Assembly (NCBI GenBank): GCA_016650445.1
Contig: JAENVS010000006.1
Location: 62,001 to 126,000 of the forward strand
Length of the DNA: 64,000 nt
Source of the DNA: Frankiaceae bacterium
GTDB taxonomy: Bacteria > Actinomycetota > Actinomycetes > Mycobacteriales > SCTD01
Reading direction: 5' to 3'
Shown here: in pieces, positions 1 to 64,000 of the stretch
Numbering within the stretch: the stretch's first letter is position 1
How the letters are laid out: every line of letters begins with the position of its first letter
Made by a program: the position numbers and the translations under genes
The notes under the pieces: model-generated
What the model was told of the DNA's origin: nothing
The model's input: only the letters and a program-made list of their open reading frames with translations
Database searches by the model: none

Positions 1-25
1 GCCCTACCCGACGGCCACGGCTCGT

Positions 26-87
26 TGATCGACGCGGAGGTACTCGGGTTTCGACGCACAGAAACCCGAGTCTTTCCCCGTCGATCA
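26..87 (-). terminator. long imperfect hairpin downstream of lysC
   Basis: A nested inverted repeat: outer arms 26-34 and 79-87 (9 bp), inner arms 42-52 and 61-71 (11 bp, perfect), an 8-nt loop, and partly pairable bases between the two stems, so the whole can fold as one arm of about 27 bp. It lies 64-125 nt past the aspartate kinase stop and probably ends that transcript. There is no clear U-run, as is usual in high-GC actinobacteria. Nothing else is seen in positions 1-150; asd, often the neighbour of lysC, is not visible here. Confidence 0.55.
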
Positions 88-150
88 TCACCGGACCGGC
101 CCGGCTCTGTGCCGCTTCTCGCCTCGCGGCAACTGCCCGAGGGCAGCGGG

Positions 151-1404
151 TCAGCGGCCGGTGCCGGCGTAGACCGTCGCCTCGGCATCGGAGCCGAGGT
201 CGAACGCCTCGTGGATGGCGCGCACCGCGACGGGAACGCTGGTGTCACGACACACCACCGAGATGCGGATCTCGGACGTGCTGATGGCCTCGGCGTTGAT
301 GCCCGCCTTCGCCAGTGCCTCGAAGAACGTCGCGGTCACACCCGGGTGCGACTTCATCCCGGCGCCGACGAGCGAGACCTTGCCGATGTGCTCATCCGAG
401 AGCAGCTGCTCGAAGCCCACCGCCGCCTGCAGCTTCGACAGCGACGCCATCGCCGTCGCGAGGTCGCTCTTGGGCAACGTGAAGGAGATGTCGGTGCGGT
501 CGGTGGCGCCGGAGACGTTCTGCACGATCATGTCGATGTTGACCTCGGCATCGGCGACCGCGCGGAAGATCGCGGCCGCCTCACCGGGCTTGTCCGGCAC
601 CCCGACGACCGTGACGCGGGCCTCGGTCAGGTCGTGTGCGACCCCGCTGATGATGGCCTGCTCCACGGGGACATCTCCTGTGATGAGGGTGCCTGGGTTG
701 GTCGAGAACGACGAGCGCACGACCAGCGGGACGTTGTAGCGGCGGGCGTACTCCACGCAGCGCAGGTGCAGGATCTTCGCGCCGGAGGCGGCGAGCTCGA
801 GCATCTCCTCGTACGAGACCGTCGCCTGGTGCCGGGCGTTGGGCACGAGGCGGGGGTCGGCGGAGTAGACCCCGTCGACGTCGCTGTAGATCTCGCACAC
901 CTCAGCACCGAGAGCCGCAGCCAGTGCCACCGCGGTCGTGTCCGAACCACCACGACCCAGCGTCGTGATGTCCTTCGTGTCCTGGCTGACGCCCTGGAAC
1001 CCCGCGACGATCGCGATGTGCCCCTTGCCGATTGCCTCGGTGATGCGGCCGGGGGTGACGTCGATGATCCGGGCGCGTCCGTGGGACGAGTCGGTGATGA
1101 CGCCCGCCTGCGAGCCGGTGAATGACCGGGCCGACAGGCCCAGCGATTGGATCGCCATGGCGAGCAGCGCCATCGAGATCCGCTCCCCGGCGGTGAGCAG
1201 CATGTCGAGCTCGCGGCCGGGCGGCAGCGGCGAGACCTGCTGGGCGAGGGCGAGCAGCTCGTCGGTGGTGTCGCCCATCGCGGAGACGACGACGCAGACA
1301 TCGTGGCCGTCCTTCTTCGTTGCCACGATGCGCTCGGCGACCCGCTTGATGCGCTCGGCATCGGAGACGGACGACCCGCCGTACTTCTGCACGACGAGTC
1401 CCAT
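151..1404 (-). CDS. lysC: aspartate kinase
   Basis: Phosphorylates aspartate, the first step toward lysine, diaminopimelate, threonine and methionine, in the cytoplasm. The 417-residue protein opens with the family motif [10 protein letters not shown] and has the kinase core ([32 protein letters not shown]) followed by two ACT regulatory domains in roughly the last 160 residues. Length and domain order match the feedback-regulated actinobacterial enzyme. An internal GTG start at codon 247 with its own Shine-Dalgarno (listed separately) would give a free 171-residue regulatory beta subunit, as in Corynebacterium. The gene is divergent from an ABC transporter 37 bp away, so both promoters share a very short region. 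The product name is near certain. Confidence 0.97.
664..679 (-). promoter_or_regulatory. internal ribosome binding site and GTG start for the aspartate kinase beta subunit
   Basis: On the minus strand AGGAG (679-675) lies 8 nt before an in-frame GTG (666-664). Translation from there to the lysC stop gives 171 residues holding both ACT domains. The known Corynebacterium beta subunit starts at the equivalent place and is about the same size. Use of this start is inferred; the motif and spacing are seen directly. Confidence 0.7.
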
Positions 1405-1441
1405 GGCCCCCAGAGTACCGGCGACGGCTTACGGTGCGGCC

Positions 1442-2362
1442 ATGACGAGTGCGGGAGCAGGGGTCGTCGCGAGCGGGGTACGGCGTCGCTTCGGGCCGGT
1501 CGAGGCGGTCCGCGGGATCGACCTGACGGCGCTTCCTGGCGAGGTCACCGCACTGGTCGGTCCGAACGGCGCGGGCAAGACCACTCTGCTGCTGGTGCTT
1601 GCGACGCTGCTGGTCCCCGACGCGGGCGAGGTACGCGTCGCAGGCCACGACCCCGTCACCGAGCCGGACGCCGTCCGCGCCCGGATGGGCTGGTCACCGG
1701 ACGTGTTCGGTCTCTACGACAACCTCACCGCGCGCGAGTACGTGCAGTTCTTCGCCGACGCGTACCGGCTCGGAGCGGCCAAGGCGCAGGCGCGCGCCGG
1801 CGAGCTGCTCGCGGTCGCTCGGCTCGAGGAGTTTGCCGATCGCCCGGTGCACGTCCTGTCGCGCGGGCAGAAGCAGCGGCTCGGGCTCACCCGCGCACTC
1901 GTGCACGAGCCGGAAGTCCTGCTGCTCGACGAGCCCGCATCGGGCCTCGACCCGCGCAGCCGCGTGGAGCTGCGCGAGCTGCTGCGGTCGCTCGCCACCG
2001 GCGGTACGGCGGTCATCGTGTCGAGCCATCTGCTCGGCGACCTCGAGGAGCTCGCGGACCGCGTCGTGTTCGTCGACCGCGGAGTCACGGTCGGGGAGCA
2101 CCGGCTCGACCAGCTGCCCACCGGCACGGTGGCGCGACCGTGGCGCATTCGGGCGCTCGACACCGACGCGCTCGTCGCGGCGCTCACCCGCAACGGCTAC
2201 GACCACGACGCGCCGACCCCCGCTGGTGTCGACGTGCGGCTCGCCAACGACGAAGCGGCCGTCGCGCTGCTCGTCGGCCTCGTGCGCGACGGCGTACCCG
2301 TGGTGTCGTGCCAGCCCCTGGGGGGCGCTCTCGAGGCGGCCTACCTGGAGCTCACCGAATGA
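1442..2362 (+). CDS. ABC transporter ATP-binding protein
   Basis: Cytoplasmic ATPase of an ABC-2-type exporter with the permease that follows. 306 residues. Walker A GPNGAGKTT lies near residue 40, signature LSRGQ near 140, Walker B VLLLDEPASGLDP just after, and an H-loop in SSHLL. A C-terminal domain of about 90 residues follows the ATPase core, as in NatA/DrrA-like subunits. The ATG at 1442 starts right at the conserved N-terminal strand; longer in-frame extensions would run into the divergent lysC gene. Its stop overlaps the permease start by ATGA, so the two are translationally coupled. The substrate cannot be told from sequence. Confidence 0.93.
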   Translation: MTSAGAGVVASGVRRRFGPVEAVRGIDLTALPGEVTALVGPNGAGKTTLLLVLATLLVPDAGEVRVAGHDPVTEPDAVRARMGWSPDVFGLYDNLTAREYVQFFADAYRLGAAKAQARAGELLAVARLEEFADRPVHVLSRGQKQRLGLTRALVHEPEVLLLDEPASGLDPRSRVELRELLRSLATGGTAVIVSSHLLGDLEELADRVVFVDRGVTVGEHRLDQLPTGTVARPWRIRALDTDALVAALTRNGYDHDAPTPAGVDVRLANDEAAVALLVGLVRDGVPVVSCQPLGGALEAAYLELTE

Positions 2363-3495
2363 CGCCCGGCGGGATCGTGATCGTTGCGAAGCAGGAGTTC
2401 CGGCTGCGCATCCGGGCCGGTCGCTGGCGGCTGCTGCTCTCGCTGTGGTTCGGCATCCTCCTGCTGTTCACCGGACTGCTGCGCGGTGCCCTCGGCGGCT
2501 TCAGCCAGGAGGAGGTCCTCGACAAGGGCATCGTCCTCTACGGCGGCCTCATGCTGTTCGTGCTCGGGTTGGCGCTGCTCGTCGTGCCTGCCCTCGCCGC
2601 GCAGTCGGTCAACGGCGACCGTGAGCGCGGCACGCTCGCGACCTTGCAAGTGACGCGTCTGACGGCAGCGGACATCTGCCTCGGCAAGTTCGCCGCTGCC
2701 TGGGGCACGGCGCTGGTGTTCCTGTCGTTGACGCTGCCCCTGGTCCTGTACTCGATCGCCGAGAAGGGCGTCCCGGTCGGTCGCGTCGTCGTGGTGACGC
2801 TGGTCTTGGCCCTGCTGCTCGGTTCGGTGTGCGCGATCTCGCTCGCGCTGTCCGCACTGCTGTCGCGGACCACGACGTCCGGCGTGATCGCCTACCTCGC
2901 CGTCTTCACGCTGACCGTCGGCACGACGATCGCGTTCGGTCTCGCGACGGCGATCACGACCGAGAAGTACACCGAGACGTACACACCGCAGTGCCCGTCC
3001 GAGACCGAGCTCCCGCCGGACCTGCCCGCGGAGGACCGCCAGCGGATCCTCGACCAGTGCAACCAGCCGCCGCAGAGCTTCGAGGCGTCGCGGGCCCGCA
3101 CGGACCGCACCTGGTGGCTGCTCGCCCCCAACCCGTTCGTCATCCTCGCCGACGCCGCGCCGCAGCTGCCCCCGCTCACCGACGAGGAGCAGCGCGCACG
3201 CGACGAGGAGCGGGCTCGCGGCGTCAACCGGCAGGACGCGCGTGACATCGACCCGCTCGGTGGTCTGGGTCGCGCGATCCGTGACCTGCGTGACACCCCT
3301 GCCGGTAGCGGAGCGACCGCCATCGAGACCGGACTCGTTGAGGGAGACGCGCCCCTGCGGCGTGAGGAGCGCAAGCCGGTGTGGCCCTGGGGGCTGGGCG
3401 TCGACGTGCTGCTCGCCGTCGGCGCGCTCTGGCTGACGACGCGGCGGCTCACCACGCCGACCCGCAACCTCCCGAAGGGCCAGCGCATCGCCTGA
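2359..3495 (+). CDS. ABC-2 type transporter permease
   Basis: Membrane subunit paired with the preceding ATPase. 378 residues. Hydrophobic segments lie near residues 25-45, 60-80, 110-130, 140-165 and 175-200, and a last one near 340-360. Between the fifth and sixth is a charged region of about 130 residues rich in Glu, Arg and Pro, with two cysteines (PQCPSE, DQCNQ), probably exposed outside. This NatB-like layout with a large extracytoplasmic loop suggests export of an ion, drug or small peptide, but the substrate is unknown. The ATG overlaps the stop of the ATPase gene. Confidence 0.88.
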   Translation: MTPGGIVIVAKQEFRLRIRAGRWRLLLSLWFGILLLFTGLLRGALGGFSQEEVLDKGIVLYGGLMLFVLGLALLVVPALAAQSVNGDRERGTLATLQVTRLTAADICLGKFAAAWGTALVFLSLTLPLVLYSIAEKGVPVGRVVVVTLVLALLLGSVCAISLALSALLSRTTTSGVIAYLAVFTLTVGTTIAFGLATAITTEKYTETYTPQCPSETELPPDLPAEDRQRILDQCNQPPQSFEASRARTDRTWWLLAPNPFVILADAAPQLPPLTDEEQRARDEERARGVNRQDARDIDPLGGLGRAIRDLRDTPAGSGATAIETGLVEGDAPLRREERKPVWPWGLGVDVLLAVGALWLTTRRLTTPTRNLPKGQRIA

Positions 3496-3517
3496 CCCAC
3501 GGGCTCTGGCGTGCCCC

Positions 3518-4396
3518 TCAGCCGTAGGCGCCGCCGGGCAGGAAGGGCGTCATGGGTCCGAGCAGGGTGCGTCGGCACGACGAGGGCCCGGCAACGAGGG
3601 GAAGGCGCGCCGCCAGCGCCACGTCGATCGCCCACTGCTGGTCGGCCGTGAGCCAGTCGACGACGACGCCCGGCTTCTCGGCCCGTGCCAGCGCCGCCCA
3701 GAGCAGGCGCTGAGCGAGTTCGGGCGTCGTAGCGCCGAGTGATCCGACCGCACCGCCGCGCACGATGCAGAAGCCGCGGTCGGCGCCGTCCTCGGCGACG
3801 AGCAGCTCCTGACCGGTCGCCGCCATCGCCGCCAGATCGGGGCCGTACGGCGCACCGCGCAGCCGGGTCACGACGTCGTCGACGAGCTCACCGTGACCAC
3901 TCCAGGCGCCGTCGCGCACGCCGAGGTTCGCCGGGACGACGGACCGGTCCAGCTGTCCCATCGCCGAGTAGCCCGCGTGCGGCGCGAACCCGGCGAGGGC
4001 GTAACGGCGCAACGCCTTCGGGTCGGCGGTCGCGAGTATCCAGGCGGCACCGGCGCCCTCGGCCGTCCGCAGCGACGCGTCGAGCAGGGTCTTGCCGATG
4101 CCGCGCGCCTGGACGTCCGTCGCCACCGACAGCAGCGACAGGAACCACATCTGCCCGCGGCGCAACGACAGCGCGACGCCGACGTACCTGTCTCCGTCGA
4201 CCGCCACCCACGCACCGTCGGGGTCCGTGCGCTGCAGGTGCGCGATCCGGTAGCGACCGCGCTCCACCATCTCCGGCGTGCGCTCCGGGGCAGGCGGCCC
4301 GGCCTCGTAGGCCGCCGCCATCGCCCGCATCGCCGCGGCGTTCATCGCGTCGACAGCGGGAACTTCCGCTGGGAGCAGCGGCCGTACCTCGGTCAC
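3518..4396 (-). CDS. GNAT family N-acetyltransferase
   Basis: Probable acetyl-CoA-dependent N-acyltransferase of unknown substrate. 292 residues from a GTG that overlaps the stop of the DUF5063 gene (GTGA). The acetyl-CoA pyrophosphate-binding motif is visible as VQARGIGKTLL near residue 100, followed by the usual ATADPKALRRYALAGF segment. The C-terminal half looks like a second, degenerate GNAT lobe. It is the last gene of the dnaX-ybaB-recR-DUF5063 series. A longer reading upstream would overlap DUF5063 fully and lacks family similarity, so I chose the GTG. Confidence 0.85.
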   Translation of the reverse strand: MTEVRPLLPAEVPAVDAMNAAAMRAMAAAYEAGPPAPERTPEMVERGRYRIAHLQRTDPDGAWVAVDGDRYVGVALSLRRGQMWFLSLLSVATDVQARGIGKTLLDASLRTAEGAGAAWILATADPKALRRYALAGFAPHAGYSAMGQLDRSVVPANLGVRDGAWSGHGELVDDVVTRLRGAPYGPDLAAMAATGQELLVAEDGADRGFCIVRGGAVGSLGATTPELAQRLLWAALARAEKPGVVVDWLTADQQWAIDVALAARLPLVAGPSSCRRTLLGPMTPFLPGGAYG

Positions 4397-4929
4397 TCCC
4401 CGAGGTCGATTGCCGGCTCGGGGACGGCGTCGAGGCGGGTGTGCGCCACGACGGACTGCAGCGCGCGCAGCGCTGCGCCGGCGTGCGTCCCCCAGTGGTT
4501 GAGGTAGGTGAACTGCCACCACCAGAGCGACTCCTCGACGCGGCCGGCGTCGAAGTGCCGCAGGCCGTGCACGAGGTCACCGGCGATCTCGGTGAGGTCG
4601 TCGGACAGGAAGTACGGCACCAGCTCGTTGTCGCCGTACGGGTCGAAGACCTCGGTGTACTCGTCGACGGGTTCGAGCTCCTCCGCGAGGCGGACCCGCA
4701 GGGCATCGATGTCGGGAACCTGTGGCACGACCGGCTCGACGTTGGACTCGAGGATGACGTCGGTCAGCGCGCCGAGCTGCGCACCGGCGACGCAGATGCG
4801 CGCGACGTCGAGGAGCAGCAGCGAGATGGCCTGCGAACCGGCCTCACCGGAGGCCACTGCCTCGACCGTCTCGAGATAGGAACGCACGTCGAGCGCCACG
4901 TCCTGTGCCAGCTGAGCGTCGTCAGACAT
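4393..4929 (-). CDS. DUF5063 domain-containing protein
   Basis: Conserved actinobacterial protein of 178 residues, usually found directly after recR. It is acidic, all soluble, with conserved aromatic stretches ([27 protein letters not shown]). No catalytic motif is evident and the role is unknown. It overlaps the recR stop by 8 nt and the downstream GNAT gene by GTGA, so it is in the same operon and probably translationally coupled. Confidence 0.9.
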
Positions 4930-5521
4930 CGACCTGCCTCCTGCCCTCGAACGCCCGGCCGAGCGTCACCTCGTCGGCGTACTCCAGGTCGCCCCCCACG
5001 GGCAGACCGCTTGCCAGCCGCGTCACGCGCAGCCCCATCGGCTTGACGAGCCGGGCGAGGTAGGTCGCTGTCGCCTCCCCCTCCAGGTTCGGGTCGGTGG
5101 CGAGGATCAGCTCGGTCACCCCCCCGTCCTGCAACCGGATCATCAGCTCACGCACGCGCAGGTCGTCAGGGCCGACGCCCTCGATCGGCGAGATGGCGCC
5201 GCCGAGGACGTGGTAGCGCCCGCGGAACTCGCGGGTCTTCTCGATGGCCACGACATCCTTCGGCTCCTCCACCACGCAGATGACGGTCAGGTCGCGCCGC
5301 GGGTCACGGCAGACCCGGCAATCGTCCTGCTCGCTGACGTTGCCGCAGATCCGGCAGAACCGCACCTTCTCCTTGACCTCGGTCAGCGCGGACACCAGTC
5401 GTCGTACGTCCACCGGGTCGGCGGCGAGCAGGTGGAAGGCGATGCGCTGGGCGCTCTTGGGACCGACGCCCGGCAGGCGGCCGAGCTCGTCGATCAGGTC
5501 CTGTACGGCGCCCTCATACAT
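4922..5521 (-). CDS. recR: recombination protein RecR
   Basis: Acts with RecF/RecO to load RecA at gaps during recombinational repair. 199 residues, the normal length. A helix-hairpin-helix near residues 12-28 ([14 protein letters not shown]) is followed by a four-cysteine zinc finger ([16 protein letters not shown], about residues 56-71) and a Toprim domain ([30 protein letters not shown]) with its acidic residues in place. It lies 10 bp after ybaB. The ybaB-recR pairing downstream of dnaX is conserved across bacteria. Confidence 0.98.
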
Positions 5522-5531
5522 GCATGCACAT

Positions 5532-5858
5532 CTACATCCCGGGCAGCCCGAGGCTGCCCATCCCCTGCGTCAGCGGGCCCATCTTCTGCTCGGCGAGCTC
5601 CGACGCGGCGCGGCTCGCGTCGCGGATCGCGGCGACGACCAGGTCCTCGAGGCTCTCGACGTCGTCCGGGTCGACCGCCTTGGGGTCGATCTTGACGCTG
5701 CGCACCTCGCCGGCGCCGGTCACCGTCGCTGTGACGAGGCCCCCGCCCGCGGTGCCGCTGACCTCCGTCTCGGCGAGCTCCTGCTGCGCCGACAGCATCT
5801 GCTGCTGCATCTTCTGCGCCTGCTTCATCAGCTGCTGCATGTTGGGCTGCGCCGGCAT
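5532..5858 (-). CDS. ybaB: YbaB/EbfC family nucleoid-associated protein
   Basis: Small dimeric DNA-binding protein of 108 residues. The N-terminal coiled helix is rich in Gln and Met ([19 protein letters not shown]) and is followed by the characteristic beta segment with [31 protein letters not shown]. It lies between dnaX and recR, the standard position for this family. The 153 bp separating it from dnaX holds no gene on this strand. Confidence 0.96.
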
Positions 5859-6011
5859 CGCGTCTCTCCTCGGGTCCGGTCGCCGAGCCTATGGCCACGC
5901 GTTGTCCACAGGTGCGGAACGGGTCGCGGTCGAGAGGTCGTTGCGCTGCCACCCTGGCCGACATGTCCTGGTACGGCGACCCCGACGACCGCAGCTGAGG
6001 GTCGGTCGGGC

Positions 6012-7871
6012 TCACTCCCCGACGGTGCCGACGACCCGACCCCCGAGCTCGCTCTCCACCAGCCGCAGCGCGGCGTCTTCGCCGTCCACTGCCGGAACGG
6101 CGGAGCTCTGCTCGTCGGGGTCCTCGGCCACCGCCTCGTCGCCGGGCGCGAACCCCTCGTGGACGGGCGGGGCCGTTGTCGTCCGCGCACCCGCAACGCC
6201 GACCTCCGCCGCACCCGGCGCCGCGGTGAACTGGCAGCGGACCTCGACGTCGACACCCAGCAGCTCGGAGATCGCGTCGCGCAGGTAGTCGACGTTGGCA
6301 CCGGACTGGAAGTTGCGCATCGGGCCCTGGTTGGTGAAGGCGAGGGTCAGCACCCGGCCGTCGAGCGACGCCACCTGCGCGCTCCCGAGGGCGACGTACG
6401 CCGACTTCTTCGCATCGCGTACCGCGGCGAGCACGCGGTCCCACTCGCGACGCAGCGCGGCCGCGTCGAGACCTCCGACGCCGGGCTGGGGTAACGCGGC
6501 CGGAGCTGGCGGCACGGGTGCGGGAGGTTCGCCGCCGGGCGTGGCTGTCGCCGGCCACGCGGGCCCCGAAGCCAGCGGTGCTGGCGGCGCTGCGGCTGCT
6601 TCCGGCGCTGCCGCCGTCGCGTCGGGCTCGCCCCGTCCGACGACGGGTGCAACGTTGCCGCGTACGGGTTCTGACGCAGCGGGCGTAGCGGACGGGGGGG
6701 CCGGCGTCGCGATGTCGAGCCGTCGCTCGAGCCGCTCGATACGGGTCAGCGCCGCCGTCGCGTCGGACACCGCCGCCGGAAGCAGGACCCGCGCGCACAC
6801 GAGCTCGAGCAGCAGTCGCGGTGCGGTCGTACCCCGCATCTCGGTCAGGCCCTCGTGGAACAGGTCGGCGGCGCGGGACAGTCCCGCGGAGCCGAGCATC
6901 GATGCCTGCCGCCCCATGTGCTCGAGCTGGTCCGCCGGGCAGTCGAGCAGACCCTTCACGCCGGCGTCGGGAACAGCGTCGAGCACGACGAGGTCGCGCA
7001 GCCGCTCGAGAACGTCCTGGGCGAAGCGCCGAGGGTCGTGACCGCGCTCCATCACCAGGTCCACGGCAGCGAAGACGGCCGCGCTGTCACGCGCCGCGAA
7101 CGCATCGACGACGTCGTCGAGCAGCGTGTCCGGTGTGACGCCGAGCAACCCGGCGGCGGCCTCCCGCGTGACGCCGTCGGCGCCGGCGGAGGCAAGGACC
7201 TGGTCGAGGATCGAGAGCCCGTCGCGGGCGGACCCCTGGGCGGCCCGCACCACCAGCGGGAGCACCGTCCTGTCGACGACGATGCCCTCCTTGTCGACGA
7301 CGTCCTGCAGCAGCTTCGTGAGGTCGGTCCGGGACATCAGCCGGAACGGGTAGTGGTGGGTCCGCGAGCGGATCGTCGGGAGGACCTTCTCCGGCTCGGT
7401 CGTCGCGAAGACGAAGCAGAGGAAGCCCGGCGGCTCCTCCACGAGCTTGAGCAGGGCGTTGAAGCCCTCGCGCGAGACCATGTGGGCCTCGTCGATGATG
7501 TAGACCTTGAAGCGGCTGGCAACCGGGGCGTAGAACGCGCGGTCGCGTAGGTCGCGGGCGTCGTCGACACCACCGTGCGACGCGGCGTCGATCTCGACGA
7601 CGTCAAGGCTGCCGGGCCCGTTCGGCGCCAGGGCGACGCAGGAGTCACAGCTGCCGCACGGGTCCGGAGTGGGGCCCTTCTCGCAGTTGAGGCTGCGGGC
7701 GAGGATCCGCGCGCTCGAGGTCTTCCCGCAGCCGCGCGGTCCGCTGAACAGATACGCATGGTGGATGCGGTCGTTGCGAAGGGCCTGCTGCAGCGGGCCG
7801 GTGACGTGCTCCTGGCCCTTGAGGTCGGCGAAGGTCCCCGGCCGGTACTTGCGATACAGCGCCAGGCTCAC
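6012..7871 (-). CDS. dnaX: DNA polymerase III subunit gamma/tau
   Basis: Clamp-loader ATPase of the replicative polymerase. 619 residues from a GTG at 7871 with AGGAGG seven nt upstream (7884-7879). The protein starts VSLALYRKYRPGTF, then shows Walker A GPRGCGKTS, a zinc module with four cysteines (CEKGPTPDPCGSCDSC), the DEAH Walker B, and sensor motifs (ATTEPEKVLPTIRSR). Residues about 400-480 form a Pro/Ala-rich linker, and a C-terminal tau-like domain follows. A longer in-frame reading would run through the SRP RNA gene and is rejected. No obvious frameshift site for a separate gamma form was seen. Confidence 0.97.
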   Translation of the reverse strand: MSLALYRKYRPGTFADLKGQEHVTGPLQQALRNDRIHHAYLFSGPRGCGKTSSARILARSLNCEKGPTPDPCGSCDSCVALAPNGPGSLDVVEIDAASHGGVDDARDLRDRAFYAPVASRFKVYIIDEAHMVSREGFNALLKLVEEPPGFLCFVFATTEPEKVLPTIRSRTHHYPFRLMSRTDLTKLLQDVVDKEGIVVDRTVLPLVVRAAQGSARDGLSILDQVLASAGADGVTREAAAGLLGVTPDTLLDDVVDAFAARDSAAVFAAVDLVMERGHDPRRFAQDVLERLRDLVVLDAVPDAGVKGLLDCPADQLEHMGRQASMLGSAGLSRAADLFHEGLTEMRGTTAPRLLLELVCARVLLPAAVSDATAALTRIERLERRLDIATPAPPSATPAASEPVRGNVAPVVGRGEPDATAAAPEAAAAPPAPLASGPAWPATATPGGEPPAPVPPAPAALPQPGVGGLDAAALRREWDRVLAAVRDAKKSAYVALGSAQVASLDGRVLTLAFTNQGPMRNFQSGANVDYLRDAISELLGVDVEVRCQFTAAPGAAEVGVAGARTTTAPPVHEGFAPGDEAVAEDPDEQSSAVPAVDGEDAALRLVESELGGRVVGTVGE

Positions 7872-7895
7872 GTGCCGTCCTCCTACAACCAGTAA

Positions 7896-7988
7896 GGACC
7901 CCTCGCACACCCACCCAGAGCCCGCCTGCCCTTGCTGCCTTCCGGCCCTGGGGGGGTTCAGCGAGATGGGCGCCGCACGAGGGGTCTG
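7896..7988 (-). ncRNA. ffs: small-form signal recognition particle RNA (4.5S type)
   Basis: Scaffold RNA of the bacterial SRP, which binds Ffh and targets membrane proteins. The minus strand shows the invariant Ffh-binding core GGCCGGAAGGCAGCAAGGGCA-like segment, with the GGAA tetraloop and the asymmetric GCAGCA side. The ends can pair (7978-7987 with 7896-7905: GACCCCTCG with CGAGGGGTC), so the whole RNA is one hairpin of about 93 nt. A TACAGT -10 element (8000-7995) puts the start at about 7988. It is immediately upstream of dnaX, its common place in actinobacteria. Confidence 0.93.
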
Positions 7989-7994
7989 GGGCTC

Positions 7995-8000
7995 ACTGTA
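7995..8000 (-). promoter_or_regulatory. probable -10 element of the SRP RNA promoter
   Basis: TACAGT on the minus strand ends 7 nt before the predicted 5' end of the SRP RNA, the expected spacing for a sigma-70-type promoter. No good -35 hexamer is seen at 17 nt. Confidence 0.45.
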
Positions 8001-8029
8001 GACGTACGGCGGTGGCCGGCGGTCGGCCC

Positions 8030-8057
8030 TTTCCACCTCGCCGGGCGCGGCTAGGAT
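8030..8057 (+). promoter_or_regulatory. probable promoter of tRNA-Ser(GGA)
   Basis: TTTCCA (8030-8035), a 16-nt spacer and TAGGAT (8052-8057) lie about 15 nt before the mature tRNA 5' end. The hexamers are moderate matches to the housekeeping consensus. Confidence 0.4.
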
Positions 8058-8072
8058 CGAGCGCGGTCTCCA

Positions 8073-8158
8073 GGAGGATTCGCCTAGTTGGCCTATGGCG
8101 CACGCTTGGAAAGCGTGTTGGGGGCAACCCCTCGCGAGTTCGAATCTCGCATCCTCCG
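8073..8158 (+). tRNA. tRNA-Ser (anticodon GGA)
   Basis: Reads UCC/UCU serine codons. The acceptor stem is GGAGGAT/ATCCTCC with discriminator G, the anticodon arm is CACGC-TTGGAAA-GCGTG, the long variable arm is typical of tRNA-Ser (GTTGGGGGCAACCCC), and the T arm is GCGAG-TTCGAAT-CTCGC. CCA is not encoded. A strong 15-bp hairpin follows at 8179-8213. Confidence 0.96.
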
Positions 8159-8178
8159 CACCAGCAGCTCGCGAACGA

Positions 8179-8213
8179 CGACGGGCCCTCGCCGTGATGG
8201 CGAGGGCCCGTCG
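8179..8213. terminator. strong bidirectional terminator hairpin
   Basis: Perfect 15-bp arms (8179-8193 and 8199-8213, CGACGGGCCCTCGCC) with a 5-nt loop. It sits between the tRNA-Ser gene on the plus strand and the end of the surface protein gene on the minus strand, so it can serve both. There is no U-tract. Confidence 0.75.
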
Positions 8214-8228
8214 GCTCGAGCGGGGTGT

Positions 8229-9608
8229 CTACACGAGCGCGAGAGCCGGCTTCGGCTTGCGCGTCGCGTACATCAGCCCGGTGCCGACCAGGAGCAGGAG
8301 CAGAGCAGCCTGCGTCAGCATCTCGGTGCTGCTGCCGGTGAACGGCAGCGCCGTGCCCGGGCCGGGAGTCGTCCCGCCGACAGGCGTGACGACGGTGGCC
8401 GGCGTGTTCGTGCGTCCTGTCACCGTGCCCGGCGTCGTGGCCGGGCCGCCGTCGCCACCGGTGATCGGGCAACCGGCCATGGCCGGACTGCTCGAGCCCG
8501 CGGGCGGGCAGACCTTCGGCGGGTTGCAGTCCGCGACGTTGCCGCTGGCCGGCATGGGGTTGCCGTTCGGGCAGAGCTCGCCGCCACCGCCGCCACCGCC
8601 GCCACACTCGGAGGCGTCGTGGTTGTTCGGGAGCAGGTGACCCTTGCAGTCGTACGACGGGTTGGTGCCGCCGCACTCAGTGGCGTCGTGGTTGTTCGGG
8701 AGCAGGTGACCCTTGCAGTCGTACGACGGGTTGGTGCCGCCGCACTCAGTGGCGTCGTGGTTGTTCGGGAGCAGGTGACCCTTGCAGTCGTACGACGGGT
8801 TGGTGGTCTCGCACTCCGACGCGCTGTGGTTGTTCGGCAGCAGGTGACCCTTGCAGTCGTAGTTGGGGGTCGACGGCGGGGTCGTGCAGGCGGTGTGGGC
8901 CGGGTTGCTGCGGCCGATGCCGTGGTTGCGGTCGCACTCGTAACCGGCGTTGCCGTCGGTCGCATTCGGCGCCTGGCCGGGCGGGTTCTTGTTGTCGGCC
9001 TTGCCGACACAGCCCGCGCACGGCTGGCCGACCTGCTTGCCACCGCCGTTGCCGTTCAGCGACGGCGCACCGTCACGGGTGGACCGGTACGGGTTGCTCG
9101 CCGACGTGTCGTTGGCGCCGGTGTTGTTGCCGTCGGCGGTCGAGAACGGCTGCAGCTGCGTGACGTCCCCGCTCGGCTGCCCACCGCCGACAGCGGGGCT
9201 GCCGCTGCGGCCGTTGACGACCTCGTAGGAGGTGGTGTTGGAGCCGGTGGTGACTCCGCCCTGGTTGGTGAAGGGCACCGAGGTCGTGTTGGTGTTGGTG
9301 CCGGTGGTCGACGCGGGGGCAACCGGACCGATGAAGCCGGCCGGCTTGGCAGCGATGACTGCCGCGTCGTGGCCCTTGGCCAGGCCGTTGGCGTTGTCGG
9401 CGGTGTCGTCCTTCTTAAGGGCGGCAGCGGCCTGGGCCTGCGCGCTGTTGCCGCGCTCGGCGACCGCAGCTGCGTCGTCGGCCGCGAAGGCCGGCGTACC
9501 GAAGCCGATGACCAGGGGAACGGAGAGGCAGATCGCCGCGAGCGTCGAGACGACGGGCGCGCGGCGGATCCTGCTGGTGGTACCTGAGGTGCTATGGATG
9601 GTGCGCAC
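8229..9608 (-). CDS. LPxTG-type cell-wall-anchored repeat surface protein
   Basis: Secreted protein, probably linked to the cell wall by a sortase. 459 residues from a GTG at 9608 with GGGAG seven nt upstream. The N-terminal signal peptide has a basic region (SRIRRAP), a hydrophobic core and an AFA-type cleavage site near residue 43. The middle is Asn/Gly/Thr-rich. It is followed by four near-identical 23-residue units with two cysteines each (consensus YDCKGHLLPNNHDATEC), a run of glycines, a Pro/Thr stretch, and an LPFTG sorting signal at about residue 421 with a membrane helix and the basic tail RKPKP. The function of the repeats is unknown. Upstream is a 300+ nt leader with a duplicated structured element. 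No sortase gene lies in the window. Confidence 0.88.
   Translation of the reverse strand: MRTIHSTSGTTSRIRRAPVVSTLAAICLSVPLVIGFGTPAFAADDAAAVAERGNSAQAQAAAALKKDDTADNANGLAKGHDAAVIAAKPAGFIGPVAPASTTGTNTNTTSVPFTNQGGVTTGSNTTSYEVVNGRSGSPAVGGGQPSGDVTQLQPFSTADGNNTGANDTSASNPYRSTRDGAPSLNGNGGGKQVGQPCAGCVGKADNKNPPGQAPNATDGNAGYECDRNHGIGRSNPAHTACTTPPSTPNYDCKGHLLPNNHSASECETTNPSYDCKGHLLPNNHDATECGGTNPSYDCKGHLLPNNHDATECGGTNPSYDCKGHLLPNNHDASECGGGGGGGGELCPNGNPMPASGNVADCNPPKVCPPAGSSSPAMAGCPITGGDGGPATTPGTVTGRTNTPATVVTPVGGTTPGPGTALPFTGSSTEMLTQAALLLLLVGTGLMYATRKPKPALALV
8605..8868 (-). repeat. 69-bp tandem repeats coding for 23-residue Cys-containing units
   Basis: Four head-to-tail units start at 8605, 8674, 8743 and 8812 with an exact 69-bp period. 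The middle two are almost identical at DNA level, and the unit at 8812 is the most diverged, which points to recent expansion within the surface protein gene. Each unit codes for two cysteines, suggesting one small disulfide-linked module per repeat. Confidence 0.93.
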
Positions 9609-9663
9609 GCGGGGACTCCCGTCCAAGGTAGAGGGCATCCGAAGATGTCCGGCTACCGGACGA

Positions 9664-9766
9664 GCCGGTCTCGCCACTAGCTCCCCGCACGGTCTTGGCG
9701 ACCGTCTTCCTCCGTGCACCTGCTGTCGGAGTGCGACAGCCGGTGTCGGTGAGGACCGTGCGGATC
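9664..9766 (-). ncRNA. structured leader element, copy 2 (promoter-distal), class unknown
   Basis: The minus-strand RNA can form a closing stem CCGCACGGTC/GACCGTGCGG (10 bp, perfect) around an internal hairpin GCTGTCG-CACTC-CGACAGC. It then carries a conserved single-strand core, CACGGAGGAAGAC before the closing strand and GGGGAGCTAGTGGCGAGACC after it. GGTCGCC inside the stem could pair with GGCGAGACC outside it, as a pseudoknot. It begins 158 nt and ends 55 nt before the start codon of the surface protein gene. A 6-bp hairpin (9647-9661) and a small hairpin presenting the GGGA of the Shine-Dalgarno (9613-9624) follow. I do not recognise a known riboswitch class. Confidence 0.6.
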
Positions 9767-9821
9767 ACAGCCTCTGCATCCGGTGACCAGAACGTCTCGC
9801 GACGCCCAGCTCACTGGGGCA

Positions 9822-9914
9822 GGTCGGTCTCGCCACTAGCTCCCCGCGCGGTCTAGGCGACCGAGTCTCTCCGTGTTCTCCCCGTGGGGCGAACCGGTGT
9901 GGACCGTGCGGATC
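9822..9914 (-). ncRNA. structured leader element, copy 1 (promoter-proximal), class unknown
   Basis: Same architecture as the copy at 9664-9766: GATCCGCACGGTCC at the 5' side, an internal hairpin of different sequence (GTTC-g-CCCC/GGGG-a-GAAC), CACGGAGAGAC, CGGTCGCC, then GACCGCGCGG and GGGGAGCTAGTGGCGAGACCG. The internal hairpin differs in sequence but keeps its pairing, and the closing stem has one mismatch. This pattern is expected of a folded RNA under selection. The rest of the gene-free stretch 9609-10074 holds no other gene that I can support; the promoter is presumably upstream of 9914, but no clear hexamers were found. Confidence 0.6.
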
Positions 9915-10074
9915 AACGCTTCCTTACTCGAAGCGGGTTGCTACCCACTTCACCGACCCATTACGCCACATGCTTGCGACGCGGCGCTAGGGGTCGGATA
10001 CAGAGAGTAACCAGAGATCAACCCAGAAGTAGTGGGCTGAACGGCGTAACTCTGGGTGGTGCTGGTCACACCCA

Positions 10075-10896
10075 TCACGCGGAGTAACCAGCCGGAGGGG
10101 CGGCGGCCGGCTTGCGACAGACCAGGTGCGCGTAGTGCGCATCGTGGGTCACCTGGTCCACGGCGATCGCCCTGCCGTCATCGGTCCAGATCTCCTCGAC
10201 GTCCAGCCCGGCGGCGCGCACGTCACCGACGACCGCGGCGAGCCGGCAAAAGTGCACGACGAAACGGAACTCGTGGGCCCGCAACGGTGCCGTTGCCCAA
10301 CCGTCATGCTGCTCCCCCTGGCCGACGTTGCGTCGGTAGAACCAGTGCGACGTGGTCAGTCGCAGGGCTGCGCCGGGCAGGGCTCGAGCCGTGTTGATCG
10401 CCCCGGGCCTGTTGACCGCCTCCACGATCTGCCGGCCTCGGGGGCGCTGCCGAGAGCTCGGACCATCCAGGTTGTGCGTGGAGAAGACCAGTCGACCCCC
10501 CGGGCCGAGCAGCCGGTGCGCCGCGGCGACGAAGCCGAGGCGCTGGTCGTGCGTCAGGCAGTCGAGTCCGTTCAGGCTGAAGACGACGAGGTCCTGGCTG
10601 CCGGCGGCGAAGCCGCTCAGATCCGCCGCGTCACCCAGCCGGACATCCGCGTGCGGGTAGTTGCGCCGCGCCAGCCGGACCATCTCAGCACTGCTGTCTA
10701 TGGCGAGGTAGCTCACCCCCGGCGTGGCCAGGAAGGAGGCGCTTCGGCCGCCACCGACACCGATGTCGAGAACTCGGGCCCCTTCGGGCAACGGCAGCAG
10801 GCCCGAGAAAGCCTGCCGTTCCCCCTCGTCGCTCCAGCCCTGCGTCGCGTGGGCGTACTCACGCGCGACGAGCAGCGACCCCCACCGCGGGGTCAC
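10075..10896 (-). CDS. class I SAM-dependent methyltransferase
   Basis: Soluble methyltransferase of 273 residues. The SAM-binding motif I is VLDIGVGGGRSASF near residue 40, with the motif II acidic residue in YLAIDSSAEMV and a downstream LVVFSLNGLDC segment; this is the Methyltransf_25/11 type. The substrate is unknown; its place among surface and polysaccharide genes suggests a sugar or envelope component. The GTG at 10896 lies 8 nt after the stop of the small LPFTG gene, so the two probably form one transcript. No strong Shine-Dalgarno is seen, and the start is less certain than the identity. Confidence 0.82.
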   Translation of the reverse strand: MTPRWGSLLVAREYAHATQGWSDEGERQAFSGLLPLPEGARVLDIGVGGGRSASFLATPGVSYLAIDSSAEMVRLARRNYPHADVRLGDAADLSGFAAGSQDLVVFSLNGLDCLTHDQRLGFVAAAHRLLGPGGRLVFSTHNLDGPSSRQRPRGRQIVEAVNRPGAINTARALPGAALRLTTSHWFYRRNVGQGEQHDGWATAPLRAHEFRFVVHFCRLAAVVGDVRAAGLDVEEIWTDDGRAIAVDQVTHDAHYAHLVCRKPAAAPPAGYSA

Positions 10897-10904
10897 CGCA
10901 GCGG

Positions 10905-11234
10905 TCAGCCGCCAGGCTGGCTGCGGCGGAGGCCGGCCACCACGAGGGCGGAGCCACCGACGACTGCTGCACCACCCACGGTGAGGAGCAGGACGAACTG
11001 GCCACCCGTGAAGGGCAGCGTCGTACCCGGAGTCGTGGTCCGCGCGCGCACGGGGGCTGGGCTGGGGGCTGCCGCCGGACCGCCGCCGCCACCGCCGACG
11101 ACGGTCGGTGGGGGCGAGGGGCACACCCCGGAGTAGGCGTCACAGACCGCCGCGGAGGCGGGTGCGGCACCCGAGACCATCAGGGCACCGCCAAAAGACA
11201 GCGCGCACATTGCTGCTGCGAGACGGAAACGCAT
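10905..11234 (-). CDS. small LPxTG-type surface protein
   Basis: 109-residue secreted protein. The signal peptide (MRFRLAAAMCAL...) ends at ASA near residue 29. A short Cys-containing head (VCDAYSGVCPS) follows, then a Gly6 linker, a Pro/Ala/Thr stretch, LPFTG at residue 73, a membrane helix and the RRSQPGG tail. GGGGAG lies about 8 nt before the ATG. With so small a mature part it may be a linker or a surface spacer, or be exported for a role other than wall anchoring. It shares the LPFTG signal with the larger surface protein and is transcribed divergently from the EPS locus. Confidence 0.82.
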   Translation of the reverse strand: MRFRLAAAMCALSFGGALMVSGAAPASAAVCDAYSGVCPSPPPTVVGGGGGGPAAAPSPAPVRARTTTPGTTLPFTGGQFVLLLTVGGAAVVGGSALVVAGLRRSQPGG

Positions 11235-11493
11235 GACGGTTCTCCCCCTACTGCGGCAGACTGTCGTGTTGCTCCAGAACGCTCCACCGCAGACAGATAG
11301 AGAGCATTCGACGACGCGAGACCGGAATAGTGCGGTCACGTTCTGCAACATTGCACCATGGTTGGTTGCAGAGCGCAACCGGCCGTCCGGTTCACGCCGG
11401 GTGACACGTTCGGGCGAAAACCATCCCACCGCAGTGTTGTCCCGGCGGACACCTGCCGATGGGGAACCCCAGAGAGGGAGAGGTGCGCCGCGC
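11235..11493. promoter_or_regulatory. divergent promoter region with nested inverted repeats
   Basis: 259 bp with no gene, between the LPFTG gene and the glycosylphosphotransferase. It contains overlapping dyads: CTGCAAC (11343-11349) with GTTGCAG (11365-11371); GGTTGC (11364-11369) with GCAACC (11375-11380); and AACCGG (11377-11382) with CCGGTT (11387-11392). These could be operators for a regulator of both sides or alternative RNA folds in the plus-strand leader. Confidence 0.45.
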
Positions 11494-12987
11494 ATGACGG
11501 ACGGGCAGACCCGCGTGCGTCGCTCCCGGCTGCGCGCGCGTGGACGAGGTGCCCGGAGCCGGCCCGTGGGGCTCGCCGACCCCGACGACGGGGCTGGTCA
11601 GGGGTCATCCGCCGGGACCAAGCTGCGCAAGAGCCGGCCGAGCCTCTCCCACCGAACACTGCTCCGGTACGGCGTCCGCCCCTTCCTGCTGCTGGCCGAC
11701 GCTCTCGCCTGGCTGAGCGTGACGGCCTGGGGTCAGGGTCCGTCCGGACGCGAGGCGGTCCTCCTCGCGCTCACGGTCGGGCTGTACTCCAACGCCGGCC
11801 TTTACCGGAGTCGGCTGTCGCTGTCGGCTCTGGACGACCTGCCCGCGCTCGTGGGCCGGGCGCTGGCAGCGGCGACGATCGCGACGTCGGTGGCGCTGCT
11901 CGTCGACCGGGACCTCGCCGACGCCGGTCTGTTGAAGACGGCTGCGGCGTTCGCCGTTCTCGTGACGCTGATGCGGGTGGCGGCCTACGCGATCGTGCGC
12001 GGCTTCCGCGCCGCCGGCTGGGTGACACATCCCACCCTCATCTTCGGCGCAGGCAAGGTGGGTGGACAGCTGGCCGCACTGCTGCTGGCACACCCTTCGT
12101 ACGGACTGCAGCCTGTCGGGTTCCTCGACACCGATCCCTTGCTCGAGCCCTTCGAACGGCCGGTGCCCCTCCTCGGCGGACAGGAGTCGCTGGCGCGCGT
12201 CATCGTCGAGTTCGGCGTACGTGACGTCATCGTCGCGTTCGCCTCCGTCGCCGAGTCGCAGATGGTCGAGATCATCCGGACGTGTGATCGCCTGGACGCG
12301 GAGATCTTCTTCGTGCCGCGGTTGTTCGAGCTGCACAACACGACCAGCGACATGGACCAGGTCTGGGGGCTCCCCCTGGTGCGACTGCGGCGAGCGGCGT
12401 TCCGCACCTGGTCCTGGCGGCTCAAGCGGCTGATCGACATCCTCGTCGGGGCGGCCGCCCTGGTCGTCCTCTCGCCGCTGATCGCGCTGATCGCCGTCGC
12501 GGTGCGCCTGGAGGGCGAAGGTGGAGTGCTGTTCCGCCAGGAGCGCATCGGGCTTGATGGCCGCAGGTTCGAGCTCCTGAAGTTCCGGTCGCTGCGTCCC
12601 GTTGACGACGACGAGTCGGCGACCCGCTGGAACATCGCCAACGACGACCGCCTCAGCAGCCTCGGCCGCTTCCTGCGGGCGACGAGCCTGGACGAGCTGC
12701 CGCAGCTGTTCAACGTGCTGCGCGGCGACATGACCCTCGTCGGCCCTCGACCCGAGCGTCCCCACTTCGTGGCGTCCTTCGCCAGCACGTTCCCCCGCTA
12801 CACGGCGAGGCACCGGGTACCCAGTGGGTTGACCGGCTGGGCGCAGGTGCACGGGCTGCGCGGAGACACCTCGATCGAGGACCGGGCCCGCTTCGACAAC
12901 TACTACATCGAGAACTGGTCACTCTGGAGTGACGTGAAGATCCTGCTGCGCACCGTGGTCATCGTGCTGCGCCGCAGCGGCGGCTGA
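11494..12987 (+). CDS. polyprenyl-phosphate sugar phosphotransferase (WbaP/CpsE type)
   Basis: Starts lipid-linked repeat-unit synthesis by moving a sugar-1-phosphate from a nucleotide sugar onto undecaprenyl phosphate at the inner face of the membrane. 497 residues. A basic cytoplasmic N-terminus and four or five hydrophobic segments (about 55-165) precede a Rossmann-like CoA-binding/NAD region (PTLIFGAGKVGGQLA). The C-terminal bacterial sugar transferase domain has WRLKRLIDILVG, LFRQERIGLDGRRF, KFRSLR, SLDELPQLFNVLRGDMTLVGPRPERP and YYIENWSLWSDVKIL. First gene of the EPS locus, so it probably commits the pathway. Confidence 0.95.
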   Translation: MTDGQTRVRRSRLRARGRGARSRPVGLADPDDGAGQGSSAGTKLRKSRPSLSHRTLLRYGVRPFLLLADALAWLSVTAWGQGPSGREAVLLALTVGLYSNAGLYRSRLSLSALDDLPALVGRALAAATIATSVALLVDRDLADAGLLKTAAAFAVLVTLMRVAAYAIVRGFRAAGWVTHPTLIFGAGKVGGQLAALLLAHPSYGLQPVGFLDTDPLLEPFERPVPLLGGQESLARVIVEFGVRDVIVAFASVAESQMVEIIRTCDRLDAEIFFVPRLFELHNTTSDMDQVWGLPLVRLRRAAFRTWSWRLKRLIDILVGAAALVVLSPLIALIAVAVRLEGEGGVLFRQERIGLDGRRFELLKFRSLRPVDDDESATRWNIANDDRLSSLGRFLRATSLDELPQLFNVLRGDMTLVGPRPERPHFVASFASTFPRYTARHRVPSGLTGWAQVHGLRGDTSIEDRARFDNYYIENWSLWSDVKILLRTVVIVLRRSGG

Positions 12988-12998
12988 CCCTCCGCCGG

Positions 12999-14903
12999 TC
13001 AGCCGGGGAGCCGTACCGGTTCGTTCCAGAAGCGGCGAATGGCATCGGTGATCCGCCGCGCCAGGCCGGGCCGGTGGATCGATGCATCGACCGTCCGCAC
13101 CTGGGTGAACGGGCCGGACAGGCGGATGTCGCCGCCGCTGATGTCCACACCGGCGCCGGCGGTCACGGACACGGACAGACCGGCGTCCACCGCCAGCGGT
13201 TGAGGCACCAGCGTGACGCGGTACCGACCGTCGTGGACCGGCATCCGGTAGCGCAGTCGCCAGCTCACCGAGGTGCCCGGCGAGAGGCTCACCAGGTCGG
13301 TCAGGACACGGTGGTCACCCTCGGGCATGACCGCGGTGCGCACTGCGGTGCCACCGCGGCTGAACTCCAGCAACGTGGCGCTTCGCGGTACGGCGAACGT
13401 CAGGTAGTTGTTGCTGACCCCAGGGGTCGCCTTGCCGGCGACGTACGACGGCAGGCCTCGGGACGGAGCGATGTTGCGCAGCGTCACGAGCTGCTCCACC
13501 GTGGCGTCCGTGCGGCTGACGACCGCGGAGTGCGTCACCAGCCGCCGCGCGTAGTAGTCGAGCTTGTTGCCGTTGCGGTCCCCCCCGCCGAAGTTCTGCA
13601 CGGCGACACTGACGAGATCCCCATCACCCGCCCGGACCCCGCCGTCGACGGCGCCGCTCGTCCACGCCTTCTGCTGGGCAGCATCTCCGGACCAGACCGC
13701 GAGATGCCGGCCGGCCACGGCTCGAGCCAGGCTCGGGGCAAGTCGCACCAGGTTCGGTGAGCCGTCGAGCAACCGGTTCAGCACGACGTCAGCGGCACCG
13801 CGCAGCCGGGCCCGTCGCAGCCCTTGACCGATCTCATCGTCGGTGGTGTTCCGATAGGCCTGCGACAGGAGCGACGCGACCGCTGTGTCCCCACTCAGGA
13901 CGGTGCCGTCCGGAAGCGTTGCCGGACCGGTCGCCTCCAGCACCGCCGCGATCGTGCGCACGTCGAGCCAGACGATCGCATCAGGTCGCCGGTGCAGGCT
14001 CTCCGCCGCGACGGACGCGAGCACCGCCGAGGAGGTGGCGATGTCCGGCGACATGTTCGTGTTCTTCCACAGCGTGGTGTCGGCGAGGAACGGCCCCCAC
14101 AGCCCGCGGTAGTCGGCGGGCGCGGACACCCGTCGAGGTGGGGAGCTCGTCCCTGGCACGTCCGCGACGTCCTGCACGTCGCGGAAGCCTTGCAGCTCCA
14201 GCTTGCCGTTCCTCGTGATCCCCTCGGCGAACACGCTGACCAGCCCGCCGGTTCCGCGGAGCTCGGCGTTGTTCTCGAGCACGACGAGCAGCCGCCGCGG
14301 CCCGTTGCGTCCAAGGAGGTCGCCGGTGGCCCCGAGCGCGTCCGCGGCCTGTGCGAGTGACCGCGGCAGCGAGCTGAGCTGGGTGCGCGCGCTGCGTACG
14401 GCGGAGGCGACCGACCCGGGGACCCTTGACGTCGGTGCGTCCGCCAGGGCGGCCACCGGTTCAGCGGTTGTCTTCGCCGCGCGGCGAAGATCGGCCTCCA
14501 GCCGCGCGAGCCGGACCAAATCGACCCGCCCGTCGGAGACGAGGTCCGCAGCTCGCGCGTCATCGACGAGGACCTGGAGCTGCTGGCCGACGCGCAGCGA
14601 CGCTCGCGTCGCGATCGCCACGGACTCGACGGTGTTGCCGGCAACCGGGACGCGGGCGGCGACGGAAGGACCGATCTGCGTCAGGCGGCTATCGGCTCGT
14701 TCGAGCCGCTTCGTGGCAGTGGCCAGCAAAGCGGCGGTCTCGTCCGACGACGTCGAGGACTGTGCCCGTTGCAGCTCGTCCTTCGCCTTGAGCAGGTCGC
14801 TGCGCGACATCACCAGGACGACGGCAGCCCAGGCCAGGGCCAGCAGAGCCAGCGCTGCGGCGACGGCGATGACCCGCACCGCGAGACGAAGCATCGACCC
14901 CAT
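12999..14903 (-). CDS. DUF4012 domain-containing membrane-anchored protein
   Basis: About 634 residues with one N-terminal membrane helix (LAVRVIAVAAALALLALAW), then a long extracytoplasmic part. Its features match DUF4012: LLVVLENNAELRGTGG, ADYRGLWGPF, NMSPDIATSSAVLA and DAIVWLDV. DUF4012 proteins recur in actinobacterial polysaccharide clusters; some members have been linked to attaching polymers to the wall, but I cannot assign a reaction. The start is uncertain: ATGs at 14903 and 14894 both fit the helix, and neither has a good Shine-Dalgarno. It is convergent with the glycosylphosphotransferase and nearly abuts the divergent GT39 start. Confidence 0.85.
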   Translation of the reverse strand: MGSMLRLAVRVIAVAAALALLALAWAAVVLVMSRSDLLKAKDELQRAQSSTSSDETAALLATATKRLERADSRLTQIGPSVAARVPVAGNTVESVAIATRASLRVGQQLQVLVDDARAADLVSDGRVDLVRLARLEADLRRAAKTTAEPVAALADAPTSRVPGSVASAVRSARTQLSSLPRSLAQAADALGATGDLLGRNGPRRLLVVLENNAELRGTGGLVSVFAEGITRNGKLELQGFRDVQDVADVPGTSSPPRRVSAPADYRGLWGPFLADTTLWKNTNMSPDIATSSAVLASVAAESLHRRPDAIVWLDVRTIAAVLEATGPATLPDGTVLSGDTAVASLLSQAYRNTTDDEIGQGLRRARLRGAADVVLNRLLDGSPNLVRLAPSLARAVAGRHLAVWSGDAAQQKAWTSGAVDGGVRAGDGDLVSVAVQNFGGGDRNGNKLDYYARRLVTHSAVVSRTDATVEQLVTLRNIAPSRGLPSYVAGKATPGVSNNYLTFAVPRSATLLEFSRGGTAVRTAVMPEGDHRVLTDLVSLSPGTSVSWRLRYRMPVHDGRYRVTLVPQPLAVDAGLSVSVTAGAGVDISGGDIRLSGPFTQVRTVDASIHRPGLARRITDAIRRFWNEPVRLPG

Positions 14904-14912
14904 GAGCCGAGC

Positions 14913-16421
14913 ATGGCATCCGCATCGTGCTTCCATACGCGCGTGGCGGGCGTCGACGTCGAGACCAGCCCGCTGCGCAGCAGCCGGTCACTGGTGCTGG
15001 CCGTCCTCGGCGGCGTCGCGGTGACCGCCCTGCTGCCCGGCACGCGCCGCCCACTCTGGCTCGACGAGGCTGCCAGCGCGAGCCTGGCGGCCCTGCCAGG
15101 GGAGTCGTTCCGTCAGGTCGTCCTGCACCGGGAGGGCAACGGGATCGCGCACACCCTGCTGCTGCGCGGCTGGCGGCACGTGGCCTCAGGTGACCTGGGC
15201 CTGCGGGTGCCGTCGCTGGTGCTCTCGGCCCTGGCTGTGCTGGCCCTCACGTCGCTGGCCCTGACCCTGTTCGACCGGCGTACCGCCTTGCTGGTCCCGC
15301 CGTTGCTGGTCGGCAACCCGCTCTACGTCCGGTACGCCGTCGAGGCGCGCACCTACGCCCTCGTGCTGCTGCTGTCCTGCCTCAGCGGCACGCTCCTCGT
15401 CCGCGCGCTGCGCCGTGACACTGTCGCCGGCTGGGCCCTCTACGCCCTGCTCACCGGGGCCGCCGTCTACGCCCACTACTTCGCCCTCCTGCTCCCGCTC
15501 GGACACGGCGTGGCCGTCCTGCTGCGACGCGCCCCGCTGCCCCGTTCCCGGGGCCTGCTAGCCGGCGCCGCCGTCTACCTGGTGGTCGTCTCCGGGCTCG
15601 CGGCACTCCTGAACGGCGCCGGGGCGAGCGGGGTCGGCTACCTGGAGAACTCGCCGCTGCTGAAGGCGGCGATCCCGGGAAGCCTGGCGGTGGGGTTTCT
15701 CGCGACGGCGGCCGGTGTCGCCGTCGTCCTCCGACGCCGGAGCCAGGGCCACCCGGTGGTCCTCCGCGCCGGGCCGAGCACCTGGCCGTGGCTGCTCGTA
15801 GGCAGCTGGTTGGTCTGCCCCGCGGTCGCTGCCGTTCTCGTCTCGGTGCTGCTGACCCCGGTGCTCGCGCCGCGTTACCTGGTCATCTGCCTGCCACCGG
15901 CTGTCCTGCTTCTCGCGGCAGCACTGGCGCGGCTGCCCTGGACAGCCGTCACCGCGGTCATCACCGCCCTGGTGACCCTCGCCGGCCTGCTGGTGGGCGA
16001 CCGCTACGTCCAGAGCCAGACAGAGGACTGGCCGCAGGCCGCCGAGGCCGTGGCCAGCCGCGCCGTGGCCGGCGACGGCGTGCTGTTCGCGGCTCCCTAC
16101 GTCCGCCTGCCCTTCGAGCGCCACTGGCCAGGAGAAGCAGAGCAACGTCGCGGCGTGGATCCGCTGCTGCCCGACCTCCCCTGGGGCGCGTCCCCCACGG
16201 AGCTGTTCTTTGACGTCCCCCTCCCACGGGAGCGCGTCGCCACCGCGCTGGCCGGACGCCAGCGCGTGTGGCTGGTGCTCAGCCACGTCAACCTGTACGG
16301 GCAGGCCGACCCGGTGCTGGACGGCGTCAACGCTGCGTTACGCAGCGTCATGACCATGACGTCGGAACGTGCGTTCCGCGGGGTGTCTGTCCAGGTCTGG
16401 GAGCGTTCTGCGGCGCCTTGA
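14913..16421 (+). CDS. GT39-like polytopic glycosyltransferase
   Basis: GT-C fold membrane enzyme that would use a polyprenyl-phosphate-linked sugar on the outer face. Up to 502 residues with about ten hydrophobic segments. The acidic motif of the first outer loop is visible as LWLDEAAS near residue 50, followed by the family's PSLVLSALAV and YAVEARTYALVLLLSC segments, then a C-terminal soluble part. It resembles PMT_2 proteins of exopolysaccharide loci. The ATG at 14913 lies only 9 bp from the divergent DUF4012 start; a GTG at 14943 is an alternative. Confidence 0.82.
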   Translation: MASASCFHTRVAGVDVETSPLRSSRSLVLAVLGGVAVTALLPGTRRPLWLDEAASASLAALPGESFRQVVLHREGNGIAHTLLLRGWRHVASGDLGLRVPSLVLSALAVLALTSLALTLFDRRTALLVPPLLVGNPLYVRYAVEARTYALVLLLSCLSGTLLVRALRRDTVAGWALYALLTGAAVYAHYFALLLPLGHGVAVLLRRAPLPRSRGLLAGAAVYLVVVSGLAALLNGAGASGVGYLENSPLLKAAIPGSLAVGFLATAAGVAVVLRRRSQGHPVVLRAGPSTWPWLLVGSWLVCPAVAAVLVSVLLTPVLAPRYLVICLPPAVLLLAAALARLPWTAVTAVITALVTLAGLLVGDRYVQSQTEDWPQAAEAVASRAVAGDGVLFAAPYVRLPFERHWPGEAEQRRGVDPLLPDLPWGASPTELFFDVPLPRERVATALAGRQRVWLVLSHVNLYGQADPVLDGVNAALRSVMTMTSERAFRGVSVQVWERSAAP

Positions 16422-16495
16422 GCGCCGGTGTCACCCTAACGGGCTATCGCGTCATCACAACGAGTGACGACATCTGAAGTGTCCCGCCACTACGG

Positions 16496-16584
16496 GATCG
16501 GTCGAAAGGGCAAACCCGTCGCGAGGCGGGGACGCAAAGCCATGGAGGTCCGTCCAGGACCCTGCCAGGCCGTCGAAGCCGATC
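16496..16584 (+). promoter_or_regulatory. GEMM / cyclic di-GMP-I class riboswitch aptamer
   Basis: It shows the hallmark segments of the class: AAAGGGCAAACC, a P2 stem capped by a GCGA tetraloop (CCCGTC-GCGA-GGCGGG), GGGACGCAAAGCC, and a second arm GGTCC/GGACC followed by CTGCCAGGCC. P1 closes as GATCGG (16496-16501) with CCGATC (16579-16584). The class binds c-di-GMP, with some members binding cGAMP; I favour c-di-GMP in an actinobacterium, but the choice is inferred. It begins 122 nt before the start of the secreted hydrolase gene. Confidence 0.9.
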
Positions 16585-16617
16585 GGTCCTGTCTGCCTCG
16601 AGAGGCTCCTCAGGACC
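16585..16617 (+). promoter_or_regulatory. expression-platform hairpin abutting the start codon
   Basis: GGTCCTG (16585-16591) pairs with CAGGACC (16611-16617), with an inner GCCTC/GAGGC stem, and the ATG follows at once. It directly follows the aptamer P1, and its arms can also pair with the aptamer's own GGTCC/GGACC arm. A ligand-dependent swap that hides or frees the ribosome site is plausible. There is no U-tract, so I infer translational control. Confidence 0.6.
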
Positions 16618-17844
16618 ATGCGCCGTCTTCCGTCCCTGCTGCGTTGCGCAGCCACCCTGGCCGCGACAGTCATCATCGCCGCCGGGTTGAGCACGGCGAC
16701 CGCGACCGCCGCCCATGCCGAGGGATCAAGCACCGCGGCGCTGTCAGGCGTGTACGCCGGCGGGCTCAGACTGGACAAGGCCCGGGCATTCGGGTCCTGG
16801 CGGGGGCAGGCCGTGACTGTCACGGGCGACTTCCTGTCAGGCGACAGCTGGGCCGGCGTCGAGGCGCCGGACTGGTGGACAGGCGCGTGGTCGGGCTCGG
16901 GCACGCGCATGGTGATCGGCGTACCGATCCTCCCCGGACCGCAGGGCAGCACGACGCTGGCGGCGGGCGCCACGGGCGCGTACGACGCCCACTTCCGCAC
17001 ACTGGCCAGCCGGCTCATCGCGGCCGGGATGTCCGACGCCGTCCTCCGCCTCGGCTGGGAGCAGAACGGCACCTGGTACCCGTGGTCGTCGTACGGCCAC
17101 GAGACGGAGTTCATCGGCTACTGGCGGCACATCGTCACCGCGATGCGATCGGTCTCCGGCGCGAAGTTCGCGTTCGCCTTCAACCCGACCCTCGGCCCCG
17201 GCCAGTGGGGCAGCCACCCGGAGCAGGCGTGGCCCGGCGACAGCTACGTCGACACCATCTCGCTCGACGTCTACGACTGCATGTGGGGCAACAGCACGGC
17301 GACGCCGGCCCAGCGCTGGACCGCCGTCCAAGAAGGCACCTACGCCCTGGACTGGTGGGCCGCGTTCGGTGCCGCGCACGGCAACAAGCCGCTGTCGTTC
17401 CCCGAGTGGGGCCTGGTTGACCGCGCCGACCAGAACGGTGGCGGCGGTGGCGACAACCCGCTGTTCATCACCAACTTCCTGAACTGGGTTCGGTCGCACC
17501 ACGTGCTGTACGAGACCTACTTCGAGGTGGACGCGCAGGACGGCAACCACCTGCTCGAGGGCAGCACCTTCCCGAAGGCCGCGGCCGCCTACCGCCAGGC
17601 CATGACCGCGCCGGCCGCGGCAGCGACTCCCGTCGCCGCCGCCGTGACCGCCCCAGCCGCCGACGCAACCACCCCGATCGCCACCGTCGTCGCCACCGCC
17701 GTCGCCCCCGTGGCGCCGCTGGTCACCGTCGCAGCGCCGGTCGCGGTTGCCACGACGGCTGCCACCTCGCGGACGACCGTCTCGGCGTCCTCGCGCGTCG
17801 TGAAGCGCCTGCGCTGGCGCGGCGTGCCCCGCACGCGCCGGTAA
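16618..17844 (+). CDS. secreted GH26-like glycoside hydrolase
   Basis: Extracellular hydrolase, probably of a beta-mannan or related glycan. 408 residues with a signal peptide (basic MRRLPSLLR, hydrophobic core, AHA cleavage near residue 34). The TIM-barrel domain runs from about 40 to 330. Its candidate acid/base is E148 in RLGWEQNGTWYPW and its nucleophile E263 in FPEWG, matching the GH26 pattern. A Ala/Thr/Val/Pro-rich tail of about 80 residues ends in a basic cluster (KRLRWRGVPRTRR). Expression appears to be set by the upstream c-di-GMP-type riboswitch. In a polysaccharide locus it could trim or release the polymer. Confidence 0.85.
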   Translation: MRRLPSLLRCAATLAATVIIAAGLSTATATAAHAEGSSTAALSGVYAGGLRLDKARAFGSWRGQAVTVTGDFLSGDSWAGVEAPDWWTGAWSGSGTRMVIGVPILPGPQGSTTLAAGATGAYDAHFRTLASRLIAAGMSDAVLRLGWEQNGTWYPWSSYGHETEFIGYWRHIVTAMRSVSGAKFAFAFNPTLGPGQWGSHPEQAWPGDSYVDTISLDVYDCMWGNSTATPAQRWTAVQEGTYALDWWAAFGAAHGNKPLSFPEWGLVDRADQNGGGGGDNPLFITNFLNWVRSHHVLYETYFEVDAQDGNHLLEGSTFPKAAAAYRQAMTAPAAAATPVAAAVTAPAADATTPIATVVATAVAPVAPLVTVAAPVAVATTAATSRTTVSASSRVVKRLRWRGVPRTRR

Positions 17845-17851
17845 CCGGTTC

Positions 17852-18877
17852 TCACGTCGCAGCGGGTAGCGCACCCCGCGCCGCGCGCTGCTTCAGGCGC
17901 AGGAACGGCGCCTCCACGAGCCGGTAGGACAGCTCGGCGGCGGCGAAGCAGAGCAGGAGTCGCGCCGGGCCCACCGCCGGGCCCAGCACCGCAGGCACGT
18001 CGTCGGCCGCGATCATGCGGACGAGCACGAAGTTCCACAGGTAGAGCCCGTACGAGACGACGCCGACGTGCACCAGCGGCCGAAAGGAAACCCACGTGGC
18101 CAGTCGGGGGCTCGCGCCCGGCAGGACGCCCACGATCAGCAGGGCGCTGGCCACGGCGCCCAGCGCGTAGCCGAACAGCGCGCCACCCCGGTTGGGCGGC
18201 GGGAACACGACGAGGACCGCCAGCACCGCCAGTCCGACCCAACCAGGCGCGAGCCGTGCCAGCCGCGGCGGGCACCTGCCGTCGTGCTGCACCAGCCACG
18301 CGGCTAGCGCGCAGCCCAGCAGGAGCCCGTCGGCACGGACATCGGGCCCATACGTGGTGCGCACGAGGGAGGCGCCGTGCAGGACCAGGATGCTCCGCAG
18401 CAGCCACGACAGCAGCGCGCCAGCCAGGACGAACCAGACGATCACCTGCGGCCGTCGCCTGCTGAGCAGAACCAACAGGGGCGGCCACAACAGGTAGAAG
18501 TGCTCCTCGATCGACAGCGTCCAGGTGTGCAGCAGCGGTCCCATGTCGTACCCGGCCGCGGCCGCCACATCGCTGAAGTACGTCGCGGCGAGGAGCACCT
18601 GGGTGCGCACCGCGCCGGCCGAGAAGTCACGCCCGATCCGGCCGAGCCGCAGCTCGCCCACCAGCAGCACGACGGCGAGGACGACGACGAGAGCGGGCGC
18701 CAGGCGGAGCACCCGGCGCAGGTAGAACGCCTTGAGATCCAACCGGCCGGCGCGCTCCCGCTCACCCAGGAGGAGCGAGGTGATGAGAAAGCCGCTGAGC
18801 ACGAAGAAGACCTGCACACCGAGGTCGCCACCGCGGAACGGCCGCAGGTTCGTGTGGTAGCCGACGACGGCCAGCAC
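17852..18877 (-). CDS. acyltransferase 3 family membrane protein, N-terminus unresolved
   Basis: Multi-pass O-acyltransferase (OafA/Acyltransferase_3 family) likely to put an acetyl or other acyl group on the polysaccharide. About ten membrane helices; the family motifs GVQVFFVLSGFLIT, FYLRRVLRLAPAL and HTWTLSIEEHFYLLWP are present, with the conserved His in GYH. The first usable start is the GTG at 18877. However, the canonical N-terminal motif LPALDGLRGIA is encoded in frame just upstream (18910-18878), with no ATG, GTG or TTG before it. The true start may be a rare codon (CTG at 18901) or lie in a +1 frame relation to the kinase gene upstream, or there is an indel. Confidence 0.85.
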   Translation of the reverse strand: MLAVVGYHTNLRPFRGGDLGVQVFFVLSGFLITSLLLGERERAGRLDLKAFYLRRVLRLAPALVVVLAVVLLVGELRLGRIGRDFSAGAVRTQVLLAATYFSDVAAAAGYDMGPLLHTWTLSIEEHFYLLWPPLLVLLSRRRPQVIVWFVLAGALLSWLLRSILVLHGASLVRTTYGPDVRADGLLLGCALAAWLVQHDGRCPPRLARLAPGWVGLAVLAVLVVFPPPNRGGALFGYALGAVASALLIVGVLPGASPRLATWVSFRPLVHVGVVSYGLYLWNFVLVRMIAADDVPAVLGPAVGPARLLLCFAAAELSYRLVEAPFLRLKQRAARGALPAAT

Positions 18878-18959
18878 GGCAATGCCGCGTAGGCCGTCCA
18901 GGGCAGGAAGGCGCGGCTGCGACCGCGTCGCGGCCTGGCGGTGCGGCGGCGCCGCGCCG

Positions 18960-20387
18960 TCAGCCCCGACGAGGCACCACCGTCCGCGCGGCGCCGGACT
19001 GCACGGCCTTCGCCGTCTTGGGGCTCTTCGGGTCCTTCACGGAGCTGCTGGCCGTGGCCTGCAAGGTCTTCGCAGCCAGGTAGTAGGCGTCCTGACCCCG
19101 CCGAGCACGTCGTCTCGGTGCTCTGTTCAGCACGATGCCGAGCACCAGCACGTCCGCACGGCGGAGCCGCTCGAGGCCGCGCTCGACCTCGTCGACCGTG
19201 GCCTTGCGGGCATCGACGACGAGCAGCGCCGCCTTGCACAGCACGAGCACCCGCAGCGTCTCGGCAACGGACTCCAGCGGAGGGGTGTCGACGAGGACGA
19301 GCCCTCCGGGTGCCTGCGCCGACGCGAGCACCGCCGGCAGAGCCGCGTCGAGCACCTCCAGCGGGTGCTGTCGCGGCAGCCCGGCCGGGACGACCACGAG
19401 CGACGGCTCGCTCGTCCTCGCCATCAGGGTGGCGAACGGCAGCCGGTCGGCGTCCGCAAGGCCAGGCTCCACGGCGACGTCGAAGATCTCGTGCTGCCTC
19501 GGCCGGCGCAGGTCGGCATCGAGGACCACGACCGGGTAGCCGGCGCTGGCGAGCGACCACCCCAGGGCTGCGGTCACGGACGACTTGCCCTCGCCCCCGT
19601 GCAACGAGGTCACCGCGAGCACGTTCGGCCGACTGCCTCGGCCGGCCGAGTCGAGGCTGCTCCGAATCCGTTGCAGGGCCTCCGTGACGCGCGGATCGAC
19701 CTTGCCGGACGCGAGTGCCGTCGGGCTGAGCTGGCGACGCCGCCGGCGCCGGGAACCCTTCAGGACAGGGATCTCCCCGAAGACGAGCACACCGGTGCGG
19801 CGAGGGAGGTCGTCCGCGAGCATGCCGCGCGCGGCGAGGGCACGCGCGAGCAGGGCCGCGACGAGCCCCGCGAACGTCGCCAGGACCAGTCCCCCGAGCA
19901 GAATCGCGATCCGCGGCGGACCGGACGGTGCGGTCGGGTCGACCGCACGGTCGAGCACCTGGAGCCGAACGCCGGTGAGGCCGCGGGCATGCCTGGTGAG
20001 CAGTGCGAAGGCCGCGCTGTTGGCGTAGCCGGCGACGACAGTGCGGTCGGGTGACTCGGCGCTGATCTGGAGCACGCCCGTGCCGGCGTCCGGCTGGGCA
20101 GTCAGGATGACGTCGGCCTCGGACAGCGGCGACGCGTACGAACCGCGCACAGCCTGTTCAACGGCGTCGCTCTCGGCTGTCGCCGCGAGCGTCGGAATAA
20201 GGATCTGTGCCACCGCCGCGAAGGCGTTGATGTCCGCGGACGGGAGCGCGACGATCGTCGTCGTCGCCGTGAAGCGGTCCTTCGGCAGGAACGCCGCAGC
20301 GGCTGCCAGGAGAAGCACCGCGACGAACGTCGAGGCCGCGATCCAGCGGTGCCGTCGTAGCGCCTGCAACAGGTCGGTCAACGTCAC
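18960..20387 (-). CDS. Wzc-like chain-length determinant / tyrosine kinase
   Basis: Controls polymerisation and export of the polysaccharide in the membrane. 475 residues from a GTG with GGGAG seven nt upstream; the GTG overlaps the stop of the ligase gene. The Wzz domain has membrane helices near residues 15-35 and 175-200. The cytoplasmic BY-kinase domain has Walker A HGGEGKSSV, Walker A' VVVLDADLRRP and Walker B LVLVDTPPL. The C-terminus has only a YY pair (DAYYLAAK) instead of a long tyrosine cluster, then a basic tail. A +1 shift at its TGA would continue into the acyltransferase frame. Confidence 0.92.
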   Translation of the reverse strand: MTLTDLLQALRRHRWIAASTFVAVLLLAAAAAFLPKDRFTATTTIVALPSADINAFAAVAQILIPTLAATAESDAVEQAVRGSYASPLSEADVILTAQPDAGTGVLQISAESPDRTVVAGYANSAAFALLTRHARGLTGVRLQVLDRAVDPTAPSGPPRIAILLGGLVLATFAGLVAALLARALAARGMLADDLPRRTGVLVFGEIPVLKGSRRRRRRQLSPTALASGKVDPRVTEALQRIRSSLDSAGRGSRPNVLAVTSLHGGEGKSSVTAALGWSLASAGYPVVVLDADLRRPRQHEIFDVAVEPGLADADRLPFATLMARTSEPSLVVVPAGLPRQHPLEVLDAALPAVLASAQAPGGLVLVDTPPLESVAETLRVLVLCKAALLVVDARKATVDEVERGLERLRRADVLVLGIVLNRAPRRRARRGQDAYYLAAKTLQATASSSVKDPKSPKTAKAVQSGAARTVVPRRG

Positions 20388-21802
20388 GTCGCGGCTCCCG
20401 CAGCAGGGGTGGGCTGGTGCCCGATGGCCATCAGACTGGCATCCCAGTCGTCCTCGGGGTCGGAAGACGGATCGTGCGAGCGGCTGAGCGAGCACACCAT
20501 GCCGACCAGCAGGCCCAGCAGCAGCGCGAGTCGGTACTTCTCGAACAGGGACTCCACCATGCCCTTGGCCGCCCAGCCGACGACACCGGCCGTCGCCGCC
20601 AGCGCGGTGGCCGACACCAGCGGCTCGAGGGAGCGACGCACCACCCGAAGTCCATCGACCACCGTGCTCGTGACGGCTGCGAGGAACAGCAGCACCCCGA
20701 CAAGACCCATTCTGAGCAGGACGTCGAGCACGACGTTGTGGGTCACATCGCTGACGACGAACTCTGCCGGTCCTGGTTCGTAGTACGCGTAGGTCTTGCC
20801 CAGCCCGTGGCCTTGGACGAGGCGCTCGGCAAGGAGGGGCCTGACCTCACGCCACTGGTTCACCCGCCCCTGGCTGGACAGCTGCTTCCCGCGCGAGTGC
20901 AACGCCTGCTCGACGGTCGTGGTGAGCGGCACGGAGGGGGCCTTGCCGCCCAGAGCGCCCAGCAGCACCGGTGCCGCCACGAGCGCTCCCGCCAGCAACC
21001 CGATGACAACCAGCTCGCCGAGTGGGACACGCACATGCTGTCGGGTGATCGCCAGGACCACGACGCAGAACAGGACGGCGCAGCCGGTGCCGATCATGGC
21101 CGCGCGCTGCCCGGCCGCCAGCGCGCTCAACAGGAGCGGAACAGAGGCTGCCAGCAGGAGGAAGCGACGGCGGCTCTCGTGCAGCGCCCGGACGCAGGCG
21201 AGCACTCCGAGCGTGCCGAAGACGGTTGCTGCGTCGGAGCCGATGCGGCCGGCGTTCGGTGAGGACAGGAGTGGCAGGTTGATGGGCCTGGCCAGTCCCG
21301 ACTGGTCGACGAGCAGCAGCACGGCGACACCCGCGCCGACGATGATGAGGAACCGTGGCAGCGCCGGGCCTCGCCACTGGTGGGCAGGCACACCGGAGGC
21401 AACCCACATCACGCCGAGATACGCGAAGGCCTTCGCCTCGTAGACGAGCAGCACCCGGTCGTTCTGCACGAGCACGCCGACGACCGCGGCGGTCAGCATC
21501 CAGCCGAAGAAGAGCAGCCAGCACGCGTCGGTCGCGCGCAGCCGGTTGGGGATCCCCCGCACGAGCAGGTGCGCAGCGATGGCGGCCAGCACCACGGTGT
21601 CGAGCAGCCTGAAGTTCGACCCGCCGATACTCGGGTGCACCAGGCCGGCCGGGATGGTGTTGGGGTCGGGCCAGAGGCCGCTCTCGACGACCAAGAGCGC
21701 CAGCAGCCACAGCACGACCTGCAGTTGGCGACCCGTCCGCTCGAGGTGAAGGAACGTGGCGAACAGCAGTGCGGACAGCACCAGGGCGAGCAACGCGGCC
21801 AC
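20384..21802 (-). CDS. O-antigen ligase/polymerase (Wzy-like) membrane protein
   Basis: Probable repeat-unit polymerase or ligase acting on the outer face of the membrane. About 472 residues and 11-12 hydrophobic segments. The large outer loop between them carries SSQGRVNQWREVRPLLAER and GHGLGKTY, a pattern typical of the Wzy_C/O-antigen ligase family. The C-terminal tail is acidic and cytoplasmic. GTG at 21802 is my choice; GTG at 21781 would trim the first helix. The start lies 36 bp from the divergent GT2 start, so one or both genes may be leaderless. It overlaps the Wzc-like gene (GTGA). Confidence 0.85.
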   Translation of the reverse strand: MAALLALVLSALLFATFLHLERTGRQLQVVLWLLALLVVESGLWPDPNTIPAGLVHPSIGGSNFRLLDTVVLAAIAAHLLVRGIPNRLRATDACWLLFFGWMLTAAVVGVLVQNDRVLLVYEAKAFAYLGVMWVASGVPAHQWRGPALPRFLIIVGAGVAVLLLVDQSGLARPINLPLLSSPNAGRIGSDAATVFGTLGVLACVRALHESRRRFLLLAASVPLLLSALAAGQRAAMIGTGCAVLFCVVVLAITRQHVRVPLGELVVIGLLAGALVAAPVLLGALGGKAPSVPLTTTVEQALHSRGKQLSSQGRVNQWREVRPLLAERLVQGHGLGKTYAYYEPGPAEFVVSDVTHNVVLDVLLRMGLVGVLLFLAAVTSTVVDGLRVVRRSLEPLVSATALAATAGVVGWAAKGMVESLFEKYRLALLLGLLVGMVCSLSRSHDPSSDPEDDWDASLMAIGHQPTPAAGAAT

Positions 21803-21838
21803 GTGCTGAAGGGTACGGCGGTGTGCCAGGCTGAGCGG

Positions 21839-23047
21839 GTGCTTGGGCCCGGGGCGGCGCGGCGGCTGGCCACCGGTCTGGGTCGCATCGGGGCAGCCGT
21901 CCTCTGGCTGCCGACGTCGTACCTGCTTGCCGTGTCCGTGGCGGGGCTGCTGCCGCCGCGGAAAGCGTCCCCCACGAGCGCGCAATGGGCGGGTCGCCTG
22001 ACCGTGCTGGTGCCCGCGCACGACGAGGAACGGGGCCTGGCCGCGACGTTGCACTCGCTGGCCCGGTGCACCGCGCCGCCCGACGGGTTGCACGTGATCG
22101 TCGTCGCGGACAACTGCTCGGACACCACGGCCGAGGTAGCGCGCCGCTGTGGCGTCGAGGTGTGGGAGCGCACCTCCCCCCTGAGGGGCAAGGGCTACGC
22201 GCTGAGGTGGGCGATGGACCGCCTGCTCGCGGAGGCAGAGTCCCCGTCAGCTGTCGCGATCGTCGATGCCGACACCGTCGTGGACGCGGACTTCCTGCTG
22301 GTCGCCGCCAACCGGCTCGCGCAGGGCGCGCGCGCTGTGCAGGGCGTGTACCGCGCGGCCCGTCCTCACGAGGCCGCGCTGCTCACCCGGCTCACCGACG
22401 CAGCCGCCGCCTGTCAGTCCGTGCTCCGGCCACGTGGCCGCGCCCGGCTCGGTGGCGCGGCGAAGCTGCAGGGCAATGGCATGGTCTTCGCCACCGATGT
22501 CCTGCGCGCGGTGCCGTGGGACGCCTACGGGGTGGCGGAGGACGTCGGCTACTGGATTCGCCTCTTGCGGGCGGGCATCCACCCGGTGCATGAGCCCCGC
22601 TGTGGTGTCGAGAGCGCGATGCCGACGGACGTGACCGCTGCGCGCGTGCAACGTGCCCGCTGGGAGACCGGTCGCGTTGAGGTGGTGCGGGAGCACCGGT
22701 GGCCGGCGCTGCGGCAGGCGTGGGTGCAGCACGATCCCGTGCTGGCCGAGGCGGTCGTCTCGGAGCTCGTGTTCCCACCCTTGGCGCCGATGGCCGGTGC
22801 CGTCGCGGCGGCGGCGCTGCTGACCGCCGTCGGCACGGCCGCCGACCGCCGCGCCGGTCTGCGCACCGGCGCGGCGCAGGGCGCCGTGCTCGTCGGCCAC
22901 GCGCTGGCCGGCCTCCGGGTCACCCAGGCGCCACCGCAGACCTACCTCGCGCTGGCTGCGGCGCCGGGCGTCGTCGCGTGGAAGATCTGGACGAAGCTGG
23001 CCCAGCGCGGCCGTCCCGGCGACTGGCAGCGCACTCCCCGCCCCTGA
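21839..23047 (+). CDS. GT2 family membrane glycosyltransferase, processive type
   Basis: Uses a nucleotide sugar at the inner membrane face. 402 residues. One N-terminal helix precedes the GT2 core: LTVLVPAHDEERGL, IVDADTVVDADFL (DxD), GVAEDVGYW (ED catalytic acid) and a QRARW motif (Q..RW) typical of processive beta-glycosyltransferases. C-terminal hydrophobic segments follow near 300-370. It could build a linear chain (glucan, GlcNAc polymer or mannan), but donor and product are unknown. GTG at 21839 begins just before the first helix; the Shine-Dalgarno is weak. Confidence 0.88.
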   Translation: MLGPGAARRLATGLGRIGAAVLWLPTSYLLAVSVAGLLPPRKASPTSAQWAGRLTVLVPAHDEERGLAATLHSLARCTAPPDGLHVIVVADNCSDTTAEVARRCGVEVWERTSPLRGKGYALRWAMDRLLAEAESPSAVAIVDADTVVDADFLLVAANRLAQGARAVQGVYRAARPHEAALLTRLTDAAAACQSVLRPRGRARLGGAAKLQGNGMVFATDVLRAVPWDAYGVAEDVGYWIRLLRAGIHPVHEPRCGVESAMPTDVTAARVQRARWETGRVEVVREHRWPALRQAWVQHDPVLAEAVVSELVFPPLAPMAGAVAAAALLTAVGTAADRRAGLRTGAAQGAVLVGHALAGLRVTQAPPQTYLALAAAPGVVAWKIWTKLAQRGRPGDWQRTPRP

Positions 23048-23050
23048 CCC

Positions 23051-24088
23051 TCAGGAGGCGTCTGCGGCGACCCGCGCCAGGACACGCCGCGTCTGCTCGA
23101 CCATGACAGCCGGGGTGAACTGCCTGGACCTGGCGCGCCCTGCTTCACCCAGCGCATGCCGGCGCGCGGGGTCGGCCAGCAGGTCCCGCAGGGCGGCTGC
23201 CAGCCGGTCGGCGTCCTCCAGCGGGACAAGGACCCCGCTGTCCGCGACGAGGTCGGCCAGGCCGCCCACTGCGCTGGCGACGACAGGGACGCCCGCCTGC
23301 ATCGCCTCCAGGGCGACCAGGCCGAAGGCCTCGAACCGGGAGGGCATGGCGAGGATGTCGAAGGCGCCGACGAGCTCCGCGGCGTCCGGGCGTCCTCCTG
23401 GCAGCTCGAGGCGGGTGCCCGCAAGCTCGCCCCGCTGCGGGCCGTCCCCGATCACGACGACCCGTACCCCGGGCAGCTGCTCTGCGGCAGCAGCGAGCAC
23501 GTCCCAGCCCTTCTGCGGGTCCAGCCGCCCGATGCCACCGACGACCACCGCGTCTTCCGGCAGGCCGAGCACGACCCGCGGCGTCGGGTGCGGGATCGCT
23601 GTGGGCAGGCCGTTGGGGATGACGACGGCGCGGCCGCCGAGCCGCTCGACGTACCGTCCGACGGGCGCGGACACGCACAGGACCGCCGCCGGGCGACGGA
23701 GCAGGCACGCCGAGACCCGCTCCCGCGCTGCGGCGCGGGCGGGCAGCACGTTGTGGAGCGTCGCCACGGCCCGGCGCCGGGGCGCTGCCAGCACCGACGC
23801 GATCCCATCACCCTGGTCGGTGAGGTTGAGGTGCACCACGTCCGGCTGGAACAGGGTCAGCGCCCGCCGGACCCGCGGCACGGCCGCCGCTCCGGGCAGG
23901 CGCCGCAGGCCCGGGATCCGGGTGATCTCCGCATGTCGGCCCAGGCGCTCGGCCAGGGACGCGTCACCCTCGTCGGGCAGCAGCGCCAGAAGCCGATCCC
24001 CCTGATCACGCAGACCCTCCGCCAACACCTCGAGGTACCGCTCCGCGCCGGCAAACTCGACCGCATCGGCGACGAGAGCAACCTTCAC
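23051..24088 (-). CDS. GT4 family glycosyltransferase
   Basis: Retaining GT-B transferase, cytoplasmic. 345 residues. The N-domain starts KVALVADAVEFAGAERYLE. The C-domain has GGIGRLDPQKGWDVL, VVVIGDGPQRGEL and the nucleotide-sugar motif SRFEAFGLVALEAMQAGVPVV. The GTG overlaps the stop of the upstream GT2 gene (GTGA). Convergent with the plus-strand GT2, 3 bp apart. Confidence 0.93.
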   Translation of the reverse strand: MKVALVADAVEFAGAERYLEVLAEGLRDQGDRLLALLPDEGDASLAERLGRHAEITRIPGLRRLPGAAAVPRVRRALTLFQPDVVHLNLTDQGDGIASVLAAPRRRAVATLHNVLPARAAARERVSACLLRRPAAVLCVSAPVGRYVERLGGRAVVIPNGLPTAIPHPTPRVVLGLPEDAVVVGGIGRLDPQKGWDVLAAAAEQLPGVRVVVIGDGPQRGELAGTRLELPGGRPDAAELVGAFDILAMPSRFEAFGLVALEAMQAGVPVVASAVGGLADLVADSGVLVPLEDADRLAAALRDLLADPARRHALGEAGRARSRQFTPAVMVEQTRRVLARVAADAS

Positions 24089-25224
24089 GCGGCGCCGCCG
24101 CGGTCCACCTTCGGCCAACGCGCCAGTGGCTCGCGGCGCAGGTGTCGCCACAGCCCGCCGAGCCCGACGGCCTGGAGGAAGGCGGCGGAACCCAGGGCGC
24201 CGACCGGCCCCGGCAGCCCCTGGCCGCGGCTGGTCAGCACGTGGGCCGCGCCGGCCACGACGTGCGCCATCGCAAACGAGGCGCTGATCGGGGCTGACCG
24301 GGGTCCCCGTCGCAGCCGGACGAGTGCGAACCCGAGCAGCGTGGCCTGGGCGACGGGCGCGGCGCTCGCCCGCAGCACCCGGTGGCCCCACAGCTGGGCG
24401 CTGACCAGGTCCGCACGCAGCAGGAGCGCCTGCCGTCGCCGGACGACGTCGAGCATGCCGGCCACGATCCGCGTTCGGCGCTCCCAGTCCTCCTGCCAGG
24501 TGCCGCTGGCGTCCTCCACCGCAACCGCGGCCGGCTCGTAGACGACGCGCAGGCCCTGTTCGAGGACGTCGAGCGCCACCCAGAGGTCGTCCACAGCCAC
24601 GTCGGCCGGCACCGGTCGCCAGGCCGTACGCCGGATGGCGGCCAGCTCCCCGACCAGGCCGATCGTGCCGCCCAGCCGGGACTCGCGCGTCTTGAGCCAG
24701 GACTCGAAGCGCCAGTACGCCGACTCCGCACCGGCACTGAGCTGCTTCTCGCCGGCCACAGCTCCCACTGCCGGGTCGCAGAACCAGGCAGCGAGCGCCG
24801 CGAGGGATCCCGGCATGAGGCGGGTGTTGGCGTCGCTGAGCACGACGATCTCGCCGTCTGCGGCGGTGACGCCGATGTCGAGCGCTGCCGACTTGCCGAC
24901 CCGGCGACCTGGGCTGACGACGACGGCTGCCGTCTCCCGGGCCGCTGCCGCGGTCGGCTCGTCGTCCGCGACGACCACCACCTGCAGCCGACCCGGATAG
25001 CCGTTCGCGTGAGCATCGGCGACCTTCGCGGCGATGAGCCGCGCCTCGTGGTAGGCGGCCACGACAACCGTCATGTTCGGCCAGTCGGGCGGGTCGGGCG
25101 GCCGCTGCTCGATCGGCCGGCGGCGCGCGGCGAAGGCGAGACCGGCCGGGTAGAGGACCGGTCCGGCCAGGACGACAGCGCTCAAGCCCGTCACCGCGAT
25201 GCGGCGGGCTGCAACCAGAGCCAC
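24085..25224 (-). CDS. GT2 family membrane glycosyltransferase
   Basis: About 379 residues. One N-terminal helix, then MTVVVAAYHEARLIAAKVAD, VLSDANTRLMPGSL (DxN in place of DxD) and AVDDLWVALDVLEQGL (catalytic acid), then WERRTRIVAG, where the usual Q..RW is relaxed to RR.R, and C-terminal hydrophobic segments. It is probably a polysaccharide-chain transferase similar to the plus-strand GT2 but diverged. The start is uncertain: GTG at 25224 has G-rich sequence upstream, and GTG at 25272 is an alternative. Coupled by overlap to the GT4 gene. Confidence 0.85.
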   Translation of the reverse strand: MALVAARRIAVTGLSAVVLAGPVLYPAGLAFAARRRPIEQRPPDPPDWPNMTVVVAAYHEARLIAAKVADAHANGYPGRLQVVVVADDEPTAAAARETAAVVVSPGRRVGKSAALDIGVTAADGEIVVLSDANTRLMPGSLAALAAWFCDPAVGAVAGEKQLSAGAESAYWRFESWLKTRESRLGGTIGLVGELAAIRRTAWRPVPADVAVDDLWVALDVLEQGLRVVYEPAAVAVEDASGTWQEDWERRTRIVAGMLDVVRRRQALLLRADLVSAQLWGHRVLRASAAPVAQATLLGFALVRLRRGPRSAPISASFAMAHVVAGAAHVLTSRGQGLPGPVGALGSAAFLQAVGLGGLWRHLRREPLARWPKVDRGGAA

Positions 25225-25345
25225 GCCACCCCCAGCCCCGGCGATCCGGCGGCGGGTCCGCCGTGCCTCCACAGCATGCCGTGTCGCCGCGCAGCCGGAC
25301 CTGAAAGCCGAGTTGGCACGAGCTGCTGCGGACACGCTCCGTGGG

Positions 25346-25774
25346 ATGCTGCTCGGCGTGCCGCACCGCGTCGGGATCGACCTCATCGCCGTGGAGGACG
25401 TCGCGGCCGCGTTGAGCGCACACGGCGAGCGCTACCTGGCCCGGGTCTACACCGACCGCGAGGTGCAGGACTGCGCCGGCCCGGCCGGGCCGGATCCGCT
25501 CCGGCTCGCCGCCCGCTTCGCGGCCAAGGAGGCGACGATGAAGGTGCTGCGACCGGGCGACGCAGCCGTGCCCTGGCCGAGCGTCGAGGTCCGCAGGAAC
25601 CCCGGTGGCGACGTCGAGCTCGCGCTGACCGGTGCCGCCAAGGCACTGGCGGAGGATGCCGGTCTGTCGGGATTTGCGGTGAGCCTCACCCATGACGGGG
25701 CGTACGCCGCTGCCGTCGTCGTGGCAGACCATGCGCCGACGGCACTGCAGAACCAGCGCTGCCATGTCGACTGA
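25346..25774 (+). CDS. AcpS-type 4'-phosphopantetheinyl transferase
   Basis: Converts an apo carrier protein to the holo form using coenzyme A. 142 residues. The family signatures are visible: VGIDLIAVEDV near the N-terminus (metal-binding Asp in GIDL) and RFAAKEATMKVL (catalytic/metal Glu in KEA), with SLTHDGAYAAAVVV at the end. It overlaps the next gene, which codes for a carrier protein, so that protein is its probable dedicated substrate. ATG at 25346 or GTG at 25358 could be the start; neither has a strong Shine-Dalgarno. First gene of a nine-gene run with no intergenic bases. Confidence 0.85.
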   Translation: MLLGVPHRVGIDLIAVEDVAAALSAHGERYLARVYTDREVQDCAGPAGPDPLRLAARFAAKEATMKVLRPGDAAVPWPSVEVRRNPGGDVELALTGAAKALAEDAGLSGFAVSLTHDGAYAAAVVVADHAPTALQNQRCHVD

Positions 25775-26030
25775 ACCGAGCATGAACGATCTCATCCGAA
25801 CGGTGCTTCGCGACCACGGCCGACTTCCCGTCCCTATGGAGACCCTTGCCGACAGCGACGACCTCTACCGTGCCGGAATGGCCTCGCATGCGAGCGTCAA
25901 CGTCATGCTCGGGCTCGAGGACGCCTTCGATGTCGAGTTCCCCGACCGGATGCTGACGCGAGGCGTCTTCGCGAGCGTCGATGCCATCGCGGCTGCGCTG
26001 ACCGAGCTCGGCCTGGGCGCCCCGGCGTGA
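25764..26030 (+). CDS. carrier protein of the amino acid:[carrier protein] ligase type
   Basis: 88-residue acidic helical protein that would carry an acyl or aminoacyl group on phosphopantetheine. The attachment serine is S41 in GMASHASVNVMLGLEDAF; the usual DSL is replaced by ASH, which is normal in carrier proteins paired with the aminoacyl ligases downstream. The segment DVEFPDRMLTRGVFASVDAI also fits that subfamily. ATG at 25764 overlaps the AcpS-type gene by 11 nt; ATG at 25782 is an alternative. The stop overlaps the next start (GTGA). Confidence 0.88.
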   Translation: MSTEPSMNDLIRTVLRDHGRLPVPMETLADSDDLYRAGMASHASVNVMLGLEDAFDVEFPDRMLTRGVFASVDAIAAALTELGLGAPA

Positions 26031-27190
26031 CGGCCACCGCTGACGACCTCCTCGCCGGAGTGGCGCGGGCCGCGCAGATCGCGGCGACGCACGCCGACGA
26101 CGTCGACCGCCAGGCGAGGTTCCCCCGCGAGGCGATGGACGAGCTCGCGGGCTGTGGTGCGCTGGCCGCGCTCGTACCCGTGGAGCTCGGAGGTCTCGAG
26201 CTCGGTCTCGACGTGCTCGCGCAGTCCTGCGTGCTGCTCGGCCGGGCGTGCGGCGCGACGGCGATGGTCTTCGCGATGCACACCATCCAGGTGGCCTGCC
26301 TCGTTCGTCACCGCAAGGACTCCGCCTGGTTCGAGGCCTACCTGCGCGAGCTGGTCGCGACGCCCCGGTTGATCGCGTCTGCGACCTCGGAGGTGGCCAC
26401 CGGCGGCAACCTCGGGGCCTCCTCGGCAGCACTCGAGCCGCAGCCCGACGGACAACTGCGGTTCGACAAGAAGGCACCCACGATCAGCTACGGCGCCGAG
26501 GCCGACGACCTGCTCACCACTCTTCGTCGTAGCCCCGACGCCGAGCCGGGCGACCAGGTGGCCGTCTTGACCAGGCGAGGGCAGCACGAGCTGACCGAGA
26601 CCGGTCGCTGGGATCCGCTGGGCATGCGGGGCACCTGCTCGCCCGGCTTCGCCGTGACGGCGACCGTCGGTCCGGCGCAGGTCCTACCCGAGCCGTTCGA
26701 CCGGATCTCCGCCATCACGATGGTGCCGGTGTCGCACGTGCTGTGGTCACACGTCTGGCTCGGCATCGCCACCGATGCGTTCGAACGCGCGCGGGCCTTC
26801 ACGCGTGCGGGCGCTCAACGCGATCCCGCTGGTGGCGACGCCAACGGTCGTCGGCTCTCGACGCTGCTCGGCGAGCTCTCTCTGCTGCGGGCGGCCGTGG
26901 CCGCCGGCCTTGCGGAGCTGACGACGGCGACGGCTGACGACGACTTCGCAGGGCTGATGACGATGGCTGCGGCCCTGCGTTTCAACACCCTCAAGACCAC
27001 TGCCTCGACGTCTGCGCCGCAGGTGTGCTGGTCGGCGCTGGCGATGTGCGGCATCTCTGGCTACCGCAACGACACGCCGTACAGCGTCGGTCGGCATCTG
27101 CGCGATGCACTGTCGGGGTCGGTCATGGTCGCCAACGACCGGCTGCACGCGACCAACGCGCGGCTCCTGCTCGTCGTGAAGGACGTCTGA
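26027..27190 (+). CDS. acyl-CoA dehydrogenase family protein
   Basis: FAD-dependent dehydrogenase/oxidase fold, cytoplasmic, 387 residues. Typical N-terminal helices (PREAMDELAGCGALAALVPVELGG), a middle domain with ASATSEVATGGNLG, TGRWDPLGMRGTCS in the family's WDxxGMR position, and a C-terminal helical bundle (LGIATDAFERARAF; SGYRNDTPYSVGRHLRDALSGSVM). In this cluster type it is thought to act on a group bound to the carrier protein rather than on CoA. That is inferred from context; no product is known. It starts on a GTG overlapping the carrier protein stop. Confidence 0.88.
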   Translation: MTATADDLLAGVARAAQIAATHADDVDRQARFPREAMDELAGCGALAALVPVELGGLELGLDVLAQSCVLLGRACGATAMVFAMHTIQVACLVRHRKDSAWFEAYLRELVATPRLIASATSEVATGGNLGASSAALEPQPDGQLRFDKKAPTISYGAEADDLLTTLRRSPDAEPGDQVAVLTRRGQHELTETGRWDPLGMRGTCSPGFAVTATVGPAQVLPEPFDRISAITMVPVSHVLWSHVWLGIATDAFERARAFTRAGAQRDPAGGDANGRRLSTLLGELSLLRAAVAAGLAELTTATADDDFAGLMTMAAALRFNTLKTTASTSAPQVCWSALAMCGISGYRNDTPYSVGRHLRDALSGSVMVANDRLHATNARLLLVVKDV

Positions 27191-28107
27191 TGGCCGGGAC
27201 CACGGACCAGGAGGCATTCCGCACGCAGCTGATCGACACCGGAGTGCTGCTGGACACCGGCGTGCGCGGCGTCTTCGGACAGGGCGCAGCGCTGCTCGAG
27301 ATCGCCGCCGCGGTCGACGCGCTCGTGACCCGGAAGGCGGCGGACGAGCGAGCCCTTCGCGTGAGCTTCCCCCCGGTGATGCCCCGCCGCGTCCTCGAGG
27401 ACAACGGCTACCTGGGCAGCTGCCCGCAGCTGGCGGCGACGGTGTTCAGCTTCGAGGGTGACGAGGACGCCGCGACCGACCAGGCCGCCGTGGCGGCCGG
27501 CCACGGCGACTGGAGCGGCCATCAGCGCGCGACCGACGTCGTTATGGTGCCGGCCGCCTGTCACCCGGTCTACCCGGCAGTGGCGGCACTCGGGCCGGTG
27601 CCGGACGGCGGGCAGACCGTCGACGCCGGCGCCGCCTGGGTGTTCCGGCGCGAACCCTCGAACGACCCGGCGAGGATGCAGGCCTTCCACCAGCGCGAGG
27701 TGGTGCGCATCGGCACCCCGGACGACGTCGCCGCCTGGCGCGACGGCTGGCGCGACCGCGCCGCGGGGATGCTTGCCGGCCTCGGGCTGGACACCGCCGT
27801 CGATGAGGCCAACGACCCGTTCTTCGGCCGGGCCGGTCGACTGCTCGCCCGCAGCCAGCGCGCGCAGAAGCTGAAGTTCGAGATCACGGTGCCCATCGCC
27901 AGCCCGGAACCGACAGCCGTAGCGTCCTTCAACGCCCACGGTGACCACTTCGCCACAGCGTTCGGCCTGAAGCATGCCGACGGGACGGTCGCGCACACAG
28001 CCTGCCTCGGCTTCGGGTTGGAGCGCATCTCCCTTGCGCTGCTGCGTGCGCACGGCTTCGACCGCGAGGCCTGGCCGGAGCCGGTCCGCGCCGACCTGTG
28101 GCCGTGA
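27190..28107 (+). CDS. amino acid:[carrier protein] ligase (class II seryl-tRNA-synthetase-like)
   Basis: Activates an amino acid with ATP and loads it on the phosphopantetheine of a carrier protein; it lacks the tRNA-binding domain of true synthetases. 305 residues, the family's size. Class II motif 2 is FRRE at about 152-155 and motif 3 is GFGLERISLALL at 275-286. C124 (AACHPVYP), E170 (HQREVVRIG) and C272 (TACLGFG) match the zinc-ligand pattern of the characterised Bradyrhizobium enzymes, which prefer glycine or alanine. The amino acid used here cannot be read from sequence. The ATG overlaps the previous stop (TGATG). Confidence 0.92.
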   Translation: MAGTTDQEAFRTQLIDTGVLLDTGVRGVFGQGAALLEIAAAVDALVTRKAADERALRVSFPPVMPRRVLEDNGYLGSCPQLAATVFSFEGDEDAATDQAAVAAGHGDWSGHQRATDVVMVPAACHPVYPAVAALGPVPDGGQTVDAGAAWVFRREPSNDPARMQAFHQREVVRIGTPDDVAAWRDGWRDRAAGMLAGLGLDTAVDEANDPFFGRAGRLLARSQRAQKLKFEITVPIASPEPTAVASFNAHGDHFATAFGLKHADGTVAHTACLGFGLERISLALLRAHGFDREAWPEPVRADLWP

Positions 28108-29072
28108 CGAACGCGCGCATCCGCCTGGCCGGCTTCGACCTGCCGTCCATCCTCGAGCGACCGGGGCACGCGCTGCACGGGAGCGACCGGCTCTATCCCG
28201 AGACCAACTGCTACGCCGACCTCGTCGTCGAGCTGCTTCATGCCCGCGGTGACGAGCCGCTCGCGGTGCTGGGCTGCTGCGCTGCGCTGGACTTCGAGGG
28301 CGACCAGTTCACCTTCTTCAAGCCACCGCCGGAGGAGCTGCAGGCGCTGTTCGGGATCGACGTGCACGAGATGCAGCCCTACCGAGCGCTGGAGCAGCAG
28401 CTTCGCGAGCTGCTTCCGACCGGGCGCACCGTCACGGTCGAGGTCGACAGCTGGTACCTGCCGGACACCGCGGCGACGGACTACCGGACCAACCACGTGA
28501 AGTCGTCCATCGCACCGCTGGCCCTCGACCCCGACGACCAGGTGCTCCACTACGTCCACGGCCGGGGCGTGTTCACGCTGACCGGCGAGGACTACCGCGG
28601 GGCGCTCAGACTGGAACCGCTGCCGGCCGTCGCGTTGCCGCCGTACACCGAGCTGGTGCGCTTCGACGCCGGCCCGCGGCTTGGCGGCACCGAGCTCCAG
28701 GCGGCCGCCCGTGAGCTGCTCGCCGGGCACCTCAGGCGGGCGCCGGGCGCCGCGGCCGTACACCGGTTCGGCGAGCACCTCGACGCCTCGCTTCCTGACC
28801 TGCTGGCCGGAACGGAAGCCGACTTCCACGCGTACGCCTTCGCGAGCGTGCGCATGCTCGGTGCCGCGGCCGGGGCGCTCGAGCTGCAGGCACGCTGGCT
28901 CTTCCCGTCAGCCGCCGCCGCGATCGCGGCGTGCGACGCCGTCACCGGCAGCTGCAAGGTGCTGTCGTTCCGGCTTGCGCGCCGGCGGCCCTTCGACCCG
29001 GCGCCGATCGTGGTCGAGCTGGCCGTGCAGTGGCAGGCCGTGTTGGAGCAGCTCGATGCCCTCGTCGCCTAG
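28104..29072 (+). CDS. DUF1839 family protein
   Basis: 322-residue soluble protein, a regular companion of amino acid:[carrier protein] ligases. Its conserved segments include YPETNCYADLVVELL, GDQFTFFKPPPEELQALFGIDV, VEVDSWYLPDT, TNHVKSSIAPLALD and YVHGRGVFTLTGEDY. The Cys and His in NCYAD and TNHVKS could be catalytic, suggesting transfer of the aminoacyl group, but the function has not been established. GTG at 28104 overlaps the ligase stop; a GTG two codons earlier is possible. Confidence 0.9.
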   Translation: MTNARIRLAGFDLPSILERPGHALHGSDRLYPETNCYADLVVELLHARGDEPLAVLGCCAALDFEGDQFTFFKPPPEELQALFGIDVHEMQPYRALEQQLRELLPTGRTVTVEVDSWYLPDTAATDYRTNHVKSSIAPLALDPDDQVLHYVHGRGVFTLTGEDYRGALRLEPLPAVALPPYTELVRFDAGPRLGGTELQAAARELLAGHLRRAPGAAAVHRFGEHLDASLPDLLAGTEADFHAYAFASVRMLGAAAGALELQARWLFPSAAAAIAACDAVTGSCKVLSFRLARRRPFDPAPIVVELAVQWQAVLEQLDALVA

Positions 29073-31566
29073 GGCGGCGGCAGTCCCGGGCACGAGGGGG
29101 CGCCTGGTCACCGTGGCCGGCTCCAGCCGGCTGCCGCTGTCCACCGGCTGGCAGTTGCGTCGAAGCGGTGACGACGCGACCGACGATGACTGGCTGGCCG
29201 CGCAGGTGCCGGGGACGGTCGCCTCTGCGCACCGTGCCAGCGGGCGCGCTGTGCCGGCCGACCTCGATGACGTCGGCTGGCTCTTTCGGACGGCGGTCGA
29301 CGCCCCGGCGGCAGACACCGGCGAGCAGCTCGTCCTGCGGTTTGACGGCGTTGCCACGCTGGCAGACATCGTCCTCGACGGGACGGTGATCGCCGAGGTC
29401 CGCAGCATGCACACGCCGGTGGCCGTCGACGTCACGGACCTGCTTCGCGAGGGGTCTTCCCTCGAGGTGCGCTGCGCCGCGTTGGGCCCGGTCCTCGCGA
29501 CGCCACGACGCCCTCGGGCCCGATGGCGTGCCGCGCTTGCGCCGAACGGGCTGCGCTGGATCCGTACGGCGATCATCGGTCGCGCTCCCGGCCTGGCCGC
29601 CGGTCCGCCGCTGATCGGCCCGTGGCGGTCGGTGTCACTGGAGCGGCGCCGGCGGGTGGCCGTTGACGACCTGCAGGTGACGACGCGCGTCGTGGACGGC
29701 GTCGGCGTGACGCGGCTCCACCTGCGAGTGGCTCCCCTGGACGGAGCCGTCATCCAGGGCGTTCGCGGGCGGGTCTCGCAGGGCGACCGCGCTGTCGAGC
29801 AGTCCTTCGAGCGGCATGGCGGAGGCTGGGCGGGTGAGGTCGCTCTCCCGAGCCCCGAGCTGTGGTGGCCCCACACGCATGGATCGCCCTCACTTGCAGC
29901 GCTGACCCTCACCGTCGAGACGAGCCTCGGCCCCGTCGCGGTCGACGCCGGCCGGGTCGGCTTCCGAACGATCGAGACCCCCGAGCTCGAGCGGGAGGGC
30001 CTGGCGCTCAAGGTCAACGGGGTGCCGGTCTTCGTGCGGGGCGCGGTCTGGGTGCCACCGGAGCTCGGCACCGGCGGCCGGGATGACGTGCCGTCGATGC
30101 TGTCCGCGGTGGCCGCCGGGGGCATGAACCTGCTGCGTGTCGCGGGCACCGGCTGCTACGAGACGGCCGACTTCTGGGCCGGCTGCGACGAGCGCGGGAT
30201 CCTCGTCTGGCAGGACCTGATGTTCGCCAACTTCGACTACCCGGCCGAGGATGAGACGTTCGCGGAGCAGGTTGTCGACGAGGTCGCCACCGTGCTGTCT
30301 GGTGCCGCCGGCTCGCCCAGTCTCGCCGTCGTCTGCGGCGGCAGCGAAGTGGAGCAGCAGGTCGCGATGCTCGGCCTCGATCCGGCGCTCGGCCGTGGCC
30401 CGTTGTTCAGGGAGCTGCTCCCCGACCTGGTACGCCGCAGTGGAGTCGATGCCGCCTACGTGCCGTCCAGCCCGACCGGCGGCGAGCTGCCGATGCGGCC
30501 GTCCGAGGGCATCGCGCACTGGTTCGGCGTCGGCGGCTACCGGCGACCGCTCGCCGACACACGGGGGGCGCAGGTGCGGTTCGCGGCCGAGTGCCTGGCC
30601 CTGTCCAACGTCCCGGGCGAGGCCGGCGTCTGCGCCGTCGGCGGCTACGGCACACCGGCGTGGGTCGAAGGGGTACCGGCCGATGCGCACACCGACTGGA
30701 CCTTCGAGGACGTGCGCGACCACTACACGGAGCTGCTCTACGGGATCGACGTGGCCGTCCTGCGGCGACAGGAAGTCGACCGCTATCTCGCGGTGTCGCG
30801 GCTGACGTCGAGCGAGCTGCTCGCCGAGGTCTTCGGGGAGTGGCGCCGCGACGCATCCCCCTGCGGAGGCGGGATCATCCTGTGGCTTCGCGACCTGCGC
30901 CCCGGAGCTGGGTGGGGGCTGCTCGACGCGGCAGGGGACCCGAAGCCGATCTGGTGGGCAGCCCGCCGCGCCTTCGCACCCGTGGCCGCGTGGACCACCG
31001 ACGAAGGCCTCGGCGGCGTCGATGTGCACGTGGCGAACGATCAACGCGAGGGGCTGCAGGGCGAGCTCAGGATCGCGGCGTACCACAACGACGTCCTGGT
31101 GCGCGACGGCCGGCTGGCGATCGACCTTCTCGCGCACAGCGCCCACACGGTCTCGGCCGAAGCGGTGCTCGGCGGGTTCATCGACGCGTCGTACGCCTAC
31201 CGGTTCGGACCCCCCGGTCACGACCTGCTCGTCGCCTCGCTACTGGTTGACGGCGTTCTGGTTTCCGAGACGTTCCGGTTCCCTGTCGGTGCACCGGTGG
31301 CTGTGCTGACCCCTGACGAGCTCGGACTGGTCGCGGTGGCCGAGCCCCGACCCGATGGCGGCTTCGTGCTCACCTGCACGACGGCGCGAACGGCGCTCGG
31401 CGTCGACATTGACGCACCCGGCTTCCGGTGCGACGACGACTACTTCCACCTCGCCCCCGGTTCGTCGCGTCGGCTCGAGCTGCAGCCGACGACGCCCGGC
31501 GCACCGCTGTCGGCGACCCTGGGAGCTGTGAACCTTGGCCGCCGGGTGCACGTGACCGAGCGATGA
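29056..31566 (+). CDS. GH2-like glycoside hydrolase (beta-mannosidase type)
   Basis: 836 residues without a signal peptide, so probably cytoplasmic. The N-terminal sugar-binding domain (SRLPLSTGWQLRR; DDVGWLFRTAVD) is followed by immunoglobulin-like domains and a TIM barrel with NLLRVAGTGCYETADFWAGCDERGILVWQDLMFANFDYP. E431 in VCGGSE matches the acid/base position (usually GNNE), and E512 in RFAAE matches the nucleophile. Activity is therefore plausible, though the region around E431 is altered. ATG at 29056 has GGAG seven nt upstream and overlaps DUF1839 by 17 nt. Its place in an assembly operon suggests editing of lipid-linked sugars or transglycosylation. Confidence 0.85.
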   Translation: MPSSPRAAAVPGTRGRLVTVAGSSRLPLSTGWQLRRSGDDATDDDWLAAQVPGTVASAHRASGRAVPADLDDVGWLFRTAVDAPAADTGEQLVLRFDGVATLADIVLDGTVIAEVRSMHTPVAVDVTDLLREGSSLEVRCAALGPVLATPRRPRARWRAALAPNGLRWIRTAIIGRAPGLAAGPPLIGPWRSVSLERRRRVAVDDLQVTTRVVDGVGVTRLHLRVAPLDGAVIQGVRGRVSQGDRAVEQSFERHGGGWAGEVALPSPELWWPHTHGSPSLAALTLTVETSLGPVAVDAGRVGFRTIETPELEREGLALKVNGVPVFVRGAVWVPPELGTGGRDDVPSMLSAVAAGGMNLLRVAGTGCYETADFWAGCDERGILVWQDLMFANFDYPAEDETFAEQVVDEVATVLSGAAGSPSLAVVCGGSEVEQQVAMLGLDPALGRGPLFRELLPDLVRRSGVDAAYVPSSPTGGELPMRPSEGIAHWFGVGGYRRPLADTRGAQVRFAAECLALSNVPGEAGVCAVGGYGTPAWVEGVPADAHTDWTFEDVRDHYTELLYGIDVAVLRRQEVDRYLAVSRLTSSELLAEVFGEWRRDASPCGGGIILWLRDLRPGAGWGLLDAAGDPKPIWWAARRAFAPVAAWTTDEGLGGVDVHVANDQREGLQGELRIAAYHNDVLVRDGRLAIDLLAHSAHTVSAEAVLGGFIDASYAYRFGPPGHDLLVASLLVDGVLVSETFRFPVGAPVAVLTPDELGLVAVAEPRPDGGFVLTCTTARTALGVDIDAPGFRCDDDYFHLAPGSSRRLELQPTTPGAPLSATLGAVNLGRRVHVTER

Positions 31567-33269
31567 CAGGCACGCCGACGTACCTCGACCTCGGGGGCGA
31601 GGACGTGTACGCCGTCGTGCACCTGCCCGACGGTCAGTCGTCCTCCACCGGCGTGCTGCAGCTCTCGCCGTACGGCTGGGACGACCTGACGTCGTACCGG
31701 AGCAGGCGGGCATGGGCACTGCGCTTGGAAGCGGCGGGGCATCCCGTGCTGCGGTTCGACTGGCCGGGCACCGGCGACAGCCCCGGGGATCCAGGCGACA
31801 CAGATCGCTTGGCAGCGTGGCGGCGGGCGACCGTGGCGGCGGCGCGCCTCCTACGAGACGACCTTGGCTGCAGCCGGGTCGCTGCCGTCGGGATCGGCAT
31901 CGGCGGCCTGATCGCGTCGTTGGAGGGGGCCGAGCTCGATGACCTCGTGCTGTGGGGGACCTCCGCTCGGGGCGCAGCATCCGTGCGTGAGCTGCGCGCG
32001 ACCGCCGCCCTGCATGGCATCGATGGGCAACCGGTCGTCGACGACGACGGTGTGCTCTGGGTGAACGGCCATCCGCTCCCGCCCGGCCTGGCCGCGGAGC
32101 TGTCGACGGTCGAGCTCGCCTCGATCGCCACTCCGACCGGAGGCCGCGCGCTGCTGCTCGGCAGGGACGGCCGTCCCCCAGATGCCAGACTCGAGGCAGC
32201 CCTCCGCAGCGGCGACCGCGCCGTGGAGACCGCCGACGGGGTGGGCTGGAGCGACCTGCTGGCCGACCCTCAGTTCTCGCGTTCACCGACCACGACCGCC
32301 GACCTGGTCGCGTCGTGGCTGGCAGCCGGGGCGACCGGTCAGCGGGCGCAGCGGGACGTCATCGTGCCCGGCCGGACGCACGTGGATCTCGGGTCCGGGA
32401 TCCACGAGTCAGTGCTGACGCTGGCCGTCCCGGGTGGGCCACTGTCCGCGATCCGGACCGACCCGGTGAACGAACCGGCCGGCCTGTTCGTGGTCCTGCT
32501 CAACGGGGGCGCGCTGCGACGGATCGGGCCGAACCGGATGTACGTCGACGCCGCCCGTCGGTGGGCAGCGGCCGGCATCGGCACCGTGCGCGTCGACCTG
32601 CCGGGCACGGGTGACAGCGCCGGGCCGGACCACTGGCTCCCTGGCGACGAGGTCTTCTACACAGCTGAGATGGAAGCGGCGATGACGGCCACGCTCGACG
32701 CACTGGCAGCGCAGCAGCCGGGCTCGCCGCTGGTCGCGGCCGGGCTCTGCTCGGGGGCCTACTGGTCGTTCGTCGCGGCAGCCCAGCACGAGCGCGTGAC
32801 GGGCGCGGTGCTGCTCAACCCGCGCGTCCTCGTGTGGTCGCCCCGGCAACGGGCGGATGAGTCGAGCCGTGAGCTGAGCAAGCTTCGTTCCGCCGAGACC
32901 TGGCGCAACGTGCTCCGGGGGGGATCCTCCTTCGGGAAGGCCGCCCGCGTTGCGGCCGCCGCCGCCCGGCGGGCCGGCGGACGGCTGACCGACCGGCTGC
33001 GCCGCCGACCGGCTGCCGGCGAGCTCGGCGTCGCCGCGGACCGACTGTCGAGCGCTGGCGCCGAGGTGCTGCTGGTGCTCACCCCGGGCGAACCGCTGCG
33101 GGCTCGGCTCGGCACTGATCCCGGCCTCGCTGCGCTGCTGGTCACGCCAGGTGTCGGGCGGCTGTTGCCCGACGGCCCGACAGACGCGCACACGATGGCG
33201 CCCCCGGACCTGCGTCGCGGTGTCGAACGCGCCGTGGACGAGTGGCTTCTCGCGCGACGTCCCCGATGA
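31563..33269 (+). CDS. tandem alpha/beta hydrolase protein
   Basis: 568 residues made of two alpha/beta-hydrolase lobes (about 1-255 and 265-568). Each has the GTGDS oxyanion-side motif (RFDWPGTGDSPG near 70; RVDLPGTGDSAG near 350). The first nucleophile elbow reads AVGIGIGG, with Gly112 in place of the nucleophile. The second reads AAGLCSG, with Cys396 in that position. So the first lobe looks inactive and the second looks like a thiol hydrolase or acyltransferase. It may hydrolyse or transfer the carrier-bound acyl/aminoacyl group onto a sugar (inference). Overlaps both neighbours by ATGA. Confidence 0.8.
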   Translation: MTGTPTYLDLGGEDVYAVVHLPDGQSSSTGVLQLSPYGWDDLTSYRSRRAWALRLEAAGHPVLRFDWPGTGDSPGDPGDTDRLAAWRRATVAAARLLRDDLGCSRVAAVGIGIGGLIASLEGAELDDLVLWGTSARGAASVRELRATAALHGIDGQPVVDDDGVLWVNGHPLPPGLAAELSTVELASIATPTGGRALLLGRDGRPPDARLEAALRSGDRAVETADGVGWSDLLADPQFSRSPTTTADLVASWLAAGATGQRAQRDVIVPGRTHVDLGSGIHESVLTLAVPGGPLSAIRTDPVNEPAGLFVVLLNGGALRRIGPNRMYVDAARRWAAAGIGTVRVDLPGTGDSAGPDHWLPGDEVFYTAEMEAAMTATLDALAAQQPGSPLVAAGLCSGAYWSFVAAAQHERVTGAVLLNPRVLVWSPRQRADESSRELSKLRSAETWRNVLRGGSSFGKAARVAAAAARRAGGRLTDRLRRRPAAGELGVAADRLSSAGAEVLLVLTPGEPLRARLGTDPGLAALLVTPGVGRLLPDGPTDAHTMAPPDLRRGVERAVDEWLLARRPR

Positions 33270-34789
33270 GCGTTCTGCCCGCAGGCTTTCGTCGCAGCGC
33301 GCTGAGCAACTACCTCGCCACGGCCTCGAGCCTGGTGCTTGCCCTCGTGACGGTGCCGCTGCTCACCTCCGGCCTCGGCCGCACCGGCTACGGCGTCTGG
33401 GTACTCGTCGGCTCCCTCATCATGTACCTCGAGATCTTCGAGTTCGGATTCGGCACCACGACGATCCGCTACGTCGCCGACGCCTCCAGCCGCGAGGACG
33501 AACAAGGCGTTCGTACGGCGATCGCCACGTCCTTCTGGCTCCTCGTCGTACCCGGCATCATCGCGCTTCTCGTCGGGCTCGCCGTCGCCTGGGCGTTCCC
33601 GGCGCTGTTCTCCCTGCACGGCGACACGGCTTCGGCCGCCCGGCTGCTCGTCGTCCTGCTCGCGGTCGACCTGGCGATCTCCATCCCGGGCGACACCTTC
33701 GGCGGCGTGCTCATCGCGATGCAGCGCTTCGACCTGCTCAACGCGACGCTCATCAGCGTGCTGCTGGCTCAGACCGCGGCCATCGCCGTCGTCCTCGCGC
33801 TCGGCGGCGGGCTGGTGGCCCTGGGCGCGGCGACGACCGTCATCAGCCTGCTCGGACAGCTGGCCCGGTACCTGTTCGCCCGCCGACTCGTGCCCGGCAT
33901 GTCCCTCCGGCCGAGCCGCGCCCGTCGCGAGCTCGTCCGGCCCTACGCCGTCACGTCGGTCTGGTTCTCCCTCAACGAGGTCTCCGTTCTCGTCGTCCAG
34001 CGCCTCGACGCGGTCGTGGTCGGGGGAGTCGTCGGCGTCGCCGCCGCGGGTGTCTACGCCGTCGGTCAGAAGCTGGCGATGCTCGGCGACCGGCTGATCG
34101 ACCCCGTGGTCGGCGCCTTCTTCCCGCACGCGGCGGCGCAGGCCGCCCGCGGGGAACGCGCGGCGGTCCGGGCCAGCTCACTCGCAGCCTTCCGACTGGC
34201 GACCGCAGTGGCACTCCCGCCCACCCTGCTGACCGCGCTCCTGGCAGGACCGCTGTTGGACCTCTGGGTCGGGCCCCGCTTCGCAGAGGCGGAGGGGGTG
34301 GTGGTCTACCTCGCCGGCGCCGTCGGCATCTCCGCGCTGCGCCGTCCCGCGCAGAACGTGCTGAACGGCGTGGGCAAGCCCCGCGTCGTCGCCCTGATCA
34401 GCGTCGCGGAGGCGGTCACAAACCTGACGCTCAGCATCGCCCTCGGTCGCGCCATCGGCCTGACCGGCGTCGCGGTTGCCACGCTCATCACCACCACCTC
34501 GGCCACGGTGCTGCTCGTCCTGCCGTACTTCTGCCGTGAGGTCGGTATTCCAGCCCGGCGCATCTACGGGGCGGTCGCGTCCGCGCACCTGCTGCCGGCG
34601 GCCGTCGTCAGCGCGCTCGCGCTCGGCCTGCGCTCGGCCGAGCCCGGTGGGTCTCTCGGCGTCCTGCTCGGCGGGATGGGCCTGGGACTGCTGTACTTCG
34701 GACTGCTGACCCGCACCGGGCTGTCGGGCCCGGAACGGGCCGCCTTACGCGCGGCCCTCGGGCGCCGTCGACTCGGACAGTCGTCGTGA
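33266..34789 (+). CDS. polysaccharide flippase (Wzx/MATE-like)
   Basis: Moves lipid-linked repeat units across the membrane. 507 residues and 12-14 hydrophobic segments. The first reads SNYLATASSLVLALVTVPLLTSGLG, with the conserved GYGVWVLVGSLIMYLEIFEFGFG region of the polysaccharide biosynthesis family, and VYAVGQKLAMLGDRL further on. Coupled by overlaps to the hydrolase upstream and the double GT4 downstream, so its cargo is probably the product of this operon. Confidence 0.92.
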   Translation: MSVLPAGFRRSALSNYLATASSLVLALVTVPLLTSGLGRTGYGVWVLVGSLIMYLEIFEFGFGTTTIRYVADASSREDEQGVRTAIATSFWLLVVPGIIALLVGLAVAWAFPALFSLHGDTASAARLLVVLLAVDLAISIPGDTFGGVLIAMQRFDLLNATLISVLLAQTAAIAVVLALGGGLVALGAATTVISLLGQLARYLFARRLVPGMSLRPSRARRELVRPYAVTSVWFSLNEVSVLVVQRLDAVVVGGVVGVAAAGVYAVGQKLAMLGDRLIDPVVGAFFPHAAAQAARGERAAVRASSLAAFRLATAVALPPTLLTALLAGPLLDLWVGPRFAEAEGVVVYLAGAVGISALRRPAQNVLNGVGKPRVVALISVAEAVTNLTLSIALGRAIGLTGVAVATLITTTSATVLLVLPYFCREVGIPARRIYGAVASAHLLPAAVVSALALGLRSAEPGGSLGVLLGGMGLGLLYFGLLTRTGLSGPERAALRAALGRRRLGQSS

Positions 34790-36936
34790 CGGGGTGCCGG
34801 GTCCTGCTGGTGGACCCGTCGGAGCGGGGCGGCATTGCCGTCTACACCGACGCCCTCGCCGCCGCGCTCGCTGCGACCGGCGGCTCGGTCACCCTGCTGA
34901 CCAGCAGCACCCGGCCCGCCGCCGCGGTGCCGACCCTGCGCGCCCTCCCCAGCCAACGCTGGGGACGCGACCCCGAGCAGCCGGCGCTGCTGTTCTACCT
35001 CGGGCGGCTGCGCACTGCCTGGCTGACGCGGCGCGCCGTGCTGCGCGCGATCGCGACGGTCCAGCCTGATGTCGTTCACCTCCAGGCGGAGATCGTGCGC
35101 CGCCTGGATCACCTGCTCGTCGCGGACATCCGTCGCCGAGTTCCGGTCGTGGTCACCGCTCACGATGTCCAGCCGCTGTCTGCGGAGCCACCGAGGCTCG
35201 CGTGGCTACGGGCCGCCGACGCCGTCGTCGTGCACACCGAGCCGGCCCGTCTGCTGCTGGCCGATCACCGCATCCCCTCCGTCGTCGTCGAGCACATCCC
35301 GGCGACGGTGCCGCCGGAGGCCGGCCCTGATGCGCCGCGGTCCGGCGCGCGACACGAGCTCGGGCTGCCCGAAACGGGTCGACTCGTGGCCGCGCTGGGC
35401 TTTGTCCGGCAGTACAAGGGCTATGCCCTCCTCGCCGACGTCTGGGAGCAGCTCGGGCCGCAAGCCCCGCTGCTGCTCGTTCTCGGCGAGGCGTGGGACG
35501 AGGAAGCGAGCCAGGTGCTCGACCGCCTGGAGGCGACCGGCCGCGCGGTCGTTCGCCGCGGTTTCGCCACCGACCGCGAGCTGGCCCTGGCCGCCCGCGC
35601 GGCCGATGCGCTGCTCCTGCCCTACGAGCGGGCCAGCGACAGCGGACTGGTGCACCTGGCTCGGGCGACCGGCACTCCCGTGCTGGCCAGCGATGCTCCG
35701 CAGCTGGCTGCGTCCGTGCGCGCCACGGGTTCCGGTGCCGTGGTCGCCCGGGACGTCACCGCCTGGTCCGCGGCCGTGACCGGCGCGCTACCACCTGCCC
35801 CGGCAGCGCCCCCGGCTGCCGAGCAGATCGCACGCGCGCACCTCACGGTCTACGACCTCGCCCGCAGACGTCGCCTGCTCGCGTGCACCGACGCCACCGA
35901 GTGGGGCGGCGCCGAGGTGGTCCTGTCCCGGGTCGTCGAGCACCTCGCGGCCGACTGGGACGTGACCGTGCTGGGAACAGACCACACGATCACCGCACGA
36001 GTCGCGGCCGGTGCGCCCGAGGCCGCGACCGTGGTCCTCCCGCCGGTGGCCGGCAAGCGGGACCTGATCGGAATCGTGCGCCACGTACGGGCCGTGCGGC
36101 AGGCGGCACCCGACGTCCTGCTGGTCAACCTGCGCATCCCCTGGGCCGGCCAGTACACAACGCTGGCCGGGTTGCTGCTCCGCGTCCCGGTGGTCGCGGT
36201 CGAGCACTTCCCGGACACGACGGAAAGCGGCCTGCAGGTGCGGCTCAAGCGGTGGGCCGTCAGCCGGCTGGCCGCGCACCTTGCCGTCAGCGACGCCGCC
36301 GCGGGTCGCGTCGAGCAGCTCGTCGGCTTGCCGACGGGCAGCGTGCGAACCCTGCGCAACGGCGTCCCGCGACTGGCGGTCACGCCCGGCGAGCTCCCTG
36401 CGGCTCTGCCGCATCCGTGCGTCGTCGCCGCCGGTCGCCTTGATCCGATCAAGGGGTTCGACGTCCTGCTGCAGGCCATGGCACTCGTTCCGGGGGTGTC
36501 GCTGTGGCTCCTGGGGGACGGACCCGAGCGACCGGTCCTGGAGGCGCTCTGCGACCAGCTCGGGCTGCGGGACCGAGTCCGCTTCGCCGGGTGGTACGAC
36601 GACGTCGCCGGAGCCTTCGCCGCGGCCGACCTCGTCGTCCTGCCGAGTCACTACGAAGCCGCGCCCCTCGTCGCGACCGAGGCGCTGCAGGTGGGCACCC
36701 CCCTCGTCGCCACCGCGGTCGGCGGGATTCCCGAGCTCGTCGGCGATGCCGCAGCACTGGTGCCGCCGGACGATCCCCGCCGGCTGGCGGACGCGATCCG
36801 GGACGTGCTCGCCGATCCTGACCGGCAGCGACAGCTGTGTGCGGCGGGACGAGCGCGGGCGGCCGGGTGGCCGACGCCGGCCGACATGGCACGGGACTAC
36901 GACGCGGTTCTGCGCAGCGTGCTACGACGGCACTGA
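34786..36936 (+). CDS. fused double GT4 glycosyltransferase
   Basis: 716 residues made of two complete GT-B/GT4 units. The first (about 1-355) starts RVLLVDPSERGGIAVYTDAL and has GFVRQYKGYALLADV and a degenerate donor site (LPYERASDSGLVHLARATGTPVLAS). The second (about 365-716) starts LLACTDATEWGGAEVVLSRVVEHL and has AGRLDPIKGFDVLL and SHYEAAPLVATEALQVGTPLVA. Both probably add sugars in sequence to the lipid-linked unit, though the EX7E region of the first is weaker. GTG start overlaps the flippase stop. Last gene of the overlapping run. Confidence 0.9.
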   Translation: MTGCRVLLVDPSERGGIAVYTDALAAALAATGGSVTLLTSSTRPAAAVPTLRALPSQRWGRDPEQPALLFYLGRLRTAWLTRRAVLRAIATVQPDVVHLQAEIVRRLDHLLVADIRRRVPVVVTAHDVQPLSAEPPRLAWLRAADAVVVHTEPARLLLADHRIPSVVVEHIPATVPPEAGPDAPRSGARHELGLPETGRLVAALGFVRQYKGYALLADVWEQLGPQAPLLLVLGEAWDEEASQVLDRLEATGRAVVRRGFATDRELALAARAADALLLPYERASDSGLVHLARATGTPVLASDAPQLAASVRATGSGAVVARDVTAWSAAVTGALPPAPAAPPAAEQIARAHLTVYDLARRRRLLACTDATEWGGAEVVLSRVVEHLAADWDVTVLGTDHTITARVAAGAPEAATVVLPPVAGKRDLIGIVRHVRAVRQAAPDVLLVNLRIPWAGQYTTLAGLLLRVPVVAVEHFPDTTESGLQVRLKRWAVSRLAAHLAVSDAAAGRVEQLVGLPTGSVRTLRNGVPRLAVTPGELPAALPHPCVVAAGRLDPIKGFDVLLQAMALVPGVSLWLLGDGPERPVLEALCDQLGLRDRVRFAGWYDDVAGAFAAADLVVLPSHYEAAPLVATEALQVGTPLVATAVGGIPELVGDAAALVPPDDPRRLADAIRDVLADPDRQRQLCAAGRARAAGWPTPADMARDYDAVLRSVLRRH

Positions 36937-36937
36937 C

Positions 36938-37714
36938 TCAGCCCGAGAGCGTCCACCAGGCTTCGTACTCCAGGGACTGGGCCAACGTCCAGGTGCCACC
37001 TGGCCCATAGGTGAGCTGCGCAGTCTGCTCGCTGTAGGGCTCGAGCGCAGTCAGCTTGTCGACCAGGTCACTCCCGATCACGGGCCTGACGGTAGGCGTC
37101 AGCCGGTGGACGGGTACACCGGACGTAGCCAGCGCCCCCGACCACTGCATCGCCACCTCGTGGCGTCGCCACCTGAGCACATGCCGGCTCCAGGCGAGTG
37201 GCAGCCGAGGCCGCCCACCGTTGATCACCCATCGAGGCCAGCCGAAGGTGCTTGCGTACGGCAGGTCGGCGTACAGGGTCAATGGTGGCCGATGCGAGGA
37301 ACGCCACACCGCCAGGCCGGCCTTCAGGGCGAGCACGTGATCGGGGTGCCGGCCCAGCGCGACCGGCAGCCACAGCGACTCGGCGCTGCCGACCACGGCG
37401 GCCAGTGCACGCTCGAGATCGGCCAACCGGGTGCGGTCGTCCGCGACGCGGTAGTCGCAGTCGAGCAGATCCAGATGAACAGGCTGGGCGCCGACCCGGG
37501 AGACACTGACCGCGTCGTTGGCGCGCCGGGCAGTGGCCGCGGTCGCGGGGTCCGGATAACCGCAGCGCCTGTCCCAGTCGGCCAGCCGGGCGGCCTTGTC
37601 AGGCACGCCCCCGAAGCACGTGACGACGGTCGCCCCCGGACTGCCACGCAGCATGCAGCCCAGGCTGAGGACCGCGTCGTCGAGGTGCGGCGAGATCACC
37701 GTGAGCGCGACCAA
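36938..37714 (-). CDS. PIG-L family deacetylase
   Basis: Zinc-dependent N-deacetylase of sugars, LmbE-like. 258 residues. The zinc motif is ISPHLDDAVLS near the N-terminus with the third ligand region in ALGRHPDHVLALKAG. I chose a TTG at 37714 because AGGGG lies 7 nt upstream and the reading then starts close to the family N-terminus; GTG at 37699 is the alternative. Convergent with the double GT4 gene, one base apart. It probably deacetylates an amino sugar of the polysaccharide, exposing an amine. Confidence 0.87.
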   Translation of the reverse strand: MVALTVISPHLDDAVLSLGCMLRGSPGATVVTCFGGVPDKAARLADWDRRCGYPDPATAATARRANDAVSVSRVGAQPVHLDLLDCDYRVADDRTRLADLERALAAVVGSAESLWLPVALGRHPDHVLALKAGLAVWRSSHRPPLTLYADLPYASTFGWPRWVINGGRPRLPLAWSRHVLRWRRHEVAMQWSGALATSGVPVHRLTPTVRPVIGSDLVDKLTALEPYSEQTAQLTYGPGGTWTLAQSLEYEAWWTLSG

Positions 37715-37776
37715 CAACGGTCCCCTGTCTGCGGGCGCCTGGGCTCCGCGGAGGTGCCCCCGAGGGAGTGCAGTGG

Positions 37777-37863
37777 CGGTGGCGGTGGGATTTGAACCCA
37801 CGGACGGCTTGCACCGTCACACGCTTTCGAGGCGTGCTCCTTCGGCCGCTCGGACACGCCACC
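37777..37863 (-). tRNA. tRNA-Ser (anticodon CGA)
   Basis: Reads UCG. The acceptor stem is GGTGGCG/CGCCACC with discriminator G, the anticodon loop is CTCGAAA, the long variable arm is GACGGTGCAAGCCGTC, and the T arm is GTGGG-TTCAAAT-CCCAC. CCA is not encoded. Second serine tRNA in the window. Confidence 0.96.
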
Positions 37864-37887
37864 GCCGGCGAGTCTAGCGAAGCGGGA

Positions 37888-38352
37888 TCACCCGTCGCGG
37901 TCGCGCGCGAAGAACGCGAGCAGCAGGTCGGAGCACTCGGTCGCCAGCACGCCTGCGATCACCTCCGGACGGTGGTTGAGGCGCCGGTCACGGACCACGT
38001 CCCACAGGGACCCGGCCGCCCCCGCCTTCGGGTCGGCCGCACCGTAGACGACGCGATCCACCCGCGCGAGGACGGCCGCACCGGCGCACATCGTGCAGGG
38101 CTCCAAGGTCACGACGAGAGTGCAGGCGGTCAACCGCCAGCTGCCGAGAACGCGGCCGGCTTCGCGAAGTGCGATCACCTCCGCGTGCGCCGTCGGGTCG
38201 TGCAGCTCCTCGCGCCGGTTGCGCCCGACGCCGATGACGGTGCCGTCGGGCCCGGCCACGACGGCTCCGACCGGGACGTCGCCGTGGCGCTCGGCGAGCT
38301 CGGCCTGCTGCAGCGCAGCCCGCATCAGTGCAGCGTGGTCAGCCGCCGGCAC
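37888..38352 (-). CDS. tadA: tRNA-specific adenosine deaminase
   Basis: Makes inosine at the wobble position of tRNA-Arg(ACG). 154 residues. The zinc and catalytic motifs are HAEVIAL (His and proton-shuttle Glu) and PCTMCAGA (two Cys). The GTG start at 38352 has AGGGG seven nt upstream and lies 4 nt after the stop of the associated acidic protein; an ATG at 38325 would give 145 residues. Same strand and order as two TadA-associated proteins. Confidence 0.95.
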   Translation of the reverse strand: MPAADHAALMRAALQQAELAERHGDVPVGAVVAGPDGTVIGVGRNRREELHDPTAHAEVIALREAGRVLGSWRLTACTLVVTLEPCTMCAGAAVLARVDRVVYGAADPKAGAAGSLWDVVRDRRLNHRPEVIAGVLATECSDLLLAFFARDRDG

Positions 38353-38356
38353 GACC

Positions 38357-38863
38357 TCACCCCTCGCGGAGCTCCTCGAGCACGTCCGCGCAGCCCGCGC
38401 GCTCGCACACCGTGGTGAGCACGTCGGCGGGCAGCAGCCCCTCCTCCGCGCACAGGTCGACGAGGTCGGCGCCCGTTGTGCCGAGGTCGGCGAGCAGCTC
38501 GGTGTCGCCGACGGGCTCGACGACCGGCCGGGTGCCCTCGTCCTCGTCGTCCTCGTCGTCCTCGTCGTCCTCGGGGTCGGCCTCCTCCCAGAGCATCGCG
38601 GCGACGTCGCTGCCTTGGACGGCGCGCCGGTCGGACAGGAACACCCGCGGCTCGGCGAGGCCGGTGGCACCGCCGTCGACGCGGACGATCGCGACGTACT
38701 CGTCGTCCTCCTCCAGCATCAGCAGTGCCGGCCCCGGCGCCTCGCCGGTCAGGTCGCGCAACAGGTCGGTCAGTGCCTCGATGTCCTCGACCTCGTCGAG
38801 GTCGACCTCGACACCGGTCCAGTTCTCTCCGGTCCTGGCGAGCGCTGCGGCGAAGTAGGACAC
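38357..38863 (-). CDS. tRNA adenosine deaminase-associated protein
   Basis: 168-residue, very acidic actinobacterial protein that is regularly encoded next to tadA. It begins SYFAAALARTGENWTGVEVDL. A run of Asp/Glu (about residues 95-110) links an N-terminal alpha/beta part to a C-terminal helical part (LVDLCAEEGLLPADVL). Its role is unknown. It is followed 4 nt later by tadA. A related gene lies directly upstream. Confidence 0.88.
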   Translation of the reverse strand: MSYFAAALARTGENWTGVEVDLDEVEDIEALTDLLRDLTGEAPGPALLMLEEDDEYVAIVRVDGGATGLAEPRVFLSDRRAVQGSDVAAMLWEEADPEDDEDDEDDEDEGTRPVVEPVGDTELLADLGTTGADLVDLCAEEGLLPADVLTTVCERAGCADVLEELREG

Positions 38864-38899
38864 GTGGGGCGCTCCGGTTGCTGGGTGGCGATCAGGCAG

Positions 38900-39382
38900 T
38901 CAGTCGACCAGGGCGTCGACTACCCGCTCGTACGCGTCGGCGAAACCGAGTCGGCGGGCCAGGGCCGACAGCATCTCGTCGGCGTAGGCGTCGACGTCGG
39001 ACAGGATGGCACCGAGTTCCATCTCATCGAGGCCCAAGTCCTCAAAAACGCCGAGATCGCCGACCGGCCACACGTCCTCGAGGTCGTCGTCGCCCGGCGC
39101 GTCGAGCCCCAGGGCCTCAAGCACCTGGGCGGCGAGGTCCCATGCGACAGCGGCGGTGACGTCGGACAACAGGAGCCGTACCTGCCCCATCTGCACCCGA
39201 ACCACGACGAAGAACTCGTCCGCCACGTCGACCAGCGCGAACGAGCCGTTCTCACCGGGTTGCTGACGGACGGCGGCGACCAGGCCGTCGAGGTCCTCGG
39301 TCAGGACCTCCGGCAGCACGCCGACCTGCCAGTTGCCCTCCTCGCGGAAGACGACGACGGCGTACGCCTCGGTCTCGGCCAC
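38900..39382 (-). CDS. second tRNA adenosine deaminase-associated family protein
   Basis: 160 residues, acidic, with the same layout as the protein encoded downstream (EDLDGLVAAVRQQPGENGSFALVDVADEFFVVVRV; then DVDAYADEMLSALARRLGF). The two look like paralogues from an old duplication, and both are typical of the tadA neighbourhood. GTG at 39382 has GAGGGG just upstream and fits the family start better than the earlier ATG. Confidence 0.82.
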   Translation of the reverse strand: MAETEAYAVVVFREEGNWQVGVLPEVLTEDLDGLVAAVRQQPGENGSFALVDVADEFFVVVRVQMGQVRLLLSDVTAAVAWDLAAQVLEALGLDAPGDDDLEDVWPVGDLGVFEDLGLDEMELGAILSDVDAYADEMLSALARRLGFADAYERVVDALVD

Positions 39383-39525
39383 GCGCACCCCCTCGACGAT
39401 CTTCTCCAGCGGACTCTTGCAGACCGGCCGCGCAGAGGGAAGCCGCCGGGACCGGTTCGCGGTGACGGTCACCGGGTAGCGGTCCTATAACACGAACACC
39501 GACACGTAGCCGCGGAGGAACTCTC

Positions 39526-40173
39526 ATGCAGAACCGGAACACGTTCGCCCACTTCTTGCACGACGCCGGGCTCGCCGCCTGGTTCGGCGGGTCGCTGATG
39601 GGTGCGATCGGCCTGAACGGCGCAGCCGCCGACGTCGACGACCCGCGCCAGCGCGCCCGCGTCGCGAACGCAGGCTGGGGACGCTGGACGCCGTTCAACC
39701 TCGCAGCGATCGGCGCCCACCTGGTGGGTGGCGCGATCCTGCTGAAGGAGAACAAGGGCCGGGTCGTTGCCCAGAAGGGCGTTCTGGCCAACACGAACGT
39801 CAAGCTGGCGCTGACTGCGGGCGCGCTCGGCGCCACGGCGTACAGCCGCCTGCTCGGCCAGAAGGTGATGGACGCCGGCGACGTCCCGGTCGCCGGCGCT
39901 ACGGCCTCACTGCCGTCCACGCCGCCCGAGGTGGCGAAGGCGCAGAAGCAGCTCAAGGCGCTGCAGTGGGCCATCCCGGGTCTCACCGGTGCGGTGCTCG
40001 CGTCGTCGTCGCTGCACGAGGAGCAGCAACGCCCGTCCGAGGTCCTCAAGGGCACCCTCAAGGCCGTCCCGGGTCGCGCCGCCGCGCTCGGCGCCACGGC
40101 GGCGACTGTCGTCGGCGGTGCCGCGACCGGCGCGTTCGACAAGGTCAGCGACAAGGTCAAGGACGCCGTCTAG
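39526..40173 (+). CDS. conserved actinobacterial membrane protein
   Basis: 215 residues of unknown function. Three or four hydrophobic segments (about 12-30, 55-75, 92-108, 150-165). The start MQNRNTFAHFLHDAGLAAWFGGSLMGAIGLNGAA and the VLANTNVKLALTAGALGATAYSRLLGQK segment suggest a small integral membrane family. It is followed by a strong terminator and is alone on this strand. Confidence 0.75.
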   Translation: MQNRNTFAHFLHDAGLAAWFGGSLMGAIGLNGAAADVDDPRQRARVANAGWGRWTPFNLAAIGAHLVGGAILLKENKGRVVAQKGVLANTNVKLALTAGALGATAYSRLLGQKVMDAGDVPVAGATASLPSTPPEVAKAQKQLKALQWAIPGLTGAVLASSSLHEEQQRPSEVLKGTLKAVPGRAAALGATAATVVGGAATGAFDKVSDKVKDAV

Positions 40174-40189
40174 GACTCAGTACGCCGAA

Positions 40190-40220
40190 CGCCCCGCCCT
40201 CCGGTCCGGAGGGCGGGGCG
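40190..40220 (+). terminator. intrinsic-type terminator
   Basis: Perfect 13-bp stem CGCCCCGCCCTCC/GGAGGGCGGGGCG with loop GGTCC, 17 nt after the stop of the membrane protein gene. It is followed by TCGTCGTTCC, a weak T-rich tail. Confidence 0.82.
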
Positions 40221-40241
40221 TCGTCGTTCCCGGCATCGCCC

Positions 40242-40325
40242 GACGGAACTGCACCAACGCGCAGCACCCGGAGGAGCGCCCCGCGGCTGAGCTGCTGCGG
40301 CCTCATGGATGTGTGCACTTCCGTC
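40242..40325. repeat. inverted pair of the GAC-R-GAA-S-TGCAC motif, downstream side
   Basis: GACGGAACTGCACC (from 40242) faces GTGCACTTCCGTC (to 40325) about 55 bp apart. They match 12-13 of 14 positions as inverted copies and resemble the two longer copies at 41315 and 41438. The inner copy ends 6 bp from the stop of the DUF559 gene. Confidence 0.55.
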
Positions 40326-40331
40326 GGCGCG

Positions 40332-41243
40332 TCATGCGGCGGCGGTTGCGGTCAGCGCCGCTCGCACACTCGCGATCACGTACGCCGGGTCGTGCAGAAC
40401 CTCGGCCCAGGTGAACCGCAGCAGCCGCCAGCCTCGTTGCGCGCAGGCGTTCGCACGCCGCCGGTCGAATGTGCGCACGTCCTCCGGGTCGTGCCAGCGG
40501 CGGCCATCGGTCTCGACGATCAGGCCGTGCTCCGGCCAGCAGAAGTCGACGCGCGCGATGAACGACCGGCCGTCGCGGATGACGTGCTGCGAGCGCGGTG
40601 CCGGTAGACCCGCCTCCGCCAACAGGACGCGAAGCGCAGACTCCAACACCGAGCCGGCGGCGGGATCGGCGAGAGCGATGGCTCGGCCGAGCGCCCCGCC
40701 TTGCGTCAGCCCGCGCGGGCGAACCAGCCGTCGGCGCAGGGCGCTGTCGACGACGGCTACGGCCTCGTTGAGCGGGCGCTCCTGCGCGCATCCGCGCAGC
40801 GTCCCGACCAACCCGGTCACGCGCAGGCCGTTGACCACCTGCACCGGCTCGCTCGTGCGGCGTGCATCGACATCCGCACGGGCGACCCGGGTCTGGGTCG
40901 TCGGGACCTGGACCTCGAACAGGTCCGGTTCCGCGAGCATGTCCAGGCACCAGAGCACAGCCGCACTTCGAGCGCGCAGGGCGGCCTTCGGACCGAGCTC
41001 GAGGAGCACCGCTTGGGCTTGGCGCAGGTACGCCGGGTCGAGGCGACCGCCCGAGAGCAGGTGCTCGCCGCACGGCTCGAGGGGACGACGTGCGTAGACC
41101 CGTCGCCGCACTCGGGACAGATCCTCCGCCTTGAGAGCGGCGTGCAGCGCCGCCGGACCCAGGCCCGCCTTCGCGAGCTGGCTCCGGGTTGCCAGCTCGC
41201 GCTGACTGCACGAGCACGAGTCGAATATCGCGGTGACGTCCAT
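40332..41243 (-). CDS. DUF559 endonuclease-like protein with AbiEi-like N-terminus
   Basis: 303 residues. The N-terminal winged-helix-like region (CSQRELATRSQLAKAGL; RVRRRVYARR) resembles AbiEi-type regulators. The C-terminal DUF559 domain of the restriction-endonuclease-like fold has RVDFCWPEHGLIVETDGRRWHDPEDVRTFDRRRANACAQRGWRLLRFTW, containing the D..E.DG pattern and a basic helix. These genes are common and often multi-copy in actinobacteria, with unknown function. ATG at 41243 has AGGG about 7 nt upstream. Copies of a short palindromic motif flank both sides. Confidence 0.83.
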   Translation of the reverse strand: MDVTAIFDSCSCSQRELATRSQLAKAGLGPAALHAALKAEDLSRVRRRVYARRPLEPCGEHLLSGGRLDPAYLRQAQAVLLELGPKAALRARSAAVLWCLDMLAEPDLFEVQVPTTQTRVARADVDARRTSEPVQVVNGLRVTGLVGTLRGCAQERPLNEAVAVVDSALRRRLVRPRGLTQGGALGRAIALADPAAGSVLESALRVLLAEAGLPAPRSQHVIRDGRSFIARVDFCWPEHGLIVETDGRRWHDPEDVRTFDRRRANACAQRGWRLLRFTWAEVLHDPAYVIASVRAALTATAAA

Positions 41244-41314
41244 GCCGCGACCCTCATGCCGCGCGGCTCCGACAGGGTCGGGCCGCGTGCCGGCTGTGGA
41301 CGACGGCGCGCCAT

Positions 41315-41468
41315 GGGGACAGAACTGCACACGTCCCCCGTCGACGTGCCTGGGCCGAGCGCACGGGACCGGACCGGCGAGCACCTTGGTGCATATCCGT
41401 CGCGAGTCGAGGGGCCGGCGGGCGACGGACGCACCGTGGGGACAGAACTGCACGCGTCCCCGGTCGAC
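41315..41468. repeat. two direct copies of a 24-bp palindromic motif upstream of the DUF559 gene
   Basis: Copies at 41315-41344 and 41438-41468 read GGGGACAGAACTGCAC then (A/G)CGTCCCC and match in about 31 of 33 positions. Each has 6-bp terminal dyads GGGGAC/GTCCCC. They lie in the gene-free stretch 41244-41737, in which I see no other convincing gene. Confidence 0.75.
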
Positions 41469-41737
41469 CCAGCGGCGGCACTCAGCCTCTCGTCGTGCGG
41501 GCGTGCAGGAGCGCCCTCGACCTGGCCAAGGCGTTGGCACGTGGGTGCAGACGGGCGCGGAGCTCGGCCGCCTGACGCAAGGTGTCGAGGACCTCCTGGC
41601 GACGGCGTCGGCGTTCCACCGCCGCGCGCGCCGCAGGCGTGGTCTTCACGACAGGTTGTTACCCAGCCCGAGGCCGCTTCACCTGGCCGAGCGGTGACGG
41701 ACACGTAACTGCGGCGGGTTCTCGTTACCCTCGACCC

Positions 41738-41971
41738 ATGACTGAGCTCGACGTCCGCCAGGGCACGTCCGAAGCGCTCGACACCGAGCTGGACGACGAC
41801 AACGACGACAACCGGCTGTCGCACTACGTGCGCAAGGAGGACATCCTGCGCAGCGCGGTCGACGGCATCCCGGCAACGGCGCTCTGCGGCAAGAAGTGGT
41901 TCCCCGGTCGCGACCCGGAGAAGTACCCCGTGTGCCCGCAGTGCATGGAGCTGCTGCAGTTCCTCGACTGA
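41738..41971 (+). CDS. DUF3039 domain-containing protein
   Basis: 77-residue actinobacterial protein of unknown function. An acidic N-terminus (DTELDDDNDDN) precedes LSHYVRKEDILRSAVDGIPATALCGKKW and a CPQC pair (with C50, three cysteines), which suggests metal binding. Convergent with murB, 3 bp apart. Confidence 0.93.
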   Translation: MTELDVRQGTSEALDTELDDDNDDNRLSHYVRKEDILRSAVDGIPATALCGKKWFPGRDPEKYPVCPQCMELLQFLD

Positions 41972-41974
41972 TCC

Positions 41975-43003
41975 CTAGAGGGTCACGCCGACCAGCACCG
42001 GCTCGGGCACGAGCTCGACGCCGAAGGTGTCGCGCACTCCGTCGCGGATCGCACGGGCCACGACCAGCAGGTCCTCGGTGCGCGCCCCGCCGCGGTTGAC
42101 CAGAGCCAGCGCGTGCTTGGTCGAGATGCCGACGGGCCCGGCCCCGTAGCCCTTCGCGAAGCCGGCGTTCTCGATGAGCCAGGCCGCGGGCACCTTCACG
42201 CGGCCGTCGGCCTCCGGGTACGACGGCGGGTCGACATCGCGGGCCCGGAGGGCGGTGAGCTGATCGGGGTCGAGCAGCGGGTTGGTGAAGAAGGAGCCCG
42301 CGCTGCGGGTGTCGGGGTCCGCCGGGTCGAGCACCATGCCCTTGCTCCGTCGTAACGACAGCACCGCATCCCGGACGTCGGGCAGCGGCGCGACGCCACC
42401 GGTCTCCAGCCCCAGAGCGCGGGCCAGCTCGGCGTAGCGCAGCGGCCGGCTCATCGCGCTGCGCGCCAGTCGGTAGGTGACCGAGAGCACCACCCACCTC
42501 GGTGCCTGCGCCTTGAACAGGCTGGTGCGGTACGAGAAGCCGCAGTCGGTCATCGTGCGGACCGTGTCGGCGTCGCGGTCGTAGACCCGCACGGCGGCGA
42601 CGCTCTGCGACACGTCCTGCCCGTAGGCACCGACGTTCTGCACCGGCGTCGCACCCACGAGACCGGGGATGCCCGCGAGGCACTCGACACCCGCGAGGCC
42701 GTCCGCGACGCACTGGGCGACGAGCGCGTCCCAGTCCTCGCCGGCCGCGACCTCCAGCAGCACGTCGTCGCCGTCCGCTGTCGCGCTGCGGCCCTGCGAG
42801 GCGATGCGCACGACGGTGCCGGGCACGCCGTCGTCGGCAACGACGAGGTTGCTGCCGCCGCCGAGCACGAGCACTGGCGCGATGGCGCTGCGAAGCGCGT
42901 CGACGATCTCGGCCTCGTCGTACGCCGTCACCATCAACGCCGCGGGCCCACCGAGACCAAGGGTCGTGTACGCCGACAGGGCGACGTCGGTGCGGGTTTC
43001 CAT
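41975..43003 (-). CDS. murB: UDP-N-acetylenolpyruvoylglucosamine reductase
   Basis: FAD enzyme that reduces UDP-GlcNAc-enolpyruvate to UDP-MurNAc in peptidoglycan synthesis. 342 residues. It starts YTTLGLGGPA, has VLVLGGGSNLVV and GIPGLVGATPVQNVGAYGQDV in the FAD domain, FSYRTSLFK, and the catalytic Ser in RSAGSFFTNP with the Glu in WLIENAGFAKG. Type I architecture. ATG at 43003 with GGAG about 8 nt upstream. Confidence 0.97.
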   Translation of the reverse strand: METRTDVALSAYTTLGLGGPAALMVTAYDEAEIVDALRSAIAPVLVLGGGSNLVVADDGVPGTVVRIASQGRSATADGDDVLLEVAAGEDWDALVAQCVADGLAGVECLAGIPGLVGATPVQNVGAYGQDVSQSVAAVRVYDRDADTVRTMTDCGFSYRTSLFKAQAPRWVVLSVTYRLARSAMSRPLRYAELARALGLETGGVAPLPDVRDAVLSLRRSKGMVLDPADPDTRSAGSFFTNPLLDPDQLTALRARDVDPPSYPEADGRVKVPAAWLIENAGFAKGYGAGPVGISTKHALALVNRGGARTEDLLVVARAIRDGVRDTFGVELVPEPVLVGVTL

Positions 43004-43016
43004 CAGCTCCGCTCCG

Positions 43017-43922
43017 TCACACCGGCTCGGGCACGGCGATCCGCACGGACCGTCGCCGCATGCCGACGAAGTCGGCGGTGAACAGGCAGAGCGCGGTCCA
43101 CACCAGGCAGAAGCCGAGCAGCCGCGCGGTCCCGAGGGCCTCGTGGAACAGCAGTGCTCCAAGCAGGAACTGCATCGTCGGCGCGAGGTACTGCAGGACG
43201 CCGAGGGTCGTCAGGGGCACCCGTGACGCGGCCGCGCCGAAGAACAGCAGCGGGATGGCGGTGATGAGCCCGAGCAGCACCAGCAGGCCCGCGTGGTCTG
43301 CACCGTGCGAGGTCAGCGTCGAGGCACCGCTGACCTGGGCAGCAGCCAGGTAGACCACCGCAACAGGTGCGAGCACCGCCGTCTCGACCGTCAGTCCTTC
43401 CAGCGCTCCGACGACCGCGGTCTTCTTCAGCAAGCCGTACGCGCCGAAGCTGAACGCGAGCACGAGCGCGATCCAGGGCGGACGGCCATAGGCGACGGAC
43501 AGGACGAGGACGGCGATGGTGGCGACGCCGAGAGCGACCCACTGCAGCAGCCGCAGCCGTTCGCGGAGAACCACGACACCGAGCATCACGGTCACGAGCG
43601 GGTTGATGAAGTAGCCCAGTGACGTCTCGAGGATGCGGTCGGTGATGACGCCGTAGACGTAGACACCCCAGTTGAGCGACAGGAACGCAGCGGCGGCGGC
43701 GAGGCGAAGCAGCTTGCCGCGGTCGGCGACGACGGCGCGCACCCCCGGCCACCTGCGGGTGACCTGGACCAGCAACGCGACGACGACGAGCGACCACACG
43801 ACGCGATGGGCGAGGACCTCGACGGCGCCAGCCGGCTCCAGCAGCTTGAAGTACAGCGGGAAGATGCCCCAGAGCAGGTACGCCGTCGCGCCGAAGATCG
43901 CGCCGCGCCGGGTCTCGCTCAC
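43017..43922 (-). CDS. rarD: EamA family transporter RarD
   Basis: Ten-helix DMT-superfamily permease, 301 residues. It starts RRGAIFGATAYLLWGIFPLYFKLL and has LNWGVYVYGVITDRILETSLGYFINPLVTVMLG and GVLQYLAPTMQFLLG, all diagnostic of RarD. The substrate is unknown. It lies 13 bp upstream of murB on the same strand and is probably co-transcribed. Confidence 0.95.
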   Translation of the reverse strand: MSETRRGAIFGATAYLLWGIFPLYFKLLEPAGAVEVLAHRVVWSLVVVALLVQVTRRWPGVRAVVADRGKLLRLAAAAAFLSLNWGVYVYGVITDRILETSLGYFINPLVTVMLGVVVLRERLRLLQWVALGVATIAVLVLSVAYGRPPWIALVLAFSFGAYGLLKKTAVVGALEGLTVETAVLAPVAVVYLAAAQVSGASTLTSHGADHAGLLVLLGLITAIPLLFFGAAASRVPLTTLGVLQYLAPTMQFLLGALLFHEALGTARLLGFCLVWTALCLFTADFVGMRRRSVRIAVPEPV

Positions 43923-43945
43923 CCGGCCACGTTATCCGTCGGCTG

Positions 43946-44896
43946 TCAGCCGAGCAGTGCGCGGAACTCCTCGCAGAGATCGCGCGTCGCGGCCGCAGAA
44001 GCGGGCGACCACGTGCCCATCCCGAAGAACCCGTGGATGAGTCCGTCGTAGCGGCGCAGCACCACCTTCACCCCGGCGGCCTCCAGGGCTTTCGCGTAGG
44101 CCTCGCCCTCATCGCGCAGGGGGTCGTACTCGCCCGTTCCGACGACAGCCGGAGGCACTCCGGTCAGGTCGGTGGCAAGCAGCACGGACGCACGCGGATC
44201 CTCGATGTGCACGTCGTCCTGGAGGTAGTGGTTGCGGAACCACCGCATGTCCTCGGCGGTGAGGAAGAGCCCCTCGCCGTTCTCGACGCGCGACGGGTGC
44301 AGCGTGTCGTCCTCCCGGAAGTCGACACCCGGGTAGATCAGCAGCTGTGCCGCCAGCCGCGGCCCGCCCTCACGGGTCGTCGCCAGGGCGACGGCGGCCG
44401 ACAGGTTGCCGCCGGCGCTGTCGCCCGCGACGGCGATCCGCTCCGGATCCCCACCGAGGCTCGAGATGTTCTCCGCGGCCCACCGCGTCGCGGCGAGGCA
44501 GTCCTCGAAGCCGGCCGGGAAGGGGTGCTCAGGTGCGAGGCGGTAGTCGACGCTGACGACGACTGCTTCGACGTCATGGCAGATCAGGCGGGCGTGGTCG
44601 TCGTGCGTGTCCAGGTCGCCGATGACGAACCCGCCGCCGTGCAGGAACAGCACGGTCGGCACGGGGCCGTCGACGTCCGGCCGGTAGGTCCGGATCGGGA
44701 TGTCACCGGCCGGTCCGCGGACGATGCCGTCCTGGACCGAGCGCACCGGCGCGAGCGTCGCGGGGTCGCGCAGCCCGACGGTCATCGTCCGGAAGCCCTC
44801 GCGGGCCTGCTCCGGGGTGCCGTCGACCATGGCCATCGGCGTGCCGCTGTTCGCGAGCAGGTCGAGGACGGCGGCGATGGGCGGGTCGAGCGGCAT
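43946..44896 (-). CDS. HSL-family alpha/beta hydrolase (esterase/lipase)
   Basis: Cytoplasmic carboxylesterase of 316 residues, about the usual size. The oxyanion motif HGGGFVIGD, the nucleophile elbow GDSAGGN and the acid/base region GEYDPLRDEGEAY ... LIHGFF are all in place. The substrate is unknown. It lies 23 bp upstream of rarD. Confidence 0.94.
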   Translation of the reverse strand: MPLDPPIAAVLDLLANSGTPMAMVDGTPEQAREGFRTMTVGLRDPATLAPVRSVQDGIVRGPAGDIPIRTYRPDVDGPVPTVLFLHGGGFVIGDLDTHDDHARLICHDVEAVVVSVDYRLAPEHPFPAGFEDCLAATRWAAENISSLGGDPERIAVAGDSAGGNLSAAVALATTREGGPRLAAQLLIYPGVDFREDDTLHPSRVENGEGLFLTAEDMRWFRNHYLQDDVHIEDPRASVLLATDLTGVPPAVVGTGEYDPLRDEGEAYAKALEAAGVKVVLRRYDGLIHGFFGMGTWSPASAAATRDLCEEFRALLG

Positions 44897-44971
44897 GTGG
44901 CCTCCGAGGCGAGTGGCTGACTCGTCATTGTGCCTGTGTAGAGCGACCTATGCCTCGCCGCACTTCGACGA

Positions 44972-45028
44972 CGATCTACGTCTTGTACGACGTCCGTCGG
45001 CGTGTCGCGGGCATCCAGACGTAGATCG
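44972..45028. terminator. 12-bp inverted repeat, probable terminator of the M23 gene
   Basis: CGATCTACGTCT (44972-44983) and its perfect complement (45017-45028) with a 33-nt loop. It begins 10 bp past the stop of the peptidase gene, in the 141-bp gap before the esterase start. No U-run follows, so a regulatory role at DNA level is also possible. Confidence 0.5.
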
Positions 45029-45037
45029 GCGCGGGGG

Positions 45038-46453
45038 TCAGCGCTGCGTGAGCTCAGCGGTCGGAAGCGCGGCGATGACAGCCGTCGGCACGTAGAGGCG
45101 CGGCTTGCCGGCGTACCCGTACGCCGTGACCATGCGGCTGTCCCACAGGCGGCGGAAAGCGCCGCCGGAGACGACGCCGACCTGGTGTGCGGGCGTCTGG
45201 ACGAGGGACCCGTCGCGAATCGGCAGCGGGCCGGTGTTGCGCGCGGTCTCGTCCCAGCTGCGACGGAAGCCTGAGATCGGCTCCTCGACAATCGGCTCGT
45301 CCGCGGTCGCGACCACGTCGGCAGGAACGACGGCGACGTCCTGCGTCGTCCAACCATGACTGGCCAGCGCTGCCGGGTCGACCGGGCGCTCGGAGCCGTC
45401 GCTGTCGACGTAGCGGATGTCGGGCGTCCCGTCGGTGCGCACCAGCGCGCCCGGGTAGAGCGGCGAGGCTGGCACGACATCGGTGACGACCAGCGCGGCC
45501 AGGTCGGCATCGGTGGCCGGCCAGATGCGCGGTGCGGGGTGGCCGAGGGCGGCGAGCTGCGCCTCGGTGACAGCGACCCGCTGGCCGCCGGTGACGAGCC
45601 ACAGACCGCCGGCGCTGTCGCGGGCGATCGTGCCGTCGCGCAGCACCACGGCGGGCTGCGTCAGGTAGCCGAGCGACTCGCCCGACGTCATAGGGACGGC
45701 CGCCGATTCGGTGAGGCCATTCGCCGCGAGGACGGTCGAGGAGATCGGTCGCTTGGCGACGCCGTCGACGAGGAAGAGCATGCCGTTGGGGTGCCGCAGC
45801 AGCGAGCCGGTCGGATGCGGACCGCTCGGCGTCGGTGCGGCGATGTGGCGCGCGGCCTGCAGCGAGGGGAAGGCGTTGTAGGCGATGCCGCTCCAGCCCG
45901 AGCCCTTGCGCAGCTCGAAGTGCAGGTGCGGCCCGGTGCCCTCGGCGTTGCCGGAGTCGCCACGCCAGCCGACGAGCTGGCCGGCAAGGACGCGCGACCC
46001 CTGCGCGATGCCCGACGGGAACGCCCAGGCGGCGGTCCCCCTTCCGTCGTCGGTTCCCGGGGTGTCGTTGTTGACGTGGATGAAGATGGCGGACCACCCG
46101 GCGGCCGGGCCGCGGTCAGCGGCGATGACGACGTAGTTGCCGCTACCGACCGTCGCCTCGCGCTTGACCGATGTGACCACCCCGTCGAACGGGGCGACCA
46201 AGGGCGTCATCTTGGCGCCCATGAGGTCCTGGCCCATGTGCTTGCGGGTGCACCCGGACCGGCAGACCAGCCAGTTGTCGGAGTAGCGGGTGAGCGCAGA
46301 CGATCCCGCAACCGGGAAGATCATCGGCACGACGACCCGCGCCGTCACGTCGTACTGGGTGCCGGTCGTGTCGGTCGCGAGGACCCCCAGGGCGGGCGTG
46401 GTCACGCCGACCGCGACGAGGAAGGCGGCAGCGAGCGCGAGGCGGGGGCGCAT
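45038..46453 (-). CDS. secreted M23 family metallopeptidase with C-terminal repeats
   Basis: Zinc endopeptidase probably cutting peptidoglycan cross-bridges outside the cell. 471 residues. The signal peptide (MRPRLALAAAFLVAVGV) is followed by the LytM/M23 domain at about 45-200 with H72/D76 (HMGQD) and H176/H178 (GPHLHFEL). The C-terminal half consists of four imperfect repeats of about 50 residues (about 217-266, 269-327, 336-384, 415-465) with a pattern like LVR..G....V.G..RP...A.LA..G. Their function is unknown; they may bind the cell wall. The ATG is chosen as the start of the signal peptide. Confidence 0.9.
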   Translation of the reverse strand: MRPRLALAAAFLVAVGVTTPALGVLATDTTGTQYDVTARVVVPMIFPVAGSSALTRYSDNWLVCRSGCTRKHMGQDLMGAKMTPLVAPFDGVVTSVKREATVGSGNYVVIAADRGPAAGWSAIFIHVNNDTPGTDDGRGTAAWAFPSGIAQGSRVLAGQLVGWRGDSGNAEGTGPHLHFELRKGSGWSGIAYNAFPSLQAARHIAAPTPSGPHPTGSLLRHPNGMLFLVDGVAKRPISSTVLAANGLTESAAVPMTSGESLGYLTQPAVVLRDGTIARDSAGGLWLVTGGQRVAVTEAQLAALGHPAPRIWPATDADLAALVVTDVVPASPLYPGALVRTDGTPDIRYVDSDGSERPVDPAALASHGWTTQDVAVVPADVVATADEPIVEEPISGFRRSWDETARNTGPLPIRDGSLVQTPAHQVGVVSGGAFRRLWDSRMVTAYGYAGKPRLYVPTAVIAALPTAELTQR

Positions 46454-46567
46454 GAGGGGTCCAGATTCGAGTCGGCGTCGGTGTGTCCGTTTCCTCGACC
46501 TCGACCGGGTGTGTCCTGTCACCCGAACGAGTGACACAGGTGCAGAGACGGACGTCTGTCGCCTCGC

Positions 46568-47098
46568 TCAGCTGCCGGTCTCGGCCTCCGCGGTCACGGC
46601 GCCGGCGGCGAGCAGGTCGACGCAGCGTGCACACAGGTGCACGTCGCGGCGAACGAAGAAGTCGGATTCTCCCTGGCACAGAGCGCAGTCGGGCCGGACT
46701 CGCATGGGTGCCGGCACGACGACCCGGGGCCGGCCCTTGAGCCCGGTGCGGATCACCGCGATCCAGCGCTCGCGGTCCTCCGGCCCGGCCGGGACGGGGG
46801 CATGCCGGGCGGCGTCGTCGCGGTCGCGCGCGCGACGCGCGCGCTCCTCGTCGTACTTGGCCTGCGGTGACGGCTCCTCGAGGAGCTGGCGCAGGTAGGC
46901 GACGATGATCTCGGCGTCCTGGACGCTGGTCGGCTGGGTCGGCAGCGTGCCCACCCGGTGCCGCAGCTGCCACGGCCGCCAGCCGCGCGCGACGAGGTCG
47001 TCGAGCAGCGCACCGACCCCGTCGGTGTCCAGCTCGCGGGAGACCGACACGCGCAACTGGCTGAAGACGTCGGCTGCATGCGGCGACGTCGGGGTCAT
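46568..47098 (-). CDS. hypothetical protein with a C-terminal zinc ribbon
   Basis: 176 residues. The N-terminal helical part (ADVFSQLRVSVSRELDTDGVGALLDDLVARGWRPWQLRHRVG) is followed by an Arg-rich stretch and a four-cysteine ribbon (CALC ... CARC). I do not recognise the family by name. The ATG at 47098 lies 92 bp from the divergent MarR start, and the MarR-type operator between them could control both genes. Confidence 0.75.
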   Translation of the reverse strand: MTPTSPHAADVFSQLRVSVSRELDTDGVGALLDDLVARGWRPWQLRHRVGTLPTQPTSVQDAEIIVAYLRQLLEEPSPQAKYDEERARRARDRDDAARHAPVPAGPEDRERWIAVIRTGLKGRPRVVVPAPMRVRPDCALCQGESDFFVRRDVHLCARCVDLLAAGAVTAEAETGS

Positions 47099-47157
47099 GA
47101 TTCTCAGCGTTCCACGGTCGTCGGACACAATCCCGGAGCGACACCCACCTGTGGATG

Positions 47158-47184
47158 TTGAGATCTCAAGCAATCGGGTAGAAT
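47158..47184 (+). promoter_or_regulatory. MarR operator palindrome within a leaderless promoter
   Basis: TTGAGATCTCAA (47158-47169) is a perfect 12-bp palindrome of MarR-box type and includes a -35-like TTGAGA. TAGAAT (47179-47184) is a good -10 whose spacing puts the transcript start on the ATG at 47191. Autorepression by the adjacent MarR protein is the natural reading. Confidence 0.7.
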
Positions 47185-47190
47185 GCCGGC

Positions 47191-47658
47191 ATGACGCGGT
47201 GGCTCGACGAGGACGAGCAGCGGACCTGGCGGGCCTTCCTCGGCGCAACCCGTCTCGTGTTCGACCAGCTCGACCGCGAGCTGCAGCGCGACAGCTCGCT
47301 GCCGCACGGCTACTACGAGATCCTCGTCCGCCTCTCGGAGGCGCCCGAGCGCGCGCTGCGGATGAGCGCGCTCGCCGACCGCTCCCAGAGCTCGCGCAGC
47401 CGGCTGTCGCACGCCGTGGCCCGGTTGGAGGAGAACGGCTGGGTACGCCGTGAGACGTGCCCCACCGACAAGCGCGGTCAGATTGCCCGGCTCACCGACG
47501 AGGGCTTCGCCGCGCTCGCCGCCGCGGCGCCGGGGCACGTCGACGGCGTCCGGGCCCACGTCTTCGACCCACTGACCCCGGAGCAGGTCGTCCAGCTAGG
47601 CGAGATCAGCACCGCCCTCGTCGACGCACTGCAGCGGTCGGACGACCCGCCCTGCTGA
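47191..47658 (+). CDS. MarR family transcriptional regulator
   Basis: 155-residue dimeric winged-helix repressor. Recognisable features: LPHGYYEILVRLSEAPERALRMSALADRSQSSRSRLSHAVARLEENGWVRRE (helix-turn-helix) and PTDKRGQIARLTDEGFAAL (wing). The likely ligand is a phenolic or lipophilic compound; the targets are unknown beyond its own promoter and perhaps the divergent zinc-ribbon gene. Confidence 0.95.
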   Translation: MTRWLDEDEQRTWRAFLGATRLVFDQLDRELQRDSSLPHGYYEILVRLSEAPERALRMSALADRSQSSRSRLSHAVARLEENGWVRRETCPTDKRGQIARLTDEGFAALAAAAPGHVDGVRAHVFDPLTPEQVVQLGEISTALVDALQRSDDPPC

Positions 47659-47676
47659 CGACGCGGGGCAGCTGAC

Positions 47677-48339
47677 TCAGGCGCCCTGGGTGTCGCCGTC
47701 GTAGCTGCTCGGGCTGGCGGGTGTGCCGCCGGGCGCAGGGGCACCGGGCGGCGGTCCGCGCCGCGGCCCGAGCTTCCGCCGCTCCGCCTGCAGCGTCGTC
47801 AGGTCGCGGACGTGGTTGGCCGTCGCCGTACCGCCGCTGACCGTCGCCATGACCGCCACCGTCTCGCCCTTCTTGACCGTTCCGATCCCGTCGCGGCCCG
47901 CGACGACGACAGTCGAGGGCGTCAGGACGTAGGTCTTCGTGTAGCCGTCCTCGCTCTTGACGGTCAGCGACGTCGAGCTGACGGCGGTGACGTCGCCGCG
48001 CTGCGTGCGCACGGTGCGGTAGCCGCCGTTGCCGTCCGGTACGACGAACTCGCCGTGCAGCGCGCCGCCCGGCCCCATGCCCATGCCCTTGTCGCCACGC
48101 GGCCCGTGACCCCCGCCAAGGCGACGTCCTTCGCCCGGGGGCGGTCCGTTCTGCGGTCCGTTCTGTGGGGCGACCTGCGCGCCGGCACCCGGCGAGGGTG
48201 ACGGCGACGGGTTGTCCGCCGCGCCGGCGATGCCGGCCGCGCCGACGGCGAGGCCGACGCCCACGGCTGCCGCGGCACCGACGCGACGGATCCTGCTCAT
48301 TCGCTGCCGGGTCGGGGGTCCGCTCGAGATCTCGTCCAT
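47677..48339 (-). CDS. exported DUF5666-like protein
   Basis: About 220 residues. An N-terminal signal or anchor (RIRRVGAAAAVGVGLAVGAAGIAGA) precedes a Pro/Gly/Asn-rich linker (APQNGPQNGPPPGEGRR) and one beta-rich domain with GDVTAVSSTSLTVKSEDG, TYVLTPSTVVV and TVKKGETVAVMATV, resembling DUF5666. The tail is again Pro/Gly-rich. The function is unknown. The start could be 48339 or the ATG at 48300; no clear Shine-Dalgarno decides it. Convergent with the MarR gene. Confidence 0.7.
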   Translation of the reverse strand: MDEISSGPPTRQRMSRIRRVGAAAAVGVGLAVGAAGIAGAADNPSPSPSPGAGAQVAPQNGPQNGPPPGEGRRLGGGHGPRGDKGMGMGPGGALHGEFVVPDGNGGYRTVRTQRGDVTAVSSTSLTVKSEDGYTKTYVLTPSTVVVAGRDGIGTVKKGETVAVMATVSGGTATANHVRDLTTLQAERRKLGPRRGPPPGAPAPGGTPASPSSYDGDTQGA

Positions 48340-48418
48340 GTCCCCATGCTGCGCCTTCGCTCCTTGCGGATCCATGGGAGGACCCTGGCAGGTTGCTGTG
48401 AGTTCGGGTCGCCGCAAC

Positions 48419-48513
48419 GGAAGTTGATCCGTAGGAGCGCCCACGGGGGCCGCGTACGGATCAACTTCCAAGCCTTCACGCGTGAGGGTCCGCAATCTGA
48501 TCCGTAGGGCGCC
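48419..48513. repeat. 15-bp inverted repeat plus a partial direct copy
   Basis: GGAAGTTGATCCGTA (48419-48433) is repeated in inverted orientation at 48455-48469 with a 21-bp spacer. TGATCCGTAGG(A)GCGCC recurs directly near 48498-48513. TCACGCGTGA at 48476-48485 is a further palindrome. All lie in the 276-bp gap 48340-48615, which otherwise holds no gene I can support. Confidence 0.75.
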
Positions 48514-48615
48514 AGGACCACACGTGAAAGGCGGCTACGGAGCCTCACCTCGGTCAGGCTGGTCGCTGTCTACGCGCCCTCCAGCTCGTTGGCCGAAGCT
48601 CACCAGCGGCAGCGC

Positions 48616-50085
48616 TCACGTGACGTACGACGGAGCGAGCGGCAGCAGCACGCGGAACGTCGCACCGTGGCCGGGCTCGCTGTCCACCTCCACCCGGCCG
48701 CCGTGCGCGGCCACCAGCGCGGCGACGATCGACAGGCCGAGCCCGCTGCCACCGTGGACGCGGCTGCGCGAGGCGTCGGCCCGGTAGAACCGCTCGAAGA
48801 CGCGCTCCGCCTGGTCGGGTGCGAGCCCGGCTCCCTCGTCGGTCACCTCCACGGCGGCCATCCCGCTCGCGCTGTCGGCGCCGACCCGGAGCCGGACCGC
48901 GCTGCCCGCCGGCGTGTGGGTGAGCGCGTTGCTCACGAGGTTGCCGAAGACCTGTCGCAACCTGGCGTCATCTCCCAGAACGACAGGCGGGCCGTCCCCG
49001 GTGACCTCGACCGTGACGTCGCGCTCGGGGTCGACGGCGGCCGCGTCGTGAGCGGCGTCGCCCACGAGCTGCACGAGATCGACCGGCTCCCGTTCCAGCG
49101 GTCGCTGCTGGTCGAGCCGCGCGAGCAGGAGCAGGTCGTCGACGAGCAGGCCCATCCGGGCGGCCTCGTCCTCGACCCGCTTCATGACCCGCTGCAGCTC
49201 GCCCTTGCCCGTGACCGCGCCTTGCCGGTAGAGCTCGGCGAAGCCGCGGATCGAGGTCAGCGGGGTGCGCAGCTCATGGCTGGCGTCGGCGACGAAGCGA
49301 CGCATCCGCTCCTCCGACTGGCGGGCGGCCGACTCCGACGCCTGCTGGGCCCGGAAGGCGTGCTCGATCTGGCTGAGCATCTTGTTCAGCGATCCCGCGA
49401 GCCGGCCGACCTCGGTCCGCGGGTCCGTCTCGGGGACCCGGCGGGCCAGGTCGCCGCCCGCGATCGCCTCGGCCGTCTCCTCCACCTCGACCAGCGGCCG
49501 CAGGCTCGTGCGGACCGCGGCGTAACCGAGCCCGGCGAAGACGATCAGGACCCCCGCGCCGATCGCCAGCTCCAGCAGCACCAGGCGGTGCAGCGTGCTG
49601 TCGACGTCGTCGAGCTGGGCGACGACGGCGGCGAACCCTCGACTGCCCAGAGGTCCGCGTGCCTCGAGCTCCAGCACCCGCCACCTCGAGTCGCCGTCCA
49701 GCGAGGGGACGGTGAAGGGCTTGCCGCCGCGCGCCCGGACGCTGTCGGCCGTCACCGGCGGCAGGTCGGGCGGCGACACTCCCGCCCGGTCGAAGGTGAA
49801 CGCGCGCACGACGGTCCCGTCCGGCGCGCTGACCTGAAGCGCGAACTCGTCAGGGCGGCGGATGCCGGGTCGGTCACCCCGTGCGGGCTGCTCGTTGAAG
49901 GCGCCCGGGCGCTGGACCGCCGCGGCGAGGTTGGCGTCGACACGCTCGACGAGGTAGCCGCGCAACGCCGTCGCCGCAGCGAAGCCGGTCACCGCGAGGG
50001 CGAGCGCGACCAGGACGGTCAGGGCCGCGACGAGCTTGACGCGCAGTGGGGTGCGCGCCGACAGCGTCTGCAGCCGACCACTCAT
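48616..50085 (-). CDS. sensor histidine kinase (MprB/TcrY-like)
   Basis: 489-residue membrane kinase. Helices lie near 15-40 and 170-190, with an extracytoplasmic domain of about 130 residues between them. A HAMP domain (TSLRPLVEVEETAEAIAGGDLARRV), the phosphoacceptor His in VADASHELRTPLTSI, the N box NLVSNALTHTPAG, G1 VTDEGAGLA, the F box ERFYRAD and G2 GGSGLGLSIV follow. The ATG overlaps the response regulator stop (ATGA), so the pair is one operon. The signal is unknown; envelope stress is typical of the type. Confidence 0.95.
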   Translation of the reverse strand: MSGRLQTLSARTPLRVKLVAALTVLVALALAVTGFAAATALRGYLVERVDANLAAAVQRPGAFNEQPARGDRPGIRRPDEFALQVSAPDGTVVRAFTFDRAGVSPPDLPPVTADSVRARGGKPFTVPSLDGDSRWRVLELEARGPLGSRGFAAVVAQLDDVDSTLHRLVLLELAIGAGVLIVFAGLGYAAVRTSLRPLVEVEETAEAIAGGDLARRVPETDPRTEVGRLAGSLNKMLSQIEHAFRAQQASESAARQSEERMRRFVADASHELRTPLTSIRGFAELYRQGAVTGKGELQRVMKRVEDEAARMGLLVDDLLLLARLDQQRPLEREPVDLVQLVGDAAHDAAAVDPERDVTVEVTGDGPPVVLGDDARLRQVFGNLVSNALTHTPAGSAVRLRVGADSASGMAAVEVTDEGAGLAPDQAERVFERFYRADASRSRVHGGSGLGLSIVAALVAAHGGRVEVDSEPGHGATFRVLLPLAPSYVT

Positions 50086-50798
50086 TGGGGGGCGCGCCGG
50101 AGCACGTAACCGACGCCGCGCAGGGTGTGCAGCAGCCGCGGCTCGCTCGTGTCGACCTTGCGGCGCAGGTAGGAGACGTAGGACTCGACGACGTTGGCGT
50201 CGCCGCCGAAGTCGTAGTTCCAGACGTGGTCGAGGATCTGCGCCTTCGACAAGACCCGGCCGGCGTTCTGGAGGAAGTAGCGCAGCAGCTTGAACTCCGT
50301 GGGCGACAGCGCGACGGCGACGCCGTCCTTCCAGACCTCGTGCGTCTCGTCGTCGAGCTCGATGTCGGCGAAGGTCAGCCGGGCCGCCTGCGGAGACGTC
50401 GGGCCTTCGGCAGTACGCCGGAGGACGGCCCGGATCCGGGCCACGACCTCCTCGAGGCTGAACGGCTTGGTGATGTAGTCGTCGCCGCCGAGCGTCAAGC
50501 CGGTGACCTTGTCCTCCGTGGCGTCGCGCGCGGTGAGGAAGACGACGGGCGTGCGGCTGCCCTCGCCGCGCAGCCGGCGTACGAGATCGAACCCGTCCAT
50601 CTCCGGCATCATCACGTCGAGGACGAGCAGGTCCGGCCGGAACGTCTTCGCGAGCTGCAGCGCGTCGGCGCCGTTGGCCGCGCTGGCGACGTCGAACCCG
50701 GCGAAGCGCAGGCTCGCCGACAGCAGCTCGAGGATGTTCGGCTCGTCGTCGACGACGAGCAGCCGGGCTTCGGGCGCAGGCGAGGCGGTAGCGGGCAC
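50082..50798 (-). CDS. OmpR family response regulator
   Basis: 238 residues. The receiver domain has LLVVDDEPNILEL, the phosphoacceptor Asp in LLVLDVMMPEMDGFDL, and FLTARDATEDKVTGLTLGGDDYITKPFS (conserved Thr and Lys). The winged-helix output domain ends LLHTLRGVGYVLR. The GTG at 50798 has no Shine-Dalgarno, and the mRNA may be leaderless. Three 11-bp-spaced repeats just upstream are its probable binding site. Confidence 0.95.
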   Translation of the reverse strand: MPATASPAPEARLLVVDDEPNILELLSASLRFAGFDVASAANGADALQLAKTFRPDLLVLDVMMPEMDGFDLVRRLRGEGSRTPVVFLTARDATEDKVTGLTLGGDDYITKPFSLEEVVARIRAVLRRTAEGPTSPQAARLTFADIELDDETHEVWKDGVAVALSPTEFKLLRYFLQNAGRVLSKAQILDHVWNYDFGGDANVVESYVSYLRRKVDTSEPRLLHTLRGVGYVLRRAPQ

Positions 50799-50820
50799 GA
50801 CGCCAGTCTGGCCACAGAGG

Positions 50821-50849
50821 CTGTGAGCATCCTGTGAGCCGGCTGTGAG
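50821..50849. promoter_or_regulatory. three 11-bp-spaced direct repeats, likely response regulator site
   Basis: CTGTGAG occurs at 50821, 50832 and 50843, exactly one helical turn apart, as expected for tandem OmpR-family dimers. It is 23-51 bp upstream of the response regulator start and about 90 bp upstream of the divergent secreted protein gene. Confidence 0.75.
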
Positions 50850-50938
50850 AGCACTGCCCACCTGCGCACCCTGGGGAAGGAGACGCGCGTCCGACGTCGA
50901 ATCAAGCCGTGGTCGATGTCCCTTCCCCGGAGGTCCTG

Positions 50939-51472
50939 ATGCGCTCATCCGCCGTACGCCTGCTGCTCGCCGCTCTCGCCGTGGGTGGGGCGATCGGCGC
51001 CGTGCCGGCCTCCGCCGCGGACGGCGGGCTGTGCCAGCTGGAGGGCAACGCGACGTTCAACAAAGGCCCGAACATGACCGACCACGCGTTCACCTACACC
51101 TTCAGCGGCGACCTGACCGGCTGCCAGTCCAACAACGGCGCGCCGGCCTCCGGGAAGATCGCGACGCTGCAGCCGTCGACCGGCACCGGGACGTGCGGCA
51201 CCAACTCCGGCGCCGGGGTCGCTCTCGTCACCTGGGCTGACAAGTCGCTGTCGGTCGTGCAGTACACGACGCAGTCCGCCACGGCCGGCGTCGCGCTGCA
51301 GGGCACGGTCATCCCGTCGGCGAAGGTCGGCAAGAAGACCTACAAGACCACCAAGTACGTCGGGTACGGCGCCGCGGGCCCGCTGGTGTTCGACGCCGAC
51401 CCGGCGGAGTGCGCCGCCGGCGGCGTCACGGTCGCACCCATCCACGGCGCCGTCGGTCTCGGCAAGCAGTAG
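50939..51472 (+). CDS. secreted protein of unknown function
   Basis: 177 residues with a signal peptide (SSAVRLLLAALAVGGAIGAVPASA, cleavage near residue 27). The mature part is Gly/Thr-rich with four cysteines and likely beta-structured (FTYTFSGDLTGCQ; SLSVVQYTTQSATAGVALQG). ATG at 50939 has GGAGG five nt upstream. It is divergent from the two-component system and shares the intergenic repeats, so it is a candidate target of that system. Convergent with phoU. Confidence 0.8.
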   Translation: MRSSAVRLLLAALAVGGAIGAVPASAADGGLCQLEGNATFNKGPNMTDHAFTYTFSGDLTGCQSNNGAPASGKIATLQPSTGTGTCGTNSGAGVALVTWADKSLSVVQYTTQSATAGVALQGTVIPSAKVGKKTYKTTKYVGYGAAGPLVFDADPAECAAGGVTVAPIHGAVGLGKQ

Positions 51473-51475
51473 CAA

Positions 51476-52138
51476 CTACGCCTCGAGGTCGTCCTCGTCC
51501 AGGTGCTCACCGGTGACGAGGTAGGCGACGCGGCGAGCGACGGCGACGGCATGATCGGCCAGTCGCTCGTAGTAGCGGCCCGCGAGGGTGATGTCGATAG
51601 CTGCCTCGGCGCCGTGTGACCAGCTGGGGCTGAGCATCGTCGTGAAGAGCTTGCGGTGCAGGTCGTCCATGACGTCGTCGTCCCGGACGAGCTCGGCGGC
51701 AAGCGCGAGGTCACGGCTGGCGATGACCGAGCCTGCTTTCACTGCGATGCGCTGCGCGGTCTGCCCCATCTCCAGGACCGTCGACCGCAGCTCCGGCGGC
51801 ACCGCGGAAGCGGGGTGCCGGCGGCGGGCGATCTTCGCGAGGTGCACGGCGTAGTCACCGGTGCGCTCTAGGTCGACCACCATCCGCAGGCTCGTCACGA
51901 GCACCCGCAGGTCGCCGGCGACGGGCTGCTGACGGGCGAGCAGGTCGAAGGCCTGCGCCTCGATGGTCCGGTAGAGCTCGTTGACGACCTCATCGCCCGC
52001 GATGACCTGCTCGGCGAGCGCAAGGTCGGCGTCGAGCAGAGCGGTCGTCGCCCGGCTGACCGCGGACCCGGCCAACCGGCTCATCTCGACCAGCCCGTCA
52101 CCGATCCCGTCGAGCTGCTCGTGGTAGCTGTCGCGCAC
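51476..52138 (-). CDS. phoU: phosphate signalling protein PhoU
   Basis: 220-residue helical protein with two PhoU repeats (MSRLAGSAVSRATTALLDADLALAEQVIAGDEVVN; VLEMGQTAQRIAVKAGSVIASRDLALAAELVRDDDVMD). It links the PstSCAB transporter to the SenX3-type kinase and dampens the phosphate-starvation response. Divergent from senX3, with a three-unit PHO box between them. Confidence 0.96.
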   Translation of the reverse strand: MRDSYHEQLDGIGDGLVEMSRLAGSAVSRATTALLDADLALAEQVIAGDEVVNELYRTIEAQAFDLLARQQPVAGDLRVLVTSLRMVVDLERTGDYAVHLAKIARRRHPASAVPPELRSTVLEMGQTAQRIAVKAGSVIASRDLALAAELVRDDDVMDDLHRKLFTTMLSPSWSHGAEAAIDITLAGRYYERLADHAVAVARRVAYLVTGEHLDEDDLEA

Positions 52139-52213
52139 GTGTCCTCCTGAGGTCTGCCGTCAGTCTGTCAGCGCACCGGCAGCGTGCTGGACGGGAGACC
52201 CCACGATCGAGGC

Positions 52214-52246
52214 ACACGGCGAACCCTGGGTGAACTGAAGGGGAAC
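52214..52246. promoter_or_regulatory. PHO box, three 11-bp direct repeat units
   Basis: On the minus strand the units read GTTCCCCTTCA, GTTCACCCAGG and GTTCGCCGTGT, perfectly contiguous at 52246-52214. This matches the GTTCACC-type units bound by actinobacterial PhoP/RegX3. It lies between phoU and senX3 and can control both, giving autoregulation. Confidence 0.88.
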
Positions 52247-52274
52247 ATCGTCTCGGGCCGCAGGTGAGCGCGGG

Positions 52275-53423
52275 ATGCGGCCCTACGCTGAACCCGTGGT
52301 CGTCCTCGCCGCGGCAGTGGGGCTGCTGGTGGGCGTAGCGGTCGGTGCGCTGCTCCTCCGGCGGCCGGCAGAGCCGTCGGACTTCGACGGCCCCGCTCGC
52401 GCGGTTCCCGTTCCCGGGGCGCGGGCCGTGCTGGAAGCGCTCCCCGTGGCCGTGCTGGTCGTGGACGTCGCGGACGAGGTCCTCCTCGGCAACCGGGCGG
52501 CGCGCGACCTCGGCCTCATCCGTGACGGTGTCCTCGCCGGCATGCCGCAGCTGCGCCGGTTGGTGCGCCGCACGCGCCACGACATGGTCCCGCAGGAGGA
52601 CGACCTGCAGATGCCCCTCGCTGCCCTCGGACGGGGACCGGCGGTTCTGCTCGCCCGCGCGACGCCCGTCGGCGACGGCACGGTCGCGGTGCTCCTCGAG
52701 GACGTCACGGAAGCACGTCGCCTGGAGGCGGTACGCCGTGACTTCGTCGCCAACGTCTCTCATGAGCTGAAGACGCCCGTGGGCGCGCTGAGCTTGCTGG
52801 CGGAGGCACTGCAGGACGCCAGCGACGACCCCGCTGCGGTACGGCGGTTCGCCGCCAGCGCTCATCAAGAGGCGCAACGACTCGGGCGGCTCGTCCAGGA
52901 GCTGATCGATCTCTCGAGACTGCAGGGAGCCGAGGCCCTGCCCGACCCCGAGCACGTCGACGTCGACCGCGTCGTCAGCGAAGCCCTGGAGCGAACGCAG
53001 ACAGCTGCCCACGCCCGCGGGATCACGCTGACCCGGAGCGGAGCCGGGGAGCTCGAGCTGCCCGGGAGCGCAGACCAGCTCGTCACGGCCGTGGTGAACC
53101 TGCTCGACAACGCGCTGAACTACAGCGGCGACGGCACGACCGTCACCATCCGCACGGCGCTTCTCGACGAGCAGGTCGAGATCTCCGTGGAGGACCAAGG
53201 CATCGGCATCGCGGAGAAGGACCTGGAGCGCGTGTTCGAGCGCTTCTACCGGGCCGACCCGGCGCGGTCACGGGCTACCGGAGGTACCGGGCTCGGCCTC
53301 GCGATCGTCAAGCACATCGTCACCAACCATGGGGGAAGCGTGTCCGTCAGCAGCATCGAGGGGCTGGGGGCGACGTTCACCCTTCGCCTGCCGGCGGCGA
53401 CCCCGGCGAGAGTGCCCGCATGA
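52275..53423 (+). CDS. senX3: phosphate-sensing histidine kinase SenX3
   Basis: 382 residues. One or two N-terminal helices (VVVLAAAVGLLVGVAVGALLL), a PAS-like domain (about 50-145), the phosphoacceptor His in VANVSHELKTPVGAL, then NLLDNALNYSGDG, EDQGIGIAEKDLERVFERFYR and GGTGLGLAIVKHIV. A kinase without a large sensor domain, next to phoU and regX3, is the SenX3 arrangement. Its stop overlaps the regX3 start (ATGA). Confidence 0.95.
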   Translation: MRPYAEPVVVLAAAVGLLVGVAVGALLLRRPAEPSDFDGPARAVPVPGARAVLEALPVAVLVVDVADEVLLGNRAARDLGLIRDGVLAGMPQLRRLVRRTRHDMVPQEDDLQMPLAALGRGPAVLLARATPVGDGTVAVLLEDVTEARRLEAVRRDFVANVSHELKTPVGALSLLAEALQDASDDPAAVRRFAASAHQEAQRLGRLVQELIDLSRLQGAEALPDPEHVDVDRVVSEALERTQTAAHARGITLTRSGAGELELPGSADQLVTAVVNLLDNALNYSGDGTTVTIRTALLDEQVEISVEDQGIGIAEKDLERVFERFYRADPARSRATGGTGLGLAIVKHIVTNHGGSVSVSSIEGLGATFTLRLPAATPARVPA

Positions 53424-54100
53424 CGCGGCTGCTCGTCATCGAGGACGAGCCGTCGATCTCGGAGCCGTTGGCGTACATGCTGGAGAAGGAGGGCTTCGAG
53501 GTGGCCGTGGCGGCCACCGGCCCGGACGGCGTCGACGAGTTCGCCCGGTCCGGCGCCGACCTCGTTCTCCTCGACGTCATGCTTCCCGGCCTGTCGGGAA
53601 CCGAGGTCTGCCGCACCCTGCGGCAGACCTCGAACGTGCCGATCATCATGCTCACCGCGCGCGACAGCGAGGTGGACAAGGTCGTCGGGCTCGAGCTGGG
53701 CGCGGATGACTACGTGACCAAGCCGTTCAGCCACCGGGAGCTGGTCGCACGTATCCGGGCGGTGCTGCGCCGGCGGGCCGAACCGGACGAGCCCGCCGCG
53801 ACAGCACTCGAGGCCGGCCCGGTGCGGATGGACGTCGACCGGCACCGCGTGACGGTGGCCGGCGAGGAGGTGCAGCTGCCGCTCAAGGAGTTCGAGCTGC
53901 TCGAGATCCTGCTGCGCAACTCCGGCCGGGTCCTGACGCGTCAGCAGCTGATCGACCGCGTCTGGGGGGCCGACTACGTCGGTGACACCAAGACCCTCGA
54001 CGTGCACGTCAAGCGCCTGCGCGCGAAGCTCGAGCCTGCGCCGGGCAAGCCCCAGCACCTGGTGACCGTGCGCGGACTCGGCTACAAGTTCGAGACCTGA
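53420..54100 (+). CDS. regX3: phosphate response regulator RegX3
   Basis: 226 residues. OmpR/PhoB-type regulator with LLVIEDEPSISEPLAYMLEKEG, phosphoacceptor Asp in LVLLDVMLPGLSGTEV, the TARDSEVDKVVGLELGADDYVTKPFSHRELVARIRAVLRR block, and a winged-helix domain ending VTVRGLGYKFE. Likely binds the PHO boxes listed here. Convergent with pstB. Confidence 0.96.
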   Translation: MTRLLVIEDEPSISEPLAYMLEKEGFEVAVAATGPDGVDEFARSGADLVLLDVMLPGLSGTEVCRTLRQTSNVPIIMLTARDSEVDKVVGLELGADDYVTKPFSHRELVARIRAVLRRRAEPDEPAATALEAGPVRMDVDRHRVTVAGEEVQLPLKEFELLEILLRNSGRVLTRQQLIDRVWGADYVGDTKTLDVHVKRLRAKLEPAPGKPQHLVTVRGLGYKFET

Positions 54101-54118
54101 CCCCCCGATCCGCTGAGG

Positions 54119-54895
54119 TCAGCCGAAGCGACCGGTGATGTAGTCCTCGGTGCGCTTCTCGGTGGGGTTGCTGAAGATCTTCGGGGTGCTGTCGATCTCG
54201 ACCAGTCGTCCCGGCGTACCGGGACCGTCGATGGTGAAGAAGCCGGTGGTGTCCGAGACGCGCGCCGCCTGCTGCATGTTGTGCGTGACGATGACGATCG
54301 TGTAGCTGTCCTTCAGCTCGATCATCAGGTCCTCGATGGCGAGGGTGGAGATCGGGTCGAGCGCCGAGCACGGCTCGTCCATGAGGAGCACCTCCGGCTC
54401 GACCGCGATCGCTCGCGCGATGCACAGCCGCTGCTGCTGGCCGCCGGACAGTCCCGCTCCCGGCCGGTTGAGCCGGGTGCTCACCTCACGCCACAGGTTG
54501 GCGCCCTGCAGCGAGCGCTCGACCGCGGCGTCGAGCTCGGACTTCTTCTTGACGCCGTTGAGCTTCAGCCCGGACGCGACGTTGTCGTAGATGGACATCG
54601 TCGGGAACGGGTTCGCGCGCTGGAACACCATGCCGATCGTCCGGCGAACCGACACAGGGTCGACACCAGGGCCGTAGACATCGACGTCGTCGAGGGTGAT
54701 GCGCCCCTCGACGCGGGTGCGCGGCTGCACCTCGTGCATGCGGTTGAGGGTGCGCAGGAACGTGCTCTTGCCGCACCCGGACGGGCCGATGAGCGCCGTG
54801 ATGCTCTTGGGCTCGATGACCATCGAGACGTCCTCGATGGCCTTCGTCTTGCCGTACCACGCGCTGACATCAACGCAGGCGATCCGCTTGGCCAC
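54119..54895 (-). CDS. pstB: phosphate ABC transporter ATP-binding protein
   Basis: 258 residues. Walker [20 protein letters not shown], signature [16 protein letters not shown], Walker [14 protein letters not shown], and the PstB-typical Q-loop region [23 protein letters not shown]. Energises high-affinity phosphate import with PstA, PstC and PstS. Confidence 0.98.
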
Positions 54896-54907
54896 TGCGA
54901 TGTCCTC

Positions 54908-55798
54908 TCAGCCGTGGACGCGGGAACGGCGGGCGATGGCACGGGCGATCAGGTTGAGCACGAGGATGAGCAGCACCAGTGTGAGGGCACCGGCCCACGC
55001 CCTGTCCAACGCCACCTGCTGCGGCTGGCCGGCCTGGGCGAAGATGAACGTCGGCAGGGCGGCCTGTTGGCCGTGGAACGGGTCGAGGTTGATCGAGTCG
55101 AAGTTCAGCGCGGTCAGCAGCAGCGGCGCGGTCTCGCCAGCCACCCGCGCCACGGCGAGCATGACGCCCGTCACGATGCCGGCACTCGCGGTGGGGAGGA
55201 CGACCGACACGATGGTGCGCCAACGCGGGATGCCGAGCGCGAGCGCGGCCTCCCGCAGCGAGTCGGGCACCAGCTTGAGCATCTCCTCGGCCGACCGCAC
55301 GATCGTCGGCAGCATCAGGATCATCAGCGCGAGCGCCGCAGCGAAGCCGGAGAAGCCCTGGCCGAGGGCGAGCACCCAGAAGGCGTAGATGAACAAGCCG
55401 GCGACGATGCTCGGCACACCCGTCATCACGTCGGTGAAGAACCGGATCGTGGCGGCCAGCCGGCCGCGGCCGTACTCGACCGTGTAGACGGCGGCGAGCA
55501 GCCCGATCGGGACGGCGACCAGGGTCGCGATGCCGACCTGCTCCAGCGTCCCGATGATGGCGTGATACGCACCGCCCGTCGGGTCGATCGGTCCCACCCC
55601 GCGCATGGAGTGCTGCAGGAAGTAGCCGCCGAAGCGCACCAGGCCCTTCACAACCGTGTAGTAGAGGACGAGCGCGAGCGGGAGCAGGGCGATGGCGACG
55701 GCCAGCCCGAGCAGCAGCGTGGCCAGACGGTTGACCGCGCGCCGCCGCAGCCCACCGGCGTGCGCAGTCGCGAGGGAGCCGGATTCGACGGTCGTCAC
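54908..55798 (-). CDS. pstA: phosphate ABC transporter permease PstA
   Basis: 296 residues with six helices; the permease EAA loop is SAEEMLKLVPDSLREAALALGIPRWRTI. The GTG start overlaps the pstC stop (GTGA). Membrane half of the phosphate channel with PstC. Confidence 0.96.
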   Translation of the reverse strand: MTTVESGSLATAHAGGLRRRAVNRLATLLLGLAVAIALLPLALVLYYTVVKGLVRFGGYFLQHSMRGVGPIDPTGGAYHAIIGTLEQVGIATLVAVPIGLLAAVYTVEYGRGRLAATIRFFTDVMTGVPSIVAGLFIYAFWVLALGQGFSGFAAALALMILMLPTIVRSAEEMLKLVPDSLREAALALGIPRWRTIVSVVLPTASAGIVTGVMLAVARVAGETAPLLLTALNFDSINLDPFHGQQAALPTFIFAQAGQPQQVALDRAWAGALTLVLLILVLNLIARAIARRSRVHG

Positions 55799-56790
55799 GC
55801 CTCCACCTCGAACCGTCGGGCGCTGCGGTAGACGATCCCGCGCGCGGCGAGGTTGACCAGGAACGTGATGACAAAGAGCACGAGCCCGGTCGCGATGAGG
55901 GCGCCGCGTCCGGTCGGCCCGTACTCCGCGAACTTGGTCGCGATGTTGGCCGCGATCGTGTTGCCGCCCGGACCGAGCACCTTGGCGGTGATCTCGAAGT
56001 TCGACAGCAGCACCAGCGCGACGGCGATGGTCTCGCCGAGTGCCCGGCCCAGGCCGAGCATGACCGCTGCCGTGATGCCCGGTCGGCTGAACGGCAGCAC
56101 CGCGGTACGGATCATCTCCCAGCGCGTCGCACCCAGCGCGTACGCCGCCTCCCGGTTGCCGTGCGGCACCTGCAGGAAGATCTCGCGGGAGAGGGCGGCG
56201 ATGATCGGCAGGATCATGATCGCCAGCACGACCGAGGCCAGGAAGATCGACCGTCCGTAACGCTCCCCCGTGTCGCCGAACAGCGGTATCCACCCGAGCG
56301 TCGAGTGCAGGAACGACGACACCGGAACGATCTTGTCGTTGAGGTAGGCAACGCCCCACAACCCGAACACGACGCTGGGAACGGCGGCCAGCAGGTCGAC
56401 GAGGTTGCCCAGTACGCCGGCGACACCGCGCGGAGCGACCTGGGTGATGAACAGCGCGACACCGAGCGCGACCGGGACGGCCATGACCAGGGCCAGGAAC
56501 GACGACATCAGCGTGCCGAAGGCGAGGGCGGCGACGCCGAACGTCGGCGAGTCGGCCTCGGGCAGGAACTGCTTGGTCGTGAGGAAGCTGGTCGTGTCGG
56601 CCCGGAGCGCCGGGATGGCCTTCGCGACGAGGAAGACCCCGATGCCGGCGATGACGACCAGCAGGGTGACTCCGGCTGCTCCCGACAAGCCACGGAAGAC
56701 CTTGTCGCCGAGACGCCCGCCCGTCGCCGAGTCCTTGGACGCGCCCAGCGGCGTCAGGCCGCCCCCGGCGAGCGCGGATGCGTCACTCAT
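55795..56790 (-). CDS. pstC: phosphate ABC transporter permease PstC
   Basis: 331 residues with six or seven helices; EAA loop SREIFLQVPHGNREAAYALGATRWEMI; PstC-type LPEADSPTFGVAALAFGTLMSS near the N-terminus. Follows pstS after a stable hairpin. Confidence 0.96.
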   Translation of the reverse strand: MSDASALAGGGLTPLGASKDSATGGRLGDKVFRGLSGAAGVTLLVVIAGIGVFLVAKAIPALRADTTSFLTTKQFLPEADSPTFGVAALAFGTLMSSFLALVMAVPVALGVALFITQVAPRGVAGVLGNLVDLLAAVPSVVFGLWGVAYLNDKIVPVSSFLHSTLGWIPLFGDTGERYGRSIFLASVVLAIMILPIIAALSREIFLQVPHGNREAAYALGATRWEMIRTAVLPFSRPGITAAVMLGLGRALGETIAVALVLLSNFEITAKVLGPGGNTIAANIATKFAEYGPTGRGALIATGLVLFVITFLVNLAARGIVYRSARRFEVEA

Positions 56791-56844
56791 GGGGCGCAGT
56801 CTGCCTCTCGGTCGCGGCGGGGATGAGCGGGGGTGAGACGGCCT

Positions 56845-56879
56845 CCGCCCGCTCCCCCGGGAAAGCGGGGAGCGGGCGG
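56845..56879 (-). terminator. hairpin between pstS and pstC
   Basis: 13-bp perfect stem (56845-56857 with 56867-56879, CCGCCCGCTCCCC) with a 9-nt loop, 20 nt after the pstS stop. Without a U-tract it is more likely a partial terminator or 3'-end stabiliser, which would make pstS mRNA more abundant than pstCAB mRNA. Confidence 0.7.
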
Positions 56880-56898
56880 CAGGGACGAGCGGTTGCTG

Positions 56899-58008
56899 CT
56901 ACGCGAGGCCGTCGATCGCCGTCGTGACCTTGGCCGCGATGCTCTGCGGGAGCGGGGCGAAGCCGAGCGCATCGGCCGCGGCCTGCCCGGTGGTGGCGGA
57001 GTACGTCAGGAAGGCCTTGAGCAGGGCGAGCTTGCCGGCGTCGTTGCCCTTGGAGCAGACGATCTCGTAGGACAGCGCCGTGATCGGGTAGGCGCCGGGC
57101 GTCGTGTTGGCGAAGTCGTACTTCACCTTCAGGTCACCGGAGTCGGCGACCGACGCGCCCTCGAGAGCCTTGCCCACGGAAGCCGCGTCGAGAGCCGCGT
57201 ACTCGCCCGCGCCGTTCTTGACCTTGGCGATTCCCAGTGCGCTCGCGGTGGCGTACGACACCTCGGCGTAGGTCACCGCGCCGTCACTGCCGGCCACTGC
57301 CTGCGTCACGCCGTCGGAGCCCTTGGCGCCCTGCACGCTGGCCGGCCACTTGAGCTCCTTTCCCTCGCCGAGCTTCCAGTCGGCACCGGCGGCCGCGGCC
57401 AGGAACTTGGAGAAGACGCTGGTCGTGCCGGACGAGTCGCTGCGGTGCACGGCCGTGATGCCGGTGCTGGGCAGCGTGACGCCCGGGTTGTCGGCCTTGA
57501 CTGCCGCGTCGTCCCACTTCGTGACCGTGCCCTGGAAGATCCCCGCGAGGGTCTTCGGGGACAGCTGCAGGTCCTTGACGTCGCCGAGCTTGTACATCAC
57601 CGCGATGCCGCCGGCCGTGATCGGCAGGTGGATGGCCGGGTTGCCGCAGCGCTTGTCGGCAGCCGCCTGCTCGTCGTCCTTCATCGTCGAGTCCGAGCCG
57701 GCGAAGTCGATCGTGTTGGCACCGAACTGCGTGATGCCGGCGCCGGAGCCGACCGGCTGGTAGTCGATGTTCGCGCCGGAGCACGCGGCCCCGAAGTCCT
57801 TGATCCACTGCGCGATGATGTTCTTCTGGAAGGACGATCCCGCGCCCTTCAGGTCGCCGGTCGCACAGGCCACCGAGGCTGCGGTGCTGCTGGGGCCGCT
57901 CGAGGCGGCATTGTCGGTCGAGTCCTGCGTGTCACTCCCGCAGGCGGACAGTGCGATGGTGCCGGCGGCTGCCAGCACCAGAAGCCGGGCTCCAGGCCAC
58001 GTGCTCAA
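56899..58008 (-). CDS. pstS: phosphate-binding lipoprotein PstS
   Basis: 369 residues. Lipoprotein signal (LLVLAAAGTIALSAC, lipobox LSAC), then the phosphate-binding fold with GDLKGAGSSFQKNIIAQWI, INYQPVGSGAGI-like (IDYQPVGSGAGITQF), FAGSDSTM and HRSDSSGTTSVFSKFL. The best start is a TTG at 58008 with AGGGG six nt upstream; no ATG or GTG fits the signal peptide. Its PHO box lies in the 3' end of the upstream gene. Confidence 0.95.
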   Translation of the reverse strand: MSTWPGARLLVLAAAGTIALSACGSDTQDSTDNAASSGPSSTAASVACATGDLKGAGSSFQKNIIAQWIKDFGAACSGANIDYQPVGSGAGITQFGANTIDFAGSDSTMKDDEQAAADKRCGNPAIHLPITAGGIAVMYKLGDVKDLQLSPKTLAGIFQGTVTKWDDAAVKADNPGVTLPSTGITAVHRSDSSGTTSVFSKFLAAAAGADWKLGEGKELKWPASVQGAKGSDGVTQAVAGSDGAVTYAEVSYATASALGIAKVKNGAGEYAALDAASVGKALEGASVADSGDLKVKYDFANTTPGAYPITALSYEIVCSKGNDAGKLALLKAFLTYSATTGQAAADALGFAPLPQSIAAKVTTAIDGLA

Positions 58009-58052
58009 TGTGTTCCCCTCGATGCGTCTGGGCCGGCACCCCGCCGGCCTCG

Positions 58053-58817
58053 TCACCGACGGTAAGCAGGCGACATGGACCGATGGTGCTGTCGAGGTGA
58101 ACCGGGGATGAACGTCGCGCGCAGCTCGCCGGGGACGTCGGTGATGAGGGCGTCGACCTCCAACAGCCGCAGGAGCCGAGCGTCGACCGCGCGATTCACC
58201 GTCCACACGCGGACGGCCAACCCGTGCCGGTGAGCCGCCGCCACGAGGTCGGGCGCGCCGAAGACGGTGCGGGCCGGCACGTGCAGCGCGGCGTCCCCGC
58301 GCGAGGCCGCCTGCGCGAGGACCTGGCTGGTCGGCTCCGCGCCGGTGAGGATGACCGCCCGCTCGAGGCAGGGCGCCATCGCGGCACAGGCATCGAGGAC
58401 CGCCCCGTCGAAGGACGACAGGACCACCAGCGGCAGCGGCAGCTCCGCAGCCGCGAGCGACTCACCGACGGCGCTCAGCAGGGCGCGCGGGCGCTGCTCC
58501 GGCTTGAGGTCCAGGACCAGCCGCCCGCGGCCGCCGAGGACGCGCAGCACTTCGGCGACGGTGGGAACCGAATGTCCCCCGACGCGGATGGACATCAGCT
58601 CGGCGAGCGTCAGGCTGCGCACGCCCCGGGCCACTCCGGCCACCCGCTGCAAGCCGGCGTCATGCATGCACACGGCGACGCCGTCCGCGGTGAGGCGGAC
58701 GTCGACCTCGACGCCGTCCGCTCCCTCAGCGAGGGCGGCAGCGACGGACGCGAGCGTGTTCTCCGGCGTGTCGGGGCCGGGCCGACCGCGGTGGCCAAGG
58801 ATCTCCATGAGCCGCAC
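58053..58817 (-). CDS. glycerophosphodiester phosphodiesterase
   Basis: Releases glycerol-3-phosphate from glycerophosphodiesters, a phosphate-scavenging reaction. 254 residues without a signal peptide. Catalytic elements: ILGHRGRPGPDTPENT, VEVDVRLTADG and VAVCMHDAGLQR; LVLDLKPE and WTVN later. GTG start with GGAGG six nt upstream. The last 20 codons overlap the PHO box of pstS. Its context makes it a member of the phosphate regulon. Confidence 0.94.
   Translation of the reverse strand: MRLMEILGHRGRPGPDTPENTLASVAAALAEGADGVEVDVRLTADGVAVCMHDAGLQRVAGVARGVRSLTLAELMSIRVGGHSVPTVAEVLRVLGGRGRLVLDLKPEQRPRALLSAVGESLAAAELPLPLVVLSSFDGAVLDACAAMAPCLERAVILTGAEPTSQVLAQAASRGDAALHVPARTVFGAPDLVAAAHRHGLAVRVWTVNRAVDARLLRLLEVDALITDVPGELRATFIPGSPRQHHRSMSPAYRR
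58092..58113 (-). promoter_or_regulatory. PHO box of pstS, inside the end of the phosphodiesterase gene
   Basis: Two contiguous 11-bp units on the minus strand: GTTCATCCCCG (58113-58103) and GTTCACCTCGA (58102-58092). They lie 84-105 bp upstream of the TTG start of pstS and read in the same direction. Confidence 0.85.
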
Positions 58818-58892
58818 GGTTCACCTCCCGGCATACCGGACGAAGGACGCCGGAAGACGTGCCGGTGAACAGTTCAGGGCACCTCGGGACTC

Positions 58893-58914
58893 GTTCACCC
58901 ACTGTTCACCTGAC
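58893..58914 (+). promoter_or_regulatory. PHO box between the phosphodiesterase and a small plus-strand gene
   Basis: Two contiguous 11-bp units, GTTCACCCACT and GTTCACCTGAC. A single GTTCACC on the other strand (58870-58864) is nearby. It may control the phosphodiesterase, the plus-strand gene at 58957, or both. Confidence 0.82.
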
Positions 58915-58956
58915 GATGCTTGCCAGCCATGCACGGGCGGACGGCATGCTCGCCCC

Positions 58957-59178
58957 ATGGCTCAGGAGACCCAGCCGCACGTCGACGAGGCCGTTCAGCT
59001 CCGCACCGTGGAGGCGGCGCTCAAGCGCCGCTTCGCCGGTCGGGTGCCCGACGAGACCATCTCCCGCGAGGTCGACGAAGGGCTCCGGGAGTTCACCGGC
59101 GCGCGGGTCCGGACCTTCGTCCCCGTCCTGCTCCAGAAGCAGGTGACCGAGCGGCTCAGGCGCACCCACCCGGCCTAG
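58957..59178 (+). CDS. three-helix bundle dimerisation domain protein
   Basis: 73-residue protein. VEAALKRRFAGRVPDETISREVDEGLREFTGARVRTFVPVLLQKQVTERL matches the small helical domain found in many actinobacterial hypothetical proteins. Function unknown. No clear Shine-Dalgarno. It starts 43 bp after a PHO box. Confidence 0.75.
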   Translation: MAQETQPHVDEAVQLRTVEAALKRRFAGRVPDETISREVDEGLREFTGARVRTFVPVLLQKQVTERLRRTHPA

Positions 59179-59223
59179 TCCGCCTCCGGCAGGGCATGCT
59201 CACCCCGTACCGAGGAGGACCAG

Positions 59224-59595
59224 GTGAGCAACGCCAACCAGCAGCGGCGGCCTAGTCGCCGCCCGTTGTCCGGCGGGAAGGTGTTCCGCGGCGTCCTGGA
59301 TGCGCGGCCCTACGCCATGCCCGAAGTGACGTCGCGGGACTGGGCCGAGATCCCGCCGCGGCAGGTACGCCTCGACGACCTCATCACCGTGAAGGCGGAG
59401 CTGCGCCTGGACGTGCTCCTCGCTGAGGACTCGACCTTCTACGGCGACATGTTCGGTCACGTCATCTCCTGGCAGGGCGAGCTCTACCTCGATGACGGTC
59501 TGCACCGCGCCGTGCAGGCGGCGCTGCACCAGCGGTCGACGATGCACGTGCGCATCGCCAAGCTCTCCGACGACGGGGAGTGGCTCGGCGCCTGA
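59224..59595 (+). CDS. conserved actinobacterial hypothetical protein
   Basis: 123 residues. The GTG at 59224 has AGGAGG upstream. The C-terminal part (QVRLDDLITVKAELRLDVLLAEDSTFYGDMFGHVISWQGELYLDDGLHRAVQAAL) looks like a compact alpha/beta domain with conserved Asp and His (DDGLHR), somewhat like ParB-nuclease-type folds, but I do not recognise an established function. 45 bp after the small helical protein; possibly co-transcribed. Confidence 0.72.
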   Translation: MSNANQQRRPSRRPLSGGKVFRGVLDARPYAMPEVTSRDWAEIPPRQVRLDDLITVKAELRLDVLLAEDSTFYGDMFGHVISWQGELYLDDGLHRAVQAALHQRSTMHVRIAKLSDDGEWLGA

Positions 59596-59600
59596 TTCAG

Positions 59601-60764
59601 TCAGTCGACGGTGACGGCCGGCTCCCCGGTCTGCTGGAGCCGGCCGCTGTAGCGCTGCTCGATGCGCCGGTACTTCCAGATCGCGACGCTGCCGAGCCAC
59701 GTCAGCAGGAACACCCCGACGATGAAGTAGCCGATGCGGTTGAGGTCGATGCCGGCGATGTAGGCGAACGGCTGGATGTCGGCGAAGCCGCTCTTGGTGC
59801 TGATCACGCTGACGAGCTGGATGGTGCCGATGATGAAGGCCACGAAGATCGACAGGCCGGTGGTCGAGATGTTGTAGAAGATCTTGCGCAGCGGGTTGGT
59901 GAAAGCCCAGTCGTAGGCCTTGCACATGAAGACGCCGTCGAAGGTGTCCATCATCGACATGCCGGCCGCGAAGATGATGGGTAGCGCGATGATCGCCAGC
60001 GGCGGCAGGGTGACACCGGATCCGACGGCAGCGGTCGCCGCGGTGGCGGAGATGGCGAGAAATCCGACCTCGGTCGCAGTGTCGAAGCCGAGCCCGAACA
60101 GGATGCCGACGGGGTACATCTGCCACGAGTGGTTGATGAACTTGTTGTAGCGGCCCTTGAAGATGCGGTTCATCAGACCGCGCTGCGCGAGCAGCTCGTC
60201 GAGCTCGTCCGGGCTGTACTGGCCCCTTTTCATGTCCTGCCAGGTGCGGATGATCCCCATCAGGATGACGAAGTTGAAGCCGGCGATGATGTAGAGGAAG
60301 ACGCCGGACACACTCGCGCCGATGACACCGCCGATGCCCGCGAACGACTCCTGGAAGCCGACCGCTGCCTGCGCGGCGATGGCGATGGCAAAGGACAGCG
60401 CGAAGACGACCGTCGAGTGCCCGAGCGAGAAGAAGAACCCGACGCCGAGTGGCTTCTTGCCCTTCTGCAGGAGCAGTCGCGTGGTCTCGTCGATCGCGGC
60501 GATGTGGTCGGCGTCGAAGGCGTGCCGCAGGCCGAAGACGTAGGCCAGCGACGCAGCTCCGGCGTACAGCAGGGTGCCCTTGTTGTCGGCGATCTGGTGG
60601 TACTCAGCGATGGAGTTGTAGTGCGCGAAGAGCCCGAAGCCGACGATGTGCAGGGCAGCGACCGCTCCGAACAGCAAGCCGACCCGGATCTTCTCGTCGC
60701 GGTCGAAGTGGATGAGGCGCTTGCGGCTCGTCGGGGGCGCCGGAGCAGGGGCGTCGAGGGTCAT
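59601..60764 (-). CDS. nickel/cobalt transporter, NiCoT family
   Basis: High-affinity Ni2+/Co2+ permease (HoxN/NixA family) of 387 residues with eight helices. The signature in helix II is RHAFDADHIAAIDETTR, with LGHSTVV, LFGLGFDTATEV and GMSMMDTFDGVFM. Length and motifs are typical. A Nur-type operator lies 30 bp upstream, so nickel-dependent repression is likely. Confidence 0.95.
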   Translation of the reverse strand: MTLDAPAPAPPTSRKRLIHFDRDEKIRVGLLFGAVAALHIVGFGLFAHYNSIAEYHQIADNKGTLLYAGAASLAYVFGLRHAFDADHIAAIDETTRLLLQKGKKPLGVGFFFSLGHSTVVFALSFAIAIAAQAAVGFQESFAGIGGVIGASVSGVFLYIIAGFNFVILMGIIRTWQDMKRGQYSPDELDELLAQRGLMNRIFKGRYNKFINHSWQMYPVGILFGLGFDTATEVGFLAISATAATAAVGSGVTLPPLAIIALPIIFAAGMSMMDTFDGVFMCKAYDWAFTNPLRKIFYNISTTGLSIFVAFIIGTIQLVSVISTKSGFADIQPFAYIAGIDLNRIGYFIVGVFLLTWLGSVAIWKYRRIEQRYSGRLQQTGEPAVTVD

Positions 60765-60793
60765 GGGCCGACGCTAGGACGCAGTCCGGCTTG

Positions 60794-60810
60794 TTGCAAC
60801 TCATTCGCAA
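60794..60810 (-). promoter_or_regulatory. Nur-like operator of the nickel transporter
   Basis: TTGCAA-N5-TCGCAA, nearly the Streptomyces Nur box (TTGCAA-N5-TTGCAA), embedded in a wider dyad TTGTTGC (60791-60797) / GCAACAA (60807-60813). It lies 30-46 bp before the start codon of the transporter gene. Confidence 0.82.
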
Positions 60811-60862
60811 CAACGCCCGGTTCGCGCTAGACCGTCATCTCCTCGGGACGTGGCGCCCGGGG

Positions 60863-61267
60863 TCAGGTGCCGTCCGGCTCCGGATCCACGCGGGCCCACA
60901 CGACCTTGCCGTCGCCCTCGATCTGGTCGACCCCTGACTCGCTCGCGACGGCGTTGACGAGGAGCAGTCCCCGCCCGGACTCCGCGTCGGGCCCTGCCTC
61001 CTTCAGCGTCGGCTCGGCGGGCTCCTCGTCGTGCACGTCGACGCGCACGCCTTCGCCCGCCTTCCGCAGTCGCATGTCGAAGGGGGGCCGTCCATGCCGC
61101 ACCGCGTTGCCCACGAGCTCGGAGACGACGAGCAGGACGGGATCCAGCAATGCGCCGAGTCGCCAGCCCGGCAGCACGCGGCGCGTCTCCGCCCGTGCGG
61201 CGCCGGCCGCCGTCAGGTCCGATGGCAGCTCGACCTGCAGCTCGGCGGACTCTGCCTTGTTCGTCAC
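60863..61267 (-). CDS. anti-sigma-factor-type ATP-binding protein (HATPase_c_2)
   Basis: 134-residue GHKL ATPase without a sensor domain, like RsbW/SpoIIAB relatives. N box LVVSELVGNAVRHGRP, G1 region VRVDVHDEEPAEP (D-x-E-P), G2 SGRGLLLVNAVAS. Such proteins bind or phosphorylate partner anti-anti-sigma factors; none is adjacent. GTG at 61267 follows AGGAGG closely (1 nt), so the start is not fully settled. Confidence 0.87.
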   Translation of the reverse strand: MTNKAESAELQVELPSDLTAAGAARAETRRVLPGWRLGALLDPVLLVVSELVGNAVRHGRPPFDMRLRKAGEGVRVDVHDEEPAEPTLKEAGPDAESGRGLLLVNAVASESGVDQIEGDGKVVWARVDPEPDGT

Positions 61268-61341
61268 ACCTCCTCTGTGCCCCGTGCAGGGGCGCCCACA
61301 CGGCTCACACGGCTCAGACACCCGTCGGGAACAATGACCGC

Positions 61342-61782
61342 ATGCGCCGTACTGCACTGCCTGCCCTCGTCGTGCTCGCACTCGCACTCGCGGGCTGCGC
61401 CGGCGAGAGCGCGACCGACACGACCGCCTCGCCGTCGCCTGCAGCGTCGCCGTCGAGCAGCCCGCCGCCGTCGGCCGTCCCCAGCGTCGTGCCACCCTCG
61501 AGCCCTGCCGCTGTCGCTGCCGACCAGACGCTCCGCGTGACGTACGCCGCGGGAAAGGTCAGCGGTGACATCGGCCTCGTGAACGTCAAGCAGAACAGCA
61601 CGGTGGCGCTCGTCGTCACGAGCGACGTGGCGGACGAGGTGCACGTGCACGGCTACGACAAGAAGGCCACCGTCGCCAGGGGCGGCACCGTGACCATCCT
61701 GTTCAGGGCCACGCTGCAGGGGCGCTGGGAGGTCGAGCTCGAGGACCTCGGGCGCCGTCTGGTCCAGCTGCAGGTGCGGTGA
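61342..61782 (+). CDS. cupredoxin-like lipoprotein
   Basis: 146 residues. Lipoprotein signal (LVVLALALAGC, lipobox LAGC), a Ser/Pro-rich linker of about 40 residues, then a small beta domain (LRVTYAAGKVSGDIGLVNVKQNSTVALVVTSDVADEVHVHGYD) similar to EfeO-type cupredoxin domains. Possible metal ligands include the two His in VHVHGYD. Overlaps the following membrane protein gene (GTGA). Confidence 0.78.
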   Translation: MRRTALPALVVLALALAGCAGESATDTTASPSPAASPSSSPPPSAVPSVVPPSSPAAVAADQTLRVTYAAGKVSGDIGLVNVKQNSTVALVVTSDVADEVHVHGYDKKATVARGGTVTILFRATLQGRWEVELEDLGRRLVQLQVR

Positions 61783-63101
61783 CCGCCATCACCGTTCTCG
61801 CCCACGGCGTCGGCACGCGCGCCGACCTGCCCATCCCGGTCAACCTGGCAATTGCGGCTGGTGGCCTCGCTGTGCTGGTGTCCTTCATCGCGCTCGGTGC
61901 GCTGTGGCCGGATGCGCGGCTTCGCGGGGAGCAGGCCGGTCGTCCCCTTCCCACGTTCGTGCAGTCGGTTGTCGACAGCCGCGTCACGACCGCCGTCCTG
62001 CGGCTGGTCGCGCTCGCGCTCGTCGGCGTCATGCTCGCGGTCGCCTTCACCGGCCCGGAGGACGTCCCCGCGAACCTCACGCCCTGGGCGTTCTACATCC
62101 AGTTCTGGGTCGGGCTGGTGGTGGCGAGCCTGCTGCTCGGGCCGGTGTGGGCACGCGTCAACCCGCTGCGCGGCATCCACTGGGCGATGTCACGGGTGGC
62201 CGGCGAGGCACCCGGTGCGGCCTCGCTGTCCCGCCTCGGCTACTGGCCGGCGGCGGTCGCGCTGCTCACGTTCGTGTTCCTGGAACTGGCCTTCCCGGGG
62301 CGCTCCCGCCCGGTTGTGGTCGGCACCTTCATCGTCGTCTACTCGATCGTCCAGCTGGCCGCGGCTCTCTGGTACGGCGCGGGGTGGTTCGCGCGCGGTG
62401 ACGGCTTCGAGGTCTACAGCACCCTGATGGGCCGGCTCTCACCGTTCGGCCGTCGTGACGACGGCGTGCTCGTCGTGCGCAACCCGCTCGACGGTGCGGC
62501 CGGCCTGGCCACAGAACGCGGACTGACGGCGGTGGTCGTCGTCCTGGTGGGCAGCACGGCCTTCGACGGCCTGACTCGCACGACGTGGTGGCAGACCGGT
62601 CCGGGTGTCGCCGGCGACGCCGCAACGCGTCCGCAGCTGCTCGGCCTGGTCGCGATGCTCCTGCTCGTGGCGGCGCTGTACGTCGGCGCGACGCGACTGG
62701 CCGGCCGCACCGGGGGGATCGACGACGGGCCGGCGCAGTACGCGCACTCCGTCATCCCCATCGCGGCGGGCTACGCCATCGCCCACTACTTCTCGCTGCT
62801 GATGCTCGACGGGCAGCTCACCTACATCCTGAGCAGCGACCCGTTCGACCGGGGCTGGGACCTGTTCGGCACCGCCCGCAACGCCATCGACTACACCGCC
62901 GTCAGCGCGCGCACGATCAGCCTGGTGCAGGTGGCCGCGATCGTCGGCGGTCACATCCTGGGCGTCGTCCTCGCACACGACCGCGCCGTCAGGCTGGCCG
63001 GCCCGGATCGGCGCGCGCAGGCACGCATCACCCAGTACCCCTTGCTGGCAGTCATGGTCGTGTTCACGTTGGGCGGTCTGTTCCTGCTGCTCGGCGGTTG
63101 A
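61779..63101 (+). CDS. polytopic membrane protein, partner of the cupredoxin-like lipoprotein
   Basis: 440 residues and about ten helices. It starts TAITVLAHGVGTRADLPIP, a motif shared by actinobacterial proteins sometimes labelled fenitrothion hydrolase, a name I would not rely on. Several conserved histidines lie in membrane segments (GIHWAMSR, YAHSVIPIAAGYAIAHYFSLL, VGGHILGVVLAHDRA), suggesting metal binding. Translationally coupled to the lipoprotein. Possible copper-related role; the reaction is unknown. Its 3' end overlaps the MobA-like gene by 38 bp on the other strand. Confidence 0.72.
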   Translation: MTAITVLAHGVGTRADLPIPVNLAIAAGGLAVLVSFIALGALWPDARLRGEQAGRPLPTFVQSVVDSRVTTAVLRLVALALVGVMLAVAFTGPEDVPANLTPWAFYIQFWVGLVVASLLLGPVWARVNPLRGIHWAMSRVAGEAPGAASLSRLGYWPAAVALLTFVFLELAFPGRSRPVVVGTFIVVYSIVQLAAALWYGAGWFARGDGFEVYSTLMGRLSPFGRRDDGVLVVRNPLDGAAGLATERGLTAVVVVLVGSTAFDGLTRTTWWQTGPGVAGDAATRPQLLGLVAMLLLVAALYVGATRLAGRTGGIDDGPAQYAHSVIPIAAGYAIAHYFSLLMLDGQLTYILSSDPFDRGWDLFGTARNAIDYTAVSARTISLVQVAAIVGGHILGVVLAHDRAVRLAGPDRRAQARITQYPLLAVMVVFTLGGLFLLLGG

Positions 63102-63663
63102 GCTCAACGAGATCCTCGGCGGTGTCGACGTCAGCGGCCGAACCGGTGTCGTCGCAGTCGACCCGCAGCACGCGATCCGGGTGCGCCCGCAGCCAGGCCC
63201 GCGCTCCGACGTCGCCGACCGCGAGTCCGGCGACGTCGATCCACACGGCTCGGTCGAGCAGCACGGGGTTGCGCGGCTCACCGGCGTACGTCGCCACGGC
63301 CGCCTCGCACCGACCGCTGACGGCGAGCAGCCGGCGGACCGCCTCGACGCCGACCAGTGGCTGGTCGACGAGCGCCACGACGCATGCCGACGCGGATCCG
63401 GCCGACAGCGCGACCAGTCCCGCCCGCAAGGACGCACCGAGGCCGTTCTCCCAGTCCGCCGCGACGACGACCTGCGCGTCCGCCAGCGGCGGCACGCGCT
63501 CCGCCTGTGCGCCCAGGACGACGACCACCGATGTGCAGCCGCCGTCGCGAAGGAGCGTGACTCCTCGTTCGACGAGAGTGCGGCCACCGAGCTCAACGAG
63601 GGCTTTCGGTCCGCCCAGGCGGCGGCCGGCGCCGGCTGCCAGCAGCAGCCCAGCCGTGGTCAC
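63064..63663 (-). CDS. MobA-like nucleotidyltransferase (MocA/CoxI-associated type)
   Basis: 199 residues. NTP-transferase fold: TAGLLLAAGAGRRLGGPKALVELGG, VVLGAQAERV, and CVVALVDQPLVGVEAV (metal Asp). Such proteins transfer CMP or GMP to molybdopterin for xanthine dehydrogenase/CO dehydrogenase-type enzymes. The GTG overlaps the xdhC stop (GTGA), confirming the pathway link. Confidence 0.87.
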   Translation of the reverse strand: MTTAGLLLAAGAGRRLGGPKALVELGGRTLVERGVTLLRDGGCTSVVVVLGAQAERVPPLADAQVVVAADWENGLGASLRAGLVALSAGSASACVVALVDQPLVGVEAVRRLLAVSGRCEAAVATYAGEPRNPVLLDRAVWIDVAGLAVGDVGARAWLRAHPDRVLRVDCDDTGSAADVDTAEDLVELNRRAAGTDRPT

Positions 63664-64000
63664 GGGACGAGCGCCGCGCCGTCTCCGACGCCGTTCGACA
63701 CCTTCCAGTGGATCTCGCCGTCGACGCTGCTCAGCGGCTGGCCGCTGCCGCCCCATCGGGTCTGCACCAGCTCAGCCGCGATCGACACCGCGGTCTCCTC
63801 TGCCGTCCGACCACCGATGTCGAGCCCGATCGGCGACCGCAGTCGGGCCAACTGGTGCGCGGGGACGCCGGCCGCGCGAAGCTGGGCGAGTCGGGCCGTG
63901 TGGGTACGCCGGCTGCCCATCGCCCCGACATAACCGGCGTCGGACGCCAGCGCGACCTCGAGGAGCGGGCCGTCGAACTTCGGGTCGTGCGTCAGGACGG
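63660..64000 (-). CDS. xdhC: XdhC family protein, C-terminal part (cut by window edge)
   Basis: Inserts or matures the molybdenum cofactor of xanthine dehydrogenase/CO dehydrogenase-type enzymes. Only the C-terminal 112 residues lie in the window: VLTHDPKFDGPLLEVAL, GYVGAMGSRRTHTARLAQL and LRSPIGLDIGGRTAEETAVSIAAELV, all hallmarks of the XdhC C-terminal Rossmann domain. The gene continues beyond position 64000. Confidence 0.92.
   Translation of the reverse strand, partial: VLTHDPKFDGPLLEVALASDAGYVGAMGSRRTHTARLAQLRAAGVPAHQLARLRSPIGLDIGGRTAEETAVSIAAELVQTRWGGSGQPLSSVDGEIHWKVSNGVGDGAALVP

Follow-up and report, generated by a model that had tools for sequence, protein, structure and literature searches.

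A predicted class I c-di-GMP riboswitch with competing P1 pairings precedes a secreted GH26-type hydrolase gene in an exopolysaccharide cluster

The locus described here raises a question about the control of exopolysaccharide (EPS); namely, whether a c-di-GMP riboswitch that precedes the gene for a secreted glycoside hydrolase could govern the cutting of a polymer as well as its synthesis and, if so, by which change in RNA pairing and in which direction. The locus lies within a window of 64,000 nucleotides from the genome of a Frankiaceae bacterium; all coordinates refer to this whole stretch of DNA.

Aptamer, target gene and genomic surroundings

The initial annotation described a GEMM-type c-di-GMP aptamer and a downstream hairpin at 16496–16620, and the sequence at these positions matches that description. 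Scored against the Rfam covariance model for c-di-GMP-I riboswitches (RF01051), a check that the annotation had proposed, the forward strand at 16499–16577 matches over the whole model (positions 1–87) with 52.8 bits (E = 1.8 × 10−7), well above the gathering cut-off of 35 bits. The bases were mapped by the Rfam alignment and compared with those of 48 other copies, giving a set of 49 c-di-GMP-I copies including that of the window. The 5′ strand of P1 in its native register (16496–16504, +) pairs with 16574–16576 and with the 3′ strand CCGATC at 16579–16584 (+), a pairing found in folds and in the pair counts of the six-member clade described below, in which 94.4% of the P1 cells are paired and one pair is compensatory. 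P2 (16515–16530, +), aligned by Rfam, carries a GCGA tetraloop and has two pairs that are changed on both sides within the clade; P3 (16538–16571, +), placed by alignment and fold, ends in an apical GGTCC/GGACC arm and has an A-C mismatch at its base in the window copy. For the three-helix junction of P1, P2 and P3, 96.5% of cells are paired across the clade and four pairs are changed on both sides. Judged from its sequence, the element is a riboswitch of a known class in front of a sensible target, the start codon of which lies 40 nt beyond the aptamer.

The universally conserved intercalating base, A47 in the standard numbering, corresponds to A16536 and is kept, within GACGCAAAGCC. The equivalent of G20, G16509, is also kept, which argues for c-di-GMP over 3′,3′-cGAMP, the ligand of the A20 type; the ligand of the window copy is thus probably c-di-GMP. 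At the position of the ligand-pairing base C92, the window copy departs from the typical C and has U16573, a base present in only 2 of the 49 copies. Our mapping equates C92 with the first base of the 3′ CC, in agreement with the contacts listed for the cGAMP riboswitch (G74, C75 and C76; PMC7288161), where C75 is the pairing base (PMC9262584). G20 and C92 have been described as less conserved than A47 (PMC9049102), so class membership stands despite U16573, with the affinity in doubt. A Vc2 double mutant, G20A/C92U, binds c-di-GMP at 4.9 μM compared with 0.011 nM for the wild type (PMC9049102); our literature search found no binding figure for C92U alone. The substitution may therefore signify a reduced affinity, a changed preference or a worn-out switch. 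The other copy with U at this position (L131, in genome G094) lies upstream of a gene for a small secreted protein. The position of G20 is itself variable, being C in L002, L031, L019 and L132 and A in L138; three of these copies belong to the clade of the window copy.

The target gene (16618–17844, +) encodes a 408-residue protein with a Sec-type signal sequence, judged by eye: MRRLPSLLRCAATLAATVIIAAGLSTATATAAHAE. The Pfam GH26 model PF02156 matches residues 142–220 only, with 24.8 bits (cut-off, 20.2 bits). The nearest solved structure in phmmer searches is that of the Clostridium thermocellum lichenase Lic26A (endoglucanase H; E = 5 × 10−8), and mannanases match more weakly. The alignment to CtLic26A (2bv9) covers residues 119–331 at low identity and, with positions counted on it, places E148 and E263 opposite E109 and E222 of Lic26A, which we take to be the catalytic residues of that enzyme. 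The window protein differs from CtLic26A in having W at the position of the H that precedes the acid/base Glu and in an Ala/Pro-rich C-terminal tail. Both Glu residues are kept in nearly all of the homologues compared, including those with approximately 35–39% identity from another family of the order, which also share the GWE motif. Signal sequence, Pfam match and aligned catalytic pair together bear out the view that the target is a secreted GH26-like hydrolase. The accompanying suggestion of a β-mannan substrate is too narrow, given that, among solved structures, a lichenase and not a mannanase is nearest, and mannan would not be our favoured guess. No homologue of the gene was found in 23 other genomes of its family, and a search for the same gene across the family, the genome contigs and the order returned distant homologues only; a riboswitch was detected at none of the 20 loci of such distant homologues that were searched. 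One locus in another genus of the family (L105, in G010) has two adjoining GH26 genes, with no riboswitch detected.

By gene content, the surroundings are a Wzz/Wzy-type EPS cluster, consistent with the earlier description of the hydrolase as a neighbour of EPS synthesis genes. Upstream are an initiating sugar transferase (11560–12987, +; PF02397, 219.6 bits), a DUF4012 protein (12999–14936, −) and, directly 5′ of the riboswitch, a PMT_2-type membrane glycosyltransferase (14913–16421, +). Downstream are an acyltransferase 3 (17852–18877, −), a Wzz/ParA-type ATPase protein (18960–20387, −) and a Wzy-type polymerase/ligase (20384–22093, −), all assigned by Pfam, and the cluster holds several further glycosyltransferases. 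A row of genes at 25199–31566 (+), also inside the cluster, encodes a phosphopantetheinyl transferase, a short carrier-protein-like ORF, an acyl-CoA-dehydrogenase-like ORF, a protein without Pfam match, a DUF1839 protein and a GH2-type protein, and may serve to decorate the polymer with acyl or aminoacyl groups.

The genome (3.44 Mb in 50 contigs) contains three c-di-GMP-I and nine c-di-GMP-II-GAG aptamers as well as 26 GGDEF domains, which points to extensive c-di-GMP signalling. c-di-GMP-I aptamers are present in 20 of 24 sampled genomes of the family compared with about 10 of 373 other sampled genomes of the order. Two of the class II aptamers of the window are in tandem (9655–9784 and 9813–9932, −; 53.4 and 54.5 bits) and precede, 6.5 kb from the class I switch, a gene (8232–9629) for a secreted protein whose C terminus carries an LPFTG motif and a hydrophobic tail. 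A second tandem class II pair elsewhere in the genome (L007/L010) precedes a gene for a similar LPFTG-type protein.

Competing pairings ahead of the start codon

The hairpin 3′ of the aptamer was noted from the outset as touching the ATG with its 3′ arm, and this is the case: the arm CAGGACC (16611–16617, +; sequence and fold) abuts the ATG at 16618 and pairs with GGTCCTG at 16585–16591 (+; folds and energies), enclosing an inner stem, GCCT/AGGC (16595–16606, +; fold). The Shine–Dalgarno (SD) bases are presumably AGGA at 16612–16615 or GAGG at 16602–16605; the spacing of both candidates is poor, at 2 and 12 nt. We refer to the two arms as the SD arm and the anti-SD. Three segments compete for the anti-SD: the SD arm, the 5′ strand of P1 in a shifted register, and the apical arm of P3. 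The register-shifted strand (16493–16503, +), supported by energies, co-transcriptional folds and clade pair counts, pairs with 16581–16591 in an unbroken helix of eleven pairs, of which three are GU, and thereby captures the anti-SD.

Which partner is favoured depends on how much of the leader has been transcribed. When the transcript stops at 16608, short of the SD arm, the shifted fold has −56.4 kcal/mol, native P1 −48.4 kcal/mol and the pairing of P3 with the anti-SD −46.7 kcal/mol; the shifted register thus beats native P1 by 8 kcal/mol until the SD arm is made, and its mean pair probability at this stage is 0.61–1.0, varying with the assumed 5′ end. Once the SD arm is present, native P1 together with the SD hairpin reaches −64.9 kcal/mol, compared with −57.8 kcal/mol for the shifted register with the SD open and −55.4 kcal/mol for the P3 exchange. 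By these energies, the leader would begin in the shifted register and finish with a buried SD. Native P1 is accompanied in the folds by the SD hairpin rather than by an open SD. Because the SD arm of the full-length leader is sequestered at equilibrium whether or not ligand is bound, any switching must be kinetic. Searches found neither an intrinsic terminator nor a sigma-70-like promoter.

A riboswitch clade with unrelated targets

In a tree of the aptamer copies, that of the window (L003) falls into a clade of six (support, 96/67) with L002 from the same genome, L031, L019, L017 and L032. A model of these six gives its members 102–116 bits and no other copy more than 62 bits, and a search of 394 genomes of the class with it found no further members. 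A hairpin between the anti-SD and the start codon is present in all six loci (shuffle P = 0.017–0.12). In the folds of all six, the 5′ strand of P1 also takes up the anti-SD to some degree while the SD arm is still incomplete, most clearly in L003, L017 and L019 and more weakly in L002, L031 and L032. Across the clade, 83% of the cells of the shifted helix are paired and two pairs are changed on both sides, a level reached by 15 of 500 shuffles; shuffling the P1 strand gave P = 0.016 and 0.025 for two loci and 0.07–0.39 for the other four. Because six related sequences are few, we regard the apparent conservation of the shifted pairing as support and not as proof.

The targets of the clade are otherwise unrelated secreted proteins: the GH26 protein of the window, a GH16 protein (L032; 50.3 bits), an M10 peptidase (L019), a protein without Pfam match that is encoded in a glycosyltransferase locus (L017) and, in two species, a small protein (L002 and L031). 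The idea that the whole clade is tied to EPS loci was not upheld, as L002 adjoins genes that are his-type by sequence and L019 has no recognised EPS neighbours. A separate branch of the riboswitch is found upstream of GH5-type hydrolases in three genomes (G012, G002 and G416), the hydrolases being 45–57% identical to each other. In G012 and G002 the gene order is wzz, wzy, hydrolase, riboswitch, and the EPS locus of G002 resembles that of the window in its sugar transferase (72% identity) and DUF4012 protein (50% identity); the aptamer of G002 is weak, at 31.5 bits, under the cut-off. A hydrolase as the target, as first proposed for the window, fits these GH16 and GH5-type cases in relatives.

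Direction of control and known systems

We lean towards the reading that this class I riboswitch acts on translation of the secreted GH26-type hydrolase encoded in the EPS cluster and that it is most likely an OFF switch, one that probably prevents synthesis of the enzyme until c-di-GMP falls. Without ligand, the 5′ strand of P1 would take the anti-SD in the shifted register during transcription, leaving the SD arm open to ribosomes. Bound c-di-GMP would lock P1 in the native register and free the anti-SD to close on the SD arm, so that no hydrolase is made; by stabilizing native P1, the ligand would speed the step from the shifted register to the hidden SD, which amounts to kinetic control. 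At high c-di-GMP the polymer would then be built and not cut, and at low c-di-GMP the enzyme would be made and would trim or release the polymer of the strain itself.

Other readings of the switch itself have to be weighed against this one. The initial annotation had the hairpin exchange partners with the GGTCC/GGACC arm of P3, and the complementarity is real: CAGGACC at 16555–16561 can form seven pairs with GGTCCTG at 16585–16591, and GGTCC at 16547–16551 can pair with GGACC at 16613–16617, 16547–16551 and 16557–16561 thus both matching the hairpin arms. This part stood; the exchange is energetically poor, falling 9.7 kcal/mol behind the shifted register while the SD arm has yet to be transcribed and approximately 9.5 kcal/mol behind native P1 with the hairpin afterwards, and in its full form it leaves the SD paired. 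It is also not conserved, the pairing of P3 with the anti-SD being no better than that of shuffles (P = 0.21–0.98 in all six loci). At roughly 10 kcal/mol worse than the alternatives, it was rejected as the main switch, and we consider it highly improbable; the register-shifted P1 is a better switching partner than the P3 arm. An ON switch, by which c-di-GMP would open the start site and high levels of it would lead to hydrolase production for chain tailoring or matrix remodelling during synthesis, is unlikely. In its favour, both ON and OFF switches have been found in class I (PMC6366702), and EPS-cluster hydrolases are common, with their role in synthesis an open question (PMC9075953); the coexistence of native P1 with the SD hairpin rather than with an open SD speaks against it.

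It is quite unlikely that the switch is worn out, giving no response to physiological c-di-GMP while the hairpin merely keeps translation low. Such decay would account for U16573 and for the mismatch at the base of P3, and the micromolar binding of the G20A/C92U mutant (PMC9049102) would agree with it, but all other helices are intact, the equivalents of G20 and A47 are kept, and C92 has been described as less conserved than A47. Very unlikely, in our estimation, is a further possibility suggested by the change from C92 to U with G20 kept: that the window copy favours, or additionally accepts, a mixed ligand such as 3′,3′-cGAMP, bound in reversed orientation, within a register-shifting riboswitch clade passed between unrelated matrix-degrading enzymes. 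As for the enzyme, we doubt that it digests foreign β-glucan or β-mannan for food and is located in the EPS cluster incidentally. Its kinship with the lichenase CtLic26A and its absence from other genomes of the family, as if acquired, are compatible with a role in feeding; against this, the tested neighbours are EPS genes, homologues in other families also lie close to sugar transferases or occur as several copies together, and the GH5 and further targets of sister riboswitches are also in EPS-type loci.

The favoured OFF switch resembles Vc2 of Vibrio cholerae, a translational class I OFF switch that is governed by P1 and for which kinetic control is assumed (PMC9262584). The two share a class I aptamer and, by prediction for the window copy, translational control in which the stability of P1 is decisive. 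The window copy differs in its short P3 without consensus receptor bases, in the U at C92, in having a register-shifted P1 as the rival fold and in its target, a secreted hydrolase. In Clostridioides difficile, a class I riboswitch turns off the secreted releasing protease PPEP-1/ZmpI (ppep-1/zmpI; PMC6366702), and class II riboswitches turn on the LPXTG-like, sortase-anchored adhesins CD2831 and CD3246, which PPEP-1 releases (PMC6366702; PMC6447587). The window similarly combines class I with a secreted hydrolase and class II with an LPFTG protein, although its enzyme is a glycoside hydrolase and not a protease, and control appears to be translational and not by termination. The C. difficile pair is also linked as enzyme and substrate, whereas the likeness of the window lies in the class pairing of the genes alone. 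Like PslG of Pseudomonas aeruginosa and the GH16 enzyme ExoK of rhizobia, the window hydrolase is encoded among synthesis genes; unlike them, it has a predicted GH26 fold, and riboswitch control is not described for PslG or ExoK in the papers found. The GH16 target in genome G006 matches ExoK and EglC weakly.

A literature search for c-di-GMP-I control of EPS hydrolases found only a mention of chitinase genes 3′ of such riboswitches; because hydrolases in EPS clusters are already known as well, an arrangement of this kind is not new. Three features stand out: the repeated association with secreted hydrolases that are unrelated to each other, the platform based on a register shift, and the U at a ligand contact. 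If the favoured reading is true, c-di-GMP acts on both sides of the matrix, a high level sparing the polymer and a fall yielding the enzyme that cuts it. The occurrence of one riboswitch lineage before GH26, GH16 and M10 genes and of another before GH5-type genes suggests that selection keeps the riboswitch and not the enzyme family, and the C-to-U change would be a natural test of how aptamer affinity or ligand choice is tuned.

Other copies in the family precede genes for type IV pilins, for small secreted proteins beside signal peptidases and for LuxR-type regulators. Four copies (L016, L034, L036 and L038) form one branch with seemingly one target gene family; the target of L016, which was tested, combines B12-binding and LuxR-type HTH domains and is thus an unusual target. 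In other families of the class, c-di-GMP-I copies (L154 and L153) lie before response-regulator-type genes.

Follow-up and report, generated by a model that had tools for sequence, protein, structure and literature searches.

The window, a 64,000-nucleotide stretch of contig JAENVS010000006.1 of a Frankiaceae bacterium (positions 62,001 to 126,000), contains nine plus-strand open reading frames with ATG or GTG starts at 25346-36936, each of which overlaps the next. A sequence-only reading of this DNA had described nine plus-strand genes without an intergenic base and had assigned a family to each. All neighbours do overlap, and profile searches returned the same families. The nine genes (g1-g9) and the features around them are:

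8073..8159, plus strand: tRNA-Ser(GGA), left island border, beside dnaX/recR
11233..12987, plus strand: polyprenyl glycosylphosphotransferase (PGT), initiating enzyme (PF02397, 4e-65)
17852..18877, minus strand: acyltransferase 3 (PF01757)
18960..20495, minus strand: Wzz/BY-kinase-like chain-length protein (PF02706 + ParA/CbiA)
20384..22093, minus strand: Wzy-like polymerase/O-antigen ligase (PF04932)
24085..25386, minus strand: GT2 glycosyltransferase, divergent from g1 (PF13641)
25346..25774, plus strand: g1, AcpS-type phosphopantetheinyl transferase (PPTase; ACPS PF01648)
25764..26030, plus strand: g2, carrier protein (ACP; PRK07081, 107.6 bits, cut-off 72)
26027..27190, plus strand: g3, ACAD-fold flavoenzyme (Acyl-CoA_dh_N PF02771)
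27190..28107, plus strand: g4, amino acid:[carrier protein] ligase, class II aaRS-like (PRK07080)
28098..29072, plus strand: g5, DUF1839 protein, papain-like carrier-dependent N-acyltransferase candidate (PF08893, 286 bits)
29056..31566, plus strand: g6, GH2 glycosidase-like (GH2 N-domain PF22666; GH2_14-type SE motif)
31563..33269, plus strand: g7, tandem alpha/beta-hydrolase (PF12146/PF12697, two lobes)
33242 or 33266..34789, plus strand: g8, MOP-family (Wzx-type) flippase (Polysacc_synt PF01943, E 8.5e-18)
34786..36936, plus strand: g9, two fused GT4 glycosyltransferases (PF13439/PF13692, two stretches each)
36938..37801, minus strand: PIG-L-type N-deacetylase, abutting the operon (SPHLDD and HPDH motifs; Pfam below cut-off)
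37774..37863, minus strand: tRNA-Ser(CGA), right island border, beside tadA

A GT2 open reading frame at 21380-23047 (plus strand) partly overlaps the Wzy-like gene.

The ACP, ACAD, ligase, DUF1839, GH2 and tandem alpha/beta-hydrolase genes form one conserved cassette. These six genes are colinear in Azospirillum and Mycetohabitans, and finding homologous genes in the same order across two phyla means that the arrangement is shared far more than chance would allow. The first five genes of the array had been taken as the conserved set. For ACP, ACAD, ligase and DUF1839 this was correct, but the same colinearity places the GH2-like and tandem hydrolase genes in the set as well, and the PPTase is outside it in the Proteobacteria seen. 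The only additions to the cassette in the window are the PPTase, the flippase and the double GT4.

Gene g1 is the second PF01648 copy in the genome, the other being on contig C15, and a PPTase is found within 10 kb of the ligase in 15 of 21 ligase loci, against 0.2 expected. In g2, the phosphopantetheine Ser sits in GMAS and is invariant (25/25). Ligase g4 scores 383.8 bits, above the curated PRK07080 cut-off of 357, and matches solved amino acid-ACP ligases (PDB 4h2w, E 2e-72; 3mey, E 1e-70). Its Cys125, Glu156 and Cys273 (numbering from 27187) are invariant in 24/24 sequences, and we take them to be the zinc ligands of the ligase metal site. The family is known to be zinc dependent (PMC9437257). 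A second PPTase together with carrier and ligase implies an aminoacyl thioester, in agreement with the sequence-only reading.

That reading also allowed for oxidation of the amino acid by the ACAD-like enzyme. Protein g3 is a flavin enzyme that resembles monooxygenases and not dehydrogenases. The position of the catalytic Glu of MCAD is occupied by Val or Ile in g3 and its homologues (17/17), which rules out a true acyl-CoA dehydrogenase. Among PDB fold matches, ranks 1-13 were all oxygenases (DszC, TdsC, KijD3, nitrososynthase) with dehydrogenases close behind, unlike the sequence profile, in which dehydrogenases ranked first. Judged by its modelled fold, g3 is probably a flavin monooxygenase.

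The predicted structure of g5 consists of a papain-like domain and a C-terminal helical domain, as in CcbD, CtaG and AziU3. All 19 PDB matches below E 0.001 were to these three enzymes and aligned over the full length, with moderate similarity (TM about 0.5-0.58). Residues Cys38, His133 and His154 are invariant and Ser/Thr136 is kept in 16/16 homologues, while Cys38 opens a predicted helix (38-49), as expected of a nucleophilic cysteine. A C(T/S)H motif with a shifted His has been described in connection with the triad order of CcbD/CtaG/AziU3-type enzymes (PMC10318531), and CcbD uses Cys-His-Glu to acylate an amino-sugar amine with carrier-bound proline (PMC12945683). At the sequence level, similarity of g5 to AziU3 reaches only E about 1, and a sequence search of the PDB found no solved DUF1839 homologue. 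Kinship with BtrH is not claimed, a profile comparison with 14 BtrH_N proteins giving a probability of 15%. DUF1839 occurred in 13 of 40 genomes searched, always on the contig that carries the ligase. The modelled fold thus points to carrier-dependent amide formation as the likely chemistry and to an amine, probably of an amino sugar, as the likely acceptor. This supports the proposed transfer to a sugar, since the fold matches are carrier-dependent amide-forming enzymes of which one, CcbD, acylates an amino sugar.

The GH2-like protein g6 has beta-mannosidases as nearest PDB entries. Glu431 and Glu512 are invariant in 14/14 homologues, and the acid/base Glu431 is preceded by Ser/Thr430. An SE in place of the NE acid/base motif with the nucleophile Glu retained is the GH2_14 pattern, reported to help accommodate substituted sugars (PMC12243196). 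The beta-mannosidase-like family 2 enzymes BmGH2_14 and SdGH2_14 share this motif with g6. In g7, lobe 1 has no nucleophile and lobe 2 has a G-x-C-S-G sequence. The lobes resemble exosortase-A (XrtA) hydrolase 2 and then hydrolase 1 of polysaccharide loci, both below cut-off, and assignment to TIGR03100/TIGR03101 was rejected (97.3 vs 168.45 and 61.3 vs 202.75 bits). No exosortase was seen among the scanned proteins, and carrier proteins did not come up in the literature on PEP-CTERM loci.

The surroundings provide a full Wzx/Wzy-type set at 11233-36936 (PF02397, PF01943, PF04932, PF02706, GT2/GT4). This polysaccharide gene island is acquired; a tRNA-Ser gene borders it on each side, and in sister species 2-7 kb separate these two genes. 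A search for a second copy of the tRNA 3' end at the opposite border, allowing up to 3 mismatches, found only the one in the tRNA itself and thus gave no support for tRNA-targeted integration. The PIG-L-type protein has the deacetylases Dbv21 and teicoplanin Orf2 as nearest PDB entries and is a candidate source of the free sugar amine; the true start of its gene is probably inside the open reading frame, past the tRNA at 37774.

Linkage of the ligase to polysaccharide genes, which the sequence-only reading anticipated, is found across the order but not in the nearest relatives. A PGT or flippase lies within 25 kb in 13 of the 21 ligase loci of the order, against 1.0 expected, a count reached in 0 of 1e6 simulations. 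The ligase tree separates the clade of the window from a Mycobacteriaceae clade, and polysaccharide linkage in separate clades indicates that it arose more than once. Conserved Wzx/GT4 linkage was not found within the window's own family, where the cassette of the nearest relatives adjoins glnA/glnE. In the same-family relative L004, a PPTase-ACP-ACAD-ligase-DUF1839-GH2 array is situated between glnA/glnE and aldo-keto reductase/NAD synthase genes, with no polysaccharide genes within reach of the cassette. Flippase and polymerase genes are also missing from all but one (Shinella) of the nine annotated neighbourhoods on proteobacterial plasmids.

We regard it as an even call that the cassette amide-links a probably oxygenated amino acid to an amino sugar through a carrier thioester, the sugar here being part of the exopolysaccharide. 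PPTase g1 would add phosphopantetheine to g2, after which g4 would adenylate a small amino acid and load it on the carrier; by analogy, characterised homologues suggest Gly or Ala. The carrier-bound aminoacyl group would be oxygenated by g3, and g5 would accept the acyl group on Cys38 and hand it on to an amino-sugar amine in a ping-pong reaction, as CcbD does. This amine may be unmasked by the adjacent PIG-L deacetylase. Because the cassette lies within a complete Wzx/Wzy-type island, the most likely acceptor is an amino sugar in the polymer made there. A role for g6 could be processing or quality control, acting on a cytosolic glycoside of a C2-substituted sugar, and the Cys-nucleophile lobe of g7 may be a thioesterase or a second acyltransferase. 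The decorated unit, presumably lipid-linked, would be exported by g8. The aminoacylated exopolysaccharide of the sequence-only reading is thus supported in part.

Alternatively, the product might be a free, small aminoacyl-amino-sugar metabolite, with the location in a polysaccharide island being incidental. Stand-alone cassettes beside housekeeping, transporter or plasmid-backbone genes, as in the same-family actinobacterium and most proteobacteria, fit such a product, and so does a mobile context of transposases and a conjugative plasmid; the order-wide PGT/flippase enrichment in separate clades and the overlapping flippase and GT4 genes of the window make it unlikely. A role in non-ribosomal peptide synthesis, the original 2010 proposal for the ligase (reported in PMC2922099), would account for a carrier with an adenylating ligase. 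We give this very little credence, given the linkage of the ligase to glycan genes and the fact that no condensation or adenylation domains occur among the scanned proteins around the cassette.

Other uncertainties concern individual enzymes. ACAD, DUF1839 and GH2 are either all present or all absent, suggesting gain and loss as a block, and full and reduced loci are interleaved on the ligase tree. The reduced loci inside polysaccharide loci retain ligase, carrier, PPTase and tandem hydrolase without DUF1839, and DUF1839 therefore cannot be the sole transferase. The two locus forms split the cassette genes into two sub-modules. The tandem hydrolase occurs in both forms, and g7 with its Cys nucleophile lobe could then be the aminoacyl transferase and ACAD/DUF1839/GH2 an optional tailoring block. 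We consider this quite unlikely, since six full cassettes have no hydrolase nearby (L038, L042, L043, L044, L058, L060) and DUF1839 has the expected transferase fold. It is very doubtful that g3 acts on the sugar amine and not on the carrier-bound amino acid: its closest folds include the nitrososynthases KijD3, DnmZ and their relatives, but DszC/TdsC are equally close, and the ACP-ACAD-ligase order with strict carrier co-occurrence suggests a carrier substrate.

The idea of an aminoacylated surface sugar is not new; it was essentially published in 2010, when ligation of an amino acid to a cell-surface amino sugar was proposed and the Atu2574-type open reading frame, which we equate with the DUF1839 gene, was put forward as the amide ligase (Iyer et al., 2010; PMC2922099). 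The rhizobial cassette (Bll0957; Atu2574 neighbourhood; Iyer et al., 2010; Mocibob et al., 2010) likewise has an ACP, redox enzyme, ligase, uncharacterised protein and glycosidase, whereas the set in the window has its own PPTase and overlaps flippase and double GT4 genes in a polysaccharide island. In the lincosamide synthetase CcbD/LmbD, which g5 resembles in predicted fold, a Cys enzyme couples an amino sugar with an amino acid bound to a carrier; in the window, however, a class-II aaRS homologue charges the carrier, the product is no known antibiotic and sequence similarity is undetectable. CtaG (closthioamide) and AziU3 (azinomycin), also similar to g5 in predicted fold, are natural-product pathway enzymes whose substrates differ from those proposed for g5. 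To our knowledge, neither has a glycan context. Dlt D-alanylation also places an amino acid on a dedicated carrier bound for a surface polymer, as proposed here; its ligase differs in fold from that of the window, and no MBOAT (DltB) protein was among those scanned.

More generally, amino acid:[carrier protein] ligase cassettes might provide a common carrier route joining small oxygenated amino acids to amino sugars, with DUF1839 as an amide-forming transferase akin to lincosamide synthetase and with repeated recruitment by actinobacteria for exopolysaccharides, a generalization we hold to be possible at somewhat less than even confidence. If true, it would give a first function to a ligase family without a known role since 2010 and define a bacterial thioester route for decorating surface sugars with amino acids by enzymes unrelated to those of D-alanylation. 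Two further genes were considered as general cassette partners and rejected, PIG-L adjoining the cassette in the window only and DegT in G433 only (20 genomes); the G433 locus adjoins DegT aminotransferase and epimerase genes. In Mycetohabitans, an ArnT-type transferase lies 10 kb from the cassette.

The window (G000:C6:62001-126000, from a high-GC genome of 3.4 Mb in 50 contigs) carries nine plus-strand genes at 25346-36936 that overlap at every neighboring pair. Pfam and NCBIfam confirmed the gene families assigned to them in the sequence-only reading: a phosphopantetheinyl transferase (PPTase), a carrier protein, an ACAD-like flavin enzyme, an amino acid:[carrier protein] ligase, DUF1839, a GH2 enzyme, a tandem alpha/beta-hydrolase, a flippase and a double GT4. 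Since the genome has two ACPS-family genes, the PPTase is a second copy, and a dedicated one. The six genes from carrier protein to tandem hydrolase keep the window's order on annotated plasmids of Azospirillum lipoferum and Mycetohabitans rhizoxinica. In Phyllobacterium and Rhizobium rhizoryzae the gene content is unchanged but the hydrolase is inverted, the hydrolase is missing in Shinella and Caballeronia, and some Rhizobium plasmids have only the first four genes. The order common to the window and the proteobacterial plasmids indicates that the GH2-like and hydrolase genes belong to this cassette and not to the polysaccharide operon. The cassette is rare in Actinomycetota, as DUF1839 was present in 3 of 397 sampled genomes of the phylum. 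In a phaR mutant of Bradyrhizobium diazoefficiens, the ligase Bll0957 and the ACAD Bll0958 are listed at a fold change of 3.0 (PMC10888616), a hint that the cassette is regulated with carbon storage.

The further proposal that the cassette acts with the flippase and glycosyltransferase genes to give an aminoacylated exopolysaccharide is partly supported and was largely anticipated. It restates the proposal of Iyer et al. (2010; PMC2922099) of amino acid ligation to a cell-surface amino sugar, with the ORF typified by Atu2574 as amide ligase; because of its place in the cassette, we take this ORF to be the DUF1839 gene. New here are the match of the DUF1839 fold to CcbD, CtaG and AziU3, the missing dehydrogenase glutamate in the flavin enzyme, the link to GH2_14, the two-variant structure of the loci, the linkage statistics and the genomic island.

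A published analysis assigns DUF1839, which has a C(T/S)H site, to the papain-like superfamily and guesses at a role in acyl-CoA-dependent glycan processing (PMC10318531). Residues C38, H133 and H154 are invariant in all 16 sequences, which have either Ser or Thr at position 136. The AlphaFold2 model, based on 12 sequences (mean pLDDT 84, pTM 0.82, with low confidence at residues 33-36 adjoining the cysteine), gave 19 PDB matches with E <0.001, every one of them to AziU3, CtaG or CcbD and spanning the whole length; the match after these had an E-value of 0.6. The similarity is one of predicted fold (TM about 0.5-0.58), and sequence homology was sought but not established. In a ping-pong reaction that uses Cys-His-Glu, CcbD moves proline from its carrier onto a thiooctose amine (PMC12945683). 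This chemistry, combined with the predicted fold match, is our strongest evidence on mechanism, and the fold makes the old question of the cassette's role directly testable.

The ACAD-like enzyme has Val or Ile at the position of the Glu of MCAD-type acyl-CoA dehydrogenases, and Asn two positions further, in 17 of 17 homologues. With its model (pLDDT 89), DszC, TdsC, KijD3 and a nitrososynthase filled ranks 1-13 and the first dehydrogenase came next, at rank 14, although the E-values differed little; in the sequence profile, dehydrogenases instead score slightly higher. A monooxygenase, as guessed by Iyer et al. (PMC2922099), is favored but not proven. In the GH2 enzyme, both catalytic Glu residues are invariant and the acid/base is preceded by Ser (Thr once) instead of Asn (14 of 14 sequences). 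The enzyme shares this SE motif with GH2_14, for which it is a marker; the two assayed GH2_14 members are slow beta-galactosidases without signal peptides, and the pocket is thought to admit substituted sugars (PMC12243196).

Conservation in relatives of the linkage to polysaccharide genes, on which the sequence-only reading was to stand or fall, holds for the order as a whole but fails for close relatives. The ligase profile matched 51 of 399 genomes of the order, with strong members in about 20, and DUF1839 was present in 13 of 40 genomes with ligase-like genes, every time on the ligase contig. An initiating polyprenyl glycosylphosphotransferase (PGT) or flippase gene was located within 25 kb of 13 of the 21 strong ligase loci, while 1.0 was expected from the per-genome number of such genes and none of 1 million simulations reached 13; these loci are not independent, and counted by genus the linkage is found in 5 of 10. 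A PPTase gene occurs within 10 kb of 15 of the 21 (0.2 expected). L004, the closest relative in which the flanks are long, differs, however: its cassette and PPTase have glnA/glnE on one side and an aldo-keto reductase/NAD synthase pair on the other, scanning of proteins there showed no polysaccharide genes, and the 122 kb contig has neither a PGT nor a flippase. The cassette also stands alone in eight of nine annotated proteobacterial neighborhoods, Shinella being the exception. The ligase tree places the window together with same-family relatives and proteobacterial cassettes (99/98), apart from Mycobacteriaceae-like loci, which implies that the link to polysaccharide genes was gained on more than one occasion.

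At L042 (12608-16596), a full cassette adjoins a GGDEF-EAL protein and a 709-aa ThiF/nitroreductase-like protein, with no polysaccharide genes seen. Weaker ligase homologues form a second group (G572:C5, G719:C31, G409:C164, G513:C16, G448:C1) with a PPTase gene directly adjacent, and DUF1839 was sought in these genomes and not found. L053 (G619:C1:1641171-1642094), the second ligase copy of its genome, is listed as containing an in-frame TGA and is adjoined by flippase and GT4 genes.

Full loci contain ACAD, DUF1839 and GH2 together. All three are absent from the reduced loci L039 (a Tsukamurella plasmid), L046, L047, L048, L051, L054 and L055, which have ligase, carrier, PPTase and tandem hydrolase and sit inside Mycobacteriaceae-like polysaccharide loci. 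Ligases of both variants are interleaved in the tree, where well-supported branches force at least two changes; with the joint presence or absence, this indicates that the three genes behave as one block. Something else must therefore act in reduced loci, for which the tandem hydrolase is the candidate. Across 14 aligned hydrolases, the nucleophile normally expected is absent from lobe 1; lobe 2 carries a G-x-C-[SA]-G motif in which Cys occupies the nucleophile site, and a conserved His after it. The lobes of the window hydrolase (31563-33269) are similar first to exosortase-A hydrolase 2 and then to hydrolase 1, at scores below the cut-offs, a likeness which suggests a step in common with XrtA polysaccharide loci.

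The whole polysaccharide locus of the window lies in a variable genomic island (8073-37863). A 29.6 kb stretch is flanked by tRNA-Ser(GGA), adjoining dnaX/recR, and tRNA-Ser(CGA), adjoining tadA, with their 3' ends facing inward. The distance between these two tRNAs is 6.9 kb in one same-genus genome and 1.9 kb in another, and none of the island polysaccharide genes was detected in that interval except, in one of the two, a relative of the first ORF (8229-9719); the ligase was found in none of three same-genus genomes. The island encodes a PGT, Wzz-like and Wzy-like proteins, GT2, GT4, a flippase and an acyltransferase 3. A PIG-L-type deacetylase gene abuts the double GT4 gene on the opposite strand; the nearest solved relatives of its product are the pseudoaglycone N-deacetylases Dbv21 and teicoplanin Orf2, and it could provide a free sugar amine. 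When tested, it did not prove to be a general neighbor of the cassette. Beyond tadA, the minus strand at 40332-41540 encodes a DUF559/MTES-type nuclease domain with an AbiEi-antitoxin-like region.
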